64,000 bases of DNA from Branchiostoma floridae (lineage: Eukaryota; Chordata; Leptocardii; Amphioxiformes; Branchiostomatidae), in NCBI RefSeq assembly GCF_000003815.2, contig NC_049987.1, positions 10,584,714 to 10,648,713 of the forward strand, read 5' to 3'. A program made the position numbers and the translations under genes. Below, in pieces: positions 1-64,000 of the stretch; position 1 is the stretch's first letter, and each line of letters begins with the position of its first letter. The notes under the pieces were generated by a model that had not been told where the DNA came from, searched no databases, and was given only the letters and a program-made list of their open reading frames with translations.

Positions 1-58
1 AGTCAATGGGAGTGGAATAGGACATATTGACAATTTGTAACATCCCCTTGGTGTTACT

Positions 59-412
59 TTGATAGATAGCCACCCTAAAAGGAACGACCTTCAACTTGTA
101 CAGTTCATGTATACACGCTTCAATGGTTACCCATTCAGTGTGTATGCTGCAGGTGTGGATTCAAATTTTGATTCCGCCCGATTTTTATCGGTGGTTAGTG
201 CGTGCATAGGGTTTGATCCAAAGTCAGGGCGACCCCTTCCAAAATCTGCTTTGCAAAAATACCTACGCCAACTATATTCTTCAAACTTCAATTATTCCCC
301 CTCATGCATAATGGAAATCCCGAAGCAGTGTTTTGGAAATATTTATCACGGTCAAAAATTTGATGTGACACCGCTACTAGTACTTACAACTGACGGATAC
401 AATTTTGGATGA
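59..412 (+). CDS. Unrecognised open reading frame of about 117 codons
   Basis: An open frame with no recognisable domain. It has no ATG near its 5' end (an in-frame stop lies at 38-40), no clear splice acceptor, and stops just before a GATGACGTCATC palindrome of the kind found in the transposable elements of this window. It could be an internal exon of a gene beyond the left edge, a decayed transposon frame, or chance. I see no signal peptide or membrane segment. No function is proposed. Confidence 0.15.
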   Translation: MIDSHPKRNDLQLVQFMYTRFNGYPFSVYAAGVDSNFDSARFLSVVSACIGFDPKSGRPLPKSALQKYLRQLYSSNFNYSPSCIMEIPKQCFGNIYHGQKFDVTPLLVLTTDGYNFG

Positions 413-750
413 CGTCATCGGCCTGACGACTCCCTGCAGACCTTGGTCAGCTACGCAGGTCAAATTGTTCCCGTTGTCCCATTTCTTCACTTTATTAATA
501 ACAAAATCAAGCGATGTTTGCTTCATGTCTTGGTTCCGCGGAGTTTTCCCTCTCTTTAAAAGTTTGGTTCCGTTTAGCCAGGACAGCGTGGGAGGGGGGT
601 AGCCTCCTTGAGACGAACAGGTGAGGAGTAGTCGTTGTCCGACAGGAGTGGGCCGCTTCCCGCCGATTATTTCCGGGGGCTTCGCCAGTGGAACTAAAAA
701 TAGAATAAAATAGTTACAAATAGTTTGTGTGGGCTAATGTTCATATATGT

Positions 751-880
751 TTATTTGTTTGTTTGTTTGTTTGTTTGTTTGTATGAAAAGACACAAATAT
801 GCGATACACAAAAGAAACAAATATTCGATACACGAAGAAACAAATATACGATACACAAAAGAAACAAATATACGATTCAC
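751..880. repeat. (GTTT)n microsatellite followed by a 24-bp minisatellite
   Basis: Positions 751-783 are GTTT repeats. From 786 to 880 there are four copies of a 23-24 bp unit of the type AAAAGAAACAAATATACGAT plus ACAC (786-809, 810-833, 834-856, 857-880). The open frames on both strands here are only the repeat read through. Confidence 0.85.
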
Positions 881-2550
881 TATGCGATGTAACAGTAACA
901 TTCTTCTAATACTAAGAAACCAAGTGTTCAAAGTGAATCTGTGTATATACAATGTATGAGACGGTATAGGTTATTTAAATCTTTCTTTGACTTCAGCAGA
1001 TTTCAAGAGAGCCGATATACCACAAGCAGACCTCTTCGGATTCGACATCTTTTATGATTGATGACAAACAGTCTGTATATCACGGTCTAAAAGAATTTGT
1101 CCAATTCATTTTCTACCATCTGTTGGGCAATAAAAGAGGCCTTCTACCATGGTTCACATATGACATACAGTGGCCTGCACTTTTAAAGAATGAGTCTTGT
1201 AGAGCACACTGTCTTGGAAAATGTAAGATAAATATCAAATTCATGAGACATTTCAAGGTTGGTCAACAAAAGATTTAGGTCTATTTTATGTGTGTACACA
1301 TCTTTTATTGATCAGTCGATATCAAAACGTCATCAGAAAACACGTGCTACAAACGTCGATTCCTTCACCGTAAAGAAATTGTTGAACCTTTTTGGACACT
1401 TGTTAATAATACTATAGTGTAGAAAGAGTTGTTACGACCTGGAATATTCGTAAATGATCTTATGAAACTTTGGATTTCTATGTCATATTAAATACAGATA
1501 AGGTTGAGATTTTGAGTGATGGCCAGTACCCTATTCTGTGATGGAACTGCTTAATATCTGAAGCCCCCTTGCGGGTGTGATTGATACGACAGCGTAATTG
1601 TTTTCAATGCACGCCCGTACCAGTGTCGCCATTGTTCAAAAGGCCGTGGAGAAATTTGGGAGGTTATCTGGAATACGTGATGGAAACGAGAGCAGGGTAG
1701 GTCAAGGCCAAGTTACGGAAGGGCACTGCGCTGGGGGCATAAATTTGTATGGCAAATACGAGTATTAAGCAAGTGATTTATGCTATTTTACAATTTCTAC
1801 CAAAGCAAAGTTATTTATCGATGGGGTTTTATTCTTGATTGAATCTTGATGTTCTCATTATCTTGGAGCTAACGTACTGCTGTGCGGCTTTGATTTAGCA
1901 CTGCTTTATGTGGTTACATGTACATGTACCTTAGGGAATACAAATGGACGATGGAATTTCTGCGTGGGCGTTGTTCTAAATTGTTCATTTTATATAGTTT
2001 CTGCACGAACAGTTTGCATTAGACGACGAAAAATCGGTACTGTGTAAAATCAATCTGTGTCTTTGATGCACATATTTTCCAAACCCTTCATGTGAAATCG
2101 TTAATATTCATTCTATTAGAACTGTTACAAATGATTGACACTTTTAGTTTTAACTTATAGAAGTCCATTAGAAACTTTACAAGGATTTTAATGATTGGTT
2201 CTAATGTTTTAAAACTTAGCATTTCAAAATGGCTCCTGCAGTTATTTCCTGCTCTTAGTACCGAATGGCTGAAAGTTGCAGCATCTATGAAGATGAATCG
2301 AGTTTCATATTGTTCCCAACAACGCTTAGCATGAGACAAATTTACGCCGTGAGAGAACGTGTAAAACTTCCTGCTGTCTTGCTTATTACTTGCAGAGTGC
2401 TTTATTAGATCGATGCAGATGCTATAAGCAGATTGGAATATATATGTAGCTGTGACAGGCCTTGCATTGCAAAAATATAGGAAAATGCGCAAAACATTAT
2501 TAGAACGATACTGAGGTTCACTATTAACCGGTTCTAACACTACAAGATGT
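881..2550. other. Non-coding stretch, no gene seen
   Basis: AT-rich DNA with short chance frames on both strands. No splice-bounded exon, tRNA or known repeat was recognised. If the Ig exon at 4557-4868 belongs to a gene running leftward, this is probably intron of that gene. Confidence 0.5.
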
Positions 2551-3506
2551 TTAACCCTATTCAGACCGGGGGGGGGGGGCTTTTGAGGCCAACTTCGATG
2601 GCCTATAACGCCAGAACGCATTACGCTAAAGCCACCAAATTTGGTGAGTTTTCCTAAAATATTGTTGGCAATAATTTAACGAAGTTTGACAAATTTTCCA
2701 TCTTTTCGTGTTGCCATGGCAACCGTTTGCTGACAGGCAGTTTTGCCCAAAATCACTATTTTTGGTTCTAACAATGTATTTTTCACATTTATTTGCTATA
2801 TTACTGCTATTTTGTTACATGAATAAAATCTGATATTATTTAGCATATCTTTCTTAATTATATATGCATAAATTATGCTAATTTGATGACGTCATCAGCC
2901 CAAAATCCAAGATGGCGGACCGTATGGCCAGATCAAGAATAACAAGCTATAAATTATCCCTTAAAATTTGTAACTACCTGGTATTTTTTCATCAAAAACC
3001 ATCTAAATGAATGAATTTAGTCTATTTCCATTGCCCTTTGTGATTATTTGTTGCAAAAAAAGTACTTTTAAAAATTCAAGGTGGTGGATATAATATGGCG
3101 GAGCCTAACTCGTATCTTAGATGTGCATGACGTCATTTTATGATGTCATTATGACGTCATCGATGTTGCTATTGGCAATACAGGTCGTAATAAATATTAT
3201 TATTCTGTTATCTGCACTTGTTGTTACATTTTTGTAGTATAACTTGAAGTTTTCTGAGATACCCTTTTTTCATGGGTCCGGCCAATATAATCAAATTGAT
3301 GACGTCATAATTACGTCATCTTACGTCCATGTAACGTCAAACGTCAAATGCTTGTGAGATATTTTGTCGATATCATGTCCTGAAAATTGGTGGCCCTACG
3401 GCACGTCGTTCAAGAGTTAGAGGACTTAAAAGTGGAGGGCCTCAAAAGCCACCCCCCCCCCCCCCCTGGTCCAGGATGCCAAAAAAGCCGGTTCTGATTG
3501 GGTTAA
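2551..3506. mobile_element. piggyBac-like MITE, unit 1
   Basis: The element is bounded by TTAA at 2551-2554 and 3503-3506. Its ends are imperfect inverted repeats: TTAACCCTATTCAGACCGG on the left, and TTAACCCAATCAGAACCGG reading inward from the right. TTAA target duplications followed by CCC are the hallmark of piggyBac elements (established knowledge). There is no transposase frame, so it is non-autonomous. Inside are poly-G/poly-C tracts near each end, a perfect GTTGCCATGGCAAC palindrome (2710-2723) and TGACGTCA palindromes at 2887, 3128, 3152 and 3300. It shares its right TTAA with unit 2. Confidence 0.65.
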
Positions 3507-4417
3507 CCCTATCAGGACTGGCTTTTGGGCCTTCCTGGCCTGGGGGGGGGGGGGGGCTCATTCGACCCCCTTCGTATTTTCAAAACGGCTTACTGTACGA
3601 TCACCAAATTTGCAGGGGGTGTTGTGCTAGACGAGTTTTATAATTCCTAAAAATTTTGATATCACTATGACGTAATATGACGTAATTATGACGTCAGTAT
3701 TTTATTTTTTTGGCTAAAACGGGGAGTTCCCATAATACCTAAATATCCTACTCAAAAAGTTACCAATAAAGGTTTCTTATTAATATTTTAGTGTTATAAG
3801 ACTTCTGTTGTCAAAAGCCGACGCAACGACGTAAAAATGACGTCATAGAATGACGTCATCTGTAGTTTACCTATCCGCCATCTTGGATTATGAACCTTTA
3901 ATTTTTCAAGATACATTTTTTTCAACATATAACGCCAAAACCCTATGAAAATAAATTAGAAATGTTCACATGAATGTTTTCTGTAAGAAAATACCACGTA
4001 GTGATGAAATCTGAGTGAAAATAAGCTTGTTATACTTTAAATCATGACATTGTCGGCCATCTTGGATTTTGACCAATTACGTCGCCTCATTAGCATAATT
4101 TATGAATATTTAATTATAAATGTTTAACTAAGATGTGTTGGATATTAAAGATATATGAAAAGAAGTTTAGTTTAGCAAGAAACTCTTAAAATCCCATTGT
4201 TTAAACCAAAATTAGTGATTTTTGTAAAATTTGTTTTTCAGAAACCCGTTGCCATGGCAACACGAAAAATCATAAACTTACCAATTTTTTTAAAAATTGT
4301 TGCCAACAATATTTTAGGAAAACTCACCAAGTTTGGTTGTTCTAGCACAAGCCGTTTGGGAGCTATAGGAGGTCAAAGTTTGCGCGGGCACTTTAACCCC
4401 AGTCTGGATAGGGTTAA
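3503..4417. mobile_element. piggyBac-like MITE, unit 2, inverted neighbour of unit 1
   Basis: Bounded by TTAA at 3503-3506 and 4414-4417, with inward-facing ends TTAACCCTATCAGGACTGG and TTAACCCTATCCAGACTGG. Its right end matches the left end of unit 1 in inverted orientation: the GTTGCCATGGCAAC palindrome recurs at 4248-4261, and the flanking sequence about lack of sites near TTTTAGGAAAACTCACCAA mirrors 2640-2670. TGACGTCA palindromes lie at 3689, 3838 and 3851. Either two copies inserted head-to-head at one TTAA, or this is one 1.87-kb foldback that carries an internal copy of its own terminus. Confidence 0.6.
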
Positions 4418-4556
4418 AGATTTAATGTTTTTTTGTTTTTGTTTAGTAAGTAGAACGTTAAGATCTTCATGTTTTTGAACTATGTACTTTGTAGTCGACC
4501 GTTTGAAACCTGCTATATTTATATTTTTCATAAGTAAATCTTTTATCCTGGCTCAC

Positions 4557-4868
4557 CGATGACTGAAAGCACGGCGTTCGGTGCCGCTGGCACGGAGGGT
4601 GTACTGCACCGATAACCCCCCGCGTCCCCTAGCGTCACCCCCCAGATCTGCAGGTTGTACTCCCCCGTCGTCCTGTCCCCGATGACGAAGTGTCTCCCGT
4701 ATCCAGCCGTCACCTTGGTGTCCATGGAGATGATGCGGAAGTCGGGAGGTCCCTCCCACACCACGACGTCCTCCCCGGTGAGTCCGCTGAAGGTGCACGG
4801 CAACGTGACGGCCTTGCCCCGCAGCACCGCCGCCGACTGGGGCTGCACTTTGTACGAAGCAGCATTGG
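4557..4868 (-). CDS. V-type immunoglobulin domain exon (nephrin/Kirrel-like cell-surface protein, partial)
   Basis: One 312-bp exon with a good acceptor (pyrimidine tract then CAG before 4868) and donor (G|GTGAGC at 4557). It is phase 1 at both ends, the usual signature of an Ig module exon. It encodes about 105 residues: a conserved Cys at about residue 25 (LPCTF), the core Trp at 38 (VVVWEG), a TGEYNLQIW strand, and the D-x-G-x-Y-x-C motif ending in Cys 88. The combination of VIGDRTTGEYNLQI and a short linker resembles the first Ig domain of nephrin/Kirrel family adhesion molecules (recalled similarity). The exon is unusually GC-rich against its AT-rich surroundings. Other exons lie left of the window or were not recognised; a tentative signal-peptide exon is listed at 8652-8694. 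Confidence 0.8.
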
Positions 4869-7055
4869 CTGGGAGAAAAAGAACATGTGTGTAAGTTGCC
4901 TGTTATAACAAAGAGAAGAACACCTTAACAATTGGGGAACCCCTAGTGACATCCCATTAAAGTATTATGTGGGTGTAATCCCAAGCTCTCAACAACATCG
5001 TTGGACCCGAACTTAAACATACTTCTAATTTTCCAAGTATTCCATTAAACCAAATGCTTCCACATACAGACAATATCCACATCACAGCGTACTCACACTA
5101 AGACACCAACTGCCATATCCGTTTTAACGGGGAAATAACGACTCCTGTCCTGATTCACCGAACATGGATCCCAAAACGTAACCGAGTGCAAGGGAAGCGC
5201 TTGTTTATATCCTTCATAGTTCAATACAAATATTTACTACTGCCATGTCACCTGTACTTCCGTTGATGATATTTCTAAACCATCCCTGTACATTGACTGT
5301 CTAAGATTAATGACAGTATTACCAAACTGATAACTCTTACCAGAGTTATGTAATGCCCCGGTGAAAATAGCATATCGTGTTACAGGTTGTGAGTGAATCT
5401 TCCACATAAAACTTTCCGGTAGGATGAAACTTTGCTTTCAATTTCGGAGGCTTTAGCACATGATCAGGCTCGTGTTACGGAAGGTAGATCCTTTCTTCCA
5501 TTACAATCTGAGACGGAAAGGTCACCGCACAACTGATTTATGAATCTCTGTGCTTTTTTATTGCGTAGCGATTGCTGCATGTCCATTACGAGCCACTCAT
5601 CCCACCGTAGGCCCGATATATTGACCCTCGTTTCGGTCAATATTGAACGGCAAACGCCACAAGTCCGATAGGCGGTCCCCGCCTCCATCTTCCCCGAGGG
5701 AACAACTATAACATAATCTTGTACTAACTATTTTCACGCGGCGATGCACTTGGTTATCAATTCGGAATATTATTACAGCTATTTTAAAGTTATAACGATT
5801 CGCTCCGGTGAACAATCCAGTGCGTGTGTCGCCATTGGTTGGATGTTTATCCATTTGTCTTCGGTGAAAAATCAGGTCAACTCAGGAATCATCGGCGCAC
5901 GGAAAAGTTATTTGCACAAGTCCCTGCTCGCTACTTATAAACGACACGCACCAAATTGTTCTTGGTTGGAGAGTGATGTGGGGTCGATTGATTAGACCCA
6001 ACTGTGGTGAAATCTTTTATCCAGGAAGCGAGCGCTAACCATCGAGAATCGAATGGAGGGGGAAGAGTAGCTACGGATCCAGAATCGAAACGGCATCAGA
6101 TATGCTGTGAGAAGACAGGCCATTTTTCACCCGGATTCTGAACAAAATTGAACGTTAAGCTACAGAATCATTTCCTTTCCTGTGACGGCACGCGATGACT
6201 TAAAGGGGAGTCAGGCAACGCTATAGCGGAAAAACACAATATATTATGGCCCCAAGCTCCTCAATAAATGTACTGGAGCCGTACATTGTCCCCTGGAACC
6301 AACTGTAGATTCTGTGGTGTACATATTATCGCCTCCAGGTAGAAGAAATACTTCTGGGACTTAATTTTACTGATTCAGAAGAAAGATGGAAGCAGAAATA
6401 CACAACACTGATTTTACCATTATATGATATGCTATGCAATATGTCACCTGTATGGATTAATGCAGTGTGCTAGACTAGACCAGACTGTAATGTGTTCCAA
6501 ACCAGTATCTAACGTTGCGAATGTAATCAACAACATCGGTTATTCTTCATCTTTCCTTCAGTAAACATTAGGGTGACGCATATAGGCCTGGCGAGACCTC
6601 TGTGTGTCTGCGGTCGCCGCGAAACAGAAATGCGTTTGCAAACGATGAAGATGATGTTTTTATTTCCTGATGTGTATTTAATACCATCAATAGTCTGCCT
6701 ACAGTGACCCCATTCTTTAAGTCTTATTCATGGATACTAAGGACTCATAATATCTATTTTATTGTACTCGGTGTCCTTAAGTCACTTCTACTGTGCTTTC
6801 TGCTCCTATCTGGTTAGGAAAAGAAATAAGGCGAGACGGCAGAAATCCATTACTGACCCGAGGGTATGTATAATGGTACATTGTGACCAACGTGCCAGTC
6901 TAAACGGTGCGGTTAACGTCAATAGGTCTTAACAGTAAGGACAATTACACAATGAATGTTTCATTGTTGAGTCGCAATTTCATTACAAAAGGATTGTAGA
7001 CGTGGTAAAATTTCTTGTCAAAAGCCTACACCGGTCCCGGTGGCCCGTAGATCCT
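4869..7055. other. Non-coding stretch, probably 5' intron of the Ig gene
   Basis: No exon with coding character is visible on either strand. Short frames at 5464-5995 overlap on both strands and have no splice or start context. No repeat family was recognised here. Confidence 0.5.
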
Positions 7056-7704
7056 TTAAGGTATTTAGGTTGGCTAAATTGGCCTTCCATTGTTTTCTCA
7101 TTAATGAATTAAGAAGGAATTGAGACGTAACGAATATTGATAGATGGGCATGACAGAATTTTAAATCTCATTTTTTGGGGGCCAAATTGATGACGTCATC
7201 AGGTTTTATTGCCCCTAATATTATTTTTTCTATGACAAAATACAGCACCTTGGTACATACCACTGCAATGAAACTATGTTTTTCATGTGCATAATGATGA
7301 AAGCTACAAACTCACGGTTGCGCAAATTGATATCTATTAACGATCTGTAGTTATTAAGAATTGATTTTTTTTTTGATTAGATGAAAACAAACATCTTCTT
7401 ATTACTACAGATCATTAGTAGATATCAATTTGAGCAACCGTGAGTTTGTAGCTTTCAACATTATGCAACGAAAAACGAAATTTCATTGCAGTGGTATCTA
7501 CCAAAGTGCTGTATTTTGTCATAGAACAAAATAATATTAGGGGCAATAAAAATGATGACGTTATCAATTTGGCCCCCAAAATCTGATTTAGAATTCTTTT
7601 ATACCCATATATCAATATTCGTTACGGCTCTATTCTTTCTTAATTAATTAATAAGAAAACAATGGAAGGTCAAAATGCCAATTTAGCCAACCGAAATACC
7701 TTAA
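7056..7704. mobile_element. Large foldback (hairpin) transposable element
   Basis: Two arms of about 300 bp (roughly 7056-7355 and 7400-7704) are inverted copies separated by a short T-rich loop. The ends read TTAAGGTATTTAGGTTGGCT and its imperfect inverse, so a TTAA sits at each outer edge. The left arm has a GATGACGTCATC palindrome (TGACGTCA at 7191-7198), which is decayed to GATGACGTTATC in the right arm. No protein is encoded. A single arm of the same family lies at about 27085-27431 inside the first receptor gene, so this is a dispersed family, not a local hairpin. Confidence 0.75.
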
Positions 7705-8651
7705 GACATCTTGTTAAGATATATTTTTCAAAAGACCAAATATCTAAACAAAGATCTAATGCAATAAATATATAATATATCAACGGTGAAGATCGTAAAT
7801 GGTGTAGATGGTATTTGTCCAAATACTTCGTGTATATATTTAAAAAATATTACATTCATAACTACATGAGGTGTCCCTGACAACTACAGGATAACTTTGT
7901 TTATAGCTCTGTATAGCTCTGTGCATGATGTATGTACAAGGCAGTCATTCAAATCCAGCCTTCACAAAGTTTGCAGTATATTCAGTAGGACAACTTAAGT
8001 AATGGGGCTTTACCAGATATATGATCCTTCTTAGGCATGGGCTCAAAATGATATGCCAATCTCACAAGAAAGTATCTCCTTTGGGTATCCTTTATTCAGG
8101 AGTAAATCTCCCGAGAATAATAGATGTCGTGCATGTGCTGTGAGATACTGAAGTTAGAACAATGAAGAACTCCGAGACCTAGCGCCCATTCATGTGGACC
8201 TGACAGCTCGCTAAGACTTCAATTGTGACTTCAGCCCAGGAGGACGGCTGACTGTCACATCGTGTTGACGCCCTTTCATATCCACAACATACCAAGAGAT
8301 TTGTAGTCTACGAAAATGCGGAAAACTATATAGAACTTGACATTACTCATCTTAGAATTGAAACTTGTGGCTCGTAACTTCCTGTTCATTTTCGATATTT
8401 TCTTCTTTTGTCAAATAACGAAACATGGTGTTGGTTATATATTCAGTTTCAACGTATCCATATGATACGTCTCTACAAATAATTTTTTCTACAGGGAATG
8501 TTGCTGTTGACATCCGAGGTGTACCACAATGAAATCCTGTGTGTGATTTTATGATAATTTTCAAAACGTACATGTCTAGATGTACGTTTAAATTTATAGT
8601 GCTGACTACGTTCCAGTAGTGTCCTGTGGTCTATGAGATCACATTCATCAC

Positions 8652-8694
8652 TGGAGTGTGTAATCCCGCTGCCAATGAACAACAACAGGAGCAT
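8652..8694 (-). CDS. Candidate signal-peptide exon for the Ig gene (tentative)
   Basis: The ATG at 8694 opens a strongly hydrophobic start (MLLLLFIGSGITHS). A GTGATG that could act as a donor follows after 14 codons plus one base. That phase (1) matches the phase-1 acceptor of the Ig exon at 4868, giving a join to NAASYKVQPQ. Against it: the donor is weak (A before GT, T at +5), the implied intron is 3.8 kb, and the frame also continues open without splicing. Confidence 0.2.
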
Positions 8695-11600
8695 CAAGAG
8701 GTGCGTGTTGCGATTGCACGGAGGTTGTGTTCTTCCTATCCATCAAAATTACAGCATTAAGTTTTGACAGTTTTGTTCTACTAATCCAGATGGCTTCCGT
8801 GATCCCTTTGTACGTTTGTTGTCTTCTCTGCCCATAACGCCCGCTCATTGTACTGCGCAGTTATTGAATGCATGATCTTATAACCGCATGCCATAAACTT
8901 AAACTACAAATATCAAGGATATCGCGTAGAGTATGATAGGCAAAGCGAGACCGGCTAGCTTACATGGTTTGCTAACGCGTCCATTTGATCCTGCTCTATG
9001 CATAATTTGCACTGATGCTTTCCAGGGCGTTTACGGACTTAATAGAAGTATACTCTCCATCCCTTTACTGCAGCACAATATAGATAAGAAAACCTCTATG
9101 TTTACAATTGCAAATCTGCCTGGACGCCTTCACAGGCTGGAAAATCTAATTAGTCTGTCAGGCTTGCTTTTGGAGATAGGTTAATTTCCTTCCGAGGTCT
9201 CGGTCGCGAAGGTTTACTGAGTTTGCGTTAATCTGCGCGGTACTTCTTTAGACTGTGTCAGACGGGTGATGGGGTGGTGAAGACCCTTCCTGATGGTCAT
9301 GGTGACGCCTGCATATAATCTTCCTGGAATTCTTCAGACGGTCGTGACAGGAAAATCCCATCTTCTGTGTATTAGAGCGTGCAAAGTCAGTCGGGCAGCA
9401 GTCGTATAACACGATATCACCTGCAGGGTTTGAAAGATACTGTTTATGATGTCGTAAATAGCGCCGTCACGCCATTCTAAACGCGAAGTGTCAGCCTCCC
9501 AGCAATCTCCAGGTGTACTGATAACCCAAAGTTTTTTTATGACAGATGTTTAAACGACCGTGGAGTTGGCTGGGTGCTGGTGGCTCAGTGATAAAAACCT
9601 GAATGGCAGTGGGCATAGGGTCAGGTCAGAGGAGCGTCTTGCCACAGATAGATCCCAGGTAAGCCGTCTTCACTGCGGAAGGAATTCATCTACTGGACGG
9701 CCACAGAAAGATAGCCCTCATAAATATTAAACAGCCACCTTAACTGATGCCCGTGCGGTTTTGATGTGTCGCCAATGTGGCAGCCCGCCTTGCTCTAAAT
9801 GATGATTGCGCCTGCTAACAGTTACGGAGGCCGACATATCAGTGACACGGTCCCCATTATCAGTCCTGCAATTCCCAACAGCTGATGTTAGGCACACTCC
9901 GTCTGTTTGTCATGGCTTTTTACTGCCGTAAGCACTGCTCACGCTACAGATGTGTTTTCATCAGCACGGGGGCAACCGTAAGGTTTGGCGGGACGCACGG
10001 AGCGTGACAGTGCGGATATTCCGCGTGCACCTCCGGTGAACGCCTCCAGGTGGTGGTTACGCGCCCCACGGGACAGACGTCTAATTTTCTCCCAACTTTC
10101 GTTCCAGTGATAGATTTTGACATACTTATTACGTTTGGAGGGTGGATGTGTACATAAAAGCCATCACGTGGCTTGTCAATCAGGAGCGGTCACACCCTGG
10201 TTCTGTCGCCTGTGCATGTGTAGCAGGTGACACGGCAATGCGAGAAGAGCAAAATTCTTCCAGGGAAGTACATCCAAATCTATTACACTACGTTCTTCAA
10301 AATTCCAAGGGAGCTTTCCTCAGAGTCGTCAACTTAATGACCCTGTGATATAAAACTTGAGGAGATGCATTAAAACGTAAGGCCCTCCCATCTAAAGGCA
10401 ATGACGCTGGGAGTACTCTTTGATTCTTGAAGTTGTAAAAAGCGAACGGATTCTCCGATGTTAAGTACCCCTCTGCTCAGACTAGCACTGACTGTTCAGG
10501 AGAAAAGCAGCACCATGAATACAGAGAACAAATTACTTGAGAGAAGCAGATCTAATTGCGACGTGTCTGCAAGAGTCCCTTATCATTTATTAGACTGTTG
10601 GAGAGCCGGATTCCTGAGTAGATCTAGTAATAAACAAGCTCTAAGAACGCACTTATCCGCATTCAATCTGAGCCCTTTCACATTAGGAGAGTAGGAGATC
10701 GATCGATGTTTTAAACGTTGCTACGGAAACAGAAAGTTTGGCCAAAGGATGTACAATTAAGAGCCTGCTTTGTGGTAAATTGCTTTAGAGTGGAAAGGAC
10801 GATACTCGGCGGGCACTCTCATTGAAAGATGGATCCTCCCCATTAAGATATTGTCTACCCTGAAAAGTCAATTAATCTGCCTTTTCGGCCGGTTATCTGA
10901 CGTGGACACAATCTCCCCATCATGTTTTATAATCGATACCAGTCTTAAGCTTGTCTACTCAGAACTTTCATCAACAAAGAATCTCTTCTTTACAAGAAGA
11001 GCAACCATAAATATTAACTCTGCTTTAATTTCGCACATCATAACTAAGTGTGAATTACTGGAATATTGGCTCTGGCTATAAGCGATCAATTTCACGCATG
11101 GTGTATTGCGAATTGTCAGCTGTGGATTACTTAGAAGTCCAAATCATGCATATACGAGTTTTACCCCAGTACAGAGTTTTACCACATAAGCCGTCTAATG
11201 TATTGAGTAGACGAGTAGAGTAGGTTGGAATACCACAGTTGACGCGTTGGTTGTTTAATTTTTCATACCCGTCTTTAATTTGCGCGTTCAGGGATACACT
11301 CTGACGGAAAAACGCGATGCCGCGATGTCGATCAGTGAGAGGGGAGATTAATTGGAGCGCGCATGCTTCAGTTGTAGCCTTAATTAGTAACTTGGTGTGC
11401 TGTAGATAGGTACAGATCGAACAAAGGTCATCTTAAACAGTCGTTAAGGTTGCCATTCCATTGGACGGAGATCCTATTGCAATCTGCCTGCGACCTAAAT
11501 TGGATTTGTGAAACTATTGATTGTATGCGTTTGTGAAGTAAATAAATAAATAAATAAAGTATCCAGAAGTAAAGATTGATTCTTCTTCAATGTTATTGAT

Positions 11601-14600
11601 TGTATGATATTGATATTTTCCAAAATATAGAAAATAAATATTACTGATAATACAACTTATAAAACACAAAGCCTAAAAAGATAAGTTTTTGTGGTCTATT
11701 TTGTGATCTATTTCAGTGCATAATACAAAAACAGACAAACGACAGCCTCTCAAAAATTCAAAACATCAAAACAAACAAAACCAAGCAAAATAATACAATA
11801 AAAGATAAAAAAAGAAGAAAATTATGCTTTTAAAGACCAGAAACAAGCGGAATCACAATAAGCACAAAGTTCCCCACTTACCCATAGCTTTTATTTGTTT
11901 ATGAAATTTCGTTGAGCGATCAAATAAAAATTGTGTCAGATCGCGTTAGATTGGGACGCTAGTTTGAGGGTGGAAACACAACAGTTACATGACAACCAGG
12001 CCAGGCATTAGTTGATGTGGTAGAGATGATTTTTTCTGTCTGCACCCAAGCGGTTCGGATATGATTGCGCACTCGGAATGGATACTGATTTTTCATCACG
12101 GCAGAGAGATATGTGTGTCACAGATGGATGGAGACGTTCCACGCTTCGATTGATGGCAGAAAGTCGAAAATCATTTCTCGGGGAAACGGCAAATGCACTC
12201 TGACGTAGCGAGATGTGTACGTAATGTTGACGGCATCTCCTGACATGTGCAGACTTCTAAGTAGTTCAGAACAACATAGGACTTCGTTGGATAAATACGG
12301 GAGATATATTCACATGCACAGAAGTACAATGTTTAGTACACTCTTTAAAATACAGAAGGTAAGATGGATAAAAATGGTGCTTTCATCGTGGGATAGGCTG
12401 CCCCAGTATTTTATATGATGTTATACGAAGACAATTTTGTGCATGCCATTGTCATCCTCAAAGACTAGCCGAACTGTCGACATATTGAGGGTGACACTGA
12501 CATTATTGGGCGCATTCCATGAGCGGTTATACTTAGAATACTGATCCCATGCCGATCGTCCTCAGGGCACAACTGTCGCATCAAAATTACGGTGAGTCTT
12601 AAAGCCCTTGTGAAAGTTTATCCAGACTGCGAGCCAGGCATAGCTTGGGCTCGCAGGCAGCCCGCGTGTAATATATCACATGTTAGAGCCCTGCAGCAAT
12701 TTCGTGGGTAGACGGAGGTAATTCTCCCCGTGGGATTGACATGGAAGACAACGGATAGCTCACGCTGTTTGAATCCTGCCTGCCCGTTCTGACCGAGCGG
12801 CGGTGATGGAACGACAAATTCGCGAGGCGTATTCGATAAAAAGAACGAATAGGCTTTCTGCATGTTGAGGTTCTGAGCTACAGCTACACACACATATATC
12901 TGTTCCACCCTGGTATTACAGACACAACACTATTGCACAACAAAAGCTTCCTGCGTACCTTTAGGCGTTGCCCTAAACGAATGATGACCTACAACAGGAG
13001 TGAATGGGTATCGGGATGAGTACCTACAGTACCTGTCCAAAGGCCTGAACAGCATATGGAATTTTCATCAACGGTGGTAACAACTAGAGTGCATTCAGTA
13101 CCGTAGATATCGCCATAAAGTCGCCCCGTTTCCCCCTCGCAATCAGACGATAGCCGTTTGATATTTGACCTGTGGCTGTACCACCCGACCCGTACATTAA
13201 TACCTCCCAGAGAAAGCAGGGCTAATCTAAGAAGACCGTCTCACCTCGCCATAATGAAGCCATCATGTACAGAAGCCCCACCACGACACCTCGCACACCA
13301 CACGGAGCAGCCATCACCGCCGGTAACGCTCAACTGGTCTCGGATTGCGGGCCGGTCGCCAGTCGAGCGTGCTTAGCTCCAACTCCCCACAACAGGAGGT
13401 CTTTCAACATTTCATTGGTTACCGACTTATCGTCGGGAATGATCGAATCAATAGTCACTTAGAATGTTCATCTATCAGTAGTTCTCTGTGGCGGGCTGGG
13501 AGAAGCGGCGCTCCGGTTCGGCCTGACGACACGACGTACAGCTCGGGAATGGGCCTGATCCTAGAGGCGTCTCCAAGACTCTCCGCTCTCCTAACCAACA
13601 GGTTGGCCCCGTGTTGACATACGAGAGAATAGATGAATTTTTAACCATCTAATTACATCAGATGGTGTCTCCAAATTGGGAAGGGATGTTTCTCCGGACG
13701 GCCCTCTTGTCTGACATAATTACTGCAGGCTGGATGGCCGCGCTGCGAGGCTGATTGCACCGAAGCAATGTCAACAGCACCATAAAGTAGTAATTAGTAC
13801 GGCAGGATGTGTTTTAGTGGAAATAACTTTTACTGAAGGGGAGAGCGGCCGGGAAGATTAAAAGGAGCGGCAGAATGGATAGCGGCGTGCTCATGACCCC
13901 GGATAACTACCACTGAGAGTTGTGAAAAACACGGCAACACGCCGCACCTATCATGTGACAGATGAAACGTACAACATTACCATAATGAGCAGACCGTCAA
14001 CAACTTCGATCGGTCCATCGCTGAAAATTTCATACACTTCCAACTCAATCACCGAGAACAAAGAGTAGAGCCCTAACCTCAGAAAAGCTCTTTTCATTCT
14101 AGAAGACTAACAATTGAGAATAATTACAAAAGAGGGACCTGTGTGGAGCAGATATGAGGCGGTAGTTATGGGAGGTGATTAGAACTAAGGGCTCCTGTGA
14201 GGAGTGTGTTAATTAGTTCCCTCGTGTTTCACAAAGCTAGTCATCTAACTATGCAGCTAGAGTGCTTCCTTCGCGAAAATCAATCAGCATTCGTCACTGT
14301 CTTTACAACTTATTATTTCGTCAAGCGGAACAACTTGTCATGGCTTTTACACAGACATGAAACTTTATGTTTATGGCCTCGCTTTTACATGATAGATATT
14401 ACATTCTGCCATGTCCCATGGGAATGCCGATAGTAATGGCTACAGGAGTGGTCAATAACACATCGACATGATCTTTATGAACGACGTTCTGGCGCCGGCA
14501 GCTTTAATGTGAGATTAGGAAGCGGTATGTCACCTCGTTATAGGAAACGGTAATCACTAATGAATAAATAAACTCAGAGGAGCCGAAAGGACCGACTCTG

Positions 14601-17600
14601 ATTTTAATGGCTTCTCTAATTAAGTGTTCTTGAAGAACACACTGTTTGTGAGCATTCATGGTTTAGTACAGAATTAATCCATAAGTACAGAAATACGGGG
14701 TATTAAAATATAATTGCGTAACGGCGTGGAAAACCACCCATTTGTTTTGCGCCACATTCGTCAGTAGAGAACCTGCTCGTCAACGATACTGGTGAAAGCA
14801 CCCCAGAGACGCCGGGTAAATGGACATGGCGCTCTATTGCCGCTATTATCTTTCGCTTTTGTTGCATTGATTAGAGCGTACACGTGACTGTAGACCTACA
14901 AATCTGGCGATATCTGCGCGGGTTGTACCAGTAAATGGCACCCCTGCGTTTTCCCCAGCCGACTGACAAATAGCTACACAGGCCTCAACACTCGGGGTGA
15001 GAATTGAGTTGTCTAACTTTTGAACATTCGAAAGATAAATGTTTGGAAGTTGCCTTTCTTGACACTGTAGCAGTAAAGAATCTCTTTGATGTGTCTGAAC
15101 GCAGCGGTATCTCATTTTTCTGACAGAACATCAAGAGCATACATGCCACCGGCGACAGGAATGTGCTTCATAATTGACAACATTTGTTCAAAATAACACC
15201 GTTTGGCCGATCTTAAAGACACTTACATGTCATCATGCCTAGGGATACAAATGATAATTGACCACAAATAGGGCTGCAAGAAGTGAGTGCCTTTGATTAT
15301 AAGGTAGTTTTTGATCGCACTTCTTTGTCAACGTTGCATCCTCCGATTACAGACATTATGCTGGCAGATCGTGACTGTGTCCTATTTGTCTGTCGTTGTA
15401 ATCGTCTACTTCTCATATTTAGCTTGATATACTGTGGAGTTTGGATAGAAAAAGCACGCCCTCTCTATTCCCAACTGAGCACACGATACAGGAGCCTTTG
15501 CTGCAGCAGGGAAAGGCACTGCCATCAGTTAAGCTCGGGTAGATTAATCCCGAAGAAGGGCATTTGCACCTTCGTCACGGAGCGCAAGTCTCTCGGCTCG
15601 CTCTCGGGAGGGGGGCCGTAATGTATATCATTCGTCGGAGGTGCTGATGAATGTCGGCGCCAAGGACTGGCTTGATGAATCTGCCTGTCACTTCCATCCA
15701 CAGGCCTGCGCACCACGCTGCAGAAACTCGTGATGGACGCGAGCACAGCAACTACTGTCAGTTAAAACGATAGTACAAAGTAGTGTAATAAGATGGGCAG
15801 GTGAGCATTAAGAATTTATGAGCGATGAATAAACAAGCGGCGACTGTAATACATAGTTGGATACAATTAAATCCCGATAGGAGAGAGAGAGAGAGACGTC
15901 AAACAAATATGCGTGAGATATAATGTCGCCCCTAGCGTTGCATCTGTCAAGTATGCTTAGTCATGCCATTTATAGATATAACCATTAAGCACCGTTATTT
16001 CTAAATAACTAGTGAAAGGATAATTACTGACAATTTTTTTTTTCAAAAGAGTTTTGATAGGTCACAAGTTTCTAAAAGTTGAAAAGTCTCCACCAGACAA
16101 ACAACTACCGTAATTTCAGTACCCTGGAGATGTTCCAGTCATACGGCCTAAAGATAGCATCCTAACGCAAACACCCAAATGGATGGACGACGCTATTGCA
16201 TGATCAGTATTATGTCTTGAACTTGCCAAAGTGCTTCTTTGGAGCGTGCTCAGAATTCCTTCTGACTCCGAGAAATAAATCAGGCGGCAGCCCGGCTTAG
16301 CGATTTCATTTCCTGGGAAGGAACTCGCTCGGAAGACCCCTTGCGAGCATTTCACCCATTACAAAAGTCACTTGATTTTATTCTACTGGAAGTAATGCGG
16401 TAATCGTCCTTTTCTTATTGGATGCCTTGCCGGAGACGTTCACCTTGGCGTCTAGAGCCCACGTGAAGGAGAACGGAGCTGCTTTTTCAATTACCAGATG
16501 CTCATCGTACTCAAGTCAACTTCAGTAAGCCCACAGCCTTCAGATTTTCCAATACCAATGTGCCGCATCACTTAGTTCTAACGGGTATCTCGACCTTTGT
16601 CTTCTCTATGGCTGTTTACGATGTCTTATTCCAATAGCCATGGCCAGGCCGTATGGATAGCCGCAGAACCCGGTGCTTACTCGAGTCCGCGCACTCTGGT
16701 CACTGAGTATCTTATTTATAATAAAAGTGAAAACGCTTGAGTGCGCGGGTTGAGGATCAGCACACCGCCGCTGATAAAGGGACTTGTTTATGTGCTCGTA
16801 CTTTTCGTATCTGCGGGGAGTAGTGGATGGGGAGATAGGGATTAGAGGGCCTTTAGGATAAATCCTCCTTCCGTCTTGCTGGCGTCTCGGTACTTGTACT
16901 AAGAAGCGCTTCGAACCGTAAACGAAGTTTGACGAACTCCAGCGGTAGTGGTGGAGAAGCTTTTAATCTTGAACAATGGTGCTTTGTCAAGTTCAATTTT
17001 TGGTCTAGAGCAGAGTACTTTATCTTTCAGGCGCCATGCTTAAGAAGATTGCAACGTCAATATTCTGTTCAACGTTCAGGAACAATAGGATGATAGTCTT
17101 CTTGGTGTTGTCACAAAAATGTTTTAACAAATTTCCAATTGCTATTATTCAACATTGAGCCTATTGTCTTTTCGTATTCGTATCAAACTTTTATTTGGTA
17201 TCAGGTGCTTCAAATATACATTTGTTAAGGGAAATTTGTTTGACAGAAATGCTAGTCAATTGCAATCTCTTCTTGATTTCCAGGCGCTACCGCACGATAT
17301 TTGAACACGACCTTTATTACTTTGAACATACATAATCCTCTTGGCTTTCAGTGCACGCACCAGAAAAAGTAAGATCACCTCTCACAGCGTGTGTGAGCTT
17401 TTGTAAGTTAGTCTCTTCCTCGACTTGGCAATACATCTAACTGTGCCTTACCGGCACACCATGATATTATCTGAACCATGCGGTCTTTCATCATGTCAAA
17501 TAAACGGACCATTTAGCTTTACGGCTCCAGCAGGTATTCTGGAAGGATTTCTCGCTCGCACGCTGTGGAGAATCCGGTGCTTATCGCTGCGTGTCCCGAG

Positions 17601-19912
17601 AGTAGAACACACTCCGGGTGGCGCCATTATTTTCTTCAACTGGGATCTTCTCTACCTCTTCTGGTTCAAGCTGCATTCGTCGAGTTAAATCCGTGTTGAG
17701 GGCATGTTGTGAGTTGAGCGGGTTGGTAAGCCTGTGCCTCTGGCAGTTAAGGATTGCCCGCTGTGACCAGGACAAGATTGCCGTCGGCATCGTCCCTGTA
17801 CATAATGTGCACCCATTGTAGCCTGTGCGCGTATCATCTCTGTTCATCACCCGACATTAATGGCAGAACAATGCGCGACCATGATTCACTCAACTGCCAA
17901 TAGGCAGCAGGGTGGCCGTAAAACGGCGCGGCGTTCAATCATACTGTCGTAAAAGTGTTCCCAGACGGCATATGGCTTTCACGGGTGCTCCTTGGTGTCA
18001 GATTCTGTTTGGGTCGTGTCTAACGGCATGGTGAAGACGCTCTCTCCGTAGAAGCGATGGCATCGATTCTAAAGCTGACCATCTCTAGCAAGAGCTGTCT
18101 GATAAAAGATTCAAACTATCGGTTTCTGTTGAAGATCAAGAAATTATCTCTTTTCTAATTCAGGTGCATGGGGATAAAATAGGCTTAGGTTTGAGGGTTA
18201 TTATCAGCTTTGGGGTTTAGTCTGTTCATTTACATTATATCGATTTTCTTTTTGAGCGTTATACTTTGTCATATCAACCTTTAAGAACTTTCCGTGAAGA
18301 TGGCAGGTTTTGATCAAATGTATAATTAAGGCAGCGGAGATCATTGGTATTCCACTTGCCTTCTGTAATCCTTTATTAGGCAACTTTGCAACCTTGATTC
18401 AGAAAGCCGTCTTATTAGATCGAGAGTTAAGAAAGTAATTCCTGATCCTTAAAGGCGTTTTAATGTTTGTGCTAACCCGATAAGATTGATCCGGTTAACC
18501 GGCATCTAACGAGCCGAGAAGGATATTAGCGATTACAGTGATTAAAGCAGGGGTCAGTCAGCGGTCCGGCACCTTCCAGACGATTACAGGCTAAACTTGC
18601 TTAATCCTGTTTTATATTCAAGAGCGTCTTAACGGGTTAAAAACACATGAACCTGGACGTGTGCAGACTACACAAGCTTCCCTTAAAAGCATCCGCGCGC
18701 CCTGTACTGATGGAAGTACCGCCCGAATCGCCTGCAGAAATTGCAAGTTCGATACAGGGGAAGTCTGAAAATTGGGCAAATGGCCAACGTAAGTGTACTT
18801 GGATGCGACCCAAATACGGCCTGGAGCATTAAGGCAGGAGAGCCGTATAATTGGGACTCAATCTATCTGTGGCTTTTTGAAATGCTTCATTTCATCCCAG
18901 AGGGCAACACAGTGGCTACTGCAATCATGGTGACACTGCTCTAAGGTTAGCGCTTAGTCATAGAAATCATTTTCGTTATGCATGATATTTGAAAAAGAAA
19001 TGATGACATAGTGAAAACTAGTTCCCAGATCTTCTACTGACCCAACGGTCAAATAGTTAGACTAAGGGGTAACTGTAATGAGGCCTTTATTGGTGTATAT
19101 TTTTTCATAACTCACAATACGTTATTTTTGCTTTGGCTGTGTCCCGTAACATACCATCCAAATAAGCCCACTTTGATAGCTGTTTGGGCTTTTGAAGTTC
19201 TTTACGGCACGGAAGTTACTGGATGGTAAAGTTTGTGACCCAGCGTCATATCGGCCACACCTTGTCACTCATCGCGCCCTGCCGAGCTCCCTACCATTAC
19301 CGTGATGCGCAAATCCGCGCTATTTTTCATTTTGTTTTCCGAGTGATGCGCCGATTCACACGCTCGAGTTGTTGCCGTTCGCTCGGATTATTGGATAGTC
19401 TGGCGTGAATGTCATCATTACTTGATGAGTGATGAGATTCGCTCTATCCGGGGTACGATGGACTCTTACAGCTGGCGTTCTGAATAAAACATGGCGACTT
19501 GGGCAGCTTATATTCTCCACGCTAGCTCTGAGAAATTGCCTTCCATTTGGGAACAAGAAAAGTCCGTGTAGTTCATCATCAAGTCAGTGACAGCTCGTTC
19601 TAGTACACTTCCGCGAACAGTGCACAATCAAACTCTAAAATCAATCTATTCTTCACGTAGAAATTGTTCCTATATAGATACAACCTTGCAATTAACCTTT
19701 GATTAAACATTATTGATGGCAAGGTGACTTTAATACCTTTGCACTCGCCACTATTTAATCCATCTATAAGTTCTGCGTTGACTTTTTAAGACTGGCGTTT
19801 GAGAAGACATGCTGACAGTGTTAAGCTTGGATAACTTTTAACCTTTTGAATTCTCATCTGGAACCTTCTAAATGGCTTACACAGTAGTAAAGTTGTAATC
19901 AGCTTTGCCAAG
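8695..19912. other. Long gene-poor region
   Basis: About 11 kb without a convincing exon on either strand. Recurrent short homeodomain-type cores (TAATTA, GATTA, TAATCC) appear, for example near 13640-13800, 14150-14230, 14570-14620 and 18440-18610. A hairpin CGAGCC...GGCTCG lies at about 12628-12655. Repeat load appears lower than in the receptor introns, but I cannot measure conservation. It may hold long-range regulatory DNA or non-coding transcripts; nothing in the sequence proves either. Confidence 0.4.
11539..11559. repeat. (AAAT)n microsatellite, possible retroposon tail
   Basis: A short AAAT tract about 45 bp downstream of a CTGCGACCTA motif (11488-11497) that recurs at three other places in the window. 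The pairing suggests the tail of a short retroposed element. Confidence 0.4.
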
Positions 19913-22900
19913 CTAGGCTCTAAAGTCGCTGGGGGGAGCCGGGGCCGGTTCCTTATCTGGCGTGCTCACGCGGAACGTGCCCTGCTTACTGACTCCGCTG
20001 ACGTCCCGCTTCACTCCCTGATTAAGAGTGGGGTTAGCGGGCGGCTTGGGAAATCCGTTCTGCGCAGAACGGTAATCCCCCGTCGGCCCTAGCGCGGCCG
20101 CAGCATTAGACATGGCGGCCAGTCTCGCCAGCAGCTCGTCAGCACGGCTGGCCTCCTCCTCCTCCTCCTTGGAGCTGACAGGGAAGGGCATGGCGAGGGG
20201 AGGTAGCGGCTCCGGAACCTTGGCCATGCTATCGCTGTCGTCACCCTTGGAGGACACACTCTTCTTGTCCCCTTTCCCAACACAGCAGGAGCTGAGGAAT
20301 CTGTCACAACAACCTCTCTTCTGGTCTCCAATACCGACATCTTTCTCCTGAAAAAGAAGATGCTAAGATTTACTCTACATTGACCCCTGTGCCCTCTATT
20401 TCGGTACAAGAAATACGACTTTGAAAGTAAAAATCAAAGATGTATTATCTACAATGTAACAACATTTAAGCAATACTAAGCGATGCAGTTATAATGTGGT
20501 AAACATTAATCACAACCAAGGTGCAATTAAGATCTAATCTAGCCTCACTAAATCTCTAAACAGCTTAAGACCGCGATATCCTGCCCTAAGACTCGTGTTT
20601 CACTTAATGACCCATGCCTTAATAGTCGCATTCTTCTCGATCTTCTATGCCTGACTACTTTTAGAAGTGATTAGTACTTCGTTCTTGTCATAATTGTTCG
20701 ATTATGTGAAGCTGTTAAAATGTTGTTTTATGGAAGGAAAGAATCTGAAGACTAGATCATTGGCAAACGTTTCTAAGTCAATGTGAGAACTGCAGAGGGG
20801 GTTCTTTGTTCTGATAACTCTATGAAAGACGCACAACTTTGACACAGCCGTTGCGTTTAGAGTGGCACTCAAAAATACCGACAAAAGAAACAAACAAAAA
20901 TAATAAGGACAATTACTTGGCTCAATGTCTTTAGAGATACATGTAAGCATCTACCTGGTCACCACATAAAGGGGATCTATATACAGTGACTGCTATCTTC
21001 GGATTCTGCTTTTTGCTGCAAATTATTAGACATCAATGGGGACTTATATACTTTTGACCTGTATTTGTATGAAACACATTTGCATGATGTCATTTTGTAA
21101 TGGTGTGGAATGAAGTTAATTAAAGTAAAAAAAAAAAGGTGGTGTGGCACTTGTTTCTTTAACTTATCCTCCGACACAACTACAACGGTAGACTCACCCG
21201 TCGCTCCCGTTTGGCCTGGACCTTGTAGACTATCAGTTCCACCAGGGCAACCACGACCCCGAGAACGATGGTCCCTCCGACCACAACAAACATAGGTGCG
21301 AGACCGTCTGGAGCCAACACATGCATGGCTGTAGCGTCTTCTCCCGGACACTGCCGGGCCGGGCTCATCAGCCACTTCATCTGTAGCTTCTGTAAGGTGC
21401 CGTCATTCTGCATGCTGGAGGAACATCGTCAGATAGGCAAGAATGAAGAATTGTTCATATACAATGCTTCATAAAAAAACTGACGGTTTAAGACCTTGGC
21501 ATTGCTTAGAGGCAAACGCGTAAGACCATATAGTGCCTAATGGCACAATGTGATTTTTTTGCTGTTTCAGTAGCAGAGTTACAAGGAAGGTTTGCCCTTT
21601 CATCCCATTTAACTTTTTCAAGGCATGCCCTTGTGCACGGGACCGCTAATTCACGTCTCTTTCCAAAGACGGGTAGCTGCGCCAACCGAGATGTCATTCC
21701 CAGGGTTTGTAACTGAATAAACTACTGGTATAAATATTATCCCAACTGTAAGGCTGCTAAGCATACACTTGGTAAGCTAAACATGTGGGTAACGCGTATG
21801 AAGTACGTATTTCAGGTGCAAAACCTGTTACATAGTAGTTTTCATCATACAGTGTGTTGACGTATTGGAAATGTACTGACTATTGCATTGGGTACAATGA
21901 GTGCACACATTTCCCTTGAAGTTGCAATAGATATGAAGAAAAGTGGTCTATTGGCGAGATTTCCTGTTAGAACTGCAAATTATTAATAATTTGATTGCTT
22001 TCTTCGTACCTTACAAATTGCTCAATATATATGGATACAAAGTTTTCAAAAAAGCAAAAGAAAATCTACATTTATAGGGGCAATTTCTTTGCATAAACTC
22101 TTTGCAATCACAACTAAGCCAGTCTAAGCTACAGAGATCTCGTTATCAAGTGTTGGTAGATAACTCTATTTACTTGCCCGAACGAGTACTTTGTTGAAGA
22201 CTTACTCGATGATTATCTTGTCGAATATGTCCTTGAAGACGGAGCCTTTGGGGAAGGGCAGACCGAGTTCGTAGGGTAAGAAGTAGTTGCCGACCGTCCG
22301 GAGTTGACAGTTGTACTTGTCTCGATAGTCGAACTCCACACGAGAGGTCGTGATGAAGGCGTAGCTTTCCTAGAAAGCCAAAGGAGGGGCGTTGTATTAG
22401 GTATAAGTCTCCAAGAAGAACATCTATGGTCTGTAACGTATAGGATTTCTGAGAAAAACAGCAAAGATCTGTGTGAGACATAGCTTGCCTAGAAAATCAC
22501 TGATATGTAACGTGTATATAGCCTTTCTAGGAAAATAACACAGATCTTAAAGGTTTATCTAGACAAACATAGTGCAAGATATAGTTTTCCCAGAAAAACA
22601 AATTTGGTCTATAAGGTATAACTACACAAACATCATGAAAGGTATAGCTTTCCTAAAAACAACATTGGTCTGTAAGGCAAATGTTTCTACGAAAGGCGTT
22701 TTTAAATGAAAACGTAGGGAGACCCCCTGGAAATCATCAAAGAGGAGTGATCTGCACAGCATGACGTTCCAAGAGCAAAACAACAAAATAAAAGGGTCAT
22801 CTTCGGGGCATAACTTTCCTAGAAAATTATGACTTGTTAGCTGTGAGTCATTTCTATTAGCCATTATCACATATTCTGCGTACAGACAACAGACGGCCTG

Positions 22901-25900
22901 GTAGGTTTCAACAATCCATCAACATCGCGGCACACTGCCAAACTCATGGATCTACATCAATACACGACTGTGTATATTAAAGCATACAATACATTTAATC
23001 TATTATAACACAATGTCGACTGGATGCCAAATATCTCAATACTGCGATAAAGGGTAATGAACCGAATTCTTTCAAAAAATGAAACATTAATAATAAAAGC
23101 ATGCAGAATACCAGAGGGTCGATACTATCAGACTTCTCTACATATCAGCCAAATGTCTTATGTCTGTATATTCTTTTAAAGCTATGGAAAAATAGGGAGA
23201 ACAGTGCGATCAAACGAAGTGTTTAAAAACAGCGAGTAAATCAAGACGGAACATCCTGGCGAGTAGAAGTAGCGTGAACAACTAGCACCAGTCGATCTCC
23301 TGTTGTACGGACAGCAATGTATGCTGTGAGGGATACACCACGATGCTTTTAGGCGGAAAATTGCTCCCGCTTTGCCTAATGCCCAGAAAATTGAAAGGAG
23401 TTCTGTCTATTATGGCGGGAAAGTCTACCCCGGCTGCCCTGCCTCTACTCTATTTGTAGCAGTTCGCCGAGACCTCAGCCCCGCTAATTCAATTAAAGGG
23501 ACAAACTAAAACGGGTTATCTGTATAGGGTACACAAAATTGCCAGTAAAGTAATGAAGAATAGACCCGCCTTCCCTAGGGACATATGCCTAAAGGCGCGT
23601 TTAAGCCATATTTTGTATATTTTGTAGACTTACTAGACTGTGACGAGCCGACGTTTTTGTTGTGTTGCGGTGTTTAATAGGTGTGAAATTGGATGGACAA
23701 CGGCATGATTAAGAAGAAGGCGGCGGGTTAACTCACGTTAGTCCCGGCGAACTTGCCGCCGTCTCCACACTGATGATCCCCCATCACCTTCCTCATCCCC
23801 ACATCGTTACTATTCACCAGGTTACGCCGGTTCTTCTGCAACAAGAATGCAATGTAATGTTATACATGTACATTTTCCCACTAGGACGGCGCTCTCGCTG
23901 CGCTCTCTCTGAGACCTTAAATCGCACAATGCCACCTGTACTGCCTTCTTCAAACGGAAAATCTGGGGTACTCAAGGCGACCTATACATGTATGTGCACT
24001 GACCCTTACCCCTCCCTGTAGATTCACCATCATTGTAGACACTGTATACGCTACCTTAGACCAATTGTATTTATATTAGTCGTACCAAGAATATTGCTAC
24101 TAAGATAATCTATTTTTCCTGTGCATGTTAACTTCCTTTTGAAACTGGCCTTGTCTGTCAGCAGGGCTGGCCCTTTGTAATAGCCACAGGCTAGTAGGGC
24201 AACCCTGGCTGTGCGCGCTGAACAGCCAAACCAAGAAATAAATAAATGAATGAAAATTGCACAGCCTTCAAGCTGTTTTCAAGTCTTGGACCAATGATTA
24301 TACGCCCAGCCAAAACTTGCAAATGGCTAAAGATAATCCAGTTTTACGCTAAGCCAATGAATACTATTTCTGCCTCAAAACGTGAGATTAGCCATGTCAC
24401 TTGTTACGTGTACCCTGTAAACTAATAGGATTAGCCAAAGATGTAAAGCCTCAAGGGGAGGGACTCAAAAGGTCCATTTTAAGCCGATTTAACCTACCGA
24501 TATCGTGTATCTAGAACATGGCTTTGAATGTTTTATTCTTGACGTTATGACGTAAAAGGTGTTTTAAGTTTATATGGCTTGGGAAAGTAATTTATGGTGT
24601 TTTCTACCATATTTTGAAAGGATGGGCAAGATTTTGCTTCAAAGTTCCGTATGTTGAAAACCTATTTTGATTGCTTACTGAAACAGTCTCTCTCTCAAAT
24701 AAAAAAAATATTGGAATGGCCTCCTTATTCTTAAAGTAAAGGTAATGGGTATTCTTTTGTGCAGGGTCTCACTTAAGGACTTAAAACACTCTACCTTGTG
24801 GAGGATTTGCTAAACACGGTTAGGGTTTACAATTTTGTGGGTTTGGCCTCTAACTGGCTTTGAGTCAATCAGAAGATTGTTTTCTTTAGGTGAAGCCGAT
24901 CTCTGATTGGCTGAGAGCTGGCTAAAGATCAAGCGCACAAAAGTGCCTAACTTATTTTGTAAAGGCCGCATACGACGCTCTGCAGAGTTGAATAACTGGT
25001 AATAGAAAACCTTCAAAATACTTTGGCAGAGGTTCTGGCACTAGAGATATCTTGGCACCATCACGGCTGCCCTTCAAGCCCCACGCCCATACCGGACTAA
25101 CCTATACGCCAGTCTGGTTAGTTTTATGTCCGCTATGATAGTCACTGCTATCGGAGAGGACGTAAAACTAACTAAGGTTCCATCCAGGCTAATAACACAC
25201 ACGCAAATCCCAGGATAAGTCTAACCTCGGCGCCAATCGACAGACACCAGGTGTCGAACCCATTAACATTGTGAAGAAACTCGATGCTTAAGGTGGTATC
25301 TCACTGCACTTGGAGCACCGTTGCGGCACTGCGGGCTTCGAAAGACACTCAACGAATTTCAGAGAAAAAAAAATCTCTTACGTTTTGTGTATTTTGTCTT
25401 CCAAATCATACTTTTACGTATTATGCAATATCCTGATTATACAAAATTGACGAAAAAAGAAAAAAACACAACAGTGCCGCAGTGAACGAATCCCGCAGTG
25501 CCGCACCTGTGCCCCAAGTGCAGTGAGGTATCATCTTACGTTTTTGGAATGTCTGTTCGGCTAGTAAATAGGATTAGGTTTCGCTGAGAGTTAGCTGAAA
25601 TCGTTCACAGTTGACGACGTAACGCTAACGCCCCGTCCATAGTAATCCTCCATCTTATCAGCTACAGGGCATTTCTCCCTTGATTACTGTGCTGAAGAAC
25701 CCTGTTATAGTTTGTAATCGTCTAAGGTTCCCTCTTAATGTGTTTCAGGTGATAAGGTCATGGCCATTAAGGACCAGGTCACAAACGTCATTGTTGTACG
25801 ATCCCAAACATTCTTGGGATCGTCGGGTACAAATGTATGTACTGCATGTTTAAAATTCTTGTCTCTGAAATGTTTGTTTTCATTTTGTATTTTTTTGTAC

Positions 25901-28900
25901 TTATGTACTCATGTATTATTTTCAATGTGATGGCGGCATAACTATAAGTTAATGAGCATGTCATATCACCATGTCTTCTCAATATATGTTGCAATGATAA
26001 AAAGCTTGAGGTCTTTCTCGGCAGTTGTTTCTGTCGGAGCCTGGTTAGAAATTCTATTACATTTAAGTCGTACGACGAACCCTGACAAATATAACCGTGC
26101 CCTGAAGCCCACATTCCAATAGACGTCGATCGCGCTACGACTTCACTGCGACCTAGTTTAGATTTGTGCAATCCTTGATTTTATCATCGACATGTCATGT
26201 AGAGTGGACAAATGTGATTGAGCAGAAAACAAAATACAAAACACTATGAGGTCTGTTGAGCGTTCTGTCAAATCACTCCGTCGTTGCGTCGTCGCACAGT
26301 GAGGTCTCAGCGAGGTTACCACACAAGTGGAAAGGAGGTGTGACCGAACTCTAGTCCACCTATGTATAACTTTATTTATCATAACCTTCCTTATATATCA
26401 CAAACCATCACATACAGACGAAGAATACCACACGTTTCATACCCTGAATTATTACCTTCGCTTGATATAGTTTGTTACAAATTCTCGAATTAAGAACCCA
26501 CTGCATTGTCTTCAGTCTGAATTGTCTTACAACGTCTCCAATTGGACATCTGAAATTGTCTTCATTCATAGTTAAAGTATAAAAGACCTGTTTCTTCCAG
26601 ATCATCTCAGTGTCACTGACGAAAACTGGTGGATTCCAGTTGAAACGTCTGACCGTTTCCAAAACCATATCCAGTTGCTTGAGTAACTACTTTTTGGTGT
26701 ACCTTATTACCTGGATGTCTAACCTACATCAACGTAACCTACTACAAACAACTTATGAACAAAATGTAAGGGGACTGCAAGCAGCGCAATGATAAGGCAA
26801 GGAACTATAGAAGATTGGGTCAAACTTTTACACTGACTTGTTGTGAAGTTCAATGGGGTGTACCTACGTTCATGTAGCGCCACATGGTTGCGTAAGGCTC
26901 CGTCTGGGTGTTCTTGAAGAAGTTGAGCAGCGGCGTGATCCTCTTGTTCAGTCCGTACGCGATCTTGTTCTGATAGGCCAGGTCTGAGACGGAGTTCACC
27001 TGAAACCAAACCACACAGCTTGTTAGATTCAGTTCCACATAGTTCCACGAAAACCGCCAAATGGCACAGAACCGACCGTCATCTTTGTTTTTTTTCTTTC
27101 ATCTAATTAAAAAATATCACTTTCTAATAATTACAGATTATTAGCAGATATCATTTGGCGCTAACGTGAGTTTGAAGCTTTCATCATTATGTACATGAAA
27201 ACACAGCTTCATTGCAGTGGTATGTACCAAAGTGATGTATTTTCTCATAGAAAAAGGGAATATCAAGGGCAATAAAACCTGATGACGTCATCCATATGGC
27301 CCAAAAATCAGATATAGAATACTTTTATGCCCGTCTATCGAAATTCGTAAGGGCTCCATTCTATCTTAATTAATTAATGAGAAAACAATGGAAGGTCAAA
27401 ATGCCAATTTAGCCGATCCTGAAACCTTACTAAGCTGAATATTCGACATATAACTTAGTGTTTTAACTGAAGTAAAAAAAATATATGTTTATTATACATC
27501 AAAGTAGATTGGCGATGATAAAGGATGTTCGTTTAGGAGACTTAAAGAAGAATTGATGAAGTACTACTAAAATTGCGCCGTTTTGAGTATTGCAAAATTA
27601 AACTAAAAATCGCAATTTCAACCTAAGTGCGTCGATGTGCGAGTGGGCAGTGTATTTTGGCGGAGTCCAGCAATATATCTGCTTAAGCATTCAACCCGTA
27701 CCTTGATGGTATCGTCCTTACTGAGTATAGCGGAAAAAGTAGACACGTAGTAGGCGAAGATGACCAGCGCAAAGAACCACCAACTACCGGTGATGATTCT
27801 TCCACCGATGGACCTATGTAAAACGTCAAAAAAGAAATCAAGTTAGATAAGAGCGGATGTTTATGTGGTGCAAAATCTCTTTCATTTTGGAGAAAAGTAG
27901 CTTTAGATAATGACAAAAAAAAGTTGTCTTTTGTCTCCCACTACTTCCAAAACACAGAAAAATCAGAGTTGAAAGTTAGAGTAGCACCGTACTCCACTAC
28001 GTCATTGTTTTCATTATATCATATCTTATAATTACCAATTAGCCTTCGGGCAAGACATCGCAATAAGTATATTATTGCATTAAAGGACTAGTGAAGCTTA
28101 CTTGTCTGTTCTGCATGATAAACAGATACGGTTTTAAAAGAGCCTTAAGGCGTCCAATCTCAATTTAATAAGACAGAGTGTCCTGTGTTATGTGTCTCAC
28201 GACTCAAGAGCTCTTGGGTCCAAAGCACTTACAAAATATTAACACATACATGTCATAAAAGTTTTTAAAGATTGATTGAATTTAAAAAGTTCCTAAGTCT
28301 TTTAAATCTGGATACTACTAGCGCGCTGCGACCTAAAATTTGACAAAACACCCTATAGGAATTTCTTGACAAAAGCTATTTATTTTGAGCTTTGCGTTTT
28401 TTTTCCGTTAATATGTTAAACTTTTGAATAATATTCCAATTAAGTCAAGAAACAGTGTGGTGGCGTTCGCCGTCTAGTGGAATGGGGGTCTATCAGATTG
28501 TACTCACCTCGGGGATTTCTCCACCCCCTGTCGACAGAATGACGTCAACCCTTGCCAGAAGCTGCCAATCAAACTGAAGGAGTCGTCCCTCTTCTCCACC
28601 TCGTCCTTACTGCGCATGCCCCACTCGTACGGGTCCAGCTTGTCTATGAAGTGTGACAGCATGCATGCGCATGCGTAGACGACCAGGATGTAGACCCATG
28701 TGTAGTTGCGCAGTGGAGACAGGAGTGTGATGGCTGGGGGGTCCTGTCTGCGCATGGTCACTAGAAACAACACACATCCGGTGAATCAAGAGGTTGTATA
28801 GCCTGGTATCCAGCCGTATTATAGCTCCCGAGTCGCTTCTGTTCTCTCTGCAAATACAGAAGTGCTATAATATGGCTGAAAACCAGGCTAAGAGGTCCTG

Positions 28901-31900
28901 TGTTGACATGCTCAGATGTGTCATTGGAAAAGGTACTTTAAACAAATTTCCTTACCTCAGCTAGGTCAAAATAAATACACGGCTTTGACAATGGCTGTAT
29001 CTCGGAAAGGACGTTGAATGGCGGCGCCGTGTTTTGGATAGCAATATCTTGAGCACGTGAAAGATCCTACCACACTCATCGGAAAAGCAGTGGTCCCTTC
29101 TTGTGTGAGTCCTATGATCGCCCCTCAAAGGGCAATTACTATGACACTGGGGTCAAGGTTCCGATGACAGTCTGCTATTACAGACCCTGTCGACTCCGCC
29201 CCGCCAGTCGTAAAGCTTCTCGCAAAATATCCCCTGGCTGCGAAGGGGGAGCCCAGGCCAATGACATGCCAAATCAAAAGTTTACTCCTGGAACAATGTG
29301 CCCTTCACATGTTAAAAATGATTATTATCATAAAAGCGAGAGCCAAAGGTACATTTCTGCTTATTTCGCTTGAATCTCCTCTGGTGTTAAGATAAACCAT
29401 AGACCGAAGCAGTTGGGACCTTTGTTGACGAAAGCAACGATAAGGGCACACGAAGTGAAAAAAAGGGACAAAAATAATGTTTGACTTATTGCCTAAGAAA
29501 TACCCAGAAAAGCAAAGACCACTACTAAGATAAGCATAAAAGTGCAAAGCGAAAAATATCTACCCCCTCTAAAACATTCCAAGTGGTACAAACCTACATC
29601 CTTGACCTATGGGCATCGTAGCAATATAAGATAACCCCATATAAAATGGCTTTCGGGCATGGAAGAAGAATCGACCTTGATTCAATGCCCTTATGCCCGC
29701 TCGGCACAAACTTTACTGAATCGCAACAGTAAAGCATAGGGATTGTTTAAGCTCAAGGGGCCAGCAATTTTCGACCTTTGGTACTTACTTAGTTTTCCCT
29801 GCTTCATCGTACAGGGCATATTCAATTAAGCCTAATCCTGTGCTGACCTCGGAAAGACTGTGCAGCTGTGTTCCTTCAGTGAGCGAGCTATGGCGGGTTT
29901 CCCAGTCAAACGCTCCAGATTGCGCCATGGAGTGTGCCTTGAAAAGGAGTCTTTTAACAAGAACCTGTTCCGTTATACCTGTCATTGTATTTTGGAGAAT
30001 CTTAATAAATAGATAAAAATTAGATTTGTAAATACGCGCCAACTTGTCGAATATGCACCTACTTTTCCTTGTAGTCAAACTGACGTGCTACTCAATTGCA
30101 TATGAAGCCCAGATGAATCTTACCATTAGATTGAAACAATTCTACACGATTATATCAAAGAAAAATGCGGTAATGAAGGGTTGCCAACATAGGTAAGAAA
30201 TCGTAGAACATAGGTAAGAAATTTCTTCAATTTGCAAATAACGAGATTTTTTTTTTTAATTTGACTGACTGACACTACTGTTCTGCCATTGCGGCACTGT
30301 TACTTTTATCGCAGATCGTCAAAGGATTTTGAGAGGAGAGGTTTCAAGCATTGGTGATAGACACAACCAAGGTCCTACGACGTAACGAGACAGCTAAGAA
30401 ACATGCACTTGTATCCTAACATACTTTATGTTTGCGATCGTATAGTAATCGTACGACTAAGTGTATGGACCCTTACCTATGTATCCCAGTGTGGCGATGG
30501 GCCGAGTGATGTCAACTTGAGCCAGAAACTTTTTACGAAGAGGAGCCAACGTGAGGGCGAAGTCTTGCTATATGAAAGAAAAACTTAAACATTTCAGTGA
30601 AAGATCAGTCAAAGTCAGAGAGCTTGTTTCTAAAGCCTTTTGCTCTTGGTAGGTAGTCATTTGACAACAGCATCTTCCTCAGTTTGTCACAAAAACACTC
30701 ACTCACTCACTTAATCACTGACTCACTTACTCAATCACTCACTTAATCACTGACTCACTCACTGACTCACTCACTGACTCACTCACACACTCACCTGTCC
30801 ATCCGTTGCGTCGGTTGCCAAGTGCTTTCTGATGACGTCACTCAGGGTCGTTCCTTTGGGCAGAATCTGGAGATTGTAGTTGAAATTTCCTCTCTTCTCC
30901 TTGGCCATCTCCTTCAACAGGTCCACCAGGTATCCGTGATCCTTATCTTTGAAGAAGATACTATCCTAAAAGTAGACGATAGAAAAAAGTAGAACAAAAA
31001 ATGTAATTTGAACGCAACTTTTGATACTTTAATGCGGTCTTCTGTCAACCACAAATGCAAATGGTTCTAATAAATAGATGTACGAAACGTTATCTTACTT
31101 CAAAAGTGACGATATTGAAAGTTTTGCGCCGGGACAGGTTCCATGCCGCTGAAGGGGCAAGGTACATACTTCTCGGTAGTGCAGTACTGCCACCTAGCGT
31201 TTGGGAGCCAGCCTGCAGGAGGAAATTGTGTATGGTGGTGAATAGTCTCTGCATCCAGACAAAAAAGTAGATTTAACACCCTGATGCTAAACCATTACCT
31301 GCATACACAAAAACTTCTTACACAACAAACATGCACAACTAGACATGTTCTTTGAAAAAACTTCATTAATAAGCCATGCAACTAGTGCTGATCACAAAAA
31401 GGTAGCTCTATCCTTGGTGCTGAACACCATCAACCTGCTCAGTTCTTAGTACTCATCACCATTTGACTCCACAAATAGCAAGTCTAGTCCCTTGTGATAA
31501 ACACTTGCAATTAAAACATAGCTAGCCATATCCATTTTGCTGCACACTATGAATTCACACATAGCTAGTCCTGTCCTTGGTGCTGAACATTTTGAATCCA
31601 CACGAAGCTAGCCCTGTCCTTGGTATTGAACACTTTGTTCTCTTTGTATAGGTAACTCACCGACATGAATCCAGATCTCTGGAACTCCAGCACATCCACC
31701 GTGATGCTGCTGCGGGCGCCATCAGAGTCAAAAGAGACCGTACCGGATTTCCCCTCAAACGAAATGCCCTGTTTAAAATTAAAGTAATCGGGAATAGTTG
31801 ATAATAGTATTTCTAACAATCAGTATCTTTATGTTGTGTCAATCATAAGTATACAAAGAATAAATTATAAAACTAGAGTTCGAAGAACACATCCCTTCGC

Positions 31901-34900
31901 CAAATAATCATACCTTTAAGGTCCTATTAATGTATTACCAAAGAGTACCTACCAATAGCAAATGACTGCATGAACATGTGTTCCTCACAAACCCACAAAC
32001 GCTATCAAAAACATAACCTTCTTGGCGAAGGTGACAATGAATGAACACTGTAGTGATACTTCACAGCGCAACTTTCATAGTGTTTTGTTTCAATCATGTA
32101 GTCTCTACCAGACTCCAGCCTGGCCGAATAGTAAATGATGATAGGGGGCTAAATGGCTATGTGTCATTGACATTTCTCTCTTTCTCAGTTACGTATGTGA
32201 CAAGTTTGAAAGTCCTATCATGCACTGCAGTGGATCTATAAACTTTCCTTATTAATTATGCAAATTAACTGATGATTTGCATTATGTATGGCGTCACATG
32301 GGCTATCTTCATACCAAAAATCATGATGATCCGTCAACATGTTCATGTTTACTCATTAATTATGTAAATGAGGTCGGCATTTGCATGATTAATATGTACT
32401 GGACATTTTTCTTTCTCAGCTACATATGTGACAAATTTGAAAGTCCTATTATGGAATTCAGTGGATTTATGAACTTTTCTCATTAATTATGCAAGTTAGC
32501 TGATGATTTGTTTAAATTAGTATTGCATTATGTAAGTCATCACTTAGGCTATCTATCACTCTAAAATCACGACCACAGTGTTCAGAACACAAGATGTCAA
32601 AAATTGATGTTTTGCTGCAGTACCTTAGGAAGCCTCTAGGGGGCCCATTATCGAACTGACGGAAAAAGACTACGCCAACCATTTTCGAACACGACCTTCC
32701 TGTCCGAAACCGCTACTCAAATACCAAATATCATTAAAATCCATACACAGCTGCTCTAGTTATATGTTGTTGACCTACATATTGGGGCACAACATGAGGC
32801 CTTAACCAAAAATATAACCTTCTCGGCGAAGGTAATAATATACCCACTCTATCTCAAAGCTACATAAAGGCGTGCAGTCTAACCTTTAGGTACGGGATAA
32901 TGTCTCTTTGGCAGTTGTCTGCACTCCCTTCCCCTTCCTTCAGCGCTCTCACTCCCTTCGCGAAGGCGGTGATAGCATCGTCCACCAGTAGCAGATACGG
33001 GTTGCTTGATTGGGAGGGCATGGAGTGCTGGAACGCTGTTATTCGCGCTTCAGGACTTCCCAGTATGTCTGCTGGGAGGGCTTCGTTCCAATTGCCCAAG
33101 GGTTGCTGGACGGTATAAACATTTAATGAGTCATCAAAATGTAGCTACGATGTTTATCCGATAGATCCAACATATACATCTAGTAAGGCACATACTTAGT
33201 AAAAATACCATTGGCTTATGGTGATGTAGATGAAATAAACTAAACCATACTGGACCCATATTCGTACAATTGGTAAAAGTATTTACGGCCTGCCTCCATT
33301 TCAGTCTTTTGTCTAATCATAGAAGGTAGCCGTATCATTTCATAATCATTGGTCAATTATTTCCACAAAATTATGTATTAGCATATATTTTACCATCATA
33401 CACTAATTAGCAATATCAATTAGAGTATAGTAACAATGCAGATATAGAAATTCTCCCTAACCTTATTAAATTACAATGGTCTTATCATACAGCAAACAAC
33501 ATTACACACTTACCGGATGTGACACCATCCAATGATAGTACTGATTCACCATGTCCAGTTCAACAGCCTAAAACAAGCGTTTTTTGAAGAAAATTATGTT
33601 GCTGATTAAGAAATTAGCATATCATAACAAGTCACTACACAATTCGCTAAGGACTGCAAGGAACCGTACAGTAGAGCATGAACAATCATGCATAGTACAC
33701 AGCTTTGTGAATCAAATAAATGAATTTCAGTTTATTGGACTAAATGGCTACACAACCTATACAAACTTTCCTTTAAACTAAAATGACATGTAATGGCAGA
33801 AAACCAACAAAAGAGCAGAGAAGAAACTGAGAATGGATGTTTTTTATTCATTTATCTATTCATTTATGCCACTATTTCAATAGATTTTAACAACACTAGC
33901 ATCTTACTGCGACCTACATTGTATTTTGGTAACCCTTGATTAATTAGAGTATCATGCAAAATGTAAGAGTATCATGAAAAGACAAAAGAAACAAATCCAA
34001 GAACGTCTCCCTGGTAGATCGGATGTGTTATAAAGTCATGTATTCGTCAGACCAGATGGCTTGTTTAGAGATATGACATTTCTTTACCCACCTTACTGAT
34101 CACCGTCTTGATGATGTCTAGCTCGGCGTGTAAGATGATCTTCCGGAGTCCTGAGGTTCGAACCTGTAACAGCGTGCTGAGAACATCACTATCTGACACC
34201 ACGCCACGGCCGGGTAGGATGTACACACCCATCGGCACACGGTCGTCAGTGTTCTGGGCCAGAACGTGCTCAACACCTTCCATATCTGTGAGAAAAGAAT
34301 TTATGACAGTGTTACTTTTCCGATAACAACGTTAGAAATAAACTAAAGAGTAAGTGAAGGTAGTCAATTTAGTAGTTTTGTAGTTGATTTAGAAGCAACA
34401 TTGTTACAGAAAATACAAAGGTAGAAAAAGCTAGCCATATGGCGCCAGATAGTTATATTGATAATGTAAGAAAGAGCATTAACGCAGACATGGTGACCTA
34501 TGACCCATCTGCACATCCAAGCCACCTGAAAACCCGAGATTTCTATAGCGTACCGGGTACCAAACAATTGCGAAAAGGTCTTTTTTATTAATTAAACAAA
34601 ATAAAGATGGCAAAACACTTGCCTGTAAAATCCAGCTGAAAATGTCAACACCTGTGTATAACCCAAAAAACATGTCGCAGTTGCTTTTACTAAAGAAGCC
34701 AATAGTATTTCTACAATAGCCTGATAGTTGGCCTTTTGCATTCGTCTTATAGTGCCCTTACCATAGACGCCATCGTGGATCACGGCGACGGACTGCCATC
34801 TGTACGCATGCGTGATGGCGCTCACCATGACGTGAGTCTTCTCGTTCCCCGGAAGCAGGTAGAAGTTGTAGTCGCTGCGGGAGACCCGCCGGTGGATGTA

Positions 34901-37135
34901 AAACCTGGAAAGGTAATAGGTAAAAATCAAGGTGGTCCCATGAACATGTTGAGGCCGTAGGGGTAGTGGGTTGTTGTCCACTGTGTTTGAAGCCTGCTAT
35001 TGGCAGATGGAGCCCAAACCTCTCCTTCCACCGTCTTTTACCTACCCAACCAAAGCTATTTTTACGCCTGGGAGGAGGGAAGACATCTAAGTCAAGTGCT
35101 TTTTCTAAGGACAAAATGTATCGCCGGATCGAAGACGTGACTTTTCGATTTTGGACCCACAAGCCTAGCCACTGAGCCATTTGACGCCACTAAGATATGG
35201 GAGAAGACACAAATTATTACATTCAAGTAAGACAAGGCATCACATCCTTTTACGAATCCAGCATGTATGATAGGCATGAACTCTTTTTATCTAGTACTTT
35301 ACCCATGTGTCACTTAAAACAATGCCGAATGGTATGAAGCTATTCTGTAGAAAACATGATTGAAAGATAAACGCTCTATTGAGCTCTGTTTATTTTGCGA
35401 TATAATGTAGTCTCTGAAACTCTCCATCTAGTGACACAGTCGAGTAGAAGACGTATTCTTCAAATGACGAGGTAAATTCATGATTTGTTTTTCACTGTGA
35501 CGCTTTACCTACCTTGGAATGGAATCGTTCGTGACGTAAGCAAAGACATCGTCGAGTCGTTTTTTATGTTCGTCATCTCCGATCAGAAACAGGGCACAGA
35601 CACCTTGTGCTAGATCCATAGCTAAAGAAAATAAACAAGAAGGTCTTTGAGGTCAATAAAAGAGACAACAACCTAGCTTGTACGATGAGTGACAGTCTCG
35701 AGCTTATTTCTTTTGATATTAATAATATCTTTCAATGAAACCCATGGTGACCGATGTTTAGGGACGCCCAAATGTCTTGTAGTATGCAGATAAGTCTACA
35801 GGTGGCGTGCGCTTGTAGCGTATTTCTGTTATCGTCTCAAAATATAAAGCCAGCTAATACTTTAGATGCAATACTAATATGATTGTCTGCAAAGTGATAA
35901 TTTAAATAGATTCTGTCCACTTGTCTTAATCTCATCAATTAGATGAAATTTGATAGCTTCTAGCCATTTGCTAATAAAGCCAATGGTCTTATCTTTCCGG
36001 TGCCCTTCCAATCCTTAAAAAGCTTTCCCCATTCAAATCATATCACAAGGAAAGTGGGGCGTCCAAACAATATGATTTTTAGGTAGCACTTTCACATCTA
36101 ATACAAGCTAACGTCCTACATTGTTTTTGTTATCATTTGAGACGGCTGAATATGTTTGTGTATAAGAATGAAAGAAACTAGCAGGACAGTACTTTTGAGA
36201 GTTCTTTGTATACAGCAAAGTAGTCTTCTCTAAGTAGTCAACGTTTCGGTCTATCACCATTCGAAAACCGACAAAACTGATTGGTTTTGATACTGAAAAC
36301 TTGATGATCCAGCCACTTGCAAACCTGAAGAAACAATTCACGAAAGAAGAAGCTTGCAGAACATCAGTCAACATAAATTTAGCCATTCTATAGCTGTAGT
36401 ACACTTCAAACAGTCGGAGTAGTGACCCAAGGAATCGTACAAAAGCTACATGTAACAAGGCTGGATTCCAGGCGAAAGTTGACTACCTTTCTGTGCCATC
36501 TGGGCGCGCGTCTCTCCCCCTACTATCAGGCCCTTCCTCAGCTGCAGCGCCACGCCGACGTCCCGGTTAGCGTCGTTCGCGGCCTCCACCGCTGTCTCCG
36601 CCGCCAGCAGGTTTCCCGCGCACTTGGAGGCTGACCCTTCCTGACAACTGCCGCCCGGGGCAAGCAGAACGCCTTTGTGTAGTGAAAAAAAAAACATTGT
36701 TGAGCTAGTGAGTTTGTGAGCTAGTGAATGAGTGAACGAGTGAGGGAGGAATTGAGTGAGTGAGTGGGCGAGTGAGTGACTGAGTAAGCATGAGTGAGTG
36801 AGGAAGGGAGGGTGTGAATGAGTGAGTGAGTGAATGATCATGAGTGAGTGAGATCTAGTGAATAATTGAATGTGTACAAGGCTAGCTTTTTGTCACGATT
36901 TCAACTTGAAAATATTGTCACATCTATGCCTGATAATAATAGCGGAAAAAAATGGCGGTTGTAGGAGGACCCATGATATAAAGATGAACAATGCACAAAC
37001 AGCCTTTCAGCCTGAAAAAATTATCAGGTATACAACAATGAAAACACACCAACCTATTCTAACAGACTCAGGCCTGACGACTGTTGCCGCTCCGGATAAG
37101 ATGGCGAGGAGGAAGATAGTTCTCAGTCCTGCCAT
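19913..37135 (-). CDS. Divergent ionotropic glutamate receptor-like subunit, gene 1 (18 exons, 961 aa)
   Basis: Predicted ligand-gated cation-channel subunit. Exons in coding order: 37054-37135, 36487-36672, 35513-35621, 34762-34904, 34092-34285, 33514-33567, 32884-33105, 31661-31768, 31099-31212, 30795-30965, 30477-30567, 28508-28760, 27702-27813, 26868-26999, 23737-23835, 22206-22369, 21198-21414, 19913-20347. All introns are GT-AG, phases agree, and the 2886-nt frame is open to its TAA/TAG-type stop. The start has a good Kozak context (ACCATGG) and a signal peptide. Domains: amino-terminal domain about 28-390; S1 about 394-490; M1 about 511-530 followed by LDPYEWG; pore loop 553-576; M3 about 586-607; S2 612-770 with Cys711 and Cys767 as the conserved disulfide; M4 about 785-808; 144-residue tail with a GCC/SSCC cysteine cluster (possible palmitoylation) and a Glu run. 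Odd: Arg568 at the Q/R site, M3 motif AYYVSTFSAIL, no canonical ligand Arg, Thr698 in place of the ligand Glu. It lies 2.2 kb downstream of its paralogue on the same strand. Confidence 0.9.
22361..22825 (-). repeat. Tandem degenerate copies of a splice-acceptor-like segment in intron 15
   Basis: The real acceptor of gene 1 exon 16 (TTTCTAG|GAAAGCTACGCC, minus strand, at about 22369) is followed upstream in the intron by about five look-alikes, near 22479, 22517, 22578, 22641 and 22808. These read approximately TTTTCTAGGCAAGCTATGTC, CCTAGAAAGGCTATAT, CTGGGAAAACTATATC, TTAGGAAAGCTATACC and TTTCTAGGAAAGTTATGC. Spacing is irregular (about 40-170 bp). Confidence 0.55.
24155..24262 (+). repeat. Probable retroposon 3' end with an AAATAAATGAATG tail
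   Basis: A GC-rich segment with GGGCTGGCCC and an imperfect inverse (AGGGCAACCCTGGCTG) ends in AAATAAATAAATGAATGAA. The layout resembles the 3' end of a short retroposon in an intron of receptor gene 1. The family is not identified. Confidence 0.4.
25116..25177. repeat. Short inverted repeat
   Basis: GGTTAGTTTTATGTCC (25116-25131) is mirrored by GGACGTAAAACTAACTAAGG (25158-25177), with a 26-base loop, inside intron 14 of receptor gene 1. Probably a remnant of a small MITE. Confidence 0.4.
25288..25539. mobile_element. MITE with about 47-bp terminal inverted repeats
   Basis: The left arm, from TTAAGGTGGTATCTCACTGC (25288) to GCGGCACTGCGGG (about 25336), is mirrored by CCCGCAGTGCCGCACC through GGTATCATCTTACG (about 25491-25539). 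The intervening 150 bp is unrelated and AT-rich. It lies in intron 14 of receptor gene 1 and has no coding capacity. Confidence 0.65.
26596..26735 (+). repeat. Retroelement 3'-UTR-like fragment (copy 1)
   Basis: Contains GTTGAAACGTCTGACCGTTT, then CCAAAACCATATCCAGTTGC, TTGAGTAACTACTTTTTGG and TACCTTATTACCTGGATGTC. A second diverged copy lies at about 49440-49555. The wording (cytosine-rich 'gaaacgtctgac...tttccaaaa' blocks) resembles 3' ends of retroelements of the Penelope or LINE type seen in invertebrate genomes (recalled, not verified). Confidence 0.45.
27085..27431 (+). mobile_element. Solo arm of the 7056-7704 foldback family
   Basis: Matches the loop and right arm of the element at 7056-7704 over about 340 bp: shared landmarks are TTACAGATTATTAGCAGATA, GAGTTTGAAGCTTTCATCA, the GATGACGTCATC palindrome (TGACGTCA at 27283-27290) and GAAAACAATGGAAGGTCAAA. 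Only one arm is present, so it is a truncated or unequal-recombination product. It sits in intron 13 of receptor gene 1, just upstream of exon 14. Confidence 0.7.
28799..28890. mobile_element. Small hairpin element, 27-bp arms
   Basis: TAGCCTGGTATCCAGCCGTA (28799) with its continuation TTATAGC is mirrored by GCTATAATATGGCTGAAAAC and CAGGCTA (ends 28890). Total 92 bp; it lies about 40 bp upstream of the acceptor of gene 1 exon 12. Confidence 0.6.
30697..30794 (-). repeat. (GTGA)n-type microsatellite abutting a splice donor
   Basis: On the minus strand, exon 10 of receptor gene 1 ends at 30795 and its donor GTGAGT is the first unit of a GTGAGT/GTCAGT repeat running about 98 bp into the intron, with about a dozen GTGAGT hexamers. 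Confidence 0.8.
31395..31645. repeat. Degenerate minisatellite in intron 8 of receptor gene 1
   Basis: Repeats of a roughly 50-bp unit containing AGCTAGTCCTGTCCTTGGTG and CTGAACA followed by a TTTTGAATCCACAC-like segment. A related GTTCAGCACCAAGGACAGGG motif occurs at about 43830 inside receptor gene 2. Confidence 0.5.
32015..32833 (+). repeat. Two LINE-tail-like hairpins flanking a 230-bp tandem duplication
   Basis: AACCTTCTTGGCGAAGGT (32015-32032) and AACCTTCTCGGCGAAGGT (32816-32833) are stem-loop sequences like those at 3' ends of some invertebrate non-LTR retroelements. Between them a roughly 232-bp unit is tandemly duplicated (starts about 32161 and 32395; shared landmarks GACAAGTTTGAAAGTCCTAT and TCATTAATTATG). 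All lies in intron 7 of receptor gene 1; no reverse-transcriptase frame is present. Confidence 0.45.
34922..35188 (-). mobile_element. tRNA-derived SINE
   Basis: Reading the minus strand, an A-box-like TGGCTCAGTGGC (35168-35179) is followed by a B-box-like GTCTTCGATCCGG (35124-35136), the spacing and wording of a tRNA-derived polymerase III promoter. A GTCCTTAGAAAAAGCACTT segment follows, as in tRNA-derived SINE bodies. The element ends only about 17 bp from the acceptor of gene 1 exon 4. The 140-codon frame across it is not a gene. Confidence 0.65.
36705..36851. repeat. (GAGT)n microsatellite in intron 1 of receptor gene 1
   Basis: Imperfect GAGTGAGT repeats over about 147 bp, ending roughly 30 bp upstream of the acceptor of exon 2 (minus strand CTCA pyrimidine-rich strand). 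The long Leu-Thr-His-Ser frame read through it is spurious. Confidence 0.85.
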
Positions 37136-37944
37136 GGTGTCTAGAAACATTCAGCGTGTGACAATTAGACACCATATTGGAAAATATATGTACATTAGAA
37201 CTGCCCTTTCAGACACCACGCCCACTTGTCTCCTATTAAACTCCCGTTCAAATAGAGGCTGCGATGACGCTGAGACCTTTCTGCCACCACACGACGACCA
37301 AAGAGTTTACAGATAAAACAACGAATTTTGAAAATGAAGAATTTTTTCGGGTTTGTGTGCTTAGTCCTTTAGTACATACTTTTGCATCGTGCATGCGTAT
37401 TTTCCAAAATATACGGCCTACGACGTATGTGGCTAACAGTTACACACGATTTCAGGAATTGTAACTCGTTTGACTTTGCTGTACCCAGTCTTTCAATTTG
37501 AAAAAAAAAAACCATTCGTCCAGTATGCCGCATCAATTATATTTTTATTCACTATGACGTAATACTATACAAACAATCTTACATTCAACTTTAGTTGTAA
37601 AACACACAAAACATTTCAGATCTCAATCATTTACCGGGTGGAAATTCTGGTTAGATTGCTTTTTTCTTAGAAAATGGAAAGGCCGATGAAAGTTTCTAAA
37701 AGTCGTTAGAAACAAAGCTCAAGCCTACCTAAGTATGACATACAATAGATGCTTGTTATCTCACATTATGAGTAGGTAGCCGCCCTTACCTGAATCCGAT
37801 GCGTTGTGTCTTTCCGCTCTTCCTCCCTCACCCGTGGAGTACAAGAAGACAACCGGTTAGACCTACGCCAAGCAAACCTACAGAAATCACCACATTACCG
37901 AACCCAACCCACGGCAATCCGGAAGCCAAATCCCCAATCCTCCA

Positions 37945-38060
37945 TCATCTAATTATCGCCATTATTAGATCGATAAAGTGCTCTTATCGCATATTAATTA
38001 GATGAGGTTAATTGCCTCATTAAAGATGGATGATATTGAATCATTGGGGCCATTAAGCCG
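37945..38060. promoter_or_regulatory. Homeodomain-site-like cluster upstream of receptor gene 1
   Basis: Dense TAAT/ATTA cores: CATCTAATTATCGCCATTAT, ATTAATTAGATGAGGTTAAT and TGCCTCATTAAAG, together with ATCGATAA and CTTATCG sites and an imperfect palindrome ATGAGGTTAATTGCCTCAT. It lies about 0.8 kb upstream of the gene 1 start codon, in the spacer after gene 2. Enhancer or promoter activity is inference from site density alone. Confidence 0.35.
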
Positions 38061-39354
38061 AAGTGCACGGATGGTTGGCGACACAGAATTGAAATGAAGT
38101 ACGAGTTTCTTGGAAGGACGATTTTAATAATTCAATAAACAAAGAAGATCTCCGCAGGGATAGTTGCTAACATGTTAGTGTTGAGCTTTGAGACTTTAAA
38201 AGATCTTGTGAAAGACAGTTGTACTGTTGGGCCAGATGTTTCAAGTAAAGCAAACCAACTTTAACTCTTCTAGCCTTTTCCTAAATCTTGGCAACGTTAC
38301 GTCTAACGTCTTTGTCATAAATTCACAATAAGACCGCGTGTTTTATTACCTTATTTGCAACACTGTTAACATAGATATTTAGACATACATGAAATAGGAA
38401 TGGGTGATAACGAAGTTTAGTACAAGCTATAATACAAGCCTTGTGATATCTGTTCATGGTCAATAATCAGAGGATACTGATCTAATTGCGACAATAGTTT
38501 TAATTTGAAATTCATACTTCCTATCTTCTATAAATGCATGAAGAATGCAATACTTGCAATACAAAGAACTGTTGATGTATGGTAATGCACAGGAAGTAGC
38601 AACTCCCGAAGATGCATCCGTTATTATGAACATCCATCATGCGTGCCACATGGGGAGTAATCTTAGTCCCAAGCCACTTCTAGCGTTTTCCCTGCTTCTG
38701 ATTCCCTCTTAATTCTCAGTAAAACGTGTAAAAACAACTTCATCCTTAGTGGAACATGTCATCAACATGCTAACGTAAAACAAGACACAATCCAGGCAAG
38801 TTTCAGTGACGATTTATTTCACACCATATTAGCGATCGTACAGTTTAATAATATCATATATCATTGCAATATTGTAAGGTTCGCAACGATTAGTTAAGTC
38901 TTTTGAAGTTGGTTTATTTGTAATGTTTTGTATTTATTTGTAAATGTTCCAAGCAGCATCTGCATGCCTTTCCTGTGTCTCGTGGAAATGGTATCTTTAG
39001 CGATGTATAACTTGTGATATACATATCAACAGTAGGCATATCCTTTCAATTGTTACCCACAGGTAGTCTGCATACACGTATAGTGTATTTTCCTTGCGTT
39101 TATTCGCCTTGCATAGAATCATGTCAGTCTTTCTTTAATGCACTTCTGTTACATTACATACACATCATATTTCGTGTAGATAAATCCTTGTTATAAATTA
39201 GAAGGAGGCGATAGTATTGCTATATCTACGCTAACTGTTGTCTTCTTAATGTTGCTTTACATCTTGTTCATGCACTGGTATGTCACGCGTGCTATCACAT
39301 TTTGGCGGCGCCTCAGGGCCGAACCCTCAAAAGCGTCCTACTAGCTCTAGTATA
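38061..39354. other. 3' flank and likely 3' UTR of receptor gene 2
   Basis: No coding exon. On the minus strand several AATAAA signals follow the gene 2 stop codon, the nearest being in the TTTATT clusters at about 38812-38935, so the 3' UTR is probably about 0.4-0.55 kb long. Confidence 0.4.
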
Positions 39355-42300
39355 TCATAGTGCAAACTCTACAGGGGGTTCAGGAGGGGGGCGGATAATG
39401 TCCCCATGCTCACTCCTGTGCACGTTAACGGTGTAGCTCAGAGCCTTGCCCGGAGCGGACATGTCGTCATCCAGGGGTGGAGACTCACCGAGACCGGTGT
39501 CGTTAGACCGCGCCCCGTGCATGCCGTAACCAGTGCTCTCCACGTCATCACCTCCCTCCGCCATGTTGGGGTCACCTGAGGTCGCGGCCGGGGAGGATGA
39601 CGTCAGCTGCATCCCGCGACCATTTTGAGCGGTTTTGTTGTCCATGGGGATGACTGATACAGTCATCCTGTCCCGAGGGAGAGTCCCGCGGTACGGCAGC
39701 GGCCCCCGCGGGGCACTGGGGTTGATGAACGGAGGACTGTTCCGGTCTAGAAAAGGGCTTCCGGTCGTCCCCTTCTGGGGCCGTGGGGCCTCAACGGAAG
39801 ACTTGTTGGATTTTCTGAACAGGGAGGACAGACGTCGGAAGGCAATGGACGCTGATGATCTCCGTCCGAGCTTCGTGTCTAGTGCTTTCTGTGGGTTCTG
39901 AAAAAAAGTAACAGGAATGTATGTAGATCTATTGATTGGTTTTAGGCCATTTTTCTTAGCCGGGTTTACATCAATGGGCTACATGATTAAATGGTTATAA
40001 CTGCGAAAGGGTCGGAAATATGGAAAGCACCATTTTACAATAACATAGTTTGGTGGCAGGATGGGAAAATAAGGCAAAAAGAAACGGCTGTAGAACTAAC
40101 TGTAAAACATCATTTGTAGAAATGACTGAAATATATGATTCACATAGCCAACAGCACTGTCACATGAATACTTACCAGTTTCTCAAACTCCTCGTCCCTC
40201 TTATGGAAGAACCACAGGAATTCCACCACGGCCACGAAGATGGCCACGCCCATGGCCACGCCCATCCCGACAAACACGACCGTCAGGTTTTCCGGCGCGA
40301 TGACTCTCGTTCCCAGGGGGTCGTCTCCGTTACAGTTACAGGAGTCGTACGTCACCGTCATCCACTTGTTCTGCAGCTCCTCCAACACGCCCTCTTCTTG
40401 TAGTCTGTGGAAAAGATAAGTAAGAAATAGTGATAAATGAAAAACGTTGTATTTCCGTTAAAGCTACCGGCCCTACCAAATACCTGCCTATGGGGGGTCC
40501 ACCGCTGCCAAGGGACATATTTTTTTAATCTAACGTCTTAGGAATGCAAACGCTATATAGTCGTTTTCCAAGACGTTCTCTTTATTCATTACAAGAGAAA
40601 CAGTAATATAAGAAGATCTAGACCAACCAAACTTATGTCCCCTTTATGTTGACAGCAAGCATAAAATACATCTGCTTGAAAGAAACATGATGTTGCAAAT
40701 ATTATCATAAAATGTCTATTACAAAAATAACCCCTACTAACCGACCATTTTTGTTCTAAGGTCTGTGCCCGAAAACATGGCATTACTTTTACTTAGGCCT
40801 TAAATCTGCAATCAAGAAAATGTTCAGTCGCAAAGACAAATGGTGTAAACATGATCTAAGTAGACAAATGTGATGTAGGGAGGGGCGTATAGTGATTGGG
40901 AGGTATAAATTATTTAGGGGCATGCAAAAGTTTCGTTTGTAAAACATCATCATATGGATAAACGTACATCCGCTTTACTGCCACAAGATATCATGATCAC
41001 AAATAATTGTGATCGATTCGAAAAGTATTAAGTTGATAATAGGTGGTACTCTATACCTTACACTTTATTGTATCTACTTAATCTAATCCAAATAGATTTT
41101 AGAAAGTTCTCAATGCTAATTTGATTTAGATATCGACCAGAATGGAAGCTGCAACGGAGAGAAGACAGAGACTGAGTGTCTAAATGTGATACGATAAAAT
41201 GATGTAGTGTTTACCAGACTTCATAGGTCGCTTGGAAAAATATCAGAAATTGGACTGACAGATAACATGAGTTAGCTGGTCTGGGAATGCCTCCTGTGAC
41301 CCATTTATGATTTACTCATAGTCCGGCTAACTCACCTGGGAAGTTATCTGTCTATTTCTTGATTTATACTATCATCCTATGAAGTCTGGTTATGACTGAA
41401 AATGATGAATTTTACCTCGATGAGGGTTAGACATCTAGGTAATAAGATACACCAAAAAGTACGCAAGCAACGCAGGGTACGCAAGCAACTGGATATAATT
41501 TTTGAACCGGTAAGATATCAACCGTTATCATTTGTCAGTGGCACTTGTTTGAATAACATTTACTGTTTTTTGGCGATGAGTATTACCTTAGGATTTCCTT
41601 GGTGAACTCATGCTGGAAGATCGAGCCTTTAGGGAAGGCGAGTCCCAGGCCGTACGGGAAGAAGTAGTTTCCTGCCGTCTCCAGTTGACACTGGTCCTGC
41701 GCAAAGAACTGGATCTTGGAGTGAGTGATGAAGGAGTAGGGTCTCCACACGGTCTCGGAGTATGTGCCCGGAACACCGAGGAACACTCCCTTCTGTACCT
41801 TTTCTACGCCTGTGTTGTCGGTAGGGACCACCACGTCTACTCGGTTGTCCTGGAAAAAGATGTCCCCGTGGTTCACAAAAGTATAGATGGTGTTGGGTTA
41901 CTAATAGGCCAATGTGTGAGATGAGGATCTCTCTATGCAATGCCGAATTGCGCCAAACTTCCGTAAAGCTATTACAGCATAACATATTGTACAATAAATA
42001 TATCACCGTTTGCGCCAAGTGCATGAAAATATCTTTAAAAGACTTGAAATCTATGCAACAAGTTTTGCTGTTTGACCGGTTTGCACCACTTTGAGAATGA
42101 CTGGTCAAATTGTTAAGTGAGATACCCACTAAAGGCATTTCCAACTGTTTTCTACTTCTTTCTGCACTTTCACACACAAGTGCACACAGAAAGAGAGACA
42201 GGGATGGAAATACGGAAAACGTTTTACTATCAACGTCAACTGTTTCATAGATACGTCCCCTGTTTCTTAAGATGATATCTACTTACACTGATGAAGTTGT

Positions 42301-43445
42301 GCATTTCCTTGAAGGGTTTTAAGCCATCTCCCTGAACTTTGTCGAACGTCTCGAAGAAGCTGTTGACCGGGGGAAGGAACTTGTTGATGCCGTATGCGAT
42401 GTCTTCGCGGTGGTGAAGGTCCTCCATGCCGCTGATCTGCATAGCGGAGCACGCCACCAGTAGACCCGCGAACGTCGCGATGTAGTACGTCACCAGGGTC
42501 ACGGCGAACAGCAGCCACCCCGCCGCGATCAGCTTCCCTGCGTACGACCTGATTTTGTAGAATGAAGAGTGGTTTTATATAATATTTTTGTTCATTCGAA
42601 CCCTTTCAGTGCCTATTGTCACATAGGACTACACGTTTCCTTGCTGTTTTAGTAGCAATACATTTTTTTTTCTATTGAAGTGGTTGCTAGTCTTTCCTCT
42701 CTAACATACTGGTGACATCTTTTTTAACCCGAAACCCTTATTTCTGTCCCTTACGAAAGATAGGTGCAGCGCCAACCGAGATGCTCTACCCAAAAAACCT
42801 AGTAACCAACTAATTGGAACCAAGAGTTCAGCTGTGTGGCTCTACCAGTTGAGATAAATTGGCTTCCACCAAGTCTCTGGTAGGTTTCAAGGAGAGTACC
42901 GAATTCAGTTTCCTGTTTCATATAACACATACATTGATACTGAGATATTGTACAGAGGCCAGCTTCTACATTCGGAACAAGGTCAATACTGAATGATTAC
43001 ACGAAACAATGACAAGATGGCTCAAGCCAATGAAGCCTTTCGTACATACCTCGGTACCTTCTCCATACCCTGTAAGACCAGAGCTCGGTAGACGAACCAC
43101 GGGCTGTTCCTCCCACCGTACGGGTCCGCCAGCTCGCTCTCGTCCTCCTCCCTCCCCTGCCTCCGGTTGTGCAGGCCCCATTCGAACGGGTCAAACTTGT
43201 TGATGCCGTAGAACGCAAGGGTCACGCTTGCGTACACGGCTATGATGTACAGCCAGGTGTAGTTTTGCAGAGGGGTCAGGAGGGTGACGACGTCAGCTGC
43301 CTGAAAATAAAGTCAAAGAAAATCAGTGAGACACTTGTCAAAGGTATTAACTGTCATAGCTGCTGAACAGATTTTTTTTACCAAATAATGAACTAAACCA
43401 GAATTCCAATTTCTCAATTTCCTTATACCGTATCCGCCTTGCATC

Positions 43446-43489
<44 letters not shown>

Positions 43490-46400
43490 GAGAGACAGAG
43501 AGACAGAGAGAAAATATTGCTAGTTATTAAGAGAGGGAGTCTTAGAAGATACAAACCTTGGTTTTTGGTTTCTTCCACAGAACGGTGTAGCCCAGGTTGA
43601 GGACGGAGATCGTAATGTCCACCTGGTCAGAGTAGTTGAACGGAGTCAGGATCAGACCCAAGTCTTTGGGCTTTTGAGCCTGTAAAATATGGAGAAAAAA
43701 ATCTTCATCAAAGACCTCGTTATACGTGTATCAATGGTGTGCAGCACCAAGGGCTGGTAGCTGTACATGTATCGATGGTGTTAAGCAAAAACGACAGAGC
43801 TGGTTACGTAAGTATTGAGAGTTCAGCACCAAGGACAGGGCTGATTGCACAGTACATATATCGATAGCATTTCGAACGTTTCAATGGTAACAGGGGACCA
43901 TGTGCCCCTATCGGATGGACATTTATAGTTCATTGAGCTCCTACTAGAGACATTGGAAGGCAATGGTTCTCTCGAGATAGAGGTGCACATGCATGGTCAC
44001 AAGCTCTAGAATACAAACATTGTGTAACACATCCTAGAAAATAATGCCGTGATACTCACTCCCTCCACTAAGGACGCGCCGACTACGCTGCCCACATTGT
44101 GGACTCGTGCAACCGCCAGGTCGAACTTAAACTTCAGTTCACTTGCTATGGCCTTGATAACGTCGATGAGATAACCTTCAAACACGTCATTTCCTGTCAG
44201 GTCTTTGCCGTTCTCCGTGAAGTTCACGAAAACTCCTTGCTATAAGAGAACATAACAAATCTGTTAGAAGATCTGATGGGCGTTGCTTTTATGCTGTTTT
44301 GCTTCAAATCATAGTATCTCTATTTAAAGTTTGAAACGCTATGCCATAGAGCTTGGTCATATTCATGGTACAATCATAGTACAGTCGCAATTAAGTGTCG
44401 TATAAGATTCAACTGTCCTTTTAACGAGACGGCTGTCATAGATTCTTATCATAGTCAGTCGTAGAATATTTCCACATCCTACTATCTACGACCTAATGTT
44501 CAAACAAATTTTAACTATATCATTTACCGGTATAATACTGAAGCGCAAAACTTTTATTCCTACCTTTAAAGTAGATGCAACTACAACTAAATTTCATGAA
44601 AAAAACACAATAACCAAACCTACTGCCATGATAGTTATCATTACAGCAAATTTTGACGTTGCTGGATAATTTATCAGGGGAAGTCGGAAAAGTGTGGAAG
44701 TTTAACTTACCGTGTAGGTTTCTATGTGGAACATTTTGTGAGCGGAGAACGGAAGTGGACTATCGTCGTAGTACGTGTCAATGGCCAGTCTGGCGCCTTC
44801 AGTAGGAGTCCAGTTCCCAACCTGTAATCAGAAAATGGGTTATTTTATGACCTCATTCCAGTAGATGGCGATCGCACTGGGTGTGTGTAACCATTGGGTT
44901 CATAATTTGAATATCATGCCAAATGTAATATCTTTCTGACAACAAAACACAGCATTTATGTAAGTAAAAATATCACCTTTGATGCATGAATTTCCCATCT
45001 ATGCATTTTGCTTAACGCTCTGTCAAGTTTTATGTCTTTGGGGTATAGGGGTATAGCCATGTTTGTCTGCATTGTCTGTGTATAGCTCCCCTGGATTATA
45101 ATGTATGAAAAATAATTTGTGCGAAATGTTACGTAAATTATCACTATATTGTTCCGGGCCATCATTGACGCCAGGACATAGCCTTTTCATTAGCACTCGC
45201 AGTAGTATAGTAATCCCTACTATACTACTACTCGCCTCTAGCAGGCCTAGGCAATATATTTATAAGTAGTACACAAAACCATTATAATTTTGTATTCATG
45301 TTTTGGTAAGTACCTCGAAATAGCCGACTACGGGCATTATCTATATCTATATCTACTTACAGATTGAAGCACGCCGTTTTTAAACTCGGAGATATCAATG
45401 CTAAACTTCGTCAGGTAGCCGTCAGGACCGAACGCTCTTCCACCGAACTCCATGCCCTGGAAGAATAATGGTCGATAAAAGTTATAATTTTATCATTAAC
45501 CAGCAAATTAATCTTAATCGAGTATCCGGGAATCCCACCTGGCAGCACCAAATTACGTCAGACAATCACTAAGTGTCACAAGGCCAATCGGTATAATTTG
45601 TTCCTTAAATTTTGACTTTTTCACCCTTTCAAACATTTTAAACGCATCTGCGCAAATTTGGCCGGAATGAAAAATTCACACATATTCGCAGTCAAGTGAG
45701 ATCCCGGCTTAAACAAGACAGAAATACGATTTACTTACACTGGTCAGTTCTCGTATGAGAGTATCTCTACAGTCGTCTTCATTCGTGTTTTCGGGAAACC
45801 TCTCGATGCCTTTGATCATCATGCCGACGGAGTCCACCACCAGCGCTTCGTATGTCGTGAGGTTCCTCAGCTTCCCCAGCCCCTCATACCCCCCTGCCAG
45901 TGTGAATGTGGTGATCCGGGCGTTCGTACGTCTGTATCCGCTCAGGTCCAACTCCGACCGGACCTGGTCATGAGCAGACACATATATTTAGTCTTCGTTG
46001 CAGTCTTCGAACGGGGCTTGTTTTTATTTAGGGTGGGGGGAGGGTTGCGATTTTCAACGTTGGCTATGTTCTCTTGTGCCGGAGAAGGGAGTTTGTCGAG
46101 GAACGGNNNNNNNNNNNNNNNNNNNNNNNNNNNNNNNNNNNNNNNNNNNNNNNNNNNNNNNNNNNNNNNNNNNNNNNNNNNNNNNNNNNNNNNNNNNNNN
46201 NNNNNNCCCCCCCACCCCCCAAATAAAAAACAGCCCCGTTAGAAGACTGCAACGGAGGCTTAGTATAAAACAGTTCATATATCTGTGTACATGTTTACAT
46301 TGCGCCAGTTGCTTTCGCCATTCATTTCCATGTACACACCGTTGGATGAAAACTCTATGGCATTAAGCATGTCCAGGATACAACAGCCGTAATTTATGCG

Positions 46401-49400
46401 ATAAAGTATCAAGGTTAGCCTTTGATTTCTACGCACCTACGAGTACCACAGCAAATACCATGATCACAATCCATGAAGATTTTCTTTTAATACATGCACC
46501 CAAGCAGACATCCAGAAAAACAAATACAAAGATGGACATTTATTGTGAATATCTGAACACTAAACAAACGTTTGAGGAAGCCTACTTACCAGGTTGGTTA
46601 TCATCCAATGAAAATGGGGATTCAGCATCACGAGGTGTACTGCCTGCAACAGAAAGCACCATTATCATTTAGCTATAGTGCGGCCATGCTGATTTTATTA
46701 CATGGATGAGATCGTCTGAGAACCATAAAATTGATGCAAAAAAGCTTGGCCAAAAAGGTTCCTTTATGAAATTTAAGTTGACAAGAAATTGTTGGACTTA
46801 CAAAATATGGTCAATGATAAATCGATACATAACAGTGGTATTTCGGACACCAAACATTGTTTTTAAGAACGTACCTGCTGAAAGACGGCGTCAATGATGT
46901 TCACCTCGCTGTGTAGTACGATCTTTCTAATCCCTGACTGCTTAATCTTCAGTAGAACAGCCTCTAAGTCGCTGTCACTCGGGTTCGGGGGGATCAGGAA
47001 CGCTCCCAGCCGGATTCCTCTCTGGGTGACCCGCGCAAGGATTTCCTCCGCTCCTTCTATGTCTGAGAAAGAGGGAAACAACTTCATTTTCGAAAATTGT
47101 AGCAGGTACTGTGGCAACTTGTATATACATAACAGTTGAAGTATGATTTTTAATGTCTGCAAAGCTGATAGTTAAACTACAATTTATCATAATAAGCTAT
47201 ATCTGCTAAAGGCAAAAACTAGCAACTGTTTGGTAACCTATTTCATCTTCTTCAATCAACCAATCTTTCGCTTGCATCATAAATTGATGCGTGGCGGCTT
47301 CAAACATTAAAATAAATTGACTCCAGAAGTGCCTAGCATCTCATCTAATTAATCAATAAGACAGGATAATGAAATACTCAGTTCTAACTAGGCATGGACA
47401 TGATAAATGGTAAAGGCCCCTGAGGCATTGATAAAGCACAATGCATTGTAAGATGCAAATCAACAGATGGAGTCTGGACATGTTTGAAACATGGTCGCCA
47501 CAACACCTGTATAAAAGTCAGAGACTTTCACCTTTGACCTTGCGCATGCGCACTTGGAATCCTGAACTTCCTTATACCTTACCGTAAACGCCGTCATACA
47601 AGATGGCGACCGTCTTCCACCCGTAGGCGGACACAATGTCAGTCATCATCACGTTCAGGTCCTTCGCGTGGGGTCTCATATAGAAGTTCAGCCCTCTGGT
47701 CTCCGCCGGTGGGTTGCCTGGTATCCTATGAGGGCTTATGTAAATTCTACCGAGAGAAAGAACAATTAAAACCCTTGTGCTACTGAACCCGTATATATAC
47801 AGGTTGCAAAAATATATGATGCCTGTAAGTGGATACAGTATCTTTATGGGTTTGGGGCATTTCTCATTTGAATGTAGCATACCGCAGCATAGTACATCGA
47901 TGGGGAAGGAAAATTTGCAGCAGCAGCACAGAATTGGGCAATTCGTACTGATCTAATTGATTAACCAGCTTCGGGGAGTTCACTAATGAATTTGAAAAAC
48001 AATATTAGCAGGATAAGACGATTGACAAAATCAACAGCAACAGTCAGAATCATAAACTGAAAAATTGGTCTGAAACTAACAACGTCATTTTATATATATA
48101 TCCAAATTCATAAAAAAATATGGAAACGCTATTACAAACCTGGGTATCCGGATACTTGTGGCGAAAGAGAAGACGTCTCCCATCTTGGCGTCTTGTTTAC
48201 CGAGCAGGATCAGTGCACACACCTTCCGGTCCAAAAGGTTCTTTGCTGCGAGAGACATAGAATACTCCAGTTGTAGCTCAAAATGATATTATGTCAAATT
48301 TTCTATTGATATTTCTGTGCATTCAAATTAGTTAACTTAATATCATGAAAGGAACAAGAAGGGCACAGTCCCATGGATATTCAAGTTGTTTGATTTTTGC
48401 CTGTTCATGTTTAAAGACATTTTCAGAAACATTCAAGTACCAAATTTAAGCCTTTTTTTCATCTCATCAGACAGACAATCATAAAATTCTACATAGATTT
48501 CCACACAAGGTTTATGTCGTATATAGATAGAGGGGAAGGTAGATAAAAACATCAAAGATGAGAATATGGACAATATATTATTGCAAGTATAATACTATGT
48601 GAAGTACTAAGAAAAACGGATTACCGAGAAAGGTAGGGAAAACTGGTTGTCAGATCTTCCATGGTGCCCCAACTACCAAATTAGCCTCAAAAAGTTTACC
48701 TGGGAGATGGTTGAGATAAGAGTACGCGTACCTGCTTCAAAAGCGCACCCGGTGCTGTCAGCTAGGGTATTCTCAATCTTGAGATCGTGTGAGACTTGTG
48801 GGATGATGACGCCGAATTGTCTGATGGCGCCGTCCGCCACCCCGCAATAGTCGGTGAGGTTGGAAAGGCAGGTCTTGGCGTCCACGCCTGACGTCTGACA
48901 TTGGTCAGAGACGTGTACTACACCTGAAGGAATTACAAGTTTCCGCAAGTCCGGACCTTTTTTCATTTCCTTGGTCTACAATCGTGAAGACTATGTGGTG
49001 AATTCTATTTATGATTAGACACAATGGAAAAAATAATAACTCAGTACCAAAAGGTTTGGAAACTTGAAGCTGACAAATCATATAAGAGACAGCTCACAAA
49101 CTACAAGGATACGTTTGCTTCTAGTGAGAAACCGTTGAAAATATTACTCCTACTCCGGCTACAACAGCTTGATATTTAGCACCCGAGTGAAAAAGATGTC
49201 TCACGGATGAAACACCCCATTACGATATGAAACCACGTGTCATTGAGATAATAGTACCAGAGCATGTTGTTTCATCGAAAGGTGCCATAAAATTCCTCAT
49301 AACCGCAGTTTCTTCAGTCTATCAAAATCATACTATGGTCACCTTATCATGGGATTGTTCACGACATGATGATAATCGCTCGAAGCCCTTCGTCACCCCT

Positions 49401-49720
49401 CCCTCTAACTAAAAAGAATCTAGCGTTTATACACTCCTTTGGTCTGTGTCACTGATGAAAGATAACTGGTGTAATCTGAAACGTCTGACGGTTTCCAAAA
49501 TCATATCCAACTGCTTGATTAGTTGCGATTTGACGATGTACAATATTGTAGTAATAAAACCTTTTGGGGGAGGGGCAATGATGCCCGCAGATGCCATCCT
49601 TATAATCAAGTCGGTGTTCGCTAAAGATGTAAGAGTGTTCTTACCTGCCGTGAATGTCTCTCCGGCTCCGTTGGCAGAAGTAACCAATAGAAGGAGCAAC
49701 CCCACTGACAAGATCTCCAT
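39355..49720 (-). CDS. Divergent ionotropic glutamate receptor-like subunit, gene 2 (16 exons, 1020 aa)
   Basis: Predicted ligand-gated cation-channel subunit, paralogue of gene 1. Exons: 49645-49720, 48732-48923, 48140-48245, 47583-47746, 46875-47062, 46590-46643, 45739-45963, 45361-45456, 44711-44821, 44060-44239, 43557-43679, 43050-43300, 42287-42548, 41587-41849, 40176-40404, 39355-39897. All junctions are GT-AG and in phase; the 3063-nt frame is open. Signal peptide (LLLLLVTSANG), amino-terminal domain about 27-390, S1 with FEGYLIDV about 405-500, M1 about 519-537 then FDPFEWG, pore loop 571-589, M3 about 597-620, S2 625-790 with Cys730 and Cys786/788, M4 about 804-829, 180-residue Ser/Pro/Arg-rich tail ending VEFAL (a class II PDZ-ligand pattern). 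Odd: Leu581 at the Q/R site, M3 motif TYYIATFAGLL, ligand Arg segment missing, His719 in place of the ligand Glu. A 100-N assembly gap lies in intron 6. Confidence 0.9.
43448..43511. repeat. (CA)n/(GA)n microsatellite
   Basis: CACACACACA followed by GA repeats interrupted by GACAGAGAGA units, in intron 11 of receptor gene 2, ending about 45 bp from the donor of exon 11. Confidence 0.85.
45993..46255. repeat. Inverted repeat enclosing an assembly gap
   Basis: TTCGTTGCAGTCTTCGAACG and GGGCTTGTTTTTATTTAGGG (left, about 45995-46034) are mirrored on the right by an imperfect inverse at about 46207-46255 (CCAAATAAAAAACAGCCCCG then TTAGAAGACTGCAACG). The gap 46107-46206 is exactly 100 N, a placeholder of unknown length. 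The arms would fold into a hairpin, which probably explains the assembly break. Confidence 0.7.
46107..46206. other. Assembly gap, 100 N
   Basis: Unresolved bases within intron 6 of receptor gene 2. Coding sequence is not interrupted: exons 6 and 7 join in phase. Confidence 0.99.
49440..49555 (+). repeat. Retroelement 3'-UTR-like fragment (copy 2)
   Basis: Shares CTGAAACGTCTGACGGTTTC, CAAAATCATATCCAACTGC and TTGATTAGTTGCGATTT with the fragment at 26596-26735. It lies in intron 1 of receptor gene 2, so related fragments occur inside both receptor genes. Confidence 0.45.
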
Positions 49721-52561
49721 GACAGCTCCTGCGTGTACAACAATATTTATCGTCATATTCTATCTTTCCGATTCGTGTTGTAAAATGTAAGCATATTTTG
49801 CGGTACTTACGTGAGTGGACACGACACTGTCAACACTTTCCTATAGGTAAGTAACTACTCCTTTTTCTTTCGTTTCTCCTTAAATTTATCGAATGGAGCA
49901 ATAAGACGAGTAGATATATACTTGGTGAAGTAGATGAAAAGGTTTATCGACATCCCTTGCTCCAGTACTGCAGTTTCTATGTACCATATTTGAAAACTGT
50001 ATTAAAATTTCTTTATTTATAAAAAAATGTAACTATCCACTAGCTTACCCAGTCATAAATTATCTCAATGATACAGCTTTCTAAATATAGTATAAGTTTC
50101 AACATTCAAGAGTCCTTGGCGTGAATTAGCAGCTTATCTAGCTATAGTCTGCCAGTAACACCATTAAAATGGTTTTCTTCGACACATTCTTAGTCTTCTG
50201 AGTCAGACCACTTAATGCGAGGACGTAGGAAGTGCCGTAATGTATTAGATTACACCGCTCCCTCAGCGACTACAACGCTTTTACGGATGATGTGATTTCT
50301 CCTCCACAAATTTGGTTATCAATATGGCATTTCCATTCCCATTTGCTGCATAATAAAATCGTCACAATGGGAAACACTTGCCTAATTGCTCCCAAATCAC
50401 TTTACGCGTAGGCTGTGTTTTCATTCACCCAATTATCTCATATTTCCTTCCAAACTGATACTCAATAGAGCTGATATCGATTGTGAAGGTAAAAAGTCAC
50501 ACAAGCACGGATGCATGAAACGTAAATTACATATCCTACCTTTCTTTTTTCTTGATGAGTTAGAAACGGCACACTTAACAATATGGTAGGAGAGCATGCT
50601 TTTTTTTCAATATTCAATAGTGTATTGTAAATAACGCAAATGCACAGAAAGGTCTTATGGTGAGTATATCAACGTCTTTGTCTTCGGTACGCAAGTCTTC
50701 TTTAAGCATTAACTTGTTCTAAATCTTCACGCATTACAAGCACTCGATCAAGAATACGAAACTTGCTAACATAAATGAAATTCTGACTTACGTTCTTCCA
50801 CTTAAGTCCCAGGGTTTAAAACGATGATAACGCAGGCCCTCTCCTCAGCCCACGGCGCCCACCCTTCTGAACCGGCACGGCTGGAACTAACGGGACGCTA
50901 GAGCCATTATTGGCAGAACATGGCGTAATTTGCAACAAGAATTCGTTTTATCAATTTTTGATGAGGAAATTGGGGTAATATCAGAAAGCACACTTTCAGG
51001 TCGGCTCCCCTGGGAGTTCGGGTCAAACGTGTCCACAAAATCAGTATGAGGCTAGCAGAAGTGGGCGAGATATCCAAGTACTAGAATTCCATCTTAGTTC
51101 AATTTGGGGTTATTTTGACGGTTTTTAAATTTGGTATGTACATAACGCAAAAAAATAAACGTTTCAGGTGTTCACCTCAGGTGTCAAATATCTGCCTGTA
51201 ACAGAACCCGACAAACTTATGGAGAAGAGTTGGGGTGCCATTTTGTGATTGGCTGAAGACGTAAGTCACTTTGCACTACTGTTAGATACTTGAAGTAGGA
51301 CCATCCCCCTTTTCAATTGAGGTTGAATTCCACTTCACCTTTGCCATTACATTTCTTGATGTCTTTTACCTAGACAGGTAAGTTGGTATTGCGTAAGCCT
51401 CCTCATGCTGTAACAGACCAGGTTTGTACTGAACAGTATACAAGCTGCATATCTGGACAGTTTTATTTGATTCACTCACACCAGGATAGGCGTACCCATC
51501 TCTTATCGGCGTGGCTTTTCTCAAACACGGAACCTCTATTTGACGTCCCTAGCCAAAACCAAGTACTCATTTAAACTGAATCGAGAGAGAAAATTGGTGT
51601 GAAGTAAAAAAATAATCAGGACCTGTCAGGATTCAAACTACATATCTCAACGTTCTGAGCCAACAGCCATAACCACATGTACAAGTTCACAGTTGCTAAA
51701 TGAAGAGACAGTGTACACGCTCTTCTATGCGTCATCAACAGCAGAAAAAAACACATCTTTCCACTTCTAACGTCAATCGTTACATTATGTGTAATTTGAT
51801 GAATAAATGTGTAATTTATTTCAAAGCATCTTAATACGCACACGTAATGGATGTACGTTCATTCAGGTATATGTACGTTTTGTTGATATGAAATGTTACG
51901 TAGCATGTATAGCAATCCTGTGGCATAACACCACAGAGTTCCGTGTTTCAGAATGGGTGAAGTTCATATAAGGTACTAGGATTCACAATGCTAGTTCGAT
52001 TGCCATTGGGCCATAAACAACCCGCTTTTATCCCCCTTTCAGTTGTAGGAAAAAACGCGCCCCCAAAAAAATGTACTGCCATTGATGCTAATCTCGTGTA
52101 AATGCAATTCATTTAATCGTCGGTAGGGTGTGATATTTACAGGTGACAATGCACGGGAAATTCTTCGCGAGATTGTGTCCATTACTTTTGCCAAAAGAAG
52201 TCATTAAAAGTTACTGAGTTGAACTTCATATGTGCTGAAAGTATTAGAAAATATGCACATTCGGTTGTATCAAACGTGAAGAGAAAAAGGATTTAAATAT
52301 TATAGTGACAAGGCACGGCATACGGGTATTTTGTTGACATGTATGTTTAGCTAAATTCTACAGGTACTTGTCGATCCGATCGTGTGAATGTCTCGTGAGC
52401 GATTCACACGGATCTCACAGTATTCAGTAACGCGGAGTATGATGCAGTTAATAATGTTTTGACATGTGCTAAGGGTACCTGCGCATCAATTAGTCACATG
52501 ACTGTTGCCCCCTCCCTCCACACACACACTTTTTACACAGCTCTGTCTGTCAGTCTTCAAA
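49721..52561. other. Intergenic spacer between divergent genes
   Basis: No coding exon recognised. It separates the 5' end of receptor gene 2 (minus) from the 5' end of the secreted-protein gene A (plus), so it must contain both promoters. A tRNA-like SINE remnant is listed at about 51625-51690. Confidence 0.5.
51625..51690 (-). mobile_element. Degraded tRNA-like SINE remnant
   Basis: On the minus strand, GTGGTTATGGCTGTTGGCTC (A-box region) is followed about 30 bases later by GTAGTTTGAATCCTGACA (B-box region). The resemblance is to a Ser/Leu-type tRNA, but the acceptor stem cannot be closed, so it is not called as a tRNA gene. Confidence 0.3.
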
Positions 52562-53582
52562 ATGACGAAGCTTTATGTCTTCATGTGTTTGCTGGGGGTG
52601 ATGTCCTTGACTCAAACTTTGAAGATCACCCCATACCCTCAGCCGCCGATCTGGCCTTCTGCCTTCTCAGTAGCTTTTCACGAGAAGTTTGATATTCCCA
52701 TTATTCCCAGCAGCGACGGCGCTTGGTACTATGACTACAGCACTAGGAGGACTCGGTTTGACCATTTGCAGGGACAAGACAACAATTTCTGTCAGGGACG
52801 TGGCTTGAAGCTGCAGAACAACCATAGTGACTGTCACCTGATCTTCACTCCCGCAGACATGTACGTACATTACCCCCAGGAGAGACAGTGTTGCCGGGCC
52901 TGTGGGGCTGCCGAGGGCTGCACCGTTCTGAAACCAGACTGGCTGGCCGGGGCGAAGTACACTGGGAAACAAACCATCAGCGGTATGGTGTGTCATGGCT
53001 GGGAGAAACAAGGCGCTGTGGCGGTAGACAGGTCGGTGTGACAATTTTCATTGGACAGCAATAGCTAGGTATGTGACTTTGCAACTCGTGATGAAAGTTA
53101 TGATGCCTGGAGTGTGAGTAAGGTTCAAATTAAGCCCTTTCACAGAGATCAGGACGAATGTGCGGCGACAAGAATTCTATGTAATATGTCAAAGGTAAAG
53201 GCCCCAAGACGAAAACAGTCTTCGATAATTTTCTTTGATTTGCATTACAATGCCCGACGGATTTTATTATCTTTTTGAGTAGCTTTACCTTTGACATATA
53301 CCTAGAATCCCTGTCGCCGCACATGTGACCTGATCTCTGTGTGAAAGGGCGTGTTCTTACATGATTTGTTTTATTTCACACTTTAGGTGGTACCAGACAG
53401 AAGATGGCACGCCTTGTCAGTACTGGGAGAAGTTAACAATCCCGCCGCATCTTGAAGTTCTTCACACCATCACGTTTAACAGCAGTACTTCCAATGTCGG
53501 CCCTGTTCCTAAAAGTATCTTCGACGTCCCTAACTACTGTAACACTACATGTCCGTTCCCTTGGGGTCCACATGACGAATAA
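52562..53582 (+). CDS. Secreted cysteine-rich protein, copy A (2 exons, 221 aa)
   Basis: Exons 52562-53031 and 53387-53582 join with AG|GTCGGT and TTTAG junctions in phase 2. The ATG starts a clear signal peptide (KLYVFMCLLGVMSLTQT). The mature part has WYYDYSTRRTRFDH, an NHS glycosylation site, a CCRACGAAEGC cluster, LKPDWLAGAKYTG, and a second-exon segment with PCQYW and a terminal C-x3-C. This layout recalls a widespread eukaryotic family of secreted proteins with a W-Y-D-[YW]-x-x-R-x-R signature and the ependymin-like fold (recollection; function unknown). The intron carries a foldback element. It is paralogous to copy B 4.6 kb downstream, with an almost identical 228-bp tract ending at the donor. 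Confidence 0.85.
53134..53350. mobile_element. Foldback element with about 68-bp arms in the intron of copy A
   Basis: GCCCTTTCACAGAGATCAGG onward (53134) is mirrored by a segment ending GTGTGAAAGGGC at 53350. Arms share TGTGCGGCGACA, ATTCTA and TGTCAAAGGTAAAG. The element occupies over half of the 355-bp intron. Copy B's intron, in contrast, shows no such element. Confidence 0.75.
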
Positions 53583-53953
53583 ATACTAAGTATTTCAGTA
53601 GTTTTTTTTCTCGAGGAGTTTCACATTTCAATCATTTCCTCCTTTTACTTCAGTTAGGGTCGTACCTTGAAGTTGAATAGATATGATGATGATGTAACGT
53701 CCTTTGATGTAAATGCAAGATGTGGGCTCAGGCACAATTGCGATTGTATGCGTAGGTTTCATTTCAGTTTGAGGTATTTCCGAAAGTCTTATTTCCTAGA
53801 GCTGTACTATTTAACGTTCTCGTAATACTGTAGAATTTCGTTAATTCAAAAGGCCTAGATATGTTCACCTGCAATGTTGTATCTAAAAGATAAAAGATCT
53901 ATATAATGTGTCACCAAGCCCTGAAACCATTAGACATACACTAATAAGAGTCA

Positions 53954-53959
53954 AATAAA
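53954..53959 (+). terminator. Candidate poly(A) signal of copy A
   Basis: AATAAA about 370 bp after the stop codon. An earlier AATAAA overlaps the stop codon itself (53578-53583) and is unlikely to be used. Confidence 0.4.
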
Positions 53960-54165
53960 AATATCATATCCTGACGTTTAAATGTTGTCATCTTTGGTTG
54001 CTGTTTTGTCCGAGATGTTGGTATGAAAATGGAAGGCTTGGTTACGCTTTCTTTCGACTTACAGTAATTATATTTCAGCCATACCATAGGTATGGTGAAA
54101 TATATTGTATTCGTAATGTTTCTTTTTTCTTTCTTTCTTTCTCCTGTCAAATCTTCAGAACACGG

Positions 54166-54815
54166 TATCTCCGTTGTTCCTCAACCGAATGACTTGAAAT
54201 TTGGCACAAGGGTAGAGTGGGCCAATACCCTCGGGCGTTTTTTTCATTTTTTTCATATCTGTCTCTTAAATGATTTTATTAAGGTTTTTTGGTCATCTTA
54301 AGACCAAAACTGTATATTTGGGCCCCCTGTACCCTGGTATTATAACCGAATGAGCTGAAATTTGGCACAGATGTGCCTTGATAAGTCCCCCATATAGATT
54401 CAATATCAGTTTTGGTGTACAGTACAACAAAATGCTTATTTTTGCGATTTTTTGACCAATTTTTGACCAAAAAAGGACACTTTTGGCCCCTGTACCCTGG
54501 TATTACAACCAAATGAGCTGAAATTTGACAGAGATGTGCCTTGATAATGCCCCCATATAAATTCAATAACACTTTTGGTGTACAGTACAACAAAATGCTT
54601 ATTTTTGCGATTTTTTGACCAATTTTTGACCAAAAAAGGACACTTTTGGCTCCTGTACCTTGGTATTGCAACCGAATGAGCTGAAATTTGACACAGATGT
54701 GCCTTGATAATCCCTTCATATAAATTCAATAACACTTTTGGTGTACAGTGCAACAAAATGCTTATTTTTGCGATTTTTGGCCAATTTTTGACCAAAAAAG
54801 GACACTTTTGGCTCC
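54166..54815. repeat. 163-bp tandem satellite-like array
   Basis: The phrase TGTACCCTGGTATTA recurs at 54328, 54491, 54654 (as TGTACCTTGG) and 54816, giving a 162-163 bp period. Each unit contains GAGCTGAAATTTGGCACAGA, CACTTTTGGTGTACAGTAC and TTTTTGACCAAAAAAGGACA. The long minus-strand frames across it shift phase with each unit and are not genes. Confidence 0.8.
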
Positions 54816-56165
54816 TGTACCCTGGTATTACAATTAAATGACCTGAAATTTGGTATAGATAGGCATTAGATACTTGGTAACAAGATTCGAGTAAAATTTT
54901 TGACATAAACAACTTTAAAATGATTAATTTTGGCACTTTTCTGAGGGGAAATTTGTTTTCTTTTGGCCTCCTGACGTGACCTTCCGTGACCCCGCACAGA
55001 GCCACACCTGTGCGCGTCAGCCGGAGAGTTAATTGAATCAAAGACCTAGCCAATCAGCGAAGAGGAGGCCAAAGGCTAATTAATATTCATAAGCGGGGCC
55101 TCATGATCCCGTATATAGCAGTGTTCCCGCCAGGGGGAGCAAAGCCCGCCTAAGGCTCTCGCATTTTAGACTATTCAGAAGGCTTTATATTGTATCAGTT
55201 CTTAGGGGCATATCTATGATAATCGCAGCAGTCACTTAACTTCTCTTCAGGAGTTTAGCGTAACACTGTTTCAGGTCAAACCGTCAAAGGCAACTAAAAA
55301 CAAACTTTAACGTTACTGAGTTCAACAGTACTTATAACTTGTTATCCGAAGTTGAAACGCTAGCGATGGTATTTTCGCTGCGCTGTTAGCTCCGTGCGAC
55401 TGTTGTTGACGGTCTTATAACGGTATATTTTGCACCCCTGTACCCTGGTATGAGTAACATTTGGTATAGATAGGCATAATATAGTTGGTAAAATGATCCA
55501 AGTAAAATTTTTGGCATAAAGTACTGTAAAAGGCTTAATTACAGCACTTTTTTTAGGGGAAGTTGGTTTTCTTTCGTTCTCCATGCCGTGACCTTTCGGA
55601 CGTTCACCCCACAGAGCCGACATCTGCACCTGCGTCTAGCCGGCAGGAAGAGTTAATTCAATTAATGGTTCAGCCAATCAGCGAAGAGGAAAGCGAAGGC
55701 TAATTAATATTCATAAGCGGGACCACACAATACGTTAACTTGAAGACTCAGGCCGTACAGACTTCTCGCCAGGATTTTTTCAAAGCGTCGGACAGGGGTC
55801 CGGGGGCCGCCGAATGTCCCTGGCGGGGTCCAGGGGCAGGGCCACTGTGGGGGGGACCCAGGTGGGCGAAGCCCCCCCGGAAGCTCTTGCATTTTAGGCT
55901 ATTGAGAAGGCTTTTTTTATCAGTTTTTTTAGGGCCATATCTACGATAATCGTAGCAGTCACTTATTTCTCTTCAGCAGTTTGACTTTAAAATATTTCGG
56001 GTCAAAGCTTCAAAGACAACTAAAACCTCATAAACAACAAACTTTACTTAGCTCAACAGTATACAAAAATATTGTACGGGTTGCCATCCTTAGTTGAAGC
56101 GCTTATTTATAGCGCTAGTATCTTCGCTGCGCCGTTAGCCGCCGTGCGACTTTTGTTGACGGTCT
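54816..56165. repeat. Duplicated 0.6-0.73 kb unit with promoter-like core
   Basis: Unit I (54816 to about 55415) and unit II (55439 to about 56165) align throughout: TGTACCCTGGTAT start, AGCCAATCAGCGAAGAGGA (55048 and 55672), GGCTAATTAATATTCATAAG, the GCAGTCACTTA block, and a GACGGTCT end. Unit II has an extra GC-rich segment of about 120 bp (55735-55880). A CCAAT box and, in unit I, a GTATATAG sequence sit at promoter-like spacing. These could be solo LTRs or another transposon; the family is not identified. Confidence 0.65.
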
Positions 56166-57662
56166 GATATCCCTACGTCGCCGCCTCGCTGATATTCCCA
56201 CGGACATGTTTCAAAAAAAATACCCAGCAAAAAACGCTGTTCTGCGTCAAATTCTATTCTATAAAACTCAGTGTTACAGTCTAAATATTTTGTAGAAGCA
56301 CCGCTGTAGGAAAGAAGGTCCAAGCAATGTAAAACATCACGTAGCATGAAGTTCGCTGTCAACTGGCACACAGCACATGACTGTTTGAAACTCTAAGTCT
56401 AATCAACAGCCGTGTTTGATTGATAGCCGGCGGTCCTATGATGAAGTCGGCGAAAGGTGCGTTAGTTAGAAAATCTGCGTTTAGTTTTGATACGTAATTA
56501 TAAGTTAGACAGTGGCGAGAATGATTATTTTCTCATCAATATTTCTCTTCAGAATTATTTGAACTTAATTGTACATCTAAACAATTGGCTTACCTGTGCA
56601 ATGTTTATATGATTAATGATCAGTGTACTGAAATCATGTGTAACGTATGGCTCCTAGTCAATAGATCAGCATTTTCTCTATAGTGACCACCTGTCTATAG
56701 TGGCCACATTTCCTAGTGCTGTTGTTGTTTGGCATAAACTTTGAACATTTAAATTGTTAGTAACTTTAAACTGCCAGAGTTTCAGCCCAATAAAACACTC
56801 TCAGCGCCAGGGTATGAACAGACTGACCAGACAGACGAAAATAAATCCTCGAACAAGGTTCAATCGTATCTTCCGGGTCTGGCAGGAAGTTGTTAAACTA
56901 AAATAAGAATAGTTGGTTGATGGTTGATTGCATACAAAGTAAAACAGTTTAACAGTTTTACAGCTTGAAGAAAACAAACGCTCCTACAGTACCTGCACCT
57001 GCTTGATAATTATTAAATCGTATGCCCTACTTGAATAAAAAAAGTTCCTTGCAATAATAAATGTACCCACATCACAAGGAGCTTATACTTTTTTAAACTT
57101 ACACCTAGTTATCGTACTGAAAATTGTTAATGACATTACATGAAGTCATTCAACAATTTTCAGTCATGATGAAAATTTTCTGAATGGAAGGTGTGATTAT
57201 TGTCATTTTCTGAAAAATAGAAGCAAGCTCTGTTTTTACCTGGAGTCAATTCACAATACCAGTCCACTTTGGGGGATAATGTACTGTTAAGAGGATGTTC
57301 CATTTTTGCGCAGGGGTGATTTGGAACAGTCCAATGTTGCGTGGGAAGGGGTATGGCTGAAATATGCTGTATTTGCTCTTAAGCAAATGTCGGCCTTTCT
57401 AGTTCTCATGATCGTTCCTGAAGGAAAACATTCTTTAATTTCTGTAAACACTGGATTTGAAACACCACTACGAAAAGTCATAGAAAACCTCTTTTCTTGG
57501 CTCTATATCATCGTCCAATCGAGTGCGCTAGCTCATTTATTAAAGCGCGCCTGCGCAATACGTTTAGTTTGAATTCTGGCATGAAGAGTTTACATCGCGT
57601 TAATTAATAACCTTAGACCTAACTGTTTGCTAGCAGGCGTTCTTTACATTTCGACAGTATAA
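56166..57662. other. Upstream region of copy B, no gene seen
   Basis: AT-rich sequence with small direct and inverted repeats (for example near 57120-57170) but no exon. A TATAAA at 57657-57662 abuts the start codon of copy B and is too close to be its TATA box. Confidence 0.45.
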
Positions 57663-59281
57663 ATGCCTAGCTTTAGCATAACCCAAATCACCCTCGCTAC
57701 GTGGTTCCTTGGGGTGGTGTCGTTCACCCAACCCTTTAGACTCCCACCCGACCCTCAGCCGCCGACGTGGCCTCCAGCCTTCTCAATAGCATTCTACGAG
57801 GAAATCTTCGTTTTCATAGCACCTATCAGTGGTAATGAGGGTACATGGCACTACGACTATAGCAATGGCAGGGCGCGGTTCGACCATCTGGAAGGACAAT
57901 CAGACAACTTCTGCCTCGATAGCGGCATGAAGCTGCAGAACAACCATAGTGACTGTCACCTGATCTTCACTCCCGCAGACATGTACGTACATTACCCCGG
58001 GGAGAGACAGTGTTGCCGGGCCTGTGGGGCTGCCGAGGGCTGCACCGTTCTGAAACCAGACTGGCTGGCCGGGGCGAAGTACACTGGGAAACAAACCATC
58101 AGTGGTATGGTGTGTCATGGCTGGGAGAAACAAGGCGCTGTGGCGGTAGACAGGTGCGTCGGAAACCTACTTCAACATAATAGAGTTTGACATGAATATG
58201 CATTTATCTTAAAAGCTAAAGGTACATACAATAAAAACTAAACTGCTTTGGGTTACAGCATGACCTATGATCACCCAAACCTACATTCTGGACAAGGACA
58301 GGTGAACTTTAAACCCTTCAATATGTGTACGTAGATGAGTTTTACTAACCTTGGAACTTCTTGCAAACAAACAGCTACGCTTGCATTTACAATGTATGAC
58401 ATTAGTAACTTTTGCCTGATATAGTACAATAATGTGGCATATCTAACTGAAGTGAATCCAAGGACATTATGAATAAGCAAAACTGCGCGAGAAAATTTTG
58501 CCCACTTTTCGCAAATTGTGCGAATTTTCGCAAATTTTCCGTTGCTGTCAAACTGACTTGAGAGGAATTTAAACAAATTAGCAGGTTATTGTAAAACGCA
58601 GTGCTGTGACTGACTTAAAAACAAATTAATGTACATTTGTACGTTGACCAAAAAAGTATATTGCTGTCATAAAAGTATGTTCATATACACAACATAGGCA
58701 AGATATTATCTTATAAAAATTGCACAATTGGTGCGGTTGAGTAAGATACCTTCACAATAATGCATTTAAGCGATATGATATCAGTACGGTGTAGTACCTC
58801 AATGTCCAAGCAGATGTAGCAGTCGTTCTTGTTTTAAACATATTTGTTTTTTTCTTTTGGAGGTGAATATTTTTTTCTGCACGTGTACACTTGTTTAGTT
58901 GTTACCAGACCGAGGTGATGAGGTGAGGTGAGACCGACACATCTGGCATTTTGACTCTTAAAAGCACACACCTGAAAAAAAGACGTACACTCAAAACCCC
59001 TTCAGAAAAACGGAAACACCACTAAATAAAACAAGTCAACTGCCACGTCTGCTTGAAAACTACTAAAACGTAACCCTTTCTGCAGGTGGTTCCAGACAGA
59101 AGAGGGCATGCCTTGCCAGTACTCTGAGAGCTTTAAGCTGAGACCAGAGCTTCACACCATCACTTTCAGTAACATCACCTACAAGGTTGGCCCCATCCAG
59201 GATGACATCTTTCACATTCCCAAATACTGTAACAGGACATGTCCATCACCTTACAAGCCTCCTACTGGAGCCGTTTTTTGA
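57663..59281 (+). CDS. Secreted cysteine-rich protein, copy B (2 exons, 228 aa)
   Basis: Exons 57663-58153 and 59086-59281, joined in phase 2 by AG|GTGCGT and TGCAG, exactly as in copy A (both second exons are 196 bp). Signal peptide with an ATWFLGVVSF core, then a Pro-rich stretch, WHYDYSNGRARFDH, the CCRACGAAEGC cluster and LKPDWLAGAKYTG, and a second exon with PCQYSES and a terminal C-x3-C followed by a short Pro-rich tail. It has seven residues more than copy A, mostly in the N-terminal third. The 228 bp before the donor are nearly identical to copy A, while both flanks are clearly diverged. Family and function as for copy A: secreted, unknown role. Confidence 0.85.
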
Positions 59282-59442
59282 TAAACTACATACTTTTTTA
59301 CCTCTGTGCAAAAGGAGGTATTCTAATCAGCTTGTTTGTTTGTATTCATGTGTGTGTCAGCTGTTAGCATTATAACGCTAGGCACGTCTCGGACATCAAA
59401 AGAAGTCCAGTCAAAGGTACCAGGCATTGATGATAAAAACAA

Positions 59443-59448
59443 AATAAA
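59443..59448 (+). terminator. Candidate poly(A) signal of copy B
   Basis: AATAAA about 160 bp after the stop codon of copy B. Confidence 0.4.
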
Positions 59449-60062
59449 ATATATTCACATAGAAATGTCTCTCAACTATGCAAAAGTTCAACAAATGATC
59501 TTTATTGAATACTGTCAGGTTGATGTTAAATGAATACAGCAGATGCAGATTGCTTAAGAATGGTTGGCATCACCTGCACAATTCACGAAGTGTCCAGAGA
59601 TTAAATACTTGTAAAACGTACACATGAGCCCAGGATGTCTGCTATGTTCTAGACATAAAGCTGGAGGTCGACGGTACCTTGCTGACACAACGTTATTGGT
59701 ATACTACAGCATAGGGTGTTACAAACCTGGAAGTACAATTGAGCTTAACAGGTTGGGATGTCTGATATTTGGGGTGAAGGTGGCATACATTTGTCATACG
59801 ATCACATAGAGAGGGCATTCTTGAAATAGCCATGCATGTGTTGCACAATATTCAGCTGTCTTGTAATAAGTAAATCCTATCTTACATCCTGGTCAGTGGT
59901 TGGTTCTGTCACAGTCTGGCAGGCATTAAAGTTGTACACCATCAAAATCGTACAACGTACTACAGCTGTGGACATCCCAATAAAAAATCAACTAATTATT
60001 ATATAAGGTAACATGTAACATAAGGAGACCATTAACTACATGTAAACCACATCAGCTCAACT

Positions 60063-60068
60063 TTTATT
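60063..60068 (-). terminator. Poly(A) signal of CSTF2
   Basis: AATAAA on the minus strand, 54 bp after the CSTF2 stop codon, implying a very short 3' UTR. Confidence 0.55.
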
Positions 60069-60121
60069 GTAACCAATGGTACCGAACAAGACTCACAGTA
60101 AAACAAGAGGAAGCTAGTTTT

Positions 60122-62370
60122 TCACTGTCTCTGTGATGATTGGATCTGTTCCTTGAGAATCATGATGCTCTGTCTCTGTTCTGGAGGCAGCATGGCGATC
60201 TGCTCAGGAGAGAGCTGAAGAACCTGCATGATCAGGGCAGCCTGGGGGAGAACAGACATGTACGTCAATATAAGTTCATTGGTCGAGAGTGCAATGATTG
60301 GTTGAGTACTAATAGTAAAGATGTACATACTGTAAGAATGACTCAAACCAAGAAGTTAGAAACAATGCAGCAAGAGTGAATACATAACGAAATACAGTGA
60401 ACTGCTTTATTTATTAATGAGTATTGTATTTGGGCTGTCTGTATTTTCCCAGTCATATGTTATCTATATCATATGCTCATGTTCAGTCAAGAAAGTGGTC
60501 AAAAGAAACATGTTATTCTAATCCAAATTTTACTAAAGGGGCATTCCACTCCAGAAGGGGGTGGTGTTTTCCAATAGATAATGTGTCAATGAATACATAA
60601 TCAGCCAAATTTTGTGGAATTCAAATTGGGATGAATTGCGCGATGACACTCACTAAACCCATGCAGACCCTACACATGCATTCCCTATACGCATAGACAC
60701 TTTTGAGATCGCTAAGCACACCGAGAAGGCAAATTGCTCATAAGATATCAAAGAACACATAACAAGACAAGATTTCTTAGCGATCCTAAAATTAGTTTCG
60801 TAACCTTACCTAAAAGTTTTGCATTGGAATCAGCCATAGGATTAATTCAATTAGAGGGTATTTGGGGAGTTTAATAGAAGACTGAATGCTTTTGAGGCAC
60901 GTGGAGCAACTGGGTACTTTATCGTATAATGTGAATTATTATGCATTTACAACTTCCTAAAATTAATATCTATCGGAAAATAACACTCCCTTGTGGAGTG
61001 GAATACCCCTTTAAATCAATGAACTACAATTAAACAAAATGTATGAGAAACAGAACTGAATTCTTCATTGGGGCATTAAGATCGTTGAGCTCTTGTTAAA
61101 CACTAAAAGACACATGACTTAGACCAACTATACACATATGCAGTATTGACTCCTACCTTCTCCTGGTCAGCTGGTGTGGGGTTGGAGTCTGAGTGTGGTG
61201 ACATGTGTGCTCCGCCTGCCGGGCCGCCTCCTCCCATTGGTCCCTACAAACAAGACCAGTACTCTTGACATAACATTCAAATACACATCCAGGAAAATAT
61301 GGCTGAACCATGCTTACAACTTGGTTAGAAATAACATAACTTCAGGGTTTGAAAATAGACAATGGTTTGAAACTGCAGAAAGGAAAGATATCATTTAACA
61401 GGTATGTAGAGGAGAAAAAGCAAGCAGTCATGGAAAGCAGAATGGCATTACATGTAAGCTAGCCATATACAAGAACAGGCCATTCCTGACAGCCAAGAAG
61501 AAGGCAGCAGTCTTCCTCATTAAGAAGGAAAAAACTAAATGAAAAATTAGCTAGAAACATAAAGAAAGAGGCCATGACAGGCAAAACTGTTCCACTATTA
61601 GTCACAGAGGGGTAGAATGGACTGGACTGAAAGGTAGAAATACAAAATAAAAACATAAAAATGTGGCAACTCTCTCATTGGTCGAGCTGATAATTGCCAT
61701 GCTATGATTGGTTGAACTGCTAATTGTGATAAGCAGTCAGGGTTGGTCCATTAGAAATGGCCTGATTATGGACCAAACTCTATTTGATCCAATTAATGTA
61801 CCAAGAGAACAAGGTCTAACATTGGTAAAGAGGAATATACCACTTTAATGAAAGGGGGAGGGGGGAACTACTCAACAGGACCTTGAGAAAAGACCGTACC
61901 ATTAACTGGTCAGCCAGGTTGGAGATGCTGCTTGGCAACTGGAGGGATTGAGATGTCAGTAGGCAGGACATCACAACAATTTCTATGTTCCACTGCTATG
62001 TTTCCATTCATTCTTACCGTAAAGCTTTACACACATTCAATAACAGTTTCTTAACAATTGTTCAACTCACAAAAACAGATTATACTGGACATTTCTTGTC
62101 CACAGGATTTGTTCAAATGAAAAACGGCTTGCTCAAATGATTTATGTTGACTTGCCCATAGAAAATGAGGGCACAAAGCCATCCCTATATATGCAAAGCG
62201 GACCTAATGGTTTATTCTCTTGCCATCAGCTTTGATGGAAATCTGCACCACCCAATGACATAAATGATAACATTCACTCATGCACTCACTCACTCACTCA
62301 CTCACTCACTCACTCACTCACTCACTCACTCACTCACTCACTCACTCACTCACTCACGCATGCGCGCACG

Positions 62371-62420
<50 letters not shown>

Positions 62421-62800
62421 AACACTTCAACAGCAAACATAATGATAGTCTTCTTTCTAAAATGTTACCTAAGCCTACAGATAAATCAGACTCCTAATAG
62501 GTGGTGCAGAAAGGGTGTAAGTTGCGGGTGTGTGAGGCGGGGATCAGTAGTGAACCCTGCACCACCTCTTAGGAGTCTGGTTTTCCAGGGTTACAGATAT
62601 GCTTCATGTAATATGCAGTGCATGTGCTGTGTCTACCGGATACACCTCTCTATCACTCATTCTCAGCCACTATCAATACAGAATTACTTCATACAGTAAA
62701 CCCATTCTCCTTACCCCAGGTGCGTTCATCCTCTGTGGCGGCCCGTCAGGTCCCCGTGGGTTGGGTCCCCGAGATCCCATAGCCCTAGGGTCAGGACGTC
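60122..62800 (-). CDS. CSTF2: Cleavage stimulation factor subunit 2 (CstF-64), 3' exons
   Basis: Three exons in coding order: 62715-62800, 61157-61243, 60122-60241 (stop). All junctions are GT-AG and in phase (the first recognised exon begins in phase 1, so its partner lies outside the window). The last exon encodes the highly conserved C-terminal helical domain, with LIMQVLQL, EQIAMLPPEQRQSIM and ILKEQIQ; this domain of CstF-64 binds Pcf11 and related partners in mRNA 3'-end cleavage (family knowledge). The upstream exons encode the Gly/Pro/Met-rich hinge (RAMGSRGPNPRG, GPPQRMNAPG). The N-terminal RRM and CstF-77-binding hinge are beyond the right edge. Introns contain a large (CTCA)n/(CA)n repeat. 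Confidence 0.93.
61900..61938 (-). CDS. CSTF2: Candidate 39-bp cassette exon of CSTF2
   Basis: Between the two hinge exons, a pyrimidine-rich acceptor (AATCCCTCCAG) and a donor (ATG|GTACGG) enclose 39 bases that keep frame and add LPSSISNLADQLM. Phase 0 at both ends matches both neighbours, so inclusion or skipping would leave the protein in frame. Chance cannot be excluded for so short a segment. Confidence 0.3.
62274..62415. repeat. (CTCA)n then (CA)n microsatellite in a CSTF2 intron
   Basis: About 85 bp of CTCA repeats, a short CGCA transition and about 45 bp of CA repeats. The Leu-Thr-His-Ser frame read through it is not a gene. Confidence 0.95.
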
Positions 62801-64000
62801 CTGTAGTGGAACGCCAAAGAGATTATTAAACTCTGCAAAGTACTGAACAATGTCCATGGGGGTCTTCAGACAATGACTTAAACTAAGTTGAAGTCACAAA
62901 ATGAAGTTAATGATTTTTGATGATAAATGAACTTTTTTTCTGTCTGTACCATGTCTTGGCTGCTTAACTATTCCAAATAAACCATGATTTCCATAGTAAA
63001 AACTGCAAAAAAAAAACATACACATGCAAATTTTTGACACACATAAAGCTGTTCTCTTCTTGGTTGCATAACTAATTGGAATTGAACTGCTGATTGTGGT
63101 GGACAATAAGGATCAGTCTATTCCAAATATTCAGATAATCAGTTGTAGCACTCTTCTAATTATAAAAGATGTATTCAAATTATGCAAGTTAATATTAATA
63201 TCAAAGCAAACATGTAGTTCATGACTTGGTAAAGAAACAACTTTTAAGTTTAGCCTTTGAACTTGAAAGAAAAAAAAAACTGTTGCAATACCCAATTGGG
63301 TAATGGATGAGCCCATAACAGGGATAAGGTGTCCAGGACAGGGATAAGGTGTTAGACATCTATTTATATATTCTAGATTGTAACAAATTATTTTTAGAAT
63401 CACATGACAATACACATACTTAGTTTGACTGGAAGGACAATAGGTGTAGTGTACAAGGTAATGCCAGGATCAAGTGCAGCAAATCATTCATCCACAGATG
63501 AAAGGAAAGAAAAGGTGCATCTTGTCGCATATGTTCTTTTTTTACATCATGAAATGATCTTGTACTATCCAAAAGACTTCTTTTATTCAAGATGAGAACT
63601 TAAATTATGCAGTACAGTTGTCTGACTACAGGCTAATCAAAGCCTGCTTCAGTATCTATTTCATAAATGTAACTCCACATGGCTGTTAAGGAAAATAGTC
63701 TGTTAACCATCAGTTTTGATACACAGCTTGCTAAACTGACATTCTGATTTGTAGAAAAATCTAAGAGTGAATGTGATAAATGTTCAAATAAGAAGACACA
63801 GACTATTACCAGAGATCCTTAGAATTTCAAGACCCAGCACCAACTTTGAAAACAACTTTATTTTTTCTTGAAAAAATGTTTTCCCAGTTACATGTAACAT
63901 ATCTGATGCCATAGAGACTTTAAAAGTGGAAATGTTCATGGGGATTTGATTTTGTGCCAAGGAAAAACAGGAGTATTCATGGTGGTTTTAGGTTTGCATT
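62801..64000. other. Right-edge intron of CSTF2, no exon recognised
   Basis: AT-rich sequence with a short direct repeat (GGATAAGGTGT at about 63322 and 63343). No minus-strand segment with splice sites and CSTF2-like coding was found, so the preceding exon must lie beyond 64000. Confidence 0.5.

Follow-up and report, generated by a model that had tools for sequence, protein, structure and literature searches.

Two tandem iGluR genes of Branchiostoma floridae with altered ligand-pocket and gate residues

Two intact iGluR genes are arranged head-to-tail on the minus strand in a 64,000-nucleotide stretch of Branchiostoma floridae DNA (the window), with a joint span of 19913-49720 (Table 1). Judged from the aligned residues, the canonical amino-acid site is dismantled in both genes, and the gate motif in M3 is swapped in both for a similar sequence of the YYx[AS]TF[AS] type. 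Since the pocket residues and the gate motif are lost, genes 1 and 2 probably do something other than directly sense glutamate or glycine. We propose, with somewhat less than an even chance of being right, that this intact, long-branched tandem pair encodes non-agonist-binding partner subunits belonging to a small clade, possibly of class Phi.

Table 1. Features of the two iGluR genes (positions in the window)
Feature	Position	Strand	Details
Gene 1	19913..37135	-	iGluR gene, 18 exons, 961 aa; hand-built model
Gene 1 exons		-	37135-37054, 36672-36487, 35621-35513, 34904-34762, 34285-34092, 33567-33514, 33105-32884, 31768-31661, 31212-31099, 30965-30795, 30567-30477, 28760-28508, 27813-27702, 26999-26868, 23835-23737, 22369-22206, 21414-21198, 20347-19913
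Gene 1 S1 PLRKKFLAQVD	30511..30543	-	aa 470-480; Phe475 (30528-30526) at GluA2 Arg485; Arg472 (30537-30535) at position 482
Gene 1 pore SFCRQG	28525..28542	-	Arg568 at Q/R site; Glu further on, at position 590
Gene 1 M3 YYVSTFSAI	27726..27752	-	2/9 identical to SYTANLAAF
Gene 1 S2 YAFITT	22346..22363	-	Thr698 at GluA2 Glu705 position
Gene 2	39355..49720	-	iGluR gene, 16 exons, 1020 aa; hand-built model
Gene 2 exons		-	49720-49645, 48923-48732, 48245-48140, 47746-47583, 47062-46875, 46643-46590, 45963-45739, 45456-45361, 44821-44711, 44239-44060, 43679-43557, 43300-43050, 42548-42287, 41849-41587, 40404-40176, 39897-39355
Gene 2 S1 PFNYSDQVD	43617..43643	-	aa 477-485; Tyr480 (43634-43632) at GluA2 Arg485; two residues shorter
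Gene 2 pore ALVLQG	43067..43084	-	Leu581 at Q/R site; Glu further on, at position 590
Gene 2 M3 YYIATFAGL	42461..42487	-	3/9 identical to SYTANLAAF
Gene 2 S2 YSFITH	41721..41738	-	His719 at GluA2 Glu705 position

The initial annotation described two receptor genes, and the spliced models confirm both as minus-strand iGluR genes. No internal stop was found in the 961 codons of gene 1 or the 1020 codons of gene 2, and the introns are bordered by GT-AG throughout (17/17 and 15/15). GC3 is 0.68 in gene 1 and 0.70 in gene 2, compared with an intron GC of 0.39 and 0.38. The first and last exons of gene 1 were set by reading frame and splice phase, with a start that by eye resembles a signal peptide. 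Each polypeptide carries the iGluR domain pair, PF00060 and PF01094, above cut-off (Lig_chan 6.2e-24 and ANF_receptor 2.8e-19 for gene 1; Lig_chan 2.4e-17, ANF_receptor 3.2e-15 and Lig_chan-Glu_bd 3.9e-7 for gene 2), and the ATD, S1/S2, M1-pore-M3-M4 and the S2 Cys at 718 are retained in both sequences. Over S1-M4, the best PDB match was GluK2 for gene 1 (1.4e-47) and GluA2 for gene 2 (3.3e-43).

R485 and an acidic residue at 705, which mark the AMPA/kainate functional class for amino-acid agonists, are missing from both genes. Employing three MAFFT modes, we found F475 (gene 1) and Y480 (gene 2) in the GluA2 485 column every time; phmmer aligned gene 1 to GluK2 in a register shifted by two residues, again with no Arg at 485. 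The earlier claims of a missing Arg and of Thr698 and His719 at the S2 position stand. The S1 loop had been called shortened in both genes. This applies to gene 2 (D470-D485 spacing of 15, two shorter) but is ruled out for gene 1, in which the D463-D480 spacing of 17 equals that of GluA2 (D473-D490). Similarly, the interval given for these features, 30477-43679, covers the two S1 exons but leaves the gene 1 S2 with T698 (~22.3 kb) outside.

The rest of the fold had been described as kept. The S2 Cys (C718) is indeed present in both genes, with a Cys at the second disulfide position or at most one column off, but SYTANLAAF, the Gln at the Q/R site and six more pocket positions are changed: 450, 478, 480, 653, 655 and 732 are unlike GluA2 in both genes (GluK2 itself differs at 480). 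With both ligand-backbone residues and these six positions altered, the conclusion that neither gene encodes an ordinary glutamate receptor appears sound. The pocket change exceeds ordinary variation, because R485 occurs in 16/16 and an acidic 705 in 15/16 of the rows outside the clade described below, a set of 14 hand-picked B. floridae loci and 2 rat references. Position 482 is Arg in gene 1 (Arg472) and Asn in gene 2; Arg is found there in six of the seven clade genes and in none of the 16 other rows. Lying three residues upstream of the 485 position, Arg472 might be placed near the pocket in the structure, and since it is kept in gene 1, some binding of an anionic ligand may still be possible.

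A canonical S1 exon missed by the models was sought with an S1-loop HMM, which gave no match in the window at E<0.5. The same HMM matched 18 of 21 distinct fetched stretches (25/28 loci with duplicates; L006, L010 and L011 were missed), a control that is partly circular because 12 of its 14 seeds were drawn from those loci.

The loss of SYTANLAAF and the absence of Gln at the Q/R site had been overlooked by the initial annotation. These two changes weaken the explanation that the receptors simply bind another ligand, though both proposals of that annotation, a different ligand or a modulatory role, may still hold. In PMC5225553, SYTANLAAF was used for recognising Aplysia iGluRs, and a figure legend of that paper presents it as conserved in all chordates studied there. 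The broad survey of animal glutamate receptors in PMC6307864 excluded from its tree any sequence in which fewer than four of the SYTANLAAF residues are present; having 2/9 and 3/9, genes 1 and 2 both fall under this entry line of at least four. PMC12226733 describes poor conduction by mammalian AMPA/kainate homotetramers whose Q/R/N site is Arg in all four subunits, which fits gene 1 as a partner subunit.

Phylogenetic analysis placed genes 1 and 2 as sisters (99.9/100), with branch lengths of 0.60 and 0.69 after their split. Five genes from the same genome, C219, C17 and three C15 genes, joined them in a seven-gene clade (98.4/98) apart from the AMPA/kainate rows, and support for this clade was 99.8/100 when the S1 block was removed together with five divergent loci. 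The five other members carry SYTANLAAF. The C15 genes retain the amino-acid site; C219 has F at 705, and C17 has Gln at the Q/R site. The tree is unrooted, takes AMPA/kainate as its reference classes (no Phi, Delta or NMDA row) and is compatible with a place of the clade on either the AKDF or the Epsilon side; its 19 genome loci were hand-picked from hit lists, and the genome has 87 exon-level Lig_chan matches. Genes 1 and 2 were not nested in the group of L018 and L024-L027, which we ourselves labelled Epsilon (94.5/95; 97.8/86 in the reduced tree), a sister relation being possible in an unrooted tree. The best PDB matches of L018 were also AMPA/kainate chains, so class cannot be read from the top PDB hit. 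Among the best 60 of 371, 380 and 336 matches in three PDB searches with relatives, there were only AMPA, kainate or plain 'Glutamate receptor' chains and no named Delta or Epsilon reference.

Compared by published description, the seven-gene clade may be the Phi class of the AKDF subfamily. The lack of Gln at the Q/R site in genes 1 (R568) and 2 (L581) agrees with a feature reported for all Phi; the Gln of C17 conflicts with the report of no Phi subunit with Q586.

In the proposed mechanism, glutamate and glycine would no longer be bound in the usual way by genes 1 and 2. Less firmly, the two products would serve as non-agonist-binding partners in heterotetramers, rather than as self-standing transmitter receptors, and could assemble with each other or with the site-keeping C15 members of the clade. 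There they would alter gating, and the Arg or Leu at the Q/R site would alter permeation as well. Gating by another ligand is just as possible for a protein that is domain-complete.

Two further explanations seem highly improbable to us. The canonical residues could have been missed together with an exon, or could align in a different register: phmmer and MAFFT disagree on where the gene 1 loop is gapped, the hand-built models rest on genomic sequence rather than transcripts, and a run of N lies inside a gene 2 intron. However, neither register puts an Arg at 485, the exons used are GT-AG-bordered and frame-keeping, and the S1 HMM that matched 18/21 distinct stretches matched none in the window. 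Decay into pseudogenes would account for the long branches (0.60, 0.69) and the loss of usually conserved motifs, but is disfavoured by the open frames (stop-free runs of 961 and 1020 codons have a chance of 8e-18 and 1e-18 by the crude measure of base composition alone), by 32/32 GT-AG introns and by the similar M3 change in both genes. GluD has an organiser role through its ATD. Genes 1 and 2 are very unlikely to be non-conducting organisers of this kind: the ATD is present in both (ANF_receptor 2.8e-19, 3.2e-15) while pocket and gate are changed, but the channel region still scores above the Lig_chan cut-off, and no feature specific to ATD signalling was found in either gene.

A role as receptors for some other ligand, either environmental or not an amino acid, is rather unlikely but would explain why S1/S2 align throughout with the S2 Cys kept. 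The pocket would then have been rebuilt as in protostome IRs, iGluR relatives described in PMC2924276 from olfactory and gustatory organs, with Arg472, at a position conserved as Arg in 6/7 clade members, as a possible relocated anchor. Yet a pure ligand switch needs no gate change, and the gate motif changed along with the pocket; moreover, in gene 2 the loop is shorter and position 482 is Asn. Constitutively open leak channels, shut by ligands or partners, would be analogous to Trichoplax AKDF1, and are distinctly unlikely. Position 705 is T/H in genes 1/2 and F in C219, and 485 is F/Y in genes 1/2; AKDF1, which is without Asp705, leaks and is ligand-blocked, most by glycine (PMC12226733). 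However, M3 and the Q/R site are also changed in genes 1 and 2, the likeness to AKDF1 is by description, and Arg at Q/R lowers conductance according to the same paper.

Beyond the partner-subunit reading, we raise the doubtful possibility of a chordate lineage that rebuilt the iGluR in both its halves: the pocket dismantled stepwise (acidic 705 first, Arg485 next, with the clade-specific Arg three residues off as a possible new anchor) and SYTANLAAF turned into a YYx[AS]TF[AS]-type gate. If so, such genes would have been overlooked by surveys requiring SYTANLAAF, and would be either a new type of gating subunit or the deuterostome equivalent of chemosensory IRs. Two intact chordate genes below the SYTANLAAF line suggest that the present classification understates both the size and the functional range of the iGluR family. 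They also offer a natural test of how far pocket and gate can diverge in an intact iGluR.

Loss of R485 and acidic 705 in amphioxus Phi is already known: section 7 of PMC6307864 describes it as common among these proteins, a report overlooked by the initial annotation. As reported there, no Phi has Q586, and SYTANLAAF is weak in some. Genes 1 and 2 resemble class Phi in all these respects, but their 2/9 and 3/9 SYTANLAAF residues are under the four of that survey. With AMPA/kainate receptors (GluA2, GluK2) they share the domain order, the best PDB matches over S1-M4 and the S2 Cys718; unlike them, they are without R485, E705 and SYTANLAAF, and positions 450, 478, 480, 653, 655 and 732 are unlike GluA2. 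Trichoplax AKDF1, whose constitutive leak is blocked by ligands, is likewise a receptor without the acidic 705; by its description in PMC12226733, however, its other ligand residues predict glycine binding, whereas genes 1 and 2 have also lost R485. The protostome IRs, an IR25a-related clade again compared by description as to how they work, are iGluR relatives without evidence of canonical glutamate function, but PMC2924276 reports them as apparently absent from Deuterostomia, which disfavours a protostome-type IR identity for these chordate genes.

The initial annotation had held that both of the adjoining iGluR genes lack the canonical glutamate-binding Arg and Glu, an observation that was largely right. 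In the spliced, hand-built models, Thr698 of gene 1 and His719 of gene 2 were confirmed at the claimed S2 places. Three MAFFT modes agreed on L, L, P, R and F at positions 450, 478, 480, 482 and 485 (GluA2 numbering) of gene 1 and on V, L, P, N and Y in gene 2, so that the ligand Arg at 485 is replaced by Phe and Tyr, respectively. Two modes gave I, L, T and L at 653, 655, 705 and 732 of gene 1 and L, V, H and L in gene 2; 653 and 655, which adjoin a one-residue insertion, are the least certain. The S2 disulfide cysteine, Cys718, is present in both, and we take it, like 478 and 480, to be a position that matters. The S1 loop had been described as shortened in both genes, which holds for gene 2 (bracketing aspartates 15 apart vs 17 in GluA2) but is wrong for gene 1, where the spacing is that of GluA2. 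Both genes also carry an S2 insertion of about 12-13 residues ahead of the YAFIT strand. PMC6307864 and PMC12226733 assign roles to 485, 705, 653, 655, 732 and 450. The canonical amino-acid pocket is dismantled in both genes.

Loss of the M3 gate motif is a second anomaly, overlooked by the initial annotation. SYTANLAAF is replaced by YYVSTFSAI in gene 1 (2/9 residues) and YYIATFAGL in gene 2 (3/9); among nine other aligned rows, eight retain 9/9 residues and L019 retains 8/9. The Q/R site is Arg568 in gene 1 and Leu581 in gene 2, with the Glu four positions later retained in both.

Gene models, window features and loci of the same genome
Feature	Location	Strand	Remarks
Gene 1	window 37135-19913	minus	18 exons, 961 aa, 0 internal stops
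Gene 2	window 49720-39355	minus	16 exons, 1020 aa, 0 internal stops
Gene 1 C-terminus	window 19916-19927		DFRA
Gene 2 C-terminus	window 39358-39369		EFAL
N run	window 46107-46206		gene 2 intron, exons 6-7; small exon possible
Tandem repeat	window 54324-54852		163-base unit, 3.3 copies, 92% matches
C219	L009:4602-3574		SYTANLAAF intact
C17 S1 exon	L010:3796-3877		HMM match E 0.016
L020	C2:985000-994999		LCTGAIVGI-type gate motif
L021	C2:1040000-1049999		LCTGAIVGI-type gate motif
L022 and L023	C8:7860000-7881999		LCTGAIVGI-type gate motif

The two genes lie head to tail; the window itself corresponds to C9:10584714-10648713. All introns have GT-AG borders (17/17 and 15/15), and third-position GC is 0.68 vs 0.39 in introns for gene 1 and 0.70 vs 0.38 for gene 2. 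Terminal exons were called only from frame, splice phase and a signal-peptide-like start judged by eye; the C-terminal ends may be of PDZ type. Pfam Lig_chan and ANF_receptor scored above cut-off in both genes, and Lig_chan-Glu_bd in gene 2 only (30.6 bits vs 30). In the PDB, gene 1 matched GluK2 best (1.4e-47) and gene 2 matched GluA2 best (3.3e-43); these matches do not fix the class, because L018, Epsilon-like by our own label, also matches AMPA/kainate chains best. A 205-aa reading frame, whose sole Pfam match is under cut-off, overlaps the tandem repeat.

The tree drew on six alignment blocks, 295 columns in all, and covered 23 sequences: the two window genes, two rat references and 19 loci chosen by hand from this genome. 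In it, genes 1 and 2 were sisters (99.9/100) within a seven-gene clade (98.4/98) with C219, C17, C15a and the near-identical C15b and C15c. Clade support was 99.9/100 without five divergent loci, 99.8/100 when the S1 block was also removed, and 96.1/80 when, with that block kept, C219 and C17 were dropped as well; it was 99.6/100 without gene 2 and 98.5/99 without gene 1. Inner branches were weak and shifting: gene 1 alone joined C219 (75.9/73), and gene 2 alone moved to the base. The clade lay on the same side as Epsilon-like loci and L019, apart from AMPA and kainate; since the trees are unrooted and branching on that side is not resolved, they do not establish AKDF membership.

Outside the clade, R485 occurs in 16/16 rows and an acidic 705 in 15/16 (L021 has Met). 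Within it, four of the seven genes keep R485 (C219 and the three C15 genes) and three an acidic 705 (the C15 genes). C17 has Ser at 705 and Leu at 485, the latter read from a weakly supported exon found with a model that included genes 1 and 2 and with splice sites chosen by eye. Loss at 705 first and at 485 afterwards would fit this pattern, but that order hinges on the poorly supported branching within the clade. Arg at 482 is found in six of the seven (gene 2 is the exception; C17 was read by eye) and in 0/16 other rows; it lies three residues from 485, presumably about one turn if the helix is as in GluA2. In C219, 705 is Phe and 653 is Tyr; a Tyr653 is reported in five Branchiostoma receptors (PMC6307864).

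Elsewhere in the genome (513,431,437 bases, 431 contigs), a second iGluR-type group, L020-L023, has lost the gate motif (by eye, 1/9 residues in L020, L022 and L023, and 3/9 in L021), with R485 kept in 4/4 and Glu705 in 3/4. The 87 exon-level Lig_chan matches, spread over many loci with clusters including C9:11.08-11.15 Mb and C15:4.48-4.53 Mb, may include several per gene as well as pseudogenes and haplotype copies; 24 iGluR subunits are published for B. lanceolatum (PMC6307864).

The pocket residues suggest that ordinary glutamate or glycine agonism would be absent from both products. Another ligand or modulatory subunits, as initially proposed, is a reasonable interpretation, either half of which may hold. 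We tentatively favour, with some doubt, that the products may be partner subunits within heteromers. A response to another ligand is rather unlikely. Constitutive leak, for which Trichoplax AKDF1 is a precedent (PMC12226733), is improbable, and ATD-driven organisers somewhat more so. Both genes are intact, with unusual Q/R residues and a replaced gate motif; that they are decaying is very improbable, and equally so that the anomalies are artefact.

Among the matches listed in a literature search outside subscription papers and supplements, no title concerned either gene. SYTANLAAF served to recognise Aplysia iGluRs and is described as conserved in all chordates studied there (PMC5225553). The methods of PMC6307864, whose named amphioxus species are B. 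belcheri and B. lanceolatum, required a sequence to have at least four of the SYTANLAAF residues, a rule that shuts out genes 1 and 2 and also L020-L023. The paper describes SYTANLAAF as weaker in some Phi proteins and Q586 as absent from every one; because C17 has Gln at the Q/R site, simply equating the clade with Phi is disfavoured. If that class is right, the pocket-residue loss is in essence already published at class level: R485 and an acidic 705 are well conserved in 94/122 proteins of the new groups, and changes there are particularly frequent in amphioxus Phi proteins and NMDA-Cnidaria (PMC6307864).
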